Source: Actinomycetes bacterium | GTDB lineage: Bacteria > Actinomycetota > Acidimicrobiia > Acidimicrobiales > Acidimicrobiaceae | Reading direction: 5' to 3' | Length of the DNA: 35,921 nucleotides | NCBI GenBank assembly: GCA_021822605.1 | Contig: JAKAQL010000020.1 | Span: 1-35,921, forward strand | Program-made: the position numbers and the translations under genes | Shown here: in pieces, positions 1 through 35,921 of the stretch | Numbering within the stretch: the stretch's first letter is position 1 | Layout: every line of letters starts with the position of its first letter | Notes under the pieces: model-generated | The model's database searches: none | Seen by the model: the letters and a program-made list of their open reading frames with translations, nothing else | What the model was told of the DNA's origin: nothing

Positions 1-113
1 AGTTGTTTCCTTGCGTTTGGTGCTGGTTTGCATGGCTGCGATCACAGGGAGGGGTCCTGATCGGGGCCGGTGGTCTCCGTGTATTGTGTTCCTGTGGTGG
101 GGTGGTTCTTCCG

Positions 114-142
114 ACCACCACCCGGGTGGTCCGGGTGGTGGT
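114..142. repeat. Perfect 11-bp inverted repeat (hairpin)
   Basis: ACCACCACCCG (114-124) is followed after 7 bases by its exact reverse complement CGGGTGGTGGT (132-142). Extra GGTGGT/ACCACC copies just upstream (about 99-119) allow alternative pairings. There is no T-run on either side, so a classical intrinsic terminator is not supported. Its role is unknown. Confidence 0.5.
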
Positions 143-627
143 TCCCATGAAGAGGAGACTCTGTGGTCGGGGACATCGCAGAGTGAAGGCGAGTCGATAG
201 GCGAGGGCTATCAAGTTTTTGGCCAGAAGAGGGCGGCCTGGTGTCCCCATTGAGGGAACACCTCGTGGCTGATGGCCACCTCCAGGGTGAGCAACCGACG
301 TCATTAGCTGGTGTGTCTATTCATTCTGGCGAGCCCTGAGGGTCGTCGTTGTAACGTTCGGAGGACTCCATGCACGCGACGAGTCCAGCGAGTGTCAGAT
401 TTGCGAGCGATCCCGCCCTGTCTCGGGGAGGTGTGGCTTGGAAGGTCTGTTGAGAGATCCCAAGGAATGGTTCGAGAATCATGCGGTATCGATCCCACGA
501 GTGCTGAGCATGCACCCCGAGTTTACGCACTGTTGCCTAGCGGTTGGACGATCCAGCTGCCCACCTACTTTCCGTGCTGAGGTGACCTAGAGAAGCCAGC
601 TACCCAAAAAAATGGCCAATCGGGTGA

Positions 628-674
628 CGGGGGTAGCGATGCCCCCGAGCCGAAAACCTCGAATTATGTCGAGG
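628..674 (+). ncRNA. Structured 5' leader candidate of the rpf-like gene
   Basis: Two hairpins sit 46 bases ahead of the rpf-like start. The first has an 8-bp stem (628-635 with 640-647, one G-T pair) closed by a GCGA tetraloop, a GNRA type. The second has a 6-bp stem, CCTCGA (657-662) with TCGAGG (669-674), and a 6-base loop. Between them lies GCCGAAAA. Rpf genes in actinobacteria are often controlled by c-di-AMP (ydaO) riboswitches. Some short pieces here (GGGTGA, CCGAA) recall that class, but I could not fit the ydaO core. A regulatory leader is plausible; the class is not assigned. Confidence 0.3.
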
Positions 675-719
675 ACTGCTAAGATGAAGAAACACGAAGA
701 ATGAGGTTCTAACGGGGCA

Positions 720-1778
720 ATGCCAGTAAGAACAGTTGCTAAGGGACTCGTCTTTACGGCGGGGTTGGTTGGTTTGGTGGTTGTGGCCGCTCCTTCTACC
801 CATTTGACCAGCGCCTCGAAGGCGACGCTCGATGCGCAAGCAGCACAACTCAGCCAGCAGATCGCGAGTCAATCGGCCGAGATTCGTCTTGTGGCCGTTC
901 AGGCGAGTTTGGCGCGTAGCCGACTCGCTGCGGATCGCGCGAATCTCGCACGAGGCACATCTCAGCTGAACCAGGCACGAGCTCGTGTGGCTGTAGAGAG
1001 GAACCTTCTCGTGCATTTTGCGATCGCGAAGTTTACGGACGCACCGGGCTCGAACACGGTGATCACCACGCTCAACACCGATCAGAATAGCGTGGCGGCG
1101 CAGTCGACGTACGAGAGCGTGGCAAGCGGGTATGTCGTGAACGTTATCACTACCTACCAGCGGGCCCAGGAGGCAGTTGCGTCCCTGGTGTCCTATGATG
1201 CACGTCAGGTGGCGGCTGCGACCCAGGCTCAACAGTTACTCAGTCAGGACCTCGCGTCGTTGCAGGCGGGTGTGGCTAACGAACAGGCCACGTTGGCATC
1301 GGTGCACGGGCAGATAGCGACACTCGTGCAGCAGCAGCTGGCTCAGCAGGCGGCGCAACAGGCCGCAGCGCTTGCTGCTCGACAAGCCGCTCTGCTCCAG
1401 CAGCAACAAGCAGCAGCCCAGCAACAGGCTGCCCCTCAGCAACCCCAGGCACAGGGTGCACCGAGTGCGGCCGGGGTGAGTGCTGCTGTGTCGAGCGGAG
1501 GTGCTGGCAGCCAGTGGGGAGGAACGCCCGCGCCGCCATCGGCGCAGGCGTTTGCAGCATTGCGCAACTGCGAATCGGGAGGCAACTACCAGGACAATAC
1601 CGGCAACGGTTACTATGGTGCCTACCAATTTTCGCCGTCGACCTGGACGGGACTTGGGTTCGCTGGTTTGCCTTCGGCTGCGAGCCCTGCCACTCAGGAT
1701 CAGGCGGCGCAAATAGAGCAGCGTCAAGGCGGCTGGTCTGCTTGGCCCGAGTGTTCACTGATTCTCGGGCTTGACTAG
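720..1778 (+). CDS. Resuscitation-promoting-factor-like secreted muralytic enzyme
   Basis: 352 residues. An N-terminal hydrophobic segment (about 8-30) looks like a signal peptide. Residues about 35-220 are Ala/Gln-rich and probably form a long coiled coil, running into a Gln/Ala low-complexity linker (about 205-250). The C-terminal ~75 residues match the Rpf/transglycosylase fold: NCESGGNY carries the catalytic Glu (E285), followed by NTGNGYYGAYQF and a closing GGWSAWPEC. C284 and C345 match the disulfide pair seen in RpfB-type domains. Rpf proteins cleave peptidoglycan outside the cell and stimulate regrowth of dormant actinobacteria. The ATG has only a weak upstream GGGG, so the start is less sure than the family. 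It stands alone, behind the structured leader. Confidence 0.88.
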   Translation: MPVRTVAKGLVFTAGLVGLVVVAAPSTHLTSASKATLDAQAAQLSQQIASQSAEIRLVAVQASLARSRLAADRANLARGTSQLNQARARVAVERNLLVHFAIAKFTDAPGSNTVITTLNTDQNSVAAQSTYESVASGYVVNVITTYQRAQEAVASLVSYDARQVAAATQAQQLLSQDLASLQAGVANEQATLASVHGQIATLVQQQLAQQAAQQAAALAARQAALLQQQQAAAQQQAAPQQPQAQGAPSAAGVSAAVSSGGAGSQWGGTPAPPSAQAFAALRNCESGGNYQDNTGNGYYGAYQFSPSTWTGLGFAGLPSAASPATQDQAAQIEQRQGGWSAWPECSLILGLD

Positions 1779-1867
1779 CAGGCGACGGCGCTGGCTCCGT
1801 ACGTAACTGGTCTCGGGACTCATGGAGTTGGGTCATTATGCCATGCTTTCGCGAAAAGAGTCAAGGA

Positions 1868-1897
1868 TTGACAGCCGTATGCTGACAGGAGTACGCT
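1868..1897 (+). promoter_or_regulatory. Candidate sigma-70-type promoter for the Hyf-like operon
   Basis: TTGACA (1868-1873) and TACGCT (1892-1897) are separated by 18 bases. A start near 1904 would give a leader of roughly 95 bases before the first gene at 2000. This is a consensus match by eye only. Confidence 0.4.
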
Positions 1898-1999
1898 GTA
1901 CCCAAAGGGTGATGGAGTCCACCTTGCACCGCCGTTTTGGCTGATGACTCCTCTGTCAAGGCGAAGCAATAGTCGTTTGTTCGGCTAAGGCTTGTCGAG

Positions 2000-2977
2000 A
2001 TGGAGGGTTTGTCGAGACAGGGGAGTTATCGGCTGGTGAGCGAGGTGCTGCTACAGGTCTGCCAAGTGCTGACGATTATGTTGTTGTCGCCGTTGATCCA
2101 TGGCTTCATCGTCTGTGCTGAAGAGCGCGTGCAGGGAAGCCGTGGGCCCTCGATCCTGCAACCGTATCGAGATCTGTGGAAGTACTTGCATAAGGAACAG
2201 CTGTTACCAGCATCAGCGTCCTTTATTTTTTGGCTCGCTCCCATTGTCGCCTTTGTTGCAATGATGACTGTCCCTATGCTGATTCCGGTCTTGACAAATT
2301 TTCCCCTCCCACTCTCCAATATCGGTGACATCCTCGGTGGTGGTCTCATCTTGACGTTGGCGGCATTTTTTCTCAGTCTCGCAGGCCTTGATACTGGTCA
2401 TCCCTACGGAGGTATGGGAAGTTCGCGGGAGTCGATTCTGGCTATCCTCGCAGAGCCGAGCCTGATCATGGTCTTCATCGGCATCACGTTGTTGGCGCAG
2501 TCGATGCTTCCTTTTGTAGTCAACCATCTTTTGGTGGCGAGCCTTGCCACCTATCTCAGCCCTGCTCACCTCTTCTTCGTGGCTTCGTTTCTGATCCTGC
2601 TGACAGTGGAGACTGAGCGATTGCCGATACACTCCTCGATCCATTACGAGGTCTACATGATCGGAGAGGCGCGCATCCTCGAATATTCGGGTCCGATGCT
2701 TGGCCTTATCCGCTGGTCATCGTGGATGAAACAAGCCATCCTTTACACCATATTTTTGAATGTCCTGGCCATCCCATGGGGGCTCTCCTCCAACGGATCG
2801 GTCTCGACGGTCGCACTGAGTGTGGTGGTGCTGTTGGGCAAGTGGCTTTTGGTCGCTATCGTCATGGTGGTCGTGGAGACGGTGCAGTCGAGATTGCGCT
2901 TCTTTCGGTACCAGGAGCCCCTTGCCCTCGCTCTCGTCTTGGCGATCCTGGCCGTGGTGGCAAGGCAAGTCCTATGA
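2000..2977 (+). CDS. hyfC: HyfC/NuoH-like membrane subunit of Ehr-type complex
   Basis: 325 residues, about eight membrane helices. The cytosolic loop QGSRGPSILQPYRDLWKYLH (about 46-65) is the hallmark of the HyfC/HycD/NuoH family. The later stretch with ETERLP and YEVYMIGEARILEYSG matches the acidic-residue loop that in complex I lines the quinone entry and proton path. In the family this subunit anchors the hydrophilic arm to the membrane arm. ATG 2000 has AAGG 9 bases upstream. A GTG near 2036 behind GGGGAG would remove 12 residues and is an alternative. The stop overlaps the next ATG by four bases (ATGA), which suggests translational coupling. It is the first of six genes; the symbol is the nearest family label, not proof of hydrogenase function. 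Confidence 0.85.
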   Translation: MEGLSRQGSYRLVSEVLLQVCQVLTIMLLSPLIHGFIVCAEERVQGSRGPSILQPYRDLWKYLHKEQLLPASASFIFWLAPIVAFVAMMTVPMLIPVLTNFPLPLSNIGDILGGGLILTLAAFFLSLAGLDTGHPYGGMGSSRESILAILAEPSLIMVFIGITLLAQSMLPFVVNHLLVASLATYLSPAHLFFVASFLILLTVETERLPIHSSIHYEVYMIGEARILEYSGPMLGLIRWSSWMKQAILYTIFLNVLAIPWGLSSNGSVSTVALSVVVLLGKWLLVAIVMVVVETVQSRLRFFRYQEPLALALVLAILAVVARQVL

Positions 2978-3654
2978 ATCTGATAGCGCACCATCCGATC
3001 GTGAGCGCAGTTTTGAGCCTTGCGCTCTTTGTCGTACTCATTCTGAGCTTTGCAATCCTCGGCTCACACTGGGTGCGCAATCATGTCTATGCCTTCACGG
3101 CTCAATCTTGGGTCATAGCGGCGGTCTCGGTGATGGTGGCGCTCTGGGGACATTACCCGTTGCTCTATGGTATCGCTGTTTTGACCATCGTCGTCCGAGG
3201 TCTACTGATCCCGTTTCTGGTCATTCGATTGCTGGATCGAACGGGAGTTGGACGGGAGCAGGCACCCATACTGCGATCGAGTTCGACGTTGGTCATCGGT
3301 GGTGTCTTGGTGATCTTGGCGTTGGTGATCGCGGAGGAGATTCACCACCAACTCCTAGGTCTGCCGGCGATCGACGTACTTGCATTGACGGTGCTTTTGG
3401 GGGTCGAGTTCATCGCCTTCTTAATGCTGACGTTAAGAACCGAAGCACTCTCGAGTCTGCTTGGTCTGCTGATGATAGAGAATGGGGTTCTGGCCGGCTC
3501 GGTGATTCTCGTACCCGGATTGCCGTTCTTTCTTGAGATCGTGTTCCTCTTCGACTTACTGATTATTATCGCCACCTATGCCGTTTTGGCTCGATCCATA
3601 CGAAGTCACCTGGGCGTGACCGATGTGCGTGTCATGAAGGAGCTTACGGGATGA
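2974..3654 (+). CDS. hyfE: HyfE-like membrane subunit
   Basis: 226 residues from the ATG that overlaps the hyfC stop (ATGA at 2974-2977). The protein is almost entirely hydrophobic with six to seven predicted helices. Its C-terminal half (ERTEALSSLLGLLMIENGV region, written here in part as LLGLLMIENG) resembles HyfE/HycP and the NuoK-like fold: a short glutamate-bearing helix followed by FFLEIVFLFDLLIIIATYAV. HyfE is thought to act as a NuoK-like proton-channel part. The frame stays open upstream of 2974, but that part only overlaps hyfC in another frame, so the longer start is rejected. It ends in a second ATGA overlap with hyfF. Confidence 0.8.
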   Translation: MNLIAHHPIVSAVLSLALFVVLILSFAILGSHWVRNHVYAFTAQSWVIAAVSVMVALWGHYPLLYGIAVLTIVVRGLLIPFLVIRLLDRTGVGREQAPILRSSSTLVIGGVLVILALVIAEEIHHQLLGLPAIDVLALTVLLGVEFIAFLMLTLRTEALSSLLGLLMIENGVLAGSVILVPGLPFFLEIVFLFDLLIIIATYAVLARSIRSHLGVTDVRVMKELTG

Positions 3655-5123
3655 TTTGGATTCTTGTCTTTATCATCTTGGCGGTTACCCTTGCGGCGGC
3701 ACTTGTCTCACTCGTCGCCCCGAGACCGGTGGTGGCGGAGTTGGCGAACCTTACGGCGGCTGTGACGGACCTTGTGCTCATCCTTTGGCTGTTTGCAATT
3801 GTGCCGAGCCGCGGTGTCGTCGGTATCGATTCCCTCTTGTTGATCGACCCATTTGGGGTGTGGGTACTGGTTTGCTTAGGGTTGGTCTACCTGTTGGCAA
3901 CCGTGTACGCACGAGGCTACCTCCGTGGTCAGGGACGGTCCCCCCGTTCGCTGCGCATCTTTTACAGCCTTTTTGCCTGCTTCGCTCTGGTGATGATCCT
4001 CTCGTCAATTCAAAACAATCCTGGACTCTATTGGGTCGGTATCGACCTGACCACACTGATCAGTGCCATTCTTGTCGGTCTGGAGCCGCATCGGCGTGCT
4101 GTTGAAGCAGCTTGGAAGTATCTGGTCATCGTGGCGGTTGGGCTATCGCTCGCCCTCATTGGCACCGTTCTATTCTATTTCGCTGGCACCTTTGTGCGAG
4201 GTGCCAGCTATCCGATGACATGGGAGAGCTTTGCAAGAATTGCCCCCAGGGCGGATCCAGCACTGCTGCTGGTGGCCTTCTTGCTCGTATTGATAGGCTA
4301 CGGCACCAAGGCCGGTCTTGCTCCGATGCACACCTGGTTGCCCGATGCTCACAGCGAGGGTCCGACGCCGGTGTCGGCGATGCTCTCTGGAGGGCTCCTT
4401 AACTGCGCAATGTTGGGGATTGTGCGCTACCTCGGAATCCTCCGCCACACGAGTATGGGCGGGGATGCGAGTCGATCCCTAGTCGTTCTAGGGGTGGCGA
4501 GCCTGGTGGTCGCTGCGTTGTTCATCACCCGCCAGCGAGGAGTGAAGCGACTCGCAGCGTACTCGAGCGTGGAACACATTGGCATTATTGCTCTTGGTTT
4601 TGGTTTCGGTGGCGTGCTCGGAACGGTTGGTGCGCTGTACCAGATGGTGAATCACTCACTCACCAAGTCCGCCGTCTTTTTTGGTGCAGGCAATGCTATT
4701 GAGGCTTATGGTACTCGACAGATAGCTGGTATTCGTCGTATCGGAGATCGTTTCCCGGTGATGGGTGCCGCTTGGCTAGCAGCAGCTTTTGCTGCTGTGG
4801 GAGCCCCTCCTTTTGGTCTCTTCTTGAGCGAGTTCACCATCGCTCGAGGTGGGATCGCCAGTGCTAACCCGTGGGCAGTTGGTGTCATGGGTGTGGCACT
4901 GATCGTCATCTTTGTGGGTTTCATGACCCACTTCCGCAAGATGTTCTTCTCCAGCCCTCGTCCCCACGCATCTGGGGCTGATGCGCTCCGGGTTACACTT
5001 CCCATCACGTCTGTGGCTCCCATGGTTGTGGCAGTGTTGGTTGTTCTTGTGCTCGGCGTTTGGTGGCCGCACCCACTTTGGGTCTACTTCACGCATATCG
5101 CCTCGACGCTCGGGGGTCACTGA
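3651..5123 (+). CDS. hyfF: HyfF-like antiporter-type subunit (NuoL/M/N family)
   Basis: 490 residues, about 14 helices. The proton-conducting transporter domain is canonical: GYGTKAGLAPMHTWLPDAHS followed by GPTPVSAMLSGGLLN carries the conserved channel Lys and the His of the HTWLPDAH motif. RQRGVKRLAAYSSVEHIGII and NHSLTKSAVFFGAGN match the second half. In the family it moves H+ or Na+ across the membrane, driven by redox change in the hydrophilic arm. The start ATG overlaps the hyfE stop; its own TGA shares a base with the hyfG ATG (TGATG). It is one of three Mrp/NuoL-type proteins in the window, with those at 7399 and 25382. Confidence 0.88.
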   Translation: MIWILVFIILAVTLAAALVSLVAPRPVVAELANLTAAVTDLVLILWLFAIVPSRGVVGIDSLLLIDPFGVWVLVCLGLVYLLATVYARGYLRGQGRSPRSLRIFYSLFACFALVMILSSIQNNPGLYWVGIDLTTLISAILVGLEPHRRAVEAAWKYLVIVAVGLSLALIGTVLFYFAGTFVRGASYPMTWESFARIAPRADPALLLVAFLLVLIGYGTKAGLAPMHTWLPDAHSEGPTPVSAMLSGGLLNCAMLGIVRYLGILRHTSMGGDASRSLVVLGVASLVVAALFITRQRGVKRLAAYSSVEHIGIIALGFGFGGVLGTVGALYQMVNHSLTKSAVFFGAGNAIEAYGTRQIAGIRRIGDRFPVMGAAWLAAAFAAVGAPPFGLFLSEFTIARGGIASANPWAVGVMGVALIVIFVGFMTHFRKMFFSSPRPHASGADALRVTLPITSVAPMVVAVLVVLVLGVWWPHPLWVYFTHIASTLGGH

Positions 5124-6637
5124 TGAAGTCGTGGAATGAAGTCTCGATTGGTGAACCAGGCGAACTCGTCTCGCTTCTCTCAGAGCTCATTGTTGACCCA
5201 GAGCAAGCGCCACGAACCTATCGACGATTGCAAGCGATCTGGGCGCGGCGGACTTCAGAGGGGATCGAGTTGAACTACCTCGCCAGTAGCGGCCAGGGTG
5301 AACCCTTCAAACTGTGGAGATTGTTCGTCGCACCTGGCTCGGGTGTGCCGTCCCTGGCAATGCTCATCCCTTTGGCGGGTTCCTATGAACGCGAAATCGC
5401 CGATCTCTATGGGATCCGGTTCGAGGGAGCTCCTGATCAACGACGGTTGGTCTTGCATGAAGGTTCTCGTGCCCCAGATGGCTTTCTCGGACTAGCAGGG
5501 AGTTACTCAGATCCGTTCGCGTTTGTGTCAACCCCAACGGAGATGCCCAGAGTTGGCGGTGACGATCTTCAGCAGCTACGTTTCGGTCCTGTTCGTGCAG
5601 ATGTGGTGGAGTCCGGGAGCTTTACCTTCTCCTACGCGGGCGAGGGTATCGTACACTTGGAGACCAGACTTTTTTACAAACATCGAGGGATGGAGACTCG
5701 GTTTGAAGGGAGGTCGATCCAGTCCGGCTCACTGCTCGCTGAACGCGTCTCAGGCGTTGACAGTGTGGCCCATGGCCTCGCGTTCGCGCTCGCTTGTGAA
5801 GATGCCCTTCAACTCAGGGTCCCGACTCGGGCACAACAGTTGCGTGTGCTCCTGGCTGAACTGGAACGATTATATAACCATCTTCAGTACTTTGGGCTGT
5901 TGTCGAAGTTGACGACGTTGAAGGTGGCCGACGCCGAGGGACACTATCTGGCAGAGCTGGTAAAACAGCTCAACGCTCGGCTGAGCGGAGGCCGTTTCCT
6001 TCGTGGTCTTGTCGTCCCAGGTGGGTTGCGCCGCGATCTCGTGACCGACGAGGTGGGGGATGTTCTGAATGAATTGGAGGAGCAGGCGCACACCTACCTC
6101 TCTGCACTAGCGGGCACGCGGAGCTATCTTGACCGACTGGAGACCACTGGCATGCTCAGTGCACAGGTGGCGCTTGCGCAGGGCGCCACTGGCCCGATTG
6201 AGCGCGCGAGTGGGCTTGATCGCGATCTTCGCCGCGACCATCCCTACAGCGGCTACGACCGCTACCACTTCGCAGTACCCGGTGCAACTATGGGTGACGC
6301 AAGGGCCCGTGCACTGATCCGAGAGCATGAGATCTTTGCCTCCTTCGCCATCCTTGGTCAGGTGATTGCCCAGCTTGAGGATGGTCCGGTGTTTGTCGCC
6401 GATGATTCCAGACGATCGGCGGAGGCCTTTGGCGGGATGGGATGGGTAGAGGCTACCCGTGGGACTCTGATCTATGTGGTCTATGGTGAAGACGGATATC
6501 TTTCGAGAGTGAAGATTAAAGAGCCATCCTTCTCGAATTGGCGTGTCTTTCCCTATACCGTCGATGGAACCAACATGATGGATTATGCGATCAACGAGGC
6601 GAGTTTCGGCCTCTCGGTGGCTGGGAATGATCGATAG
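5123..6637 (+). CDS. hyfG: HyfG/NuoCD-like large subunit lacking all NiFe ligands
   Basis: 504 residues from ATG 5123. Residues 1-130 form a NuoC-like (30-kDa) domain with YEREIADLYGIRFEGAPDQR. The rest is the 49-kDa/large-subunit domain starting at HLETRLFYKHRGMETRFEG. In group 4 NiFe hydrogenases the next segment reads RVCGxC; here it is RVSGVD (S210, D213). The C-terminal CxxC is also missing: the protein ends in an INEASFGLSVAGNDR-like tail typical of complex-I-related proteins. The only cysteine in the protein is C225. It therefore cannot bind NiFe and is best placed with the Ehr (energy-converting hydrogenase related) group. The substrate at this site is unknown; quinone is one option by analogy with NuoD. 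Coupled to hyfF by a TGATG overlap. Confidence 0.85.
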   Translation: MKSWNEVSIGEPGELVSLLSELIVDPEQAPRTYRRLQAIWARRTSEGIELNYLASSGQGEPFKLWRLFVAPGSGVPSLAMLIPLAGSYEREIADLYGIRFEGAPDQRRLVLHEGSRAPDGFLGLAGSYSDPFAFVSTPTEMPRVGGDDLQQLRFGPVRADVVESGSFTFSYAGEGIVHLETRLFYKHRGMETRFEGRSIQSGSLLAERVSGVDSVAHGLAFALACEDALQLRVPTRAQQLRVLLAELERLYNHLQYFGLLSKLTTLKVADAEGHYLAELVKQLNARLSGGRFLRGLVVPGGLRRDLVTDEVGDVLNELEEQAHTYLSALAGTRSYLDRLETTGMLSAQVALAQGATGPIERASGLDRDLRRDHPYSGYDRYHFAVPGATMGDARARALIREHEIFASFAILGQVIAQLEDGPVFVADDSRRSAEAFGGMGWVEATRGTLIYVVYGEDGYLSRVKIKEPSFSNWRVFPYTVDGTNMMDYAINEASFGLSVAGNDR

Positions 6638-6649
6638 GAGGTAGGGTCG

Positions 6650-7399
6650 GTGTCGGTATGGACCTATCGCGGTCTTCGAGGTGGAGTAAGGACCATCGGA
6701 TGGCCACTCGAAGAGGTCTCTGGGATGATGGGCCTGCCGGTGCCCACCGCTCATCGTTGTCCAGAGGGCTGTGAACGCTGCGCGCAAAGCTGTCCGACGG
6801 AGGCGATCACGATCGATGATGGAGGGGTGGAGCTTGACCATGGCGCTTGCATTGACTGCAAGTTATGCGTTGAAGTGTGCCCGTTTGGGATTCTCTCACC
6901 GACGACCAGTCTGACCCGTGCGAGTAGTGACCGAGATGCGCTGCGTCGCCGTTCCGACGTTGAACCTGCTCCTCCTACGTTACAGCCGACGAAGCACCAA
7001 CGGTGGTTACGTAAGAGTCTTTTTGTCCGCCATATCGACTGTGGTTCATGTAACGGTTGTGAATCGGAGATCACAGCCCTCGATAACCCTTACTACAACC
7101 TTCATCGATTCGGAGTGTTCTTCACCCCGTCGCCACGCTTTGCAGATGTGTTGTTGGTGACAGGACCGATAACGAGTCCCATGCATGACCCTCTCGTTGC
7201 GACGTATGAAGCAATGCCAGGACCGAAGTACGTGATCGCCACGGGTGTCTGTGCGATCTCAGGAGGAACCAACGGAGGGGGTTACAACGCACACCGTGGT
7301 CTCGGTGGAGTCGTTCCTGTCGATCTATGGCTCCCCGGGTGTCCACCGCATCCGGCGGTTATCGCTGATGCCCTGCTCGCGCTCGTAGGGAGGACTTGA
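6650..7399 (+). CDS. hyfI: Ferredoxin-NuoB fusion, HyfH/HyfI-like small subunit
   Basis: 249 residues. GTG start with an ideal GGAGGT 7 bases upstream. The N-terminal ferredoxin part holds two cysteine motifs: C37, C41, C44, C48 (first gap CxxxC instead of CxxC) and a regular C67, C70, C73, C77-Pro. A charged linker (about 85-120) leads to a NuoB-like domain with CGSCNGCESE (C131, C134, C137), GVCAISGG (C201) and PGCPP (C231). These are the ligands of the N2-type cluster next to the large subunit. HyfH and HyfI are normally separate proteins; here they are one chain. It should pass electrons from an unknown donor to the NiFe-less large subunit. No NADH- or formate-oxidising subunit is encoded in the window. 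The stop overlaps the next ATG. Confidence 0.85.
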   Translation: MSVWTYRGLRGGVRTIGWPLEEVSGMMGLPVPTAHRCPEGCERCAQSCPTEAITIDDGGVELDHGACIDCKLCVEVCPFGILSPTTSLTRASSDRDALRRRSDVEPAPPTLQPTKHQRWLRKSLFVRHIDCGSCNGCESEITALDNPYYNLHRFGVFFTPSPRFADVLLVTGPITSPMHDPLVATYEAMPGPKYVIATGVCAISGGTNGGGYNAHRGLGGVVPVDLWLPGCPPHPAVIADALLALVGRT

Positions 7400-9372
7400 T
7401 GAGTGCGCCCCAGCTCGCAACCCTTGGCATGATGATCGCTGTGGCACTCCTGCTTGTGGGTGCTGGCCTCAATCTGCTGCGTCTCTCTTCCCGGTTCCCA
7501 GTTATTGCTCACAGAGTGGTATTGATTGGTGTGCTCATCGCGTTGGTCGCTGATATCGCTGGTCTGCCAAGGGGAACGAGCTCGCTGCGTCTGTTCGTCC
7601 TCGGGAACCAGCCCCTGGTGTGGCACATGGACACCGCATCGCTGCTCATCTTGGCCCCCGCTTGGTTGGCCGTAGCCTTGGCGGTCGCGGTACGCAGTCA
7701 CCAGGGCGGTTGGTGGTCACTTGGTGTCGCGACTGCGCTGATAGGTGTTTTCTGTCTTGCGGGTTTGAATAATGGTGCCGCAATGATTATCGGCTGGGAG
7801 CTCATGAGTCTGGGTAGTGCGGTGATGATCCTTTCCATCCGGTCCGATACCAGAGGTTCTAAGGCGACTCTGACGATGTTGGCACTCCTTGAGGTCGGCA
7901 GTGTCGCTCTCGTCATGGCTGTCGCACTGTTGGGGCCACATCTTGGATTCGCTGGTTTCCGGGGTGACTGGGGTGCTCGCGGCATCGTAGTCTCCTCCAT
8001 CATCGGCCTGCTCTTCCTGGTTGGTTTTGGAGCCAAGCTGGGGGTGGCGCCGCTGTATGCGTGGGTGGCCGAGACGTACGGATCTGCCGATGGACCGACC
8101 GGCGCTATTTTTTCATCGCTGATTCTGAACACAGCGTACTTCGCCCTGGGTCGTGCGTTGCTGCGATGGCTTCCGGTTCACGCGAGTTCGACGCTGTTTC
8201 TTGGGGTGACGGTCGCAGCTCTTGGCATGCTCTCGGCGATCATCGCAATTCTCTACGCTTTTCAACAGGGAGATTGGCGTCGGCTGCTCTCCTTGTCCGG
8301 TGTAGAAAATGGAGGCATCGCTATTGGAGCACTTGGAGCGGCGCTGATTTTTCAAGCGGGAGGGCAACAGGAGCTCGCCGGGCTTTGCTGGTTGATCGGG
8401 ATCCTGCACTTGATGGGTCATAGCCTCGCGAAGGCAGGTCTGTTTCTCGCTGCATCAGTCAAGAAGGAGCGAGATGGGAATCATCGGATTGTCCAGACTG
8501 GCCTCGGACATGAGTACCCTTGGACGGTGGGGGTCGGAGGTCTGATCGCGTCCATGAGCCTATCGGCCATGCCGCCAGCGATGGGATTTGTCACCGAATG
8601 GCTCCTCTTTGAGGCACTCTTCCACGACTTCACTCTTGCCTCGTTGGCCGGACGGACGACCCTTATTCTTGTGGGAGCGGGACTTGCACTTTCAGCGGCA
8701 TTGAGCCTGGCGACGTTTGTCAAACTCTATGGCGTAGGGCTCCTCGGTGCCAGGCGACCAGGCAGATCGGTCGCCGTCGGTCACCGACTCGCAGTACTCG
8801 TTCTTGGGCTGGCGAATCTCACTGGGGCCATCAGTCTCGTTTTTTGGGAGTCATTGATGTGGCGCGCGTCATGGCCAGATCCTGCGAGTGCGAAGGCTCT
8901 TGTGAATGGTTTATTGATCGTCCCCTTATCGGATAGCTTTGCCTTTATCTCACCGGTTCAATTGATGATTGTGGGGGTACTCTTTGCGTGTGTTCCAATC
9001 GCGCTGCTGCTGCGTCGATCAAAGTCGCGTCGAGTGCCGCTCTGGAGTGGAGGGGAGACCGTGGACGTGGTGGCGAGCGCGACCACAGCCTTTGGTTTCT
9101 CTAATCCGTTGCGGACTGTCTATTCATTTCTCTACCGTCCGAAGACATCGTCTGAACGCACCTATCGTGACCAGGGCTATGTACTTGAACAGGCCACGTA
9201 CCACACGAGGGAGGCCCCGATCCTTGGAGCTGGTTTGATCCAGTCGTTGCGCCGGGGAGTCAACCGTCTTGCTCGAGTGCTGAGTCCCCTTCAAGGGGGT
9301 CAACTCAACGTGTACCTGAGCTATCTCTTCATCCTGTTCTTGGTCGTAGTGCTCGCCATCTTCGTGCACTGA
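7399..9372 (+). CDS. hyfB: HyfB-like antiporter-type subunit (NuoL family)
   Basis: 657 residues, about 14-16 helices. ATG 7399 shares a base pair run with the upstream TGA, behind GGGAGG with a 5-base gap; a TTG three bases earlier is less likely. WELMSLGSAVMIL and GFGAKLGVAPLYAWVAETYG match the HyfB/NuoL core. The usual PxHxWLPxAH signature is changed to PLYAWVAETY, so the channel histidines are lost while the Lys of GAKLG is kept. A cytosolic C-terminal segment (about 540-620, SGGETVD to PLQGGQLNVYLSYL) is the tail seen in HyfB and related proteins. It is the last gene of the operon, followed by 163 bases without a gene. Confidence 0.82.
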   Translation: MSAPQLATLGMMIAVALLLVGAGLNLLRLSSRFPVIAHRVVLIGVLIALVADIAGLPRGTSSLRLFVLGNQPLVWHMDTASLLILAPAWLAVALAVAVRSHQGGWWSLGVATALIGVFCLAGLNNGAAMIIGWELMSLGSAVMILSIRSDTRGSKATLTMLALLEVGSVALVMAVALLGPHLGFAGFRGDWGARGIVVSSIIGLLFLVGFGAKLGVAPLYAWVAETYGSADGPTGAIFSSLILNTAYFALGRALLRWLPVHASSTLFLGVTVAALGMLSAIIAILYAFQQGDWRRLLSLSGVENGGIAIGALGAALIFQAGGQQELAGLCWLIGILHLMGHSLAKAGLFLAASVKKERDGNHRIVQTGLGHEYPWTVGVGGLIASMSLSAMPPAMGFVTEWLLFEALFHDFTLASLAGRTTLILVGAGLALSAALSLATFVKLYGVGLLGARRPGRSVAVGHRLAVLVLGLANLTGAISLVFWESLMWRASWPDPASAKALVNGLLIVPLSDSFAFISPVQLMIVGVLFACVPIALLLRRSKSRRVPLWSGGETVDVVASATTAFGFSNPLRTVYSFLYRPKTSSERTYRDQGYVLEQATYHTREAPILGAGLIQSLRRGVNRLARVLSPLQGGQLNVYLSYLFILFLVVVLAIFVH

Positions 9373-9535
9373 AGAAGTAGCTCCGTGAGCCAAGATCATC
9401 CCGTTGGAAGGTCGGTGACCATTCAGTGTGATGATGCTGCCTTTACACTGGGGGTGATGCTATCCTTGACGCCCATTGTTTCCCCGATGCGTGACTCATC
9501 ACCCGTGATGGTCGATCTTTCCTGATGAGGCCCCA

Positions 9536-11068
9536 GTGACAAGTTCTCGTGCTCGCGGCGTGTTGATTGCAGGCACCGGTTCCAATGTTGGAAAGTCATT
9601 GATCGTTACCGGTCTCTTGCGTTGGTGCCGCCATCGAGGAATTGCGGTTGCACCATTCAAGGGTCAGAATATGGCGTTGAACTCGGCTGTAACCATCGAC
9701 GGTGGAGAGGTCGCTCGAGCCCAGGCGGTTCAGGCTCGCGCTGCTGGGGTTGATCTCAGCGTTGCGATGAACCCAGTGCTCATCAAACCAACTGGAAAAC
9801 AGCGATCGCAGCTGATTGTACGCGGTCGTCCGGTCGGTGAAATCGCTAGTGGTCGATGGATAGCGACAAAACGTGAGCTGCTCGCTACCGTCGTCGCGGC
9901 CTTTGAAGAGCTGAGTGTGTCTTACGAGCTGATCATCGCCGAGGGAGCAGGGTCTGCTGCCGAGATCAACCTTTTAGAGGGTGATCTAGCCAATCTTAGG
10001 TTTGCGCAAGCGGTAGGACTCGGAACGGTCCTCGTGGGCGACTTGGAGCCAGGGGGTGTTCTTGCATCGATCTACGGTCACTACACGCTGCTGCCAGAGG
10101 CATACCGGAGTCTGTTGCGAGGTTTTGTGATCAACCGTGTCAGGGGCGACGGAAGTATTCTCCAACCCGGCATCGAGGTACTCACACGACGACTTGGGAC
10201 CCGCTGGTTTGGAAACCTGCCGATGATCGATGGGTACCTTCCAGGCGAGGATGCCATCAACCTCGGCACGACACAGCCTGGTCTGTGGAGACCGACTGCG
10301 ACAGGGAATCGACGGGTGAGTCAGGCTCCAATCCGGGTGCGAGTGGTGGAGTTGCCCTATTTGGCGAACTACACCGACTTTGACCCACTTACCCTGGAAC
10401 CCGACGTCGATCTTCGCTTTGTCCGGCGGGCCGAGGATCTCGGCGATGCCGATCTCGTCATTCTGCCAGGAACCAAAGCGACGGTCACCGCGCTCTCATG
10501 GCTGAGGTCAGCAGGATTTGCACCGCAGCTCGAACGTGTTCTCGAGCAGGGGTGTTGGCTTCTTGGCATCTGCGGTGGTTATCAGATCCTCGCCGAGCAG
10601 ATCGATGACAGTGTCGAGTCGGAGGCGGGTCATGTCAACGGTCTCGGTCTCCTAAGAGCTGAGGTGGTCTTCGAGGCGGAGAAGGTATTGGCCAACGTCG
10701 TTGGGGTAGCTCCTGGCTTCCATCAGGCGCGGGTAGCTGGTTACCAAATTCATCATGGACGTGTCCTTGCAAAGGAAGATCCGTTCTTTATGTTGGAGGG
10801 TGCTGATCACGGACAAGGTGACGCGTTGGTGCCTGAGGGGGCAAGTCGCGAGGGGCAGATCTATGGGACCACACTCCATGGCCTTTTTGATGAGGACACG
10901 CTGCGCTCACACTTTCTCTCGTCGCTCGCCCGGTCCCGTGGACGCTCCTTCACGAGTCAGCTGCACTTTGACGATTTGCTGGAGACGAGCCTCGATCATC
11001 TTGGAGAGATTGTTGGCGCGAGCCTCGATGTTTTCCAGCTTCTGGGACTTACGAGTCCAGGCGGCTAG
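9536..11068 (+). CDS. cobQ: Cobyric acid synthase CobQ
   Basis: 510 residues, normal for the family. GTG start with GAGG about 6 bases upstream. The N-terminal ATP-binding domain has the P-loop GTGSNVGKS, then GQNMALNSAV and the family signature AEGAGSAAEINL. The C-terminal type I glutamine amidotransferase domain has the nucleophile C346 in LLGICGGYQIL and H448 in TLHGLFDED. CobQ amidates the b, d, e and g side chains of adenosylcobyrinic a,c-diamide with glutamine nitrogen in the cytosol. It starts a cobalamin cluster: cobN begins 41 bases downstream. No B12-box or cobalamin-riboswitch signature is visible in the 163 bases upstream. Confidence 0.95.
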   Translation: MTSSRARGVLIAGTGSNVGKSLIVTGLLRWCRHRGIAVAPFKGQNMALNSAVTIDGGEVARAQAVQARAAGVDLSVAMNPVLIKPTGKQRSQLIVRGRPVGEIASGRWIATKRELLATVVAAFEELSVSYELIIAEGAGSAAEINLLEGDLANLRFAQAVGLGTVLVGDLEPGGVLASIYGHYTLLPEAYRSLLRGFVINRVRGDGSILQPGIEVLTRRLGTRWFGNLPMIDGYLPGEDAINLGTTQPGLWRPTATGNRRVSQAPIRVRVVELPYLANYTDFDPLTLEPDVDLRFVRRAEDLGDADLVILPGTKATVTALSWLRSAGFAPQLERVLEQGCWLLGICGGYQILAEQIDDSVESEAGHVNGLGLLRAEVVFEAEKVLANVVGVAPGFHQARVAGYQIHHGRVLAKEDPFFMLEGADHGQGDALVPEGASREGQIYGTTLHGLFDEDTLRSHFLSSLARSRGRSFTSQLHFDDLLETSLDHLGEIVGASLDVFQLLGLTSPGG

Positions 11069-11109
11069 CCTGTTCTAGGGCCGGCGCTAGGGTCCAACGG
11101 GAGGAATGC

Positions 11110-14100
11110 GTGGAGAAGTTTGTCTATCTGACCAATGCCGATACTGAGGTCCTGGCTTTGCGCAGCGTCTGGGAGGACCTGGGGGAGGACTTCGGACTGG
11201 TCGTGCGCCAGATCGATACGTTGACCGAGGTCGATGATCTCATCGATCATGCCCGCATCGTTGTTGTCCGTCTGCTCGGTGGTGCCCAGGCGAGCCGATG
11301 GTTTCTCCAGATTGTCGCTCGCTGTCGACAGCGCGACATCCCTCTTGTGAGCTACCCCGGGGACAATGCTCTCGATCGAGAGATGATGGAGGCATCCACG
11401 GTATCTGCTGGCATTTGGGAGGAGGGGTTCCGATACTTGGTCGAGGGGGGAGTGGCTAATCTTGGGAACTTTGTCCGCTTCCTTTCTGATACCGTCACAA
11501 GAACTGGCTACGGCTTCGGCGCTCTCGAAGAGGTGCCAGCTTTTGGCTGCCTCATGCGCACGGCTCACGATGAGCCGGTCGGCCGCATCGCGGTGATCAT
11601 CTACCGTGCCCACGTCATCTCCGGCAATTTATCCTTTGTTCGAGATCTTGTGGACGTTGCGGTACAGAACCGATTGGCGATCGATGTCTATTATGCCTAT
11701 TCACTGCGTGTTGGCGAAGGGGAATCCTCGGTGGTGGGGTTGATCAGTGAGACTCCACCCGATGTCATTTTGGCGACGGTTCTTGCTGCTGGCCACGCCG
11801 ACGCACTGGCTTGGGAGGCAGGCGGACTCGCCGACCTTGGTGTGCCGGTTTTGCAGGCGCTCATTGCGACGACACCACGGTCGCAATGGCAGGAGAGCCA
11901 GGCGGGGCTTCGTCCAGTTGATGTGGCGATGAATGTTGCGATGCCGGAGTTCGATGGCCGCATCATCACCATCCCAATCGCCTTCAAAGAGTTAATCGAT
12001 GAGGATGAGGGTTTTGGTGCAAACATCAGCGCCTATCGACTGGATCATGAGCGTACCCAGCGTTTGATGGACCTGACTCTTCGTCTTGTCCGTCTTCGAC
12101 ACAAGGAGAATGCCACCAAGCGGATCGCGATTGTCCTCTCAGCGTATCCAACCAAGCGTTCGCGACTCGGCAACGCGGTCGGACTCGATACCCCAGCGAG
12201 TCTGATGGCCCTTGCCCGTCGGATGGAACAGGAGGGTTACCATATCCTGGGGCTGCTCGACGATGCGGACACACTCATGGCTCGTCTTGGCGATCTGATC
12301 GATTACGAGCATCCTTCGGTGAGGTCGGGTGGTGGAATCGCTCTCCCGGTTGACACCTATACCCGCTGGTTCCATACCCTGCCTGATGAGTTGCAGACGG
12401 CTGTGATCGCAAATTGGGGACCGCCACCAGGGTCGATCTACCTCGAGGATGATCGACTCGTCTTCCCCGCGTTGCAGTTTGGCAACCTGACAGTGGCGAT
12501 TCAGCCGCCACGAGGTTATGGCGAGAACCCGATTGCGATTTACCACTCACCCGAACTGCCACCGACGCACCACTATCTGGCCTTTTATCACTGGTTGGAG
12601 GCCATCGCCGACGTTGATGCTCTCTGCCATCTAGGGAAGCACGGAACCGCTGAATGGCTTCCAGGTAAATCAGTTGGCATGGGACCGACCTGTTATCCCG
12701 ATACGATCCTTGGGGCGTTGCCGGTTATCTATCCCTTCGTAATCAACGATCCAGGGGAGGGAACTCAGGCGAAACGACGCACGCATGCGGTTCTCGTTGG
12801 CCATCTTGTGCCGCCGATGACCCGGGCGGAGAGCTATGGTGACCTTGCACGGCTTGAGATGTTGATGGACGAGCATCAACGGATCAGTGCGCTCGATCCC
12901 GAGAAACTACCAGCCATTCGGGCGGAGATCTGGAACCTGATCGAAGCGGCGCGGCTCCACGAGGATATGGGCGTCACCGACACCCCTGACGTTGAACAGG
13001 ATCTCTTTGACGATTTTCTCCTCCACGTAGACGGTTATCTGTGCGAGCTCAAAGATTCTCTCATTCGAGGTGGGCTCCATATTCTTGGTGATCCGCCAGT
13101 TGGTCAGGCACTGATCGATATGTTGGTCGCGATCACGCGAATGCCACAACTCAACGCCGGAGCCCTGCGGCCATTGGTCACAGGTGGGTCAACTACTCCC
13201 ACGAGGCTCGAGATGGATGAGGATGACGAGCGAGTGACCGAGCTTCTTTGGGCCTACGCTGATCACCGCTACGATATGAAAATCTTTGATGATTTCGATT
13301 TCTGCCAATCGCTTGGACTCGAGTACCCCCTTGGTGATGAGCTGAGAGAGGTGCTGCAATGGATTGGCGCGGTGTTGGTGCCGAATCTGGAGGCGACTAC
13401 TGGAGAACTCGATGCGGTCCTAGCGGCACTGAAGGGCCAGGCGATTGCCGCCGGACCTTCTGGGGCTCCGACTCGGGGGATGGCGCACGCGCTACCGACG
13501 GGCCGAAATTTTTACTCGGTTGACCCGCGATCATTACCAACGCAGATCTCATTCCTCACTGGCCAACGCCTAGCTGAGGCGATGGTTCTTCGGTTCGTGG
13601 CCGAGCACGACGGTCGCTATCCGAGGAGCGTCGGCGTCGTGCTCTGGGGAACGGCAGCTATGCGTACAGGGGGAGATGACATCTCAACTGTCCTGGCACT
13701 GCTTGGGGTTTGGCCGGAGTGGGATCAGATTTCGCACCGTGTGAACGGACTCCGTGTGGTGCCGATCGAAGAGCTCGGCCGGCCACGGGTGGATGTTACC
13801 TGTCGTATCTCCGGCTTCTTTCGTGACGCCTTCCCTGGGGCGATTGACCTACTCGACGAGGCATTCGAGCTGGTGGCGAAGGAGACCTCCGAGGGTGAGC
13901 TCAACCCAGTCGCGCAAGCCGGGGTCACCGAGAGAATCTTTGGCCCGTCGCCACGTTCCTATGGTTCAGGGATTTTGCCGCTTCTTGAGAGCCGATCGTG
14001 GCATGATGATCGTGACCTGTCGGAGGTCTACTTGACGTGGAGCGGATTCAGCTACTCCCGCAGCGGACACGGGGTGCCTAACCGTCGCCTGCTTGAACAG

Positions 14101-14652
14101 CGACTCGAGACACTCGAGGTGGCGTATAAGGCGCAGGATAACCGGGAGCATGACATCTTTGACTCCGATGACTACCTCCAGGATCACGGTGGTATGGTCG
14201 CGGCGGCTCGGGCGCTAGGGGCCCGCGACGTTCAGGGATACTTTGGCGACTCTGCTGACCCACAACGACCTAGGGTTCGCGGAATCGAGGAGGAGGCCGC
14301 GAGGGTGGTCCGCTCGCGTGTGCTGAATCCGAAGTGGTTGGATGCGATGATGAACCATGGTTACAAGGGCGCCTTTGAGATGGCAGCAACGGTCGATTAT
14401 CTCTTTGGTTACGACGCAACCGCACACGTAGCCAAGGACTGGATGTACGACGCTGTGCAGGACAGTTATGTCGACGACTCGAACCGACGGGCTTTCCTCA
14501 CAAAGGTCAACCCTACTGCGTTGGTATCGATTTGTGAGCGGTTACTCGAGGCTCACGAGCGAGGTATGTGGGCGGCGTCGCCAGAGCGAATATCCGATCT
14601 GCGCAGGGCAATTGTCGGTATCGAGGGTGATCTTGAGGCGGATGCAAGATGA
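11110..14652 (+). CDS. cobN: Cobaltochelatase large subunit CobN
   Basis: 1180 residues. GTG start with GGAGGA just upstream (about 11101-11106); the nearby ATG at 11106 is out of frame. The core matches CobN/ChlH porphyrin-metallation subunits: LGKHGTAEWLPGKSVGMG, then PVIYPFVINDPGEGTQAKRR and a later SYGDLARLEMLMDEH. CobN binds hydrogenobyrinic acid a,c-diamide and inserts Co2+ with ATP hydrolysis by the AAA+ partner. Its place between cobQ and a ChlI-ChlD fusion argues for cobalt rather than magnesium. The stop overlaps the next start (ATGA), so chelatase subunits are probably made in fixed ratio. Confidence 0.93.
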   Translation: MEKFVYLTNADTEVLALRSVWEDLGEDFGLVVRQIDTLTEVDDLIDHARIVVVRLLGGAQASRWFLQIVARCRQRDIPLVSYPGDNALDREMMEASTVSAGIWEEGFRYLVEGGVANLGNFVRFLSDTVTRTGYGFGALEEVPAFGCLMRTAHDEPVGRIAVIIYRAHVISGNLSFVRDLVDVAVQNRLAIDVYYAYSLRVGEGESSVVGLISETPPDVILATVLAAGHADALAWEAGGLADLGVPVLQALIATTPRSQWQESQAGLRPVDVAMNVAMPEFDGRIITIPIAFKELIDEDEGFGANISAYRLDHERTQRLMDLTLRLVRLRHKENATKRIAIVLSAYPTKRSRLGNAVGLDTPASLMALARRMEQEGYHILGLLDDADTLMARLGDLIDYEHPSVRSGGGIALPVDTYTRWFHTLPDELQTAVIANWGPPPGSIYLEDDRLVFPALQFGNLTVAIQPPRGYGENPIAIYHSPELPPTHHYLAFYHWLEAIADVDALCHLGKHGTAEWLPGKSVGMGPTCYPDTILGALPVIYPFVINDPGEGTQAKRRTHAVLVGHLVPPMTRAESYGDLARLEMLMDEHQRISALDPEKLPAIRAEIWNLIEAARLHEDMGVTDTPDVEQDLFDDFLLHVDGYLCELKDSLIRGGLHILGDPPVGQALIDMLVAITRMPQLNAGALRPLVTGGSTTPTRLEMDEDDERVTELLWAYADHRYDMKIFDDFDFCQSLGLEYPLGDELREVLQWIGAVLVPNLEATTGELDAVLAALKGQAIAAGPSGAPTRGMAHALPTGRNFYSVDPRSLPTQISFLTGQRLAEAMVLRFVAEHDGRYPRSVGVVLWGTAAMRTGGDDISTVLALLGVWPEWDQISHRVNGLRVVPIEELGRPRVDVTCRISGFFRDAFPGAIDLLDEAFELVAKETSEGELNPVAQAGVTERIFGPSPRSYGSGILPLLESRSWHDDRDLSEVYLTWSGFSYSRSGHGVPNRRLLEQRLETLEVAYKAQDNREHDIFDSDDYLQDHGGMVAAARALGARDVQGYFGDSADPQRPRVRGIEEEAARVVRSRVLNPKWLDAMMNHGYKGAFEMAATVDYLFGYDATAHVAKDWMYDAVQDSYVDDSNRRAFLTKVNPTALVSICERLLEAHERGMWAASPERISDLRRAIVGIEGDLEADAR

Positions 14653-16370
14653 GTAGTCAACTCGCCTTTGATGCCGTCGTCGGTCAGTCGAAGGCGAAGC
14701 TAGCGTTGCGGCTGTTAGCGGTCGATCCCACCATCGGAGGTGTGTTGCTCGTTGGTCCCCCAGGCTCAGCGAAGACGACGCTCGCCAGAGGATTGGCAAA
14801 GCTGCTTGGGGCGGCTGCTCCATTCATTGAGATTCCCCTCGGCTCCACTGAGGACCGCGTGAAGGGTAGTATCGACGTCGCCTCGGTCCTTGCAGGGGGA
14901 GAGGTGCGAGTCCAGAACGGCTTGCTTGCGATGGCGCATGGCGGCGTGCTCTACATCGATGAGATCAATCTGCTCGCCGACCACGTTGTTGATCTCATTC
15001 TTGATGCAGCAGCAACGGGTGTAAACCGCGTTGAGCGCGATGCGGTATCCGTTGTTCAACCAGCACGCTTCTCGTTGATAGGAACGATGAATCCCGAAGA
15101 AGGTGAACTCCGTCCTCAGCTTCTCGATCGCTTCGCAATGACCGTACAGGTGGATCCGCTGATGGATCCAAACGATCGCCAGCTCGCATTGCGGCGGCGA
15201 CTAGATGCGGAACTCGATCGGGAGGTCGACTTGAACGCGGACGCAATCGCCGGGGTTGCGATCGACGAAGCCCGTGCCCATCTGATGGAGGTTGCTCTCG
15301 AGGCACAGCTGGAGGGAATCGCCCGCCGCTGTGCGGAACTGGGCATCGGATCGCTTCGCGCTGATGTTGCCGTTGCGAAAGCTGCGAGGGCAAACGCTGC
15401 GCTCAGTGGCAGGAACTGGGTGGAGGAGTCAGACGTTGATTGCGTGATGGAGCTGATCGTGGGGCATCGCCAGCGGCTGGAACCTCCCTCTGGCCAGCCA
15501 AGGTCTCGGCCAGGGCCCGATGAGCCTCCAAATCGTCAAGAGGAGCAACAGGGGGACCAGCCTGACACAGGCGCGGATAACACCGATGTCTCCTCGCACG
15601 GAAGTGGCTACGGCGGATCAGATGGCAGCATCCGCGATCTTCCGGAGGAACCATCACAAGCGAACTTTGGAGAGCGCCTGGCCTCGTTGACGAGGAGGAA
15701 GGGAAACGTCGAAGGTCAAGGTGCGGAGGTTGCTCGTCATCATGAAGTTGTGAAGTCTGGTGCTTTTTCGTTGACACGCACCATCGTGGCCCGGCTTGGG
15801 CGTAGCGGTCCTGGGGGATTGTCACCCGAGGATGTTCGATATCTTGAGATCGAACGAGCTCAAAAACGTTGTGTCATCTTCGTTGTCGATGTCTCTGCCT
15901 CGGTTGCGGGTCGAGAGGCGACAGCGCTCGTGATTGAGGCGATAGAGCAGTTGCTTGGTACTGCCTACAGGGAGCGAGCACAGGTGGCGGTCGTCTCTTT
16001 CGGAGGCGAGACCGCGCAGGTCAGCTTGCGGCCGACCCGATCGCTCGAGGTCGCGCGAACGAGGCTGCTTGGTCTTGAACGCGCCGGTAGAACCCCGCTG
16101 GCACGGGGTCTTGCTGCTGGTCGAGATCTCGCTCTTGACTTGAGGAGGCGAGGAACGGAACCCCTCTTAGTGGTGCTCACTGATGCGCGTCCCAACGAAG
16201 TCGGCATCGATGATCCTTTCGCCGCCGCCCTTGATCAGGCTAGACGGTTGGCCAAAGGAGGACTAGAGGTAGTCATCGTTGATCTTGAGTCAAATACCTT
16301 CAGATTGGGGTTCGCCGAACAGCTAGCACAGGCGGCCAACGCATTGTACGTGCAAGCCCAGGCCTCATAG
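14649..16370 (+). CDS. ChlI-ChlD fused AAA+/VWA chelatase subunit
   Basis: 573 residues. Residues 1-270 are a ChlI-type AAA+ ATPase: Walker A GPPGSAKTT (K42), Walker B VLYIDEINLL, and GTMNPEEGELRPQLLDRF. A Pro/Gln/Asp-rich linker (about 275-330) leads to a von Willebrand A domain with an intact MIDAS motif DVSAS (D414, S416, S418) and VLTDARPNE. The protein replaces the separate CobS/CobT pair: many actinobacteria pair CobN with such a fusion. ATG overlaps the cobN stop. It is short for a ChlD-like protein because the ChlI-like half lacks extra inserts. Magnesium chelatase is the alternative reading, but no chlorophyll genes are present. Confidence 0.88.
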   Translation: MSSQLAFDAVVGQSKAKLALRLLAVDPTIGGVLLVGPPGSAKTTLARGLAKLLGAAAPFIEIPLGSTEDRVKGSIDVASVLAGGEVRVQNGLLAMAHGGVLYIDEINLLADHVVDLILDAAATGVNRVERDAVSVVQPARFSLIGTMNPEEGELRPQLLDRFAMTVQVDPLMDPNDRQLALRRRLDAELDREVDLNADAIAGVAIDEARAHLMEVALEAQLEGIARRCAELGIGSLRADVAVAKAARANAALSGRNWVEESDVDCVMELIVGHRQRLEPPSGQPRSRPGPDEPPNRQEEQQGDQPDTGADNTDVSSHGSGYGGSDGSIRDLPEEPSQANFGERLASLTRRKGNVEGQGAEVARHHEVVKSGAFSLTRTIVARLGRSGPGGLSPEDVRYLEIERAQKRCVIFVVDVSASVAGREATALVIEAIEQLLGTAYRERAQVAVVSFGGETAQVSLRPTRSLEVARTRLLGLERAGRTPLARGLAAGRDLALDLRRRGTEPLLVVLTDARPNEVGIDDPFAAALDQARRLAKGGLEVVIVDLESNTFRLGFAEQLAQAANALYVQAQAS

Positions 16371-16991
16371 GGGTCCAAGCTCTTAGCTGGCAGACCGCTT
16401 ATTGGGAGATGCCAATCGCTATCTTGGTGAGGTAGTATCGCCGGCAGTAGGGCGGCTCTAGCAGGAGCGGAGTCACTTGGGATGATCATGTTGGTAACCG
16501 GTGATCGTGTGGGTATCGCCAACACGTTGGCGAGGTCGATGACGCGATATCGGGCCGACGCATCATCAACGCGGCGAGTTCGACCGTCGGCTCGGCACTC
16601 TTTGTCCGTGGTGGCGTTGGAGCCAGATCGGGGCCAGTGACCGTTACCTGTTCCTCGCCCCCCCACCTCTGTCCCATGACGAACAACATCTCTTTGGTGG
16701 CGGGGGCGATGCCCAGGAGGGGTGCCAATGCGGCTCAGTCATTCGAGGCTGGAGACATCGTCGTGGGTCGAACGAACCGACTCAGATGGCTCTGGCCAAC
16801 TGGGGTAGAGGCGACGAGGATCGTGGAGGCGCAGGCCCTGATGACCGCAGGGGTGCTACGCTGGCGACTCGGAGGGTGAGCTCGCCCAATGAATGTGAAC
16901 ACATGGTTTCATCTGGTCTCCGATGATTGCCAAGTGAGACGGTCGATCTAGGCTGGATATTGAGCATCGCGATCCAACAGGGGGGTCTAGC
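16371..16991. other. 620-base stretch without a clear gene
   Basis: A plus-strand frame is open from about 16503 to 16879, but has no good start or ribosome binding site and no motif I recognise. A different plus frame opens with ATG 16482 and reads LVTGDRVGIANTLAR before running out. Together they could be a frame-broken gene, yet I cannot assign a family. The last ~110 bases may hold the lspA promoter. I see no strong hairpin or repeat. Confidence 0.35.
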
Positions 16992-17567
16992 CTGTCCAAA
17001 GTTTCACGTGCCCCAAGATGGGGATGGCTGGTAGCAGCCATCGTATTGGCTACCGTTGTGAGCGACATCGCCACTTCGGACTGGGCGAAGGTGTATCTGC
17101 AGACTCGATCGCCATCCCTTTTCGATGGTGTCATTAAACTACACCTGGTATACAACACAGGGGCTGCGTTTGGTATTGGTGAACACCATGAGTGGCTTGT
17201 GGAACTCGCCGAAGTACTGATCATCGTCGTACTTTGGTTGTTGCTGCGAAGCACATCTTTGGTCGGACGTATCGGATTTGCCTTGGCTATCGGGGGAGGA
17301 GTTGGCAACCTGGTTGTCCGATGGACGGGGCCAGATGGGCCGCTTCGCTCGCCTGTGATCGACTGGATCCACCTATCGTTCTACCCGACCACCTTCAATC
17401 TTGCCGATATCGCCCTTCGGCTGGGGATCGTGGTAGTGATCGTCGGTGTCATCCTCGATGCGCGGCGTCGACCCATCTTGGCAAGATCCCACCAACCCAT
17501 AGAGACGGTCGCGACGAGCCAGTCTGTGCTACCCACGCACGGCACAACCCAGCCATCGAAGGAGTAG
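16992..17567 (+). CDS. lspA: Divergent lipoprotein signal peptidase LspA
   Basis: Membrane aspartyl protease that removes signal peptides from prolipoproteins. Four helices are visible. VVSDIATSDWAK matches the family's first conserved Asp/Lys block, YNTGAAFGI the second, and VIDW plus FNLADIA supply the two catalytic aspartates. The usual GNxxDR aspartate is replaced: the sequence reads GNLVVR. Start choice is difficult. The frame is open from 16938 but has no ATG or GTG; TTG 17046 would cut through helix 1. CTG 16992, 5-6 bases after a GGGGGG run, gives a full first helix (191 residues total), so I place the start there provisionally. ATT 16959 is another option. The next gene begins 3 bases after the stop. 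Confidence 0.72.
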   Translation: MSKVSRAPRWGWLVAAIVLATVVSDIATSDWAKVYLQTRSPSLFDGVIKLHLVYNTGAAFGIGEHHEWLVELAEVLIIVVLWLLLRSTSLVGRIGFALAIGGGVGNLVVRWTGPDGPLRSPVIDWIHLSFYPTTFNLADIALRLGIVVVIVGVILDARRRPILARSHQPIETVATSQSVLPTHGTTQPSKE

Positions 17568-17570
17568 ACG

Positions 17571-18476
17571 ATGCCGTTGCGTTGGATTCGGGATCGCTTG
17601 GAGCGATGGATGCTCTATCTCGTCCTAGTTGTCGGGGGCCTTGCCCTCTGGTTTCCGGCTCCTGGCAGGACCGTTGATCACGGGGATACGGTCTATGTCA
17701 CGCTAGCGGCGCTGGTTTTTACGGCTGGCTTGACGGTGGATTTCGCTAGTCTTCGACGCACTCGAAGTGCTGGCTGGCGTCTGCTCGGTGCTTTGGCGGC
17801 GAGCACCGTTCTCTTCCCGCTGTTCGCATGGGGACTCAGCCGTCTTGTAGATGGTCAGCTGCGCGATGCACTTCTCGCAGTCGGCGTTGCCCCTAGCGAG
17901 GTGGCATCGCTTGCACTTGTGAGTCTTGGAGCGGGGGATGTGGTCATGGCGGCTGTGTTGGTCCTCGGGTCCACCGTCATCACCATCCTGGTAGCCGGTC
18001 CGATCCTGTCTGTCCTCTCCACTGCATCGCATCTCAACACCATCGGCCTTGGCGGAACCCTGGTGATCGTGGTGGCTCTGCCCCTAGTGCTTGGGGCACT
18101 CGTCGGGGCGAGATTGGGCTCAGGAGGGGTCGGTAGGGTGATCGGCGGCATCTTTGGATCGCTGGTCCTCTTGCTCTTGATTTGGGAGGTGGCGAGCCAG
18201 GTGCGCCTCGCACCTGTGTACCTGGTGGGCGTGGCGCTGTTAGTCGTCTTCGTCACCGGTTCAGCATTGATTGGGGTGGCGGTATCGACCGGGGCTCCAC
18301 GCGCGACACGTACCGGAATCGTCCTGCCGGTGGCCATTCGAGACTTCGCGATCGCAGCAGGGATCGCCACGGCGGCCTTTGGAGCCGCCTCGACCGGACT
18401 CCTTGGCATCTACGGCCTGCTTGTTCTTGTGCTCGGCACGCTGGCTAGCCGTTGGCTAGCACATCCGTCTTCTTGA
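17571..18476 (+). CDS. BASS-family (bile acid:Na+ symporter-like) transporter
   Basis: 301 residues with about ten predicted helices and little outside the membrane. The stretch GVAPSEVASLALVSLGAGDV (about 105-124) fits the crossover motif of the SBF/BASS fold, and TRTGIVLPVAIRDFAIAAG (about 242-260) the second crossover region, where substrates and sodium bind in known members. Members carry bile acids, pyruvate, pantoate and other organic anions; the substrate here cannot be read from sequence. It sits 3 bases after lspA, so the two are probably co-transcribed without an obvious functional link. A 9-bp hairpin spans its stop codon. Confidence 0.72.
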   Translation: MPLRWIRDRLERWMLYLVLVVGGLALWFPAPGRTVDHGDTVYVTLAALVFTAGLTVDFASLRRTRSAGWRLLGALAASTVLFPLFAWGLSRLVDGQLRDALLAVGVAPSEVASLALVSLGAGDVVMAAVLVLGSTVITILVAGPILSVLSTASHLNTIGLGGTLVIVVALPLVLGALVGARLGSGGVGRVIGGIFGSLVLLLLIWEVASQVRLAPVYLVGVALLVVFVTGSALIGVAVSTGAPRATRTGIVLPVAIRDFAIAAGIATAAFGAASTGLLGIYGLLVLVLGTLASRWLAHPSS

Positions 18477-18488
18477 GAAGGATGTGCT
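18458..18488 (+). terminator. Hairpin spanning the stop of the BASS gene
   Basis: AGCACATCC (18458-18466) pairs perfectly with GGATGTGCT (18480-18488). The TGA stop (18474-18476) lies in the loop. Only TTGG follows, not a T-run, so termination would have to be non-classical or the hairpin may instead protect the 3' end. Confidence 0.4.
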
Positions 18489-18923
18489 TGGACTGATGGG
18501 ACAACGGATACTTTGACGTCATCGGCGAGGCGCAACCGCGGTTCTCCTCGGATCGCGGTGCTGCTATGTCTGCGCTTCGGTTGCGCAGGAGCAGGACCGA
18601 GATGCCTTGGCAAGGCTTGTGACCCGACATTTTGGCGCCTGTTGCTTGTGGGCCGGCCACCTTCTTCGAGCCCGTGTTAGCTGAGCCTGGCTGAACAATC
18701 GGGTAGATCAGGCACGGTTTGACACTCGATGTACACCTTGTTGATGAGTGTGCTCGCCATCTGGTGCTCGCCGGAGGGCAGCGTGACGCTCGACTTGTCA
18801 TCGTGATCGGTGATGGCTTGATTGACGAGCGAGGCTGCTAGGGTACGATTCAAATGCTAGTGAATTGGTCGGAATTAATGTGCTGATGGTTTCGTTGCGA
18901 TAAAGAGAGGATGAGGAGTTTTT
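18489..18923. other. Intergenic region ahead of cysK
   Basis: No coding frame of note. It contains a 9-bp inverted repeat, GCGCAACCG (18530-18538) with CGGTTGCGC (18578-18586), and a near-palindrome GCCTTG-G-CAAGGC (18604-18616). The right end carries the candidate cysK promoter. I do not recognise a T-box, SAM or other known riboswitch. Confidence 0.45.
18822..18849 (+). promoter_or_regulatory. Candidate cysK-cysE promoter
   Basis: TTGACG (18822-18827) and TACGAT (18844-18849) with a 16-base spacer, about 75 bases ahead of the cysK start. Match by eye to a housekeeping-type promoter. Confidence 0.4.
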
Positions 18924-19856
18924 GTGAAGATCGCCGATGATGTGACACAACTCGTGGGGGGTACCCCCCTTGTACGGCTCAACCGGTTGACGGCTGGCCT
19001 CGACGCCACCATCGTGGCGAAACTTGAGTTTTTCAACCCTGGCAACAGCGTGAAGGATAGGATCGGTGTTGCAATGCTCGACGCGGCGGTTGCGGAGGGT
19101 CGCGTGACCAAGGACTCGGTCATCGTCGAGCCGACGAGTGGTAATACTGGTATCGCCTTAGCGATGGTCTGTGCCGCACGGGGATATCGTTGTATCCTCA
19201 CTATGCCCGAGACGATGAGCCGGGAGCGCCGGATGTTGTTACGAGCGTTCGGTGCTGACCTCGTTCTGACACCAGGGCCAGATGGCATGGGTGGTGCCAT
19301 TGCAAAAGCGAGCGAACTCGTCGCCTCCGATCCCACGTATGTGATGCTACAGCAGTTTGAAAACCCTTCGAATCCGGCTATTCACCGCCAGACCACGGCG
19401 GAGGAGATCTGGGCCGATACCGATGGCGCGGTCGACATTGTGGTAGCAGGGGTTGGTACCGGTGGAACGATCAGTGGTATCGGTGAGGCGTTGAAACCGC
19501 GTAAGCCCGGTCTTCTGATGGTTGCAGTGGAGCCGGAGGCTTCTCCCGTGCTCTCGGGGGGGCAGAAGGGTCCACATCCCATCCAAGGAATTGGTGCTGG
19601 TTTCGTCCCTCAGACCTACGATGCGACCGTGGTCGATGAGGTTGTAAAGGTCTCCAACGAGGCAGCCTTCCAATACGCACGTCGGATGGCCAAAGAGGAG
19701 GGCCTCTTGGTTGGCATCTCCTCCGGAGCGGCCACTTTTGCCGCACTGGAGGTAGCCAGGCGACCTGAGAATGCGGGGAAGTTGATCGTGGTGATCATTC
19801 CATCCTTTGGAGAACGATATCTGTCGACACCGCTGTTCGCGGATCTAGGAGATTAG
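18924..19856 (+). CDS. cysK: Cysteine synthase CysK (O-acetylserine sulfhydrylase)
   Basis: 310 residues, the family's normal length. GTG start with GAGGAG about 7 bases upstream. PLP enzyme of fold type II: the Schiff-base lysine is K44 in [11 protein letters not shown], the phosphate/substrate loop is [11 protein letters not shown], and [12 protein letters not shown] and GISSGAA bind the cofactor. It makes cysteine from O-acetylserine and sulfide in the cytosol. The serine acetyltransferase gene follows with no intervening base, the usual arrangement for the two enzymes that form the cysteine synthase complex. Cystathionine beta-synthase is a less likely relative. Confidence 0.95.
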
Positions 19857-20495
19857 ATGTTACGTACCCTGCGAGAGGATATACAGTCGGCGCTGGATCG
19901 CGACCCAGCAGCGAATGGCGTCCTCGAAGTTGCGCTTACCTATCCGGGGGTGCATGCGCTTTGGGGCTGGCGAATCAGTCATCCCCTTTGGCTGCGGGGA
20001 CATCGTCTGCTCGCGCGGTCAGTCTCAATGATCACGCGAACGCTCACCGGTGTGGAGATCCATCCTGGGGCGCAGATCGGCTCTGGACTCTTCATCGACC
20101 ACGCGACGGGAGTTGTCATCGGAGAGACCGCTGAGATTGGATCTGGGGTCACGCTGTATCATGGGGTGACCCTTGGAGGACGAAGCCTTGAGCACGGCAA
20201 ACGACACCCAACACTCGGTGATCGAGTCGTTGTCGGCGCGGGAGCCAAGATTCTCGGTCCGGTGGTGATCGGAGAGGACTCTAGTGTTGGTGCCAATGCC
20301 GTCGTGCTTGAGTCGATGCCGTCGCATTCGGTGATTGTCGGAGTCCCGGCAAAGGTGGTCAAGCGCGACCCTCGGCTCTGCGAAGCAATCAATGATCTCG
20401 GTGCAGATGCCGAAATCACGAACCTTGAGACACCGAAGCGCCTTCGCCTGGCATCTGGTTATGACGGTAACCCGACTGGTGACTATATCATCTGA
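19857..20495 (+). CDS. cysE: Serine O-acetyltransferase CysE
   Basis: 212 residues, the short bacterial form. ATG follows directly on the cysK TAG, with AGGAG 6 bases upstream. The left-handed beta-helix domain shows hexapeptide repeats from about residue 60, with [40 protein letters not shown] and [18 protein letters not shown], including the catalytic-site His residues. The C-terminal tail ends in GDYII, a hydrophobic Ile terminus of the kind that binds the CysK active site in the complex. It acetylates serine with acetyl-CoA, the first step of cysteine synthesis. Confidence 0.94.
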
Positions 20496-20567
20496 GGTCT
20501 TCATGAGCTCGGGCTGCTCGACGGACGCGCGGGAGTGCAGGTCGGCGTTCCTCTGCCATGCAGCCTC

Positions 20568-21383
20568 CTAGTCGTTTTTCCTGCGCAGCTTGAGCGCGTT
20601 TTCTTCGTGTAGTCGTTCGCGCTCACGTCCCCGCTTGAGTGAGGTGGGGTTGTAGTACTGGGTTGGTGGGTGCGTTAATTCTGAAGGGTTAATCCCGCTA
20701 CTGGAGTTGAAGGCCGTCTCCCATCGCCTGATGGGCCCTTGGAACTGAGTCGCCAAGATGATACCTATCGCACAGGTGAAGAGGAATATTGCAACTCTCG
20801 AGCGTGAGCTTTTTGGCCGGGGCTGGGTCAGGCGATAGGACATATCTTTGATCGTCGAGCGAGCGGCGCGGTTGAAGTAGGCGACCACGTGAAAGGCCAT
20901 CAAGAGGAACCAAACCACCGACAACAGGAAGTGGGCCGGCGCCAAAAATGTCGCGGAAAAAGAAGTGGGACCTGCGACGTCGAGCTCAACACCGCTTCCA
21001 ATGACGAGGATGGTGGTGATGACAAGGAATGGGGCAAGAATCCGCAGGGGGAACCAGGGAACGCCCGCTTGTAAGTACCGCTCGTCACCTCGGTAATAAC
21101 CGATGAAGCGGAGTGAACTATAGGTGAGTTTGCCGACGAGGAGGGGGACCGCAACTAACCCTACACCGATGTGCCAGGCGATGGCGTGCGACATCACCGG
21201 CACGGTGAGGACCTCGATCAAAAAGATGATCGCCAACGCTACTCCAAAGAGCGCGCTGCCGCGCGAAAGGTTGACGATGCGCTGGTCGGCATGTTTGCGT
21301 TCAGTGTCGAGTTCTCGCTGTTCGGCCTGGGGGATCAGACTTTCAAACAGTGACTCCCTGAGCATCTCCTCTGGACGCATCAT
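20568..21383 (-). CDS. Cytochrome-b-like membrane protein
   Basis: 271 residues, about five helices (roughly 43-62, 68-88, 113-132, 146-170, 197-214). H66 and H71 in SHAIAWHIGVG, and H151 and H165 spaced 14 apart in a single helix, are placed as haem ligands in b561/DUF4405-type cytochrome b proteins. The loop RFIGYYRGDERY is also typical. The N-terminal 40 residues and C-terminal 55 are charged and cytosolic. The first ATG overlaps the stop of the protease gene (ATGA), with a second ATG directly after, so it is translationally coupled to the protease. A redox partner is not visible nearby. Confidence 0.68.
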   Translation of the reverse strand: MMRPEEMLRESLFESLIPQAEQRELDTERKHADQRIVNLSRGSALFGVALAIIFLIEVLTVPVMSHAIAWHIGVGLVAVPLLVGKLTYSSLRFIGYYRGDERYLQAGVPWFPLRILAPFLVITTILVIGSGVELDVAGPTSFSATFLAPAHFLLSVVWFLLMAFHVVAYFNRAARSTIKDMSYRLTQPRPKSSRSRVAIFLFTCAIGIILATQFQGPIRRWETAFNSSSGINPSELTHPPTQYYNPTSLKRGRERERLHEENALKLRRKND

Positions 21384-22831
21384 GAGGGATTGGTTTCCAG
21401 CCTGTCTCCATAGGGTGACCCCAGGCCGGTGCAGGCATTCCAGCCGACATGCGCCTGGTAGGCACCGTTGTTGCCCTCAGTGATGTTATAGAAGGCGGGA
21501 GTAGTGCTGTCACGAGTCGCCTGTTCGAGGGGATACCAGGTTGGTTGCACGAGTCCTTGGTGTGCCTTCGTTGCGATGGTCAACTGGACGATCAGGCCAG
21601 CTACGAGCGGGGCGACCGCGCTGGTGCCGCCGACGACGATTGAAGTACCGTCGACCAGGATCTGATAACCAGTCTGTGGGTCGGCATTGCCGGCTACGTC
21701 GGGAACCCCTCGGCCGACGGCGCCCCTGGGGTTCGCTGAAGGGGGAACACCAGCGTGGTCTTGATAGTCGGGCAAAGGGAAGAACGCGCTGACCCCGCCA
21801 CCCGTTGCACCGTCGCCAATGGCGGTGTCATTCCACACAGTCTGAAGAGCGATTCCCCCTTGAGGGGTGAGTTCGAGATGCGTACCCCCACAAGCTAGGG
21901 CATTCGGTGCCGATGCAGGAAAGTCGACATGGCTAAGACCATCGTTGACCCCATCAGATGAGCCATTATCTCCGGCGGCAACGGTCACCGTGATGCCCCT
22001 TGTCGTCGCCTCTGCTATCACGGACTGCATCAGGAGCAGAGAACTTTTGGCCCAGGTGGATTCGGGTCCACCCCAGCTAATCGATATGGCATCGGGTATC
22101 GGGTCGGTCGCAGCACTTGCTTCGGAGATGGCATCAATGAAGCCGCGGTCGGTGTTCGGAGCAAAGTAGACAGCGATCGTGGCCCCATTGGCCACGGATC
22201 CAAGAACCTCGATGTCGAGCATGACCTCGGCATCGGCAGAGTTTGGGGTCGTAGGATCGTTGGCTCCGTGGTCGACGCTGAAGGCGGCGACGGAAGGAAT
22301 GGGTAGGCCTTGGGTCTGGAAGTAGTTGATGATATCGGTTTGCCGGAACCCTCCCCCTAGCTCGATGAGAGCGACGGAGCGACCCGTCGCAGGGGCGGTG
22401 GGGAAGTCATAAGCCTTGGCAACTTGGCTTGGGAGATAGCTCACGGATGGTTGGGTAGCGGGACGAAAACGTGGGTACGCCTGCGGGGCTGAGTCAAGAC
22501 CAAGGATGGCCACGATTTTGGTGAGTTCAGCTGGAATCGTGGGCTCTTGATCGGGTGCGAAGAAGTTACCCAGCTCATCATCGACAAATTCGGCAAGAGT
22601 CACACCAAAGATCGCAGCGACAGCCTCTACCGTCATACGAACGGCGATGTGGTGTCGGCCAGGGTGGTAAGCAGTGACCTCGATGCCGTTCTCTTCGAGA
22701 GTTCGAACTAGTTCAGCGAAGTCACCGTCGCTCGTGGCTGGGTCACAGTAGATACTGAGTTCGATCACGTCGCTCGACGGCTTTGCCCTCAGCCTAGATG
22801 CGCGTTCATGAACACGCAGAATGCTCTCCAT
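21380..22831 (-). CDS. Kumamolisin-like acid protease, sedolisin family S53
   Basis: 483 residues. ATG with GGAGGGG about 6 bases upstream. An N-terminal S53 prodomain (about 20-125) precedes the catalytic domain. The catalytic residues are E202 and D206 (AEVMLDIEV), oxyanion D288 (AAGDNGSSDG) and S404 (GGTSAVAP). Spacings fit kumamolisin almost exactly. No signal peptide is visible, as in kumamolisin precursors, and the prodomain is about 60 residues shorter. Two acidic calcium ligands of kumamolisin (Asp316, Asp338) align with N449 and N465. The family works at acid pH and elevated temperature, usually outside the cell. Second gene of a minus-strand cluster. Confidence 0.93.
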   Translation of the reverse strand: MESILRVHERASRLRAKPSSDVIELSIYCDPATSDGDFAELVRTLEENGIEVTAYHPGRHHIAVRMTVEAVAAIFGVTLAEFVDDELGNFFAPDQEPTIPAELTKIVAILGLDSAPQAYPRFRPATQPSVSYLPSQVAKAYDFPTAPATGRSVALIELGGGFRQTDIINYFQTQGLPIPSVAAFSVDHGANDPTTPNSADAEVMLDIEVLGSVANGATIAVYFAPNTDRGFIDAISEASAATDPIPDAISISWGGPESTWAKSSLLLMQSVIAEATTRGITVTVAAGDNGSSDGVNDGLSHVDFPASAPNALACGGTHLELTPQGGIALQTVWNDTAIGDGATGGGVSAFFPLPDYQDHAGVPPSANPRGAVGRGVPDVAGNADPQTGYQILVDGTSIVVGGTSAVAPLVAGLIVQLTIATKAHQGLVQPTWYPLEQATRDSTTPAFYNITEGNNGAYQAHVGWNACTGLGSPYGDRLETNPS

Positions 22832-22908
22832 CTCTTCCCCTCCATACCCGGCACACCTCAGTGGGTGATCTCTAGTGTATCAGAGGGCTCTGATCTATCT
22901 GGAACGAG

Positions 22909-24105
22909 CTATGGGCTTGGAAAGCGAATGACCGACCCATGGTTGATGTTTTCACAGGTGCGTCCGTCTGGGCTCAGGAGGGAGACCATACCGATGCCGT
23001 CGACAAAGCGATAGGATGTCGCTGGGGATGGAACGAAGGCCGGTTGACCTGGTGAACACGCATCAGCAACCTGCAAGATATCGGTGGGCTGCGAGTCGAA
23101 GAAGGAAGGGATGTTGCCCCATTGCGAACTCATTGCATAGAGAACCTCAGCTCCAGCCGTGATCGTAAACCGTGAGAGGGTACTCGCGGCGACACTGATT
23201 GACCCATTCCCAAGGCTGGTGGTACCCTCAGCAAGCTCATGGGAGAGTGTCAGAGTCGTGTCTTCAACAGGGGTTATGGCCACTAGTTTACCTTGCGTAT
23301 CTGTCGCGATCTTGAGCGACCCGTCGAGGATGATGGCGGCGCGTACGCTGCGGTGCGCGATCTTGGTAAGGAAGTTCCACCCACTCTCTGAGAGGTGTTG
23401 GCCGAGGAATTGGTTTGGGCCAGCAAAAATAATGAGTTCTGGTGGGTTCTTGGCGGTGAGTTGCTGTGGGTTGATCAACGGGAGGGCCCCCGGACATACC
23501 TCGCCACGAGCCCGTGCGGCGGAATCGACCAGCTGATTGAGCGAGCGTGCATGCAGATCCTCGCCGAGGATGCTGCAGCTAGCCAAGGTGAGTGAACCCA
23601 CCCCGTAGCGAGCGAGTAGGTGCCACCAACCACTGCTTTGGTAGACAGAGAACGCTGTGAGTTCCGTAGCTGCCTGGGCGCGACCGAGTGGAGTGCGCCA
23701 GTAAGACCCGAGGAAAATCGTGTCGACGGTTGGGTGGTGGTCGACGACCGGATGGGTCGGGGTGAGACGATAGTGCCACGTGATTTGACCAATGGCGAGC
23801 ATCAAGATGCCGATCGTTAGACCAATGGTGCCGATGCGGATGCCGTTGGTCACTGCACGAGTGTATCGCCGCAGGGCCAGCGAACCCAGTGCCAGGATGA
23901 CGACAATGGTGAGCCATGCGTACCAGTTGATGAGAAAGGTAGGGGAGATGATCAGAAAAAATTGAACAAAAACGCTGGTGATGCCAACCGCGACGGCTAT
24001 TCCTAACAACCCGAGGAGAGCCGCCGAGATGATTCTTCGTACGAGAGTTAGTGCTGGTGCGTTCTGCAGGGAGGCGCGACTGTGGGTTTGAGCGCTATGA
24101 GCCAC
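22909..24105 (-). CDS. Unrecognised membrane protein with large soluble domain
   Basis: 398 residues, GTG start with a weak ribosome binding site. Three hydrophobic segments (about 24-48, 56-80, 90-110) are followed by a ~290-residue soluble region, probably outside the cell. The soluble part has a conserved-looking HHPTVDTIFLGSYWRTPLGR start, four cysteines (near SCSI, EVCPG, DACSPG, RTCEN) and mixed beta-rich sequence. I do not recognise the family. It lies 77 bases upstream of the protease gene on the same strand, so the two are probably one operon with the cytochrome-b-like gene. A role in secretion or maturation of the protease is only a guess. Confidence 0.6.
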   Translation of the reverse strand: MAHSAQTHSRASLQNAPALTLVRRIISAALLGLLGIAVAVGITSVFVQFFLIISPTFLINWYAWLTIVVILALGSLALRRYTRAVTNGIRIGTIGLTIGILMLAIGQITWHYRLTPTHPVVDHHPTVDTIFLGSYWRTPLGRAQAATELTAFSVYQSSGWWHLLARYGVGSLTLASCSILGEDLHARSLNQLVDSAARARGEVCPGALPLINPQQLTAKNPPELIIFAGPNQFLGQHLSESGWNFLTKIAHRSVRAAIILDGSLKIATDTQGKLVAITPVEDTTLTLSHELAEGTTSLGNGSISVAASTLSRFTITAGAEVLYAMSSQWGNIPSFFDSQPTDILQVADACSPGQPAFVPSPATSYRFVDGIGMVSLLSPDGRTCENINHGSVIRFPSP

Positions 24106-24240
24106 CAGCCCAATCTAGGCGCCTGCAGCCGCTGAGTGGCGTTCTCAACTTCAGCTGGAGGGTGGTTTGACTGCTTATAGTCCTAAAAGTTTTGGAATAA
24201 CCGAGCGGTGATCAGCTGCGCTGAATATACCGTGTGGGGT

Positions 24241-24405
24241 ATGTGTAGAGCAGTTACGTGTAAGCAGTGTAAGAAGCCAACGTGGGCCGGTTGTGGTGCC
24301 CATGTCGAGCAAGTTCTTGGCCACATCCCAAAGTCGGAGCGTTGCCAGTGCTCCAGCGCGGGTGCGGCTACGGCGACGAAGAGTCGCCGGTTCTTCGGGC
24401 GTTAG
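24241..24405 (+). CDS. Small Cys-rich actinobacterial protein (54 aa)
   Basis: Starts MCRAVTCKQCKKPTWAGCG and continues with H21, then RCQC (C35, C37). Seven Cys/His positions (C2, C7, C10, C18, H21, C35, C37) suggest a small zinc-binding knuckle. Short proteins with this CxxC-KxTWxGCGxH pattern are widespread in actinobacteria and also in some eukaryotes; the function is unknown to me. The open frame begins at 24208, but ATG 24241 fits the family N-terminus. Only a weak G-rich stretch precedes it. Confidence 0.62.
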   Translation: MCRAVTCKQCKKPTWAGCGAHVEQVLGHIPKSERCQCSSAGAATATKSRRFFGR

Positions 24406-24630
24406 TCCACGAAGGATTCGATACTTTTGAAGTGCTGAGGTGTGAGTCGGTGCTTCTGGCTGTCAAGGTCCCGAGCACCGCGGTTGTCAGCTGTCAGTAG
24501 GCGGAAAGCTTATAGCAATGGCTTTTGGTTTCTGTCGACTGGTGTGGTGTTGTCTGTCTGCGGAGCTTACCGGGGTGGTCGGCAACTGCTAAGCCGATTG
24601 GCTGAGGCAGGTTCCGGCTAGCCTGTGAAC

Positions 24631-24918
24631 ATGGTTACCGAGCTAGCAACATTTCGTGTTCGTGTTGGTCAAGAGGATGACTTCTATCGTAGCTATCTTG
24701 CTGCTCGTCCGTACTTGACACAAGCCACTGGGTGCATGAGCGTGATGATGTATCGGGTGCACGAGGTCTCCTCTACCTTCGTTCTGTGCGCGGAGTGGAA
24801 TAGCGTCGAGGATCATCTCGATCGGTTTCGGTCCTCCGATGCCTACGTAGAGTGGAGAAGACTACTCAGCCCCTACTTCGATGGTGATCCTTCAGTGATA
24901 CACCTTGTCGAGCCTTAG
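24631..24918 (+). CDS. ABM-domain (antibiotic biosynthesis monooxygenase-like) protein
   Basis: 95 residues. The whole protein fits the dimeric ferredoxin-like ABM fold: VTELATFRVRVGQEDDFYRS, a central ATGCMSVMMYRVHEVSSTFV strand pair, AEWNSVEDHLDRFRSSDAY, and a short C-terminal helix. Members include haem-degrading and quinone-forming monooxygenases and many of unknown role. I see no haem-ligand signature that would settle the function. ATG 24631 is chosen; GTG 24625 two codons earlier is equally possible. Stand-alone gene, convergent with the MarR-like gene. Confidence 0.65.
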   Translation: MVTELATFRVRVGQEDDFYRSYLAARPYLTQATGCMSVMMYRVHEVSSTFVLCAEWNSVEDHLDRFRSSDAYVEWRRLLSPYFDGDPSVIHLVEP

Positions 24919-24967
24919 CGAGTAGGCTGGCGAAAGGGGTTTGTGGGGGCGAGACTATGGCCCCTGA

Positions 24968-25252
24968 TCACAGGGAGCCGATGACCTTGAGCAGCTCGCC
25001 GATAGTGTGCGAGGCCTCGACGTTGTGACGCAAGGGTAGATCTAGGTTGACCCGGTAGTAGTTTCGGCGACCTCGCCGCTCGCGTTCTAAGTAACCCGCG
25101 TTTACCAGGTCGGCGATGATGGTTTGGGTGGCACGCTCGGTGATCCCAACTTTTTCGGCTATGTCACGCCCTCGAATCTCAGGGTCCTGAGCGATGAGGA
25201 TCAAGACGTGACCGTGATTCGATAAAAAGGTCCACTGCCGCTGATCGTGCAT
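24968..25252 (-). CDS. MarR-like winged-helix regulator, divergent to dabB
   Basis: 94 residues from ATG 25252, which has GGAAG about 8 bases upstream. The open frame reaches back to 25375, but the extra 41 residues are not domain-like and would cover the dabB promoter. The protein is a single winged helix-turn-helix: EIRGRDIAEKVGITERATQT is the HTH, VNAGYLERERRGRRNYYRV the wing. This compact family is common in actinobacteria and is annotated as MarR/ArsR-type. It is transcribed away from dabB-dabA over a 129-base gap, a common layout for a local regulator. The signal is unknown; no metal-binding Cys cluster is present. Confidence 0.72.
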   Translation of the reverse strand: MHDQRQWTFLSNHGHVLILIAQDPEIRGRDIAEKVGITERATQTIIADLVNAGYLERERRGRRNYYRVNLDLPLRHNVEASHTIGELLKVIGSL

Positions 25253-25381
25253 CGAGGCTTCCACAATGGGATCGTACCAGGTTTCTGGTGTTGGCGATGC
25301 GGTTCCAAAACAAATAACTGATGTGGAATGCACGAAACAAATTGCATGTATAGTGATAGCTATGAGAAAGCGCATCGCGTC
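25253..25381. promoter_or_regulatory. Divergent regulator/dabB promoter region with repeats
   Basis: Two direct copies of AAACAAAT (25308-25315 and 25335-25342) are 27 bases apart, and ATGCA/TGCAT flank the second copy as an imperfect operator-like inverted repeat. TATAGT (25349-25354) could be the dabB -10 element. On the minus strand TTGTTT and TTATTT, 17 bases apart, fit a promoter for the regulator in the same repeats. The region is a likely binding site for the adjacent winged-helix protein. All matches are by eye. Confidence 0.4.
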
Positions 25382-26908
25382 ATGACGAGTACGGTGAGAG
25401 ACCTGATGGTACTCGCTCTTACTGGAATCCCTGTACTGGCGGCAGTGGGTTTGCTGATCCTTCCACGGAGGGCTGGTGCCTTGAGCACCGTAGCCCTCTG
25501 GTTCGCGGTCGGATCCTTCGCGTTCGGCACCATCGTGGGAGCTACCGGTACGGTAGTACAGATAGCGGTTTTCAGTTTTGCTCTTCGCTTTACCTCCTTT
25601 GCTCTGCTTTGGTCACTGACGGTCTTGCTTGTCGGTGGCATTGTGATGACGTTTGCTGAGCGGTACCTCAAGGGGAACCCGGCACTGCCGGTGGTGAGGG
25701 CGGCGGGGTCTGGCGTTGTTCTCTCGATTGTGATGGTCGTTGCTGCGGTGAACCTATTGACCCTGATGGTGGCCTGGTGGCTCGTCGGTCTTGGCTACCT
25801 CGTTGCCTTTTGCTATCGCGGTCGATCAGCTAGCGTGCGTAGGTTGGTAAAGGCATTTGCGCTAGGCGATCTTCTCGTCACTAGCGCGTTTGTGCTCCTC
25901 CTGATCAGGACGGGGGATGAGCCCATCGTTGCCCTCGACCGCCATCCTCACCTTGGGAGTTGGGAACTGCCCATTGCCGTCCTGTTGGCAGTGGGCATGT
26001 TGGTGCGGTCGGCCCAAGGGCCATTCCTGGGTTGGCTGCAGGTGACGGTTGATGCGCCCACGCCAGTCTCGGCACTCCTGCATGCGGGAGTGATCAACGG
26101 AGGCATGATTGTGATCATTCGGCTAGCACCGATTGTGCTCGGTAGCGCAGCTGCTGTCTGGCTACTGGTCAGCGTTGGTGGTCTGACCGCTGTGTTTGCT
26201 ATCGTGAGCGCCCGCCTCCGAGGCGATTACAAGGGTCGGCTCGTTCTTTCGACAAGTGCACAGATGGGGTTTGTCCTGGTTGAGATCGCTGTTGGCGCCT
26301 TTGCCTTGGCCTTGGTGCACCTCTGTCTACATGCTGCATACAAGGCCTGGCTCTTCCTCTCCAGCTCCTCCCAGATCGCTACCGTTCTTCCACCTTCGAG
26401 CAAAGAGTTGTCGATCCCGTGGCGACGGCGGTTGGTTGCGGTCGTATCAGTGACCATCGTTGCCGTTCTTGGCGCTTTGGCTATGTTGGTGCTAGAGGGT
26501 AGACCAACGAGCATGGTCACGCTGGTGCTCGGCTGTTTCGCCTTCGCAACCGCGTCGACTTACCTTTGGCGGGTACGTCGCGTTCGAGCTAACTGCTACC
26601 GTCTTGTGCAGACTTACGTTGGCGTAGTGCTCGCCTTCGGTGCCGTGGGGCTGCTCGTCCATCTGGTCACCAACTACACCAGCGGTTCGTTACTCACCGT
26701 TGGCGTTCTATCGCTGCCGCCCTGGTGGCTCTTGGTGGTTGGAGCAGGGGTCTTGCTGCTCAACACGGTGGTCAGATGGCCGAGGGTGCGCCGCTATTTC
26801 GCATCCCTGGTGGACGGGACAAGTCTTGCTCAGGGCTTCAGAGGCCGCGCCTCGATGCCAGTCGAGCCGATCAGCATCGAGTCTGATGCACTGAAACTTG
26901 CGAGCTGA
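25382..26908 (+). CDS. dabB: DabB, NuoL-like subunit of DAB inorganic carbon transporter
   Basis: 508 residues, about 13-14 helices. RSAQGPFLGWLQVTVDAPTP followed by VSALLHAGVINGG is characteristic of DabB rather than complex I NuoL: the usual HTWLPDA is replaced by LGWLQVTVDA. DabB forms a two-subunit complex with DabA, uses the cation (proton) gradient, and gives directional hydration of CO2 to bicarbonate in the cytosol. The frame is open back to 25328; ATG 25382 is chosen because the extra 18 residues are not hydrophobic. dabA follows 4 bases after the stop. In acid surroundings dissolved carbon is CO2, so such a system fits an acidophilic autotroph. Confidence 0.85.
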   Translation: MTSTVRDLMVLALTGIPVLAAVGLLILPRRAGALSTVALWFAVGSFAFGTIVGATGTVVQIAVFSFALRFTSFALLWSLTVLLVGGIVMTFAERYLKGNPALPVVRAAGSGVVLSIVMVVAAVNLLTLMVAWWLVGLGYLVAFCYRGRSASVRRLVKAFALGDLLVTSAFVLLLIRTGDEPIVALDRHPHLGSWELPIAVLLAVGMLVRSAQGPFLGWLQVTVDAPTPVSALLHAGVINGGMIVIIRLAPIVLGSAAAVWLLVSVGGLTAVFAIVSARLRGDYKGRLVLSTSAQMGFVLVEIAVGAFALALVHLCLHAAYKAWLFLSSSSQIATVLPPSSKELSIPWRRRLVAVVSVTIVAVLGALAMLVLEGRPTSMVTLVLGCFAFATASTYLWRVRRVRANCYRLVQTYVGVVLAFGAVGLLVHLVTNYTSGSLLTVGVLSLPPWWLLVVGAGVLLLNTVVRWPRVRRYFASLVDGTSLAQGFRGRASMPVEPISIESDALKLAS

Positions 26909-26912
26909 CGTG

Positions 26913-27839
26913 ATGACGCCGACCATAGCTGAGGTGCAAGCCCAGGTTGATGAGGCCGGTCGCTTGATCGCCCCACTATGGCCCCTGGCAATGGGCGTGG
27001 CGATGAACCCACTCGTTGGCTTGACCGATACGTCATTCGATGCAGCGGTAGGCGAGTTTGCGAGATGGTTGCCGCTGGAGACGATCGTAGCGGGAGAGAA
27101 GTCTAGGGAACACAAGTCAACAGAGCATCTCGTGAGGACCCCACTGATTCGGGGGTGGCGGTTACCGTTGGCGGGTAATTATGAGCCTGAACAGGCTTTT
27201 GATCGTGACATCGCTCGATGGTGTGTCGGTGTCGCTACTGGTACTATTCCTCTTGGGGACGGAGAGGGCCTGCTTGATGTCTGGCGACGTCTTCATGGAG
27301 TTGATCGCGTGACTCGTCGTCTTATGGGTGCGCAGGGGCTTGCGTACATCGCGGGACTGCCCATTGAGAGCGAGACTCTGTTGGTCGGGCTCATCGCGCA
27401 GTGCGGTGTCCCTGGGGATGATCGAGTGTCGCTGCTTCGTTCGCTCTTGACACGACTTTCGGGTTGGGCTGGCCATGCGAGGTTCCAGGAGTTGAACAGC
27501 TCGATCGCACCGTGGTACGCGCCAATACGACTCGCTGACCTTGTGACTCTGCAGCTTCTCTATCGAGCGGCTACTGGGCGTCTGGACTTCGTGCTAGAGC
27601 GCCAGCTCCTGCCGGTGGAGGTTGAGGAGGCGACCGCTAAGGTTGGCATCGTAGCATCAGTCGATCATGAGTATGAAAGACCCTCTCTCTTCTCGCTTGG
27701 TCGAGTCAGAGCTTGCCTACCGGGACCAACTCCTAGGCCAATTGCGCCCACCGGATACCACTGGAGTGGCCCGAGCGGCAGAGGTGCAGTGGCTTCTCTG
27801 TATGGATACTCGTTCAGACCAAATGAGGCGAAACCTTGA
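26913..27839 (+). pseudogene. dabA: DabA N-terminal part (frame-split dabA, 5' fragment)
   Basis: 308 codons from ATG 26913 (GTG 26910 also possible), 4 bases after dabB. Residues about 18-36, LIAPLWPLAMGVAMNPLVG, match the DabA (DUF2309) N-terminal motif. From about 27670 the frame loses similarity; the rest of DabA continues in the other frame from 27667. The last ~57 codons (to 27839) look like out-of-frame translation of the following part. The frame change coincides with a CT tract (27683-27690). Loss of one CT unit, or gain of one base, would produce exactly this offset. It may be a sequencing error, a true mutation, or a programmed frameshift; a genuine two-chain DabA is less likely. 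Confidence 0.75.
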
Positions 27840-29169
27840 GAAGGTGGATGGTTACGAGACCTATGGGGTTGCCGGGTTTTTCGGGGTTCCGTTGCGCCTT
27901 GCTACTCTTGACGGTGTACCGATTCGCGATTTGGCTCCGCCACTTGCCCAGCCGCTCTTTGAACTTCGAGCCGACCCGTTCGCCGTGGGTGTTGACGATG
28001 GCGCATGGTCGCTTAGCGATCCAGTCAAGGCGGTCAAGGAGTCCGGTGCGGCCCCTTACCTCGGTGCAGAGGTCGGAGGCCTCCTCGCTGGCTTCGACGC
28101 CTTGCGGCGAACGTTGGGTGGCCTACGTGGCCGATGCGAAGATGCAACTCATAACGCATTCGTGAGTGTTGAGCAGCAAGTGATGGCCTCACTCGCCAAC
28201 CTGTCAACTGGAGAACTCAACGCTCTTGCCACATCGCTTGGTGGGATGCTCACTACTCTTGGACTGAGCGAGCACTTCGCGCCACTTGTCGTGTTGATAG
28301 GGCATCGTGCGGTATCAACCAACAACGCGTTTGGCGCTAGCCTTCAATGCGGGGCTTGCGGCGGGAGTCGGGGAACGATCAACGCCATCGTGGCAGCTAC
28401 CATGTTGAACGCCCCATCGATTCGAGCCCGTCTTGGTAAGCAAGGGATCGACCTACCCTCCTCGACTCGGTTTCTCGCCGGTGAACATGTCACTACCACC
28501 GACACCATCGAGTTGGTTGGCACCTCTCGTCGAGCGCACCTTGAATATCCGCAGGCGGTGACGTTGGTCGAGACGCTGGCGCGTTTGAGTACTGAGGTTA
28601 GATCGCGGTCTCGGCTTCGTCGATCCACGGATTGGTCGGAGGTACGGCCCGAGATGGGCCTGATCCACAATGCTGCATTAATCATTGGCGATCGATCGTT
28701 GACGAGTCACGCGGACCTTGCCGGCAGAGTGTTTCTCCATTCTTATCGGTCTGATGTTGATGATGATGGTCGTCTGTTGGCCGAGGTTCTTCTTGGACCG
28801 ATGGTCGTGGCTCACTGGATCAATATGGCCTATCTCTTCTCTAGCCTTGAACCCAGGACCCTTGGTGCCGGCGACAAGGCACTGCATAATGTCGTGGGAC
28901 GCTTTGGAGTCTTTGAGGGGAATGGATGGGATCTGCGGATGGGGCTTCCGGTGCAGTCGGTGGTGGACGAAGAAGGTAAGCGGCATGAACCACTCCGGCT
29001 CTTAGTGGTCGTTGAGGCTGACCAAAGGGTGATTGACCGCGTACTTGCACAGCATCAGCAGTTAGGCAATCTTGTCGATGGCGGTTGGGTGAGACTGGTG
29101 GGTCGATCTGGCACTGACGACTGGGTTGAGCGCCAGATGTCGGGAGGCTGGAGGCGTGTGCAATCCTGA
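27667..29169 (+). CDS. dabA: DabA catalytic part (frame-split dabA, 3' fragment)
   Basis: 500 residues of the DUF2309/DabA family. The beta-carbonic-anhydrase-like zinc site is complete: C45 and D47 in LLCMDTRSD, H213 in IGHRA, and C228 in LQCGACGG. The H-to-C spacing of 15 equals that of H524 and C539 in Halothiobacillus DabA. ATG 27667 has no ribosome binding site and overlaps the first fragment by 173 bases, so separate initiation is doubtful. Joined with the upstream fragment at about 27670 the protein would be roughly 750 residues, near the usual DabA length. Partner of DabB in energised CO2 hydration at the cytosolic membrane face. Confidence 0.82.
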   Translation: MSMKDPLSSRLVESELAYRDQLLGQLRPPDTTGVARAAEVQWLLCMDTRSDQMRRNLEKVDGYETYGVAGFFGVPLRLATLDGVPIRDLAPPLAQPLFELRADPFAVGVDDGAWSLSDPVKAVKESGAAPYLGAEVGGLLAGFDALRRTLGGLRGRCEDATHNAFVSVEQQVMASLANLSTGELNALATSLGGMLTTLGLSEHFAPLVVLIGHRAVSTNNAFGASLQCGACGGSRGTINAIVAATMLNAPSIRARLGKQGIDLPSSTRFLAGEHVTTTDTIELVGTSRRAHLEYPQAVTLVETLARLSTEVRSRSRLRRSTDWSEVRPEMGLIHNAALIIGDRSLTSHADLAGRVFLHSYRSDVDDDGRLLAEVLLGPMVVAHWINMAYLFSSLEPRTLGAGDKALHNVVGRFGVFEGNGWDLRMGLPVQSVVDEEGKRHEPLRLLVVVEADQRVIDRVLAQHQQLGNLVDGGWVRLVGRSGTDDWVERQMSGGWRRVQS

Positions 29170-29283
29170 GATCTGTGTTGGCAGTCCGTTCTCAACACTC
29201 ACATCTACCTGGTTACGACAGGATGGGGCCATCTAATGTCGTGAGTTGTGACGTAGAACTCATGGAACTACCTGGAGGATGCC

Positions 29284-29706
29284 ATGAGAACCCGGCCCAT
29301 TGAGCGGCAATGCGGACAAGTCGTTCGGGATTCGCCGCCACAGCTACCAATTTGGTTAGGGGCGGTGGTGGGCGGGAGCGCGCTGCTTCTCTCGGGCCTC
29401 ATCCACCTACATCTCTGGCTGACAGGCTACCGTCACGTTCCCGTCATTGGCCTACTCTTTGTCCTTCAGGCTGCTCTGGCGTTGGTGCTGGCGATTGCGG
29501 TACTCCTACGACGCCAACGGTGGGTCTTCATCGTAGCGAGCATCTTCTTGCTAGGGACCATCGGCGGCCTTCTAGCCAGTGTTGAGGTTGGCTTGTTCGG
29601 CTTTCGGGACGCATTCAACGCTCCTTTGGCGATGGAGTCGTTGCTGGTGGAGACGGTGGGTGCTCTCGTGTTAGCATTCCTTGGCCTGCTGGTCGGGCCA
29701 GGCTAA
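29284..29706 (+). CDS. Small four-helix membrane protein, unknown role
   Basis: 140 residues. ATG with GGAGG 5 bases upstream, a strong start. After about 20 polar residues come four helices (about 24-42, 50-72, 76-98, 112-138). LIHLHLWLTGYRHVPVIG is a His-rich loop typical of small actinobacterial membrane proteins of unknown function. It is 114 bases downstream of dabA on the same strand, so read-through from the DAB operon is possible but unproven. No enzymatic motif is visible. Confidence 0.6.
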   Translation: MRTRPIERQCGQVVRDSPPQLPIWLGAVVGGSALLLSGLIHLHLWLTGYRHVPVIGLLFVLQAALALVLAIAVLLRRQRWVFIVASIFLLGTIGGLLASVEVGLFGFRDAFNAPLAMESLLVETVGALVLAFLGLLVGPG

Positions 29707-30301
29707 TCGCAGCAGGCGGCCCATTTTCGTTTCGTAGATTGAGGATGCGAACCCTAGGATTGAGCGACGACCATCTTTGGACGGAGATGATGCCCCTGTC
29801 CTGGCCTTGATCCGCGCTCAGCTGCGTGCTCATCTGGGCAGACCTCGCGCGTCATTCCGCTGGCAACCTATCGCCCACCTCCTCTGTGGCCAGCGACGGG
29901 CGTTCGGATTGGTGAGAACATGGGTGGATACCGCTTTTATTTGCGTGAACGACTTGGTGATCATGTGTCGCCTGTCATGGGATGGAGCCAACCATATCTG
30001 CTAGACAGATGCCCTCCGCTCATATCGAGGTTGCATGGGTCTGATGTCATCAGAGATCGTCGAGAATTATGGATGCCTGGTCGTTGTCGTGCTGGCGATG
30101 GTACTTGCCTGTATGCCGGTGGGTAGGGTCATTGTCGCCCCTGACGAGGCGATGCTACCTTGGTCCCAAAGAGAGCAGGAGAGCCAATGCCCTCGACGCA
30201 GCAAACGAAGTGGCGACGCTAGCGTGACCATCGCGCCAGCCCCGTCGCATGGGTGTGTGACTGGTCGGGTCGAGGTGCGCTGCGATATGACTTGCTATAA
30301 C
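29707..30301. other. 595-base gap, possible decayed gene
   Basis: No convincing gene. A plus frame (about 29777-30004) reads ALIRAQLRAHLGRPRASFRW and looks protein-like for about 40 codons before composition degrades; I cannot place it in a family. Possibly the remains of a lost gene. No tRNA, strong hairpin or repeat seen. Confidence 0.3.
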
Positions 30302-31327
30302 CTAGGGTGCGATTCGATGTGCAAGAAAAGCTAATGAGAGGGGATACCGATAGCTGATGTTTCCGTGTTTGCCGTCAAAGAGCTCAAAGTTGACATCATC
30401 GATTCCTATGCCCTTCAGCTCGCCGACAAAGGCTTCCGCCCCTAGATCCAGATAGTACTCGTCACTTTTGCCAGCGTCGATCCAGATTCCACGCAAACCT
30501 CTAAGAGCGTCGGCATATTTCTGGACCATTCGGACAGGATCCCATGCCAGCCACTGTGCCCACACTTCTTCGATGATGCGTCCGCTGCGGGTGTCAAACG
30601 GGAGGACCGGTTTCCCGTCCGAGTCGGGAGAGAAACAAGCCGCCACACCGTAGAGCCCAAGGAGGGTCATGTCAGCCGGATGGGTAAAGGCGGGTCTGGC
30701 ACAAAAGTCTTCCCACCAGCGTTCCGGAGATCCTCCCCAACTCCGGAGCAGCCGCACCGCGTCCCCAAAACCCGTTCCATAGCAGAGTTCGTAGAGCGTA
30801 TCACCAGCATGGGATGCAAGAGCACCAAAGATATCAGGCCGTAACATTGGTGTAATCATTGCTCCAAAGCCGCCACTCGATTTGCCCTGAATGGCGCGAT
30901 GGGCAGGATCGTCGATGGTTCGGTAATGGGCATCGACGAAGGGCACAACATCTTCGCAGAGATAGGTGTGGTAGCGACCGGTTCCAACAGAGTCAACGTA
31001 TTGCGAGCCGCCATAAGCGGTCCATGCGTCGACAAAGACGACCAGGCAAGCAGGTACGTCGCCAGAGGCAAAGAGATCATCAACCATTTTTGGATAGCTC
31101 GGTACAAATGGAGTGTGATTCCACCACATGCTCACCTGGCCGGTGTATCCCTGGATGACATAGATGCTGGGGTATCTTCGATCCGAGTCTTCGTCGTAGC
31201 CTGGAGGTGTGTAGACCACTAAAGGGCGAGCGCTCGGGTCACCCAGCGGATTGTCTCGCAGGGCGAATGATTCGATCGCATGCTCATTGAGGATGCCCGC
31301 CTCTGCTGGGCGTAAATGGAGGTCCAT
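30302..31327 (-). CDS. Esterase, alpha/beta hydrolase of the esterase D/enterochelin esterase group
   Basis: 341 residues from ATG 31327 (AAAGG a few bases upstream); the frame extends to 31375 but the extra 16 residues look non-coding. LVVYTPPGYDEDSDRRYPSI and YVIQGYTG form the first strands, the nucleophile elbow is IQGKSSGGFGAM (S150), WIDAGKSDEYY supplies a candidate acid, and DGKHGNISYRYP the catalytic His. This matches the putative esterase family that includes enterochelin esterase and S-formylglutathione hydrolase relatives. No signal peptide, so probably cytosolic. Substrate unknown; a trilactone siderophore is only one possibility. It stands alone, with its 3' end in a gene-poor region. 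Confidence 0.78.
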   Translation of the reverse strand: MDLHLRPAEAGILNEHAIESFALRDNPLGDPSARPLVVYTPPGYDEDSDRRYPSIYVIQGYTGQVSMWWNHTPFVPSYPKMVDDLFASGDVPACLVVFVDAWTAYGGSQYVDSVGTGRYHTYLCEDVVPFVDAHYRTIDDPAHRAIQGKSSGGFGAMITPMLRPDIFGALASHAGDTLYELCYGTGFGDAVRLLRSWGGSPERWWEDFCARPAFTHPADMTLLGLYGVAACFSPDSDGKPVLPFDTRSGRIIEEVWAQWLAWDPVRMVQKYADALRGLRGIWIDAGKSDEYYLDLGAEAFVGELKGIGIDDVNFELFDGKHGNISYRYPLSLAFLAHRIAP

Positions 31328-31688
31328 GACCTTTACGCTAGCAACTCCGCGGCCTAATGCTCGGCCACTAGCCAAAAAGATGAATGTGTCTTCCCTGGCT
31401 CGATTGACATTGCGGCAGCGTCGCTCCGGGCCAGATCTCGAAACCGTCCAGTAGCGTTGATGCTGACCGAAACGGCTGCGGCAATCGGCGCGGCCGATGT
31501 CTTCATCGATCGGCCGGGAGCAAGGGCCGTGTGACCCAAAGATCCTGCCGATGCAGTTGTCGCTTGCTTGACGGATTGCGAACAGATGGCGTTAGCCTTC
31601 TAACGTATGCCACGGTGTTTGTTTGGCTGATGATGGCGGGGGTATAAGGATTGTGCCAAGGCCTCGATGATTGAAGGAGGACTACGTC
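31328..31688. other. Intergenic region between esterase and Nudix genes
   Basis: 361 bases separating divergent genes. A short minus-strand frame (31354-31539) has no recognised motif and no good start signal. The region presumably holds both promoters, but I cannot identify clear -35/-10 pairs. Confidence 0.35.
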
Positions 31689-32180
31689 ATGATGTCTGAT
31701 GATCTCGAAGGTGTGCCAGCGGTCGTGAGGCCAGCGGTCAGGATCCTCTGTCTTGATAACGCCCAACGGGTTCTCCTGTTGCATTGGCATGATCCTGTCG
31801 ACGGAAGGGACTTCTGGGAACCTCCTGGCGGAGGCATCGAGGAGGGTGAGTCAGAGATCGATGCTGCCCGTCGAGAGATGGCGGAGGAGACAGGCTTACC
31901 AACCGAAAGTGTCGTTGGACCTGTCGCTCGGGTACAACGCGATAGTCTGTGGGCGGGGACTCGACTAGTTGCCGTGGAGCCTTTCTTTGTGGCTCGGGTT
32001 GGAGACGCACCTGTTCAACCGGCCTCGCTCACTGATGAGGAGGAAGCTACTCTTCTTGGGCACCAGTGGTGGACCCTCCAACAGCTCAGGGAGACATCAG
32101 ACGTCGTAGAACCACCAGAATTGCTCCACCTGTTAGCCGAGTACGTCGGTGGTGTGTGGGTTCCGGATCATACGGACTAG
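31689..32180 (+). CDS. Nudix hydrolase
   Basis: 163 residues. ATG 31689 is chosen for GGAGG (31676-31680) with an 8-base gap; TTG 31671 lies ahead of that site and is rejected, and ATG 31692 is possible. The Nudix box runs from G48 to L70 with E54, R62, E63, E66 and E67 in the right places (Gx5Ex7REUxEExGU). The family hydrolyses nucleoside diphosphates linked to another moiety, using Mg2+. The substrate cannot be predicted. WxPGGGIEEGE-type proteins of this length are often nucleotide-pool or housecleaning enzymes. Confidence 0.85.
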   Translation: MMSDDLEGVPAVVRPAVRILCLDNAQRVLLLHWHDPVDGRDFWEPPGGGIEEGESEIDAARREMAEETGLPTESVVGPVARVQRDSLWAGTRLVAVEPFFVARVGDAPVQPASLTDEEEATLLGHQWWTLQQLRETSDVVEPPELLHLLAEYVGGVWVPDHTD

Positions 32181-32406
32181 CTCTTGCTGCGAGATCAGGG
32201 GACGAACGATTTGAGCCTGGCGACGCTCCATGTCCGTCACATCATGTAGAGAGCAAGAGAACCAGGAGGGTGCAGCAACTCCGAATGGGCAAATGAGGTC
32301 GAATACTTATAGGCGGATTTTTGAGCCCACAGTATGCCGCATGGCCCGCTGTCAGCGGTACCCGCAGAAGGGTGCATTCACTCTGGCCATTCTAGACTGA
32401 AGTCCG

Positions 32407-33123
32407 ATGAGTGAACTGAATCGGTTCGGTCAACCGGTGGGGTATCGCGTTGACGACTGGGTCTCCGCACGCTGGCCGTCTACACAGATATTGGCGGGAC
32501 GCTGGTGTCGAGTCGCACCTCTCGATGCCGAGCTTCATAGCCGCGACCTCTACGCGGCGAACGCCGAAGATGCAGACGATCGTCGATGGACCTATCTTCC
32601 CTACGGCCCCTTCGTCGACTTTGAGGCGTATCGGGTGTGGGTTGAGGAGGTTGCGGGTCGGAGAGATCCGTTGTTTTTTGCCATCTCTGATTCCACCGGC
32701 TACGCAGCTGGTGTCGCTGCCTATCAGCGCATTGACCTACTGGCGGGAACCATTGAGGTTGGGCACCTTTGTTTTAGCTCGCGATTGCAAGGCACGACCG
32801 CAGCTACCGAGGCGATGATGTTGATGATGCGCCTCGTTTTTGAGGAGCTAGGGTTTCGCAGGTGCGAGTGGAAGTGTGATGCGCTGAACATGCCCTCCCG
32901 GCGCGCTGCTGAGCGTCTTGGTTTTTCGTATGAGGGAACCTTTCGACAGGCGACGGTAGTCAAGGGGCGAAATCGGGACACTGCATGGTTCGCGCTCACT
33001 GACAAGGATTGGCAGACACTGAAGCCGGTCTATGAACAATGGCTCGATCCGTCAAACTTTAACGAACAGGGATTGCAGCGACGGTCGCTTTTGGAACTCA
33101 CCAGGATGGCTCTCACGCAGTGA
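32407..33123 (+). CDS. GNAT acetyltransferase, RimJ/RimL-like
   Basis: 238 residues. The GNAT fold is clear: IEVGHLCFSSRLQGTTAATE contains the acetyl-CoA pyrophosphate loop (RLQGTTAATEA), FRRCEWKCDALNMPSRRAAE and RLGFSYEGTFRQA are the standard C-terminal motifs of the RimJ/RimL branch. An N-terminal ~40 residues, ahead of the domain, is seen in many annotated GNAT proteins of this size. The acceptor (protein N-terminus or small molecule) is unknown. The ATG has only a weak purine stretch upstream. No functional link to neighbours is visible. Confidence 0.82.
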   Translation: MSELNRFGQPVGYRVDDWVSARWPSTQILAGRWCRVAPLDAELHSRDLYAANAEDADDRRWTYLPYGPFVDFEAYRVWVEEVAGRRDPLFFAISDSTGYAAGVAAYQRIDLLAGTIEVGHLCFSSRLQGTTAATEAMMLMMRLVFEELGFRRCEWKCDALNMPSRRAAERLGFSYEGTFRQATVVKGRNRDTAWFALTDKDWQTLKPVYEQWLDPSNFNEQGLQRRSLLELTRMALTQ

Positions 33124-34481
33124 TTGGTACGACTGGGGAATCATCCGAGGTCGCTGATGGTGATCTGCGTCGTGGTATCTCGGCCTTGACTGACTTGGTG
33201 TTAGATAGCTAGCACCGGCGTAGGCGTGCTGGTTTGCGCAGCATCCGTGTTCCTTTTCAAGATTCGCATTGGTCGAGTGGTGTGATACGCTTATCGAGCG
33301 CATGTGAAGCGATTGGAGCTGTCATTCTCATACGGATTGCCCCACTCGAGTAGTGTCGGCCCAGCTCGGCGCTGGAGGGAGCTTCTTCCTTGCATGGATA
33401 GCTATCTCAGCTAGGTCAGATCTGATCCTCTGAAATTTGGCGTTGTCGAATGTGGTGGAAACAACCGAAATACACCCGTGAGGGGTTGCATGTTGGGGAT
33501 TGCAGGTGTCTGAGGTTTAGTGATTGTGCGAGCATCGCGTATCACGGTGAGTCCTCAAGATCCGTACGGCGCGCTACTTTTTGGAGTGGACTATGGACCT
33601 GATGGCTGTTCACTGGCATTGGATGGGTCAAGAGCTTGCGAGCAAATAGCATCTCGGCTCTCGGACGACGACCTGGCGAAAGATCCGGGTGACAGCACAC
33701 GGACCTTAGTAGGCTGTGCTGTCTGTTGGGAAGTGAGCATCGACCGTATCGAGTAGAGCCTCCCAAGATCAGTCCTGTGATGCGTTTGGGCTGATAGTTA
33801 GGGGCCAACGATTGGAGAGATGCAGGCGAGGCGGGTGCGAGCGAACGTATTCTGAAAATACCCGTTGTCCCGTTGCTAAAACAGGCACAAAATAGCCACA
33901 CAGTACAGCGAGATTGCCGTCAGTTGCCGACCGTACTGGACTATACTAATATAAATCTGTGACTTTGCTTGAGGCCGAAAGTTTGGCATGAAAGTGCTGG
34001 GTGTGGAGTCGATGTTCACTTCGATCGGTGTTAACGGGTTGCGGATCTTTTCAAACACTCCGTGTGGAGAAGCTTGCCGTATTTGGCATCTCCTGGCGGT
34101 ACGGTAATCCAGTCATGGGGCATCAGCAATTGCTGGCCACCCGGAGCTCTGATAATGGTTGTCAATGGCAAGTAAGTATTAGGTCCGGGCCCTAGCATAA
34201 TTTGTAGTTGGTTAGCTTATGTAACGTTGGCAGAACGGCTTGCGTTTACCTAGAGGTGAGCAGTACGAGGTGCGTCGCTTGGAGCCCTGTTAACCATGCG
34301 CAGTGTAAGCCTGGGCAGGTAGATGATGTGCGGTCGGTGTGTATGGGATCTTTGGCTAATGTGCTCTCGTGTACTCGCGAGTAGTTGTCGAAGATAGTTC
34401 GTGGTGTTGAAAGCGATTAATCATTGTTTTGCAACTATGGAACGAAAACATGGCTATAATTCACAGAGGAGGCGAAAGAGT
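33124..34481. other. 1.36-kb gene-poor region
   Basis: The longest gap in the window. No frame gives a recognised protein; the open frame at 33520-33756 lacks a family match and a start signal. Composition becomes more AT-rich between about 33840 and 34480. A strong promoter candidate lies at 33924-33952, followed by a 39-codon frame (33988-34107) with only a distant GAGG. Candidates are a small RNA, decayed genes or a regulatory region for the gene at 34482. TATAAT at 34455-34460 sits just ahead of that gene. Confidence 0.4.
33924..33952 (+). promoter_or_regulatory. Orphan promoter candidate in the gene-poor region
   Basis: TTGCCG (33924-33929) and TAATAT (33947-33952) with a 17-base spacer, in a local AT-rich patch. 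Predicted transcription start near 33959. No recognisable gene begins within the next 500 bases. Confidence 0.4.
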
Positions 34482-34754
34482 ATGAACCGTCCATTTGGTA
34501 CAGGAATTATAGTTTTTGGAATCGTGCTGGCAGCAGCTGGGGCGATCATGAAGTACGCAGTGACCGCCAGTACGACCGGATTTTCCATTCCAGAAGTTGG
34601 TCTTATCTTGTTGATAGTTGGAGTCGTGACCTTGCTGTTGGGGATCGTGGTGAGTTTGGCAAGTGGGCGCCGTCATACGGTTACCACCGAACAGATACAA
34701 AACACTCCAGCTGGGACAGTGCGATCTGTAGACAGTAAGGACAATCTCGCTTAG
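34482..34754 (+). CDS. Small two-helix membrane protein, DUF6458-like
   Basis: 90 residues. ATG 34482 has GAGGAGG about 9 bases upstream; the open frame reaching back to 34401 is rejected for lack of any start signal. Two helices (about 7-27 and 37-60) flank a short loop, GFSIPEVG, and a polar C-terminal tail of 30 residues follows. The pattern (helix, short loop, LILLIVGVVTLLLGIVV) resembles small actinobacterial membrane proteins of the DUF6458 type, whose function is unknown. TATAAT (34455-34460) lies just upstream and a terminator-like hairpin downstream, so it is probably its own transcript. Confidence 0.66.
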   Translation: MNRPFGTGIIVFGIVLAAAGAIMKYAVTASTTGFSIPEVGLILLIVGVVTLLLGIVVSLASGRRHTVTTEQIQNTPAGTVRSVDSKDNLA

Positions 34755-35211
34755 ACGTCTGTATTGAAGTAGTAATAACTAGATGTTGTGTTGATGCCTC
34801 AGGGGCTATTTGCCTTTGAGGCATCGCAATGTTTTGAAGCCTGACGAGGGTCCGTTGCCGGTGGGGTGCCCAAGCGTTGCGAGCTGAATGAGTCGAACAC
34901 AATGGCTGCTGTCCGCGAGTCAATATCGTTGTCATGTTGGTCGATGTGTCTCGCCCATCCAGGTTTGGACCGATGGTTGGGTGTGCCTGCCTGCCACAGC
35001 GGATCGTGCGACTTGAAGGTGAGGATGTCTCCCCCGAGGGTCGAGTAGGAGACTGTGGTGGTCTCGTGGTGGAACGATTCCGGTCGTGACATCGTGGATC
35101 GGACGCACGATCAGGTCGAAGGGTAGACGATGGCGACGGTGCGCCCTCGTCATCGCGAGTATCTGCTAGTGTGAGGGCTGTGGAGGTTGTCAACCTAGAG
35201 GGGGGTGCGAG
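34755..35211. other. Intergenic region ahead of the isochorismatase gene
   Basis: No convincing coding frame. The left part holds the terminator-like hairpin (34793-34825). The right part contains the G-rich ribosome binding site of the next gene (GGGGGG near 35199). No riboswitch or repeat recognised. Confidence 0.4.
34793..34825 (+). terminator. Terminator-like hairpin after the small membrane gene
   Basis: GATGCCTCA (34793-34801) pairs perfectly with TGAGGCATC (34817-34825), with possible further pairs inside the loop. GCAATGTTTT follows, a short T-run. It sits 39 bases after the stop of the 90-residue membrane protein. Confidence 0.55.
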
Positions 35212-35763
35212 GTGGCCACGGTGCGAGACGGTAACAAGGCGGCATTGCTTGTTGTCGATGTCCAGGTGGGGGTGATGGCCGGTACTTGGGAGTCAGAACG
35301 AGTTGTAGCGAAAGTGAGTCGTGTGGTCGAAAGGGCAAGAGCTGCGAAGGCACCGATTCTTTGGATTCAGCACAACGGCGAGGATCTGATCCATGGGAGC
35401 CCCGAGTGGCAGCTTGTCGCTCCCTTGATCCCTACTGGAACAGAGGTGCTGATCGAGAAGAGGTATAACTCAGCGTTTGAGGGTACGCAACTTGAGGCAG
35501 AGTTGTTGCGGGTCGGTGCTAGTCGCTTGATCCTCGCTGGTGCGGCGACCAACTGGTGTATTCGAGCGACCGCGTATGGCGCACTTGATCGGGGCTATGA
35601 CGTGACGCTCGTTGAAGATGCGCATACCACCGTGACAGAGGTTGACGGGGAGCGTAGGATCGAGGCTGCGGATATTGTCGAAGATCTCAATAACACCATG
35701 ATGTGGCTTGAGTACCCGGATCGGGTGAACTCGATCGCAGCCGCTGAAGAGGTCGTGTTCTAA
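35212..35763 (+). CDS. Isochorismatase-family cysteine hydrolase
   Basis: 183 residues. GTG start behind GGGGGGT with about 7 bases gap. The catalytic triad of the family is intact: D16 (LLVVDVQ), K83 (IEKRYNSAFEGT) and C116 (GAATNWCIRATA), followed by a cis-peptide-type region and VEDAHTT. Members hydrolyse isochorismate, nicotinamide, carbamoyl compounds or related amides; the substrate cannot be told here. No siderophore or NAD genes are adjacent. Its stop (TAA, 35761-35763) overlaps the stop of the convergent gene at the right edge. Confidence 0.85.
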   Translation: MATVRDGNKAALLVVDVQVGVMAGTWESERVVAKVSRVVERARAAKAPILWIQHNGEDLIHGSPEWQLVAPLIPTGTEVLIEKRYNSAFEGTQLEAELLRVGASRLILAGAATNWCIRATAYGALDRGYDVTLVEDAHTTVTEVDGERRIEAADIVEDLNNTMMWLEYPDRVNSIAAAEEVVF

Positions 35764-35921
35764 CTATCGCGCATGGTATCGATCTCGAAGAGGCAGAGCG
35801 TGCCGTTCCCAGCGTCGTAGGCCATTCCTTGGGGTCCTGCCACGGTGCTTGGGCTCAACGAGGTACCTGCCATATCAGAGGTTGGGAGGTTCGTGGCCAA
35901 CGGTGTATACGTTGCATTGAT
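35760..35921 (-). CDS. Partial CDS at right edge, beta-propeller-like C-terminus
   Basis: On the minus strand the frame is open for 53 codons from the window edge to TAG at 35760-35762. The reading contains GPQGMAYDAGNGTLCLFEID, the kind of repeat seen in NHL/YVTN-type beta-propeller proteins, and ends in TMRDS. It is the 3' end of a gene that starts outside the window. The convergent stops overlap by two bases. The family call is tentative because only ~50 residues are visible. Confidence 0.45.
   Translation of the reverse strand: MNATYTPLATNLPTSDMAGTSLSPSTVAGPQGMAYDAGNGTLCLFEIDTMRDS

Follow-up and report, generated by a model that had tools for sequence, protein, structure and literature searches.

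What does a hydrogenase-like complex do when it lacks a hydrogenase site, and when might a cell need it? The question is raised by six genes near one end of a 35,921-nucleotide stretch of DNA from a member of the Acidimicrobiaceae (this whole stretch is called the window here). All six are open in the ORF list of the window, in the order C-E-F-G-(ferredoxin-HyfI)-B given by the initial annotation, and their matches in Pfam and NCBIfam (the latter all below the curated cut-offs) are to a NuoH-like protein, to hydrogenase-4 subunits E, F and B, to a large subunit of the 30-kDa plus 49-kDa type, and to a ferredoxin joined to a NuoB-like protein (Table 1). The hyfE-like gene gave no Pfam match in a profile search; it can be aligned with that for E. 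coli HyfE. The tight coupling proposed for the genes was borne out, but in place of three ATGA overlaps there are two (at 2974 and 3651) and two of the form TGATG (at 5121 and 7397), with a spacer of 12 bases between hyfG and the ferredoxin-hyfI gene, which starts with GTG. The start of hyfC is probably GTG at 2036 rather than ATG at 2000, because the resulting length of 313 aa is found in all five of the genus relatives examined, and because a GGGGAG lies 10 nt upstream of this GTG.

Table 1. Features of the hyf operon and its leader in the window
Feature	Position	Strand	Evidence
Promoter-like TTGACA-N18-TACGCT	1868..1897	+	Consensus match only; directly before aptamer
Predicted fluoride riboswitch aptamer (Rfam RF01734, crcB motif)	1899..1960	+	47.3 bits (gathering score 34), E 1e-10
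Predicted expression platform	1939..2034	+	1939-1957 (3' side of aptamer, including pseudoknot strand ACUCC) can pair over about 19 bp with 2016-2034
hyfC (NuoH-like)	2036..2977	+	PF00146, 99.1 bits
hyfE-like membrane subunit	2974..3654	+	Hydrogenase 4 membrane subunit model, 31.6 bits (below cut-off of 136)
hyfF, antiporter-like subunit	3651..5123	+	PF00361, 157 bits
hyfG, large subunit (30-kDa + 49-kDa type)	5123..6637	+	PF00346, 141 bits; 504 aa
ferredoxin-hyfI fusion: two-cluster ferredoxin domain + HyfI (proximal-cluster subunit)	6650..7399	+	PF01058, Fer4 models
hyfB, second antiporter-like subunit	7399..9372	+	PF00361, 88 bits

The sole cysteine of HyfG is C225, and there is no CxxC pair, as had been noted. 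The residues aligned with C241, C244, C531 and C534 of E. coli HycE are S, D, S and G, in the motifs RVSGVDSVAH and LSVAGNDR; the four cysteine ligands of a group 4 [NiFe] hydrogenase are absent. The alignment also reveals no C-terminal extension of the HycE type, the terminal AGNDR being aligned with the CTDR of HycE, which continues for 32 residues further. In group 4 [NiFe] hydrogenases such an extension, which is not universal in the group, is removed during maturation. By both sequence (164.9 bits) and fold (TM 0.87 for a predicted structure with pTM 0.86), the best match of HyfG in the PDB is to HycE of formate hydrogenlyase (7z0s_E); for the Mbs/Mbx sulfane-sulfur or ferredoxin oxidoreductases the sequence comparison gave 99.7 bits with 6u8y_L. 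Compared with the genome's own NuoD (encoded in a nuo cluster on contig C40), HPSTH is replaced by RADVV and the Tyr of RMDY by Gly. The His and Tyr concerned are quinone ligands in NuoD of complex I, and HyfG has no quinone ligands of that type.

Could the metal site be missing only by accident? A true hydrogenase disfigured by sequencing errors can be dismissed, since relatives from many other genomes carry the same replacements in both motifs, and in a tree HyfG falls in a clade without NiFe ligands, and not among true hydrogenases. Nor was a partner large subunit with intact CxxC motifs found to complete the complex: the others found in the genome are the NuoD of complex I, the large subunit of a second Ehr complex, likewise free of cysteine ligands, and that of a [NiFe] hydrogenase encoded elsewhere, next to hyp genes. 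The search for maturation genes that had been recommended found HypD in the genome, so lack of maturation is not the reason for the missing site. The complex is therefore assigned, on its subunits and alignments, to the Ehr (energy-converting hydrogenase-related) type, as initially suggested: Hyf/Ech-like subunits, a large subunit without NiFe ligands, and antiporter-like membrane subunits carrying ion-path residues. Such complexes were reportedly described by Coppi in 2005 and by Marreiros in 2013. As also stated at the outset, no NADH, formate or CO dehydrogenase partner was seen in the window (ORF lists inspected by eye, Pfam on part of them), nor a NuoEFG module among its ORFs or HyfD, HyfA or HyfR genes in the operon (both by eye). 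The transglycosylase gene upstream shows no tie to the complex. CobQ/CobN-sized genes follow hyfB in four members of the genus (L044, L045, L046, L048) and other genes do so in the wider set, so cobalamin genes were not retained as partners. Two clusters (K0, K1) were ignored because they resemble reading frames on the opposite strand of GC-rich Ehr genes.

A feature absent from the initial annotation, a predicted fluoride riboswitch in front of hyfC, gives the complex a physiological context. The score of the aptamer exceeds the curated cut-off for RF01734, its pseudoknot strands (GGAGU/ACUCC) are complementary, and it is one of two RF01734 sites listed for the whole genome; the other, at 33.4 bits just below the cut-off, precedes a MutS-type ATPase pair, upstream of which are two CrcB genes. 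A promoter-like TTGACA-N17/18-TANNNT occupies the same place in seven of 11 operons compared. The downstream partner strand of the expression platform contains the GGGGAG ribosome-binding site of hyfC, and the leader has a predicted fold of -67 kcal/mol, with a z-score of -5.46 relative to shuffled sequences. Seven operons were folded; in every predicted structure the ribosome-binding site downstream is paired to the pseudoknot strand, two of the seven having unremarkable z-scores. In this folding model, a leader with an open pseudoknot can hide the hyfC ribosome-binding site. On sequence grounds, then, the element is a predicted fluoride riboswitch with predicted control over the hyf operon.

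How general is the association? Operons with hyfC first and hyfB last form one clade (SH-aLRT 100) in a tree of 92 of the 127 large subunits (six short, doubtful or redundant rows were dropped and 29 close relatives thinned); the tree was made by a quick method and includes long branches, and its deep-branch order (support 90) is not firm. The clade is also marked by the ferredoxin-HyfI fusion, and the predicted regulation by the switch is fixed in it. Among the loci listed, 38 of its operons were testable, and a canonical switch precedes all 25 of those in the window's branch (counted with its basal relative, L128), including 13 of 13 named ones; it was likewise present before all 11 operons of the window's own family examined in that branch. 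The 13 testable operons of the sister branch comprise one with a canonical switch, nine with a variant and three with a weak one, most of these being below the Rfam cut-off or seen solely by a custom pattern. The nine variants were found by pattern and have complementary strands (L054, L060 and L066 reach 25.0 to 28.5 Rfam bits, below the cut-off, and L055 and L065 rest on the pattern search), and the weak ones are L057 (26.9 Rfam bits), L135 (18.0 bits with our model R1) and L145 (by eye only). Scans of the leaders of 58 hyfB- or hyfI-first operons among the loci listed revealed no switch at all, including the 24 that start with arsR when the arsR leader was scanned; nine of the 58 encode four-cysteine large subunits, and three further operons of this kind had too short a leader.

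The aptamer pattern in its strict form occurred in none of 2000 shuffled leaders and in 28 of the 42 C-first operons with sufficient leader (four more had too little). Seven of the 14 it missed (L049, L090, L097, L098, L099, L102, L159) score above the Rfam cut-off or strongly with R1, a model whose scores are circular for 16 of the sites it picked up, these having served to build it; three are the weak sites named above; four others (L061, L079, L111, L131) have large subunits of other types near a contig end, with no switch seen. L160 was excluded as a copy of L060, L009 (complex I) was left out of the counts, and two partial operons with a switch were not counted (L094, minus strand, 48.4 R1 bits; L100, at 4983, 24.6 R1 bits). 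The named set is at least 80 loci from one contig scan, and not a census. In three cases (G257, G344, L159) a distance of about 0.9 to 1.3 kb separates the switch from hyfC, and that it controls hyfC directly is less certain for these; in L159 it precedes a gene that looks by eye like one for a phosphatase, followed by hyfC. Across 349 genomes of Burkholderiales, for which the listing covered large subunits with E values of 1e-32 or lower, a switch was found with all five testable close relatives, four of them in new genomes (the fifth, from G062, is not new, this being the L098 genome of the discovery set). It accompanied only one of 106 other large subunits, which likewise lacks the cysteine ligands and is encoded in an operon of the same order; these 106 are not all testable, as seven plus-strand ones begin less than 5 kb from a contig start, contig ends are not known for minus-strand ones, and the stricter filters can lose weak sites. 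Fluoride-related genes are sometimes close by (Pfam): CrcB and enolase follow hyfB in L275, CrcB is a neighbour in L088, DUF190 and enolase in L093, and enolase in both L135 and L273, the L273 gene having a switch of its own.

If the complex is not a hydrogenase, is it still equipped to move ions and electrons? HyfF retains the TM7 Lys, both His and the TM12 Glu, with Asp for the TM5 Glu and Asn for the TM8 Lys (the latter as in E. coli HyfF), and HyfB keeps its ion-path Glu, Lys and His. Within the window's branch the TM7 Lys and TM12 Glu are invariant in HyfF (24/24) and HyfB (23/23), as are three Glu in HyfC (20/20), and the pump residues are retained in the sister branch too. The ferredoxin-HyfI protein of the window has all eight ferredoxin cysteines as well as C134, C137, C201 and C231, with the hydrogenase-type CxxC motif for the proximal cluster found in E. 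coli formate hydrogenlyase and hydrogenase 4. All four proximal cysteines are present in the 28 rows from the window's branch and L128, and ferredoxin cluster II in all 42 of the whole clade. The electron wire as far as the proximal cluster is intact in the window's branch, whereas the 14 sister-branch subunits have put D (14), E (11) or D (3), D (13) or E (1), and S (14) in place of the four proximal cysteines, and most have lost ferredoxin cluster I. As the sister branch has a switch but no proximal cluster, electron flow to the large subunit is apparently unneeded for a response to fluoride. Outside the clade, six of 66 subunits (L073, L082, L122, L139, L155, L157) miss at least one proximal cysteine, and loss of these residues is therefore not special to fluoride. 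The complex had been read as a redox-driven proton pump: the conserved ion path agrees with the second part of this, but the first is weakened by the losses in the sister branch.

The placing of the switch over a complex devoid of its metal site suggests that this family helps bacteria to survive fluoride rather than to make hydrogen. We infer that the window complex is a fluoride-induced ion pump or antiporter, and the operon probably specifies a fluoride-inducible, ion-translocating Ehr complex. HF leaking into the cell would release protons and fluoride, so that the proton-motive force would fall; fluoride would free the hyfC ribosome-binding site and the complex would be made; by moving protons (or a cation against protons) it would restore internal pH and membrane voltage, and the latter would serve fluoride exporters of the Fluc/CrcB type, which depend on voltage. 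In the window's branch the likely drive would be electrons from reduced ferredoxin, which three [4Fe-4S] clusters would pass on to an acceptor in or close to the former NiFe cavity. Transfer to this acceptor is the weakest step of the proposal. The cavity residues differ between branches (mostly S/D/S/G, S/G/T/G or E/A/S/G), so no single substrate site is evident.

More tentatively, the fluoride-linked Ehr complexes might represent a complex I-type line that is shedding its redox chemistry stepwise while keeping its ion path, with fluoride-triggered ion transport as the core function and the window complex as an earlier stage. The NiFe site would have been lost first, in the whole clade; the sister branch would then have exchanged its proximal [4Fe-4S] cluster for a strictly conserved carboxylate/serine site and lost ferredoxin cluster I, leaving a membrane arm without any electron input, for which a hard cation (Mg2+ with fluoride) bound where the cluster used to be might act as the gate.

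It is rather unlikely, though in keeping with the cysteine replacements and the continued presence of pump residues and switch in the sister branch, that the complex is a non-redox transporter (a fluoride-induced cation/H+ or fluoride-linked antiporter). Its soluble arm would then be a leftover with a regulatory or structural role, and the window's branch would be in the course of losing its Fe-S clusters. In one review, Na+/H+ antiporters are the most common class associated with the switch after exporters (PMC11139923). The clusters so consistently kept in the window's branch make it seem, however, that electron transfer is under selection there, and the proximal-cysteine losses outside the clade also tell against this reading. 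A general Ehr function, in line with the initial reading, would make the complex a redox-driven proton pump without specificity, useful for pH homeostasis or for conserving energy, with fluoride as only one of several inducers. This would fit the intact pump residues and the naming of a Methylacidiphilum Ehr with other genes possibly involved in pH homeostasis (PMC6688271); the reading is made improbable by the occurrence of the switch throughout the C-first clade and in none of the 58 other operons scanned, among them the second Ehr of this very genome. That the operon specifies a formate hydrogenlyase or other hydrogenase, induced to shift metabolism towards fermentation, is hardly credible in spite of the Hyf/Hyc homology and the fluoride-switch literature, as none of the switch-linked large subunits examined has all four NiFe ligands (that of L065 has one cysteine at one ligand position, and the L103 sequence ends before the second motif), HyfG stops where the CTDR of HycE stops, and no formate dehydrogenase was seen by eye in the window's ORF lists.

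How, then, does the complex compare with known systems? With the Ehr examples whose function is called unknown (PMC4378227, PMC10284858) it shares Hyf/Hyc-like subunits, the lack of CxxC NiFe ligands and the antiporter-like subunits, but its clade, its C-E-F-G-I-B order, its ferredoxin-HyfI fusion and its riboswitch set it apart. The genome's second Ehr (L007, on contig C10) has the same membrane parts and likewise no NiFe ligands, but begins with an ArsR-type gene, continues in the order I-B-C-E-F-G and has no ferredoxin domain; no fluoride switch was found in a scan of its leader. The fluoride regulon of Weinberg 2010 (PMC2864571) and of the review PMC11139923 includes 'formate hydrogen lyase', mutS, enolase and exporters, the first being interpreted in the latter source as a metabolic shift towards fermentation. 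Here the same RNA family precedes Hyf-like genes, with a MutS pair, CrcB and enolase nearby. Those sources file the genes as formate hydrogen lyase, but none of the switch-linked large subunits examined here has the NiFe site. The puzzle of the switch-linked 'formate hydrogenlyase' and that of Ehr seem to be one, the genes examined being Ehr and not hydrogenase genes. One interpretation current in work on fluoride would thereby be corrected (a literature search, with most subscription papers outside its coverage, found no paper tying fluoride to Ehr complexes), and one Ehr clade would gain an inducer, a phenotype to look for (sensitivity to fluoride and acid) and culturable hosts, among them Acidiphilium iwatense (L096), Fulvimonas soli (L095), Candidimonas nitroreducens (L098) and Paraburkholderia susongensis (L099). 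E. coli formate hydrogenlyase and hydrogenase 4, in whose hyc and hyf regions no fluoride switch was found, are closest through HycE and share the proximal CxxC; unlike them, the window complex lacks the NiFe ligands, the C-terminal extension, HyfD, HyfA and HyfR. With complex I there are NuoH-, NuoL/M-, NuoB- and NuoCD-like parts in common, together with the TM7 Lys, the TM12 Glu and the E-channel Glu, but the NADH module is absent from the operon and the HPSTH and RMDY residues are replaced. The clade may offer a series, made by nature, of complex I-like machines with fewer and fewer redox centres but a retained proton path, and so has a bearing on the coupling of redox chemistry to pumping.

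The six Hyf-type genes that the initial annotation described in the window are indeed present by ORF reading and by Pfam and NCBIfam models, and the single cysteine counted in the HyfG large subunit was borne out: in an alignment with E. coli HycE, the four residues that would bind NiFe are S, D, S and G in HyfG. Coupling of the genes by overlaps also stands, but the ATGA (three) and TGATG overlaps reported are actually two ATGA and two TGATG, and the ferredoxin-hyfI gene is preceded by a 12-base gap. The observation is confirmed, while its interpretation as a redox-driven proton pump is partly supported and is here re-centred.

Features of the window and of related loci (G000, the window's genome; L-numbers, loci in relatives or the wider set; C-numbers, contigs)
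Feature	Location	Remarks
Fluoride riboswitch	1899-1960	Rfam, 47.3 bits (cut-off 34)
hyfG large subunit	5123-6637	504 residues
CobQ-like protein (by eye), CobN/Mg-chelatase (PF02514), ChlI/VWA-type ATPase	9536-16370	After the operon; cobalamin or chelatase genes
Kumamolisin-like (sedolisin) protease	21380-22831 (-)	Pro-kuma_activ and Peptidase_S8 matches (Pfam)
DabB-like antiporter protein	25328-26908	Adjoins the DabA frames
DabA (inorganic carbon uptake), two overlapping frames	26898-27839 and 27667-29169 (span 26898-29169)	Frameshift or split gene
Second Ehr operon, ArsR-associated	L007:9092-16515 (G000 contig C10)	Order I-B-C-E-F-G, no ferredoxin domain
MutS_V ATPase pair of the window's genome	G000:C16:3626-6791 (L227)	
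Divergent G-I-B genes	L145:13468-17865 (-)	Ligand positions E, S, T, G; opposite strand of the contig with a C-first operon; fast-evolving second copy
Sister-branch HyfI with all four proximal cysteines replaced	L054-L057, L059, L060, L065, L066, L076, L135, L145, L153, L159, L163	
34 fluoride riboswitches listed for G064 (genome of L102, Paraburkholderia sp. DHOC27)	C3:51350-177321	All within ~126 kb around its Ehr operon; giant fluoride island

The operon is headed by a fluoride riboswitch, with a promoter-like TTGACA-N18-TACGCT directly 5' of it. In the predicted fold of 1899-2045 (-67 kcal/mol, z -5.46), a hairpin of about 19 bp pairs 1939-1957, containing the pseudoknot strand ACUCC, with 2016-2034, containing GGGGAG ahead of the GTG at 2036. 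The pseudoknot strand was likewise predicted to pair with the ribosome-binding site in all seven operons folded (the fold z-score being unremarkable in two, L048 and L050). This pairing suggests that the leader is an ON switch: as we infer from the structure, fluoride would form the pseudoknot and the hyfC start site would be freed.

How widely does the switch go with this gene order? Ehr (energy-converting hydrogenase-related) and hydrogenase operons were sorted by gene order before the comparison, and a uniform aptamer pattern was applied that requires complementary pseudoknot strands and a P1 stem. An aptamer was found by this pattern in 28 of 42 C-first operons (hyfC leading, as in the window's order hyfC-E-F-G-(ferredoxin-HyfI)-B) with enough leader, in none of 58 operons beginning with hyfB or hyfI and in none of 2000 shuffled leaders. 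arsR stands in front of 24 of the 58, and the arsR leaders there were also without an aptamer; nine of the 58 encode four-cysteine large subunits (L080, L109, L133, L136, L137, L142, L147, L152, L158). Within the C-first clade, all 25 testable operons of the window's branch and its basal relative L128 (the window and L044-L053, 11; L089, L090, L092-L099 and L101-L103, 13; L128) have a canonical switch by pattern plus Rfam or R1, our own model, which was built from 16 of the sites it then found and whose scores are circular for those. Among 13 testable operons of the sister branch, one is canonical (L159, where the switch precedes a phosphatase-like gene, itself 5' of hyfC), nine were picked out by the pattern, their pseudoknot strands being complementary, and three are weak (L057, L135, L145). 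The pseudoknot covaries (GGAGU/ACUCC, GGGGU/ACUCC, GGAGC/GCUCC, GAGGU/GCCUC, GAGGC/GCUUC, GAAGC/GCUUC, GAGGC/GCCUC, GGGGC/GCCUC), the pair being GGCAU/AUGCC in L097, L098, L099 and L102. Another, third type of large subunit, met in the wider set, retains three ligands of the four (C, D, C, C in L078, L079, L081 and L083), and L080 retains all four; a scan of these loci found no fluoride switch.

Another order, the Burkholderiales (that of Candidimonas), was examined in 349 genomes, giving 112 large subunits in 102 genomes and 77 switch sites in 58. Identity to the window's HyfG is 50% or more in six of the large subunits; one begins at a contig end, and in each of the five testable cases a same-strand switch lies 3.2 to 4.5 kb upstream of the large-subunit gene, close 5' of hyfC (within about 0.5 kb) in G373, G062 and G112 and about 1.3 kb 5' of it in G257 and G344. 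Four of these five genomes are new, the fifth, G062, being that of L098 (Candidimonas nitroreducens). The other 106 large subunits, not all of them testable, yielded one with a switch (G077; 3.6 kb upstream, 38% identical), whose operon likewise has the order C-E-F-G-I-B, its ligand positions being A, T, S and E.

For the window's genome together with 59 relatives, 52 switch sites were listed, 41 of them above the cut-off. Judged by position, 16 precede Ehr operons of the C-first kind, 2 a CrcB gene and 11 something else, the commonest follower being the MutS-type (MutS_V) ATPase pair, at 23. Such a pair (a single member where the contig is cut) adjoins the operon or lies close by in L047, L049, L057, L088, L093, L096, L098, L099 and L135, its MutS_V identity being confirmed by Pfam for L098. 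Fluoride genes also lie around these operons by Pfam: CrcB and enolase 3' of hyfB in L275, CrcB near the operon in L088, enolase together with DUF190 in L093, enolase in L135, and in L273 an enolase that has its own switch. The second switch of the window's genome (33.4 bits, just below the cut-off) precedes the MutS pair on C16, which has two CrcB genes upstream. Fulvimonas soli (G060) has nine fluoride riboswitches, eight of them on one contig.

The rest of the window's genome (2.82 Mb in 120 contigs) holds a full-length NuoD within a nuo cluster (C40) and, on C10, a second Ehr operon without NiFe ligands, behind an ArsR-type gene. This ArsR-associated arrangement, which resembles the mycobacterial Rv0081-Rv0087 cluster, occurs also in several actinobacterial loci of the wider set. 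The search for NiFe maturation genes suggested in the initial annotation located hyp genes on C83, adjoining a separate [NiFe] hydrogenase (HypD by search, the others by ORF reading), so that missing maturation genes do not explain the absent NiFe site of HyfG. Across the genome no second large subunit with intact CxxC motifs fitting the window's complex was found, in keeping with the initial reading.

A tree of 92 large subunits sets the C-first group (36 rows) apart from the rest by a branch of SH-aLRT 100. Next to it (support 90) stand group 4 proteins retaining three or four of the cysteines, with the ArsR-type Ehr subunits placed elsewhere; together these placements hint that the NiFe cysteines were lost more than once, the deep branch order not being firm.

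Residues of the ion path are preserved. The TM7 Lys and TM12 Glu are present in HyfF (24/24 in the window's branch, 13/13 in the sister branch) and HyfB (23/23, 12/12), as are three Glu of HyfC (20/20, 13/13); Asp replaces the TM5 Glu in 12 of the 24 HyfF (the window's included), and HyfC, like that of the other Ehr, does not conserve the Glu of NuoH positions 216 and 218. All four proximal-cluster cysteines are kept in 28 of 28 HyfI of the window's branch and L128, whereas the sister branch has D (14), E (11) or D (3), D (13) or E (1), and S (14). In the large subunits of the sister branch, Glu occupies the first of the NiFe-ligand positions. Two-cluster ferredoxins share their cysteines 3+1 between clusters, and the losses agree with this: cluster II cysteines (48, 67, 70, 73) are kept in 42 of 42, those of cluster I (37, 41, 44, 77) in 28 to 30 of 42. 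From these patterns the window's complex can carry electrons up to the large subunit, whereas the sister complexes, judged from their sequences, cannot. Fluoride-linked complexes are not alone in such losses: one or more proximal cysteines are also missing from 6 of 66 HyfI outside the clade. HyfI of L122, L139 and L155 (candidate phyla), L073 and L082 lack three of the four (e.g. D-C-D-D); other Ehr lines may have lost the proximal cluster independently.

What might such a complex do under fluoride stress? The most economical function would be transport of protons, or of a cation in exchange for protons, and we lean towards a ferredoxin-driven pump in the window's branch and non-redox transport in the sister branch. 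The parts of a 2024 review considered here link HF influx with acidification of the cytoplasm and a reduced proton-motive force, on which export depends, and rank Na+/H+ antiporters directly behind exporters among the commonest switch-associated classes (PMC11139923).

By sequence, HyfG's best relative of solved structure is HycE of formate hydrogenlyase (7z0s_E, 164.9 bits), with complex I NuoCD behind; the predicted HyfG (pTM 0.86) also has HycE as its top fold match (TM 0.87), ahead of NuoCD. In complex I, His and Tyr bind quinone; both are absent from the window's large subunit. Formate hydrogen lyase genes are listed under the crcB motif in Weinberg 2010 (PMC2864571), and the review passages place the enzyme among those most commonly associated with fluoride switches, framing it as formate oxidation in anaerobic fermentation (PMC11139923). 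Papers on Ehr describe its function as unknown (PMC4378227, PMC10284858). Judged by their ligand positions, the switch-linked complexes examined here are Ehr, which joins the fluoride-switch literature to the Ehr puzzle and gives the family a testable function, none being assigned in the papers considered.
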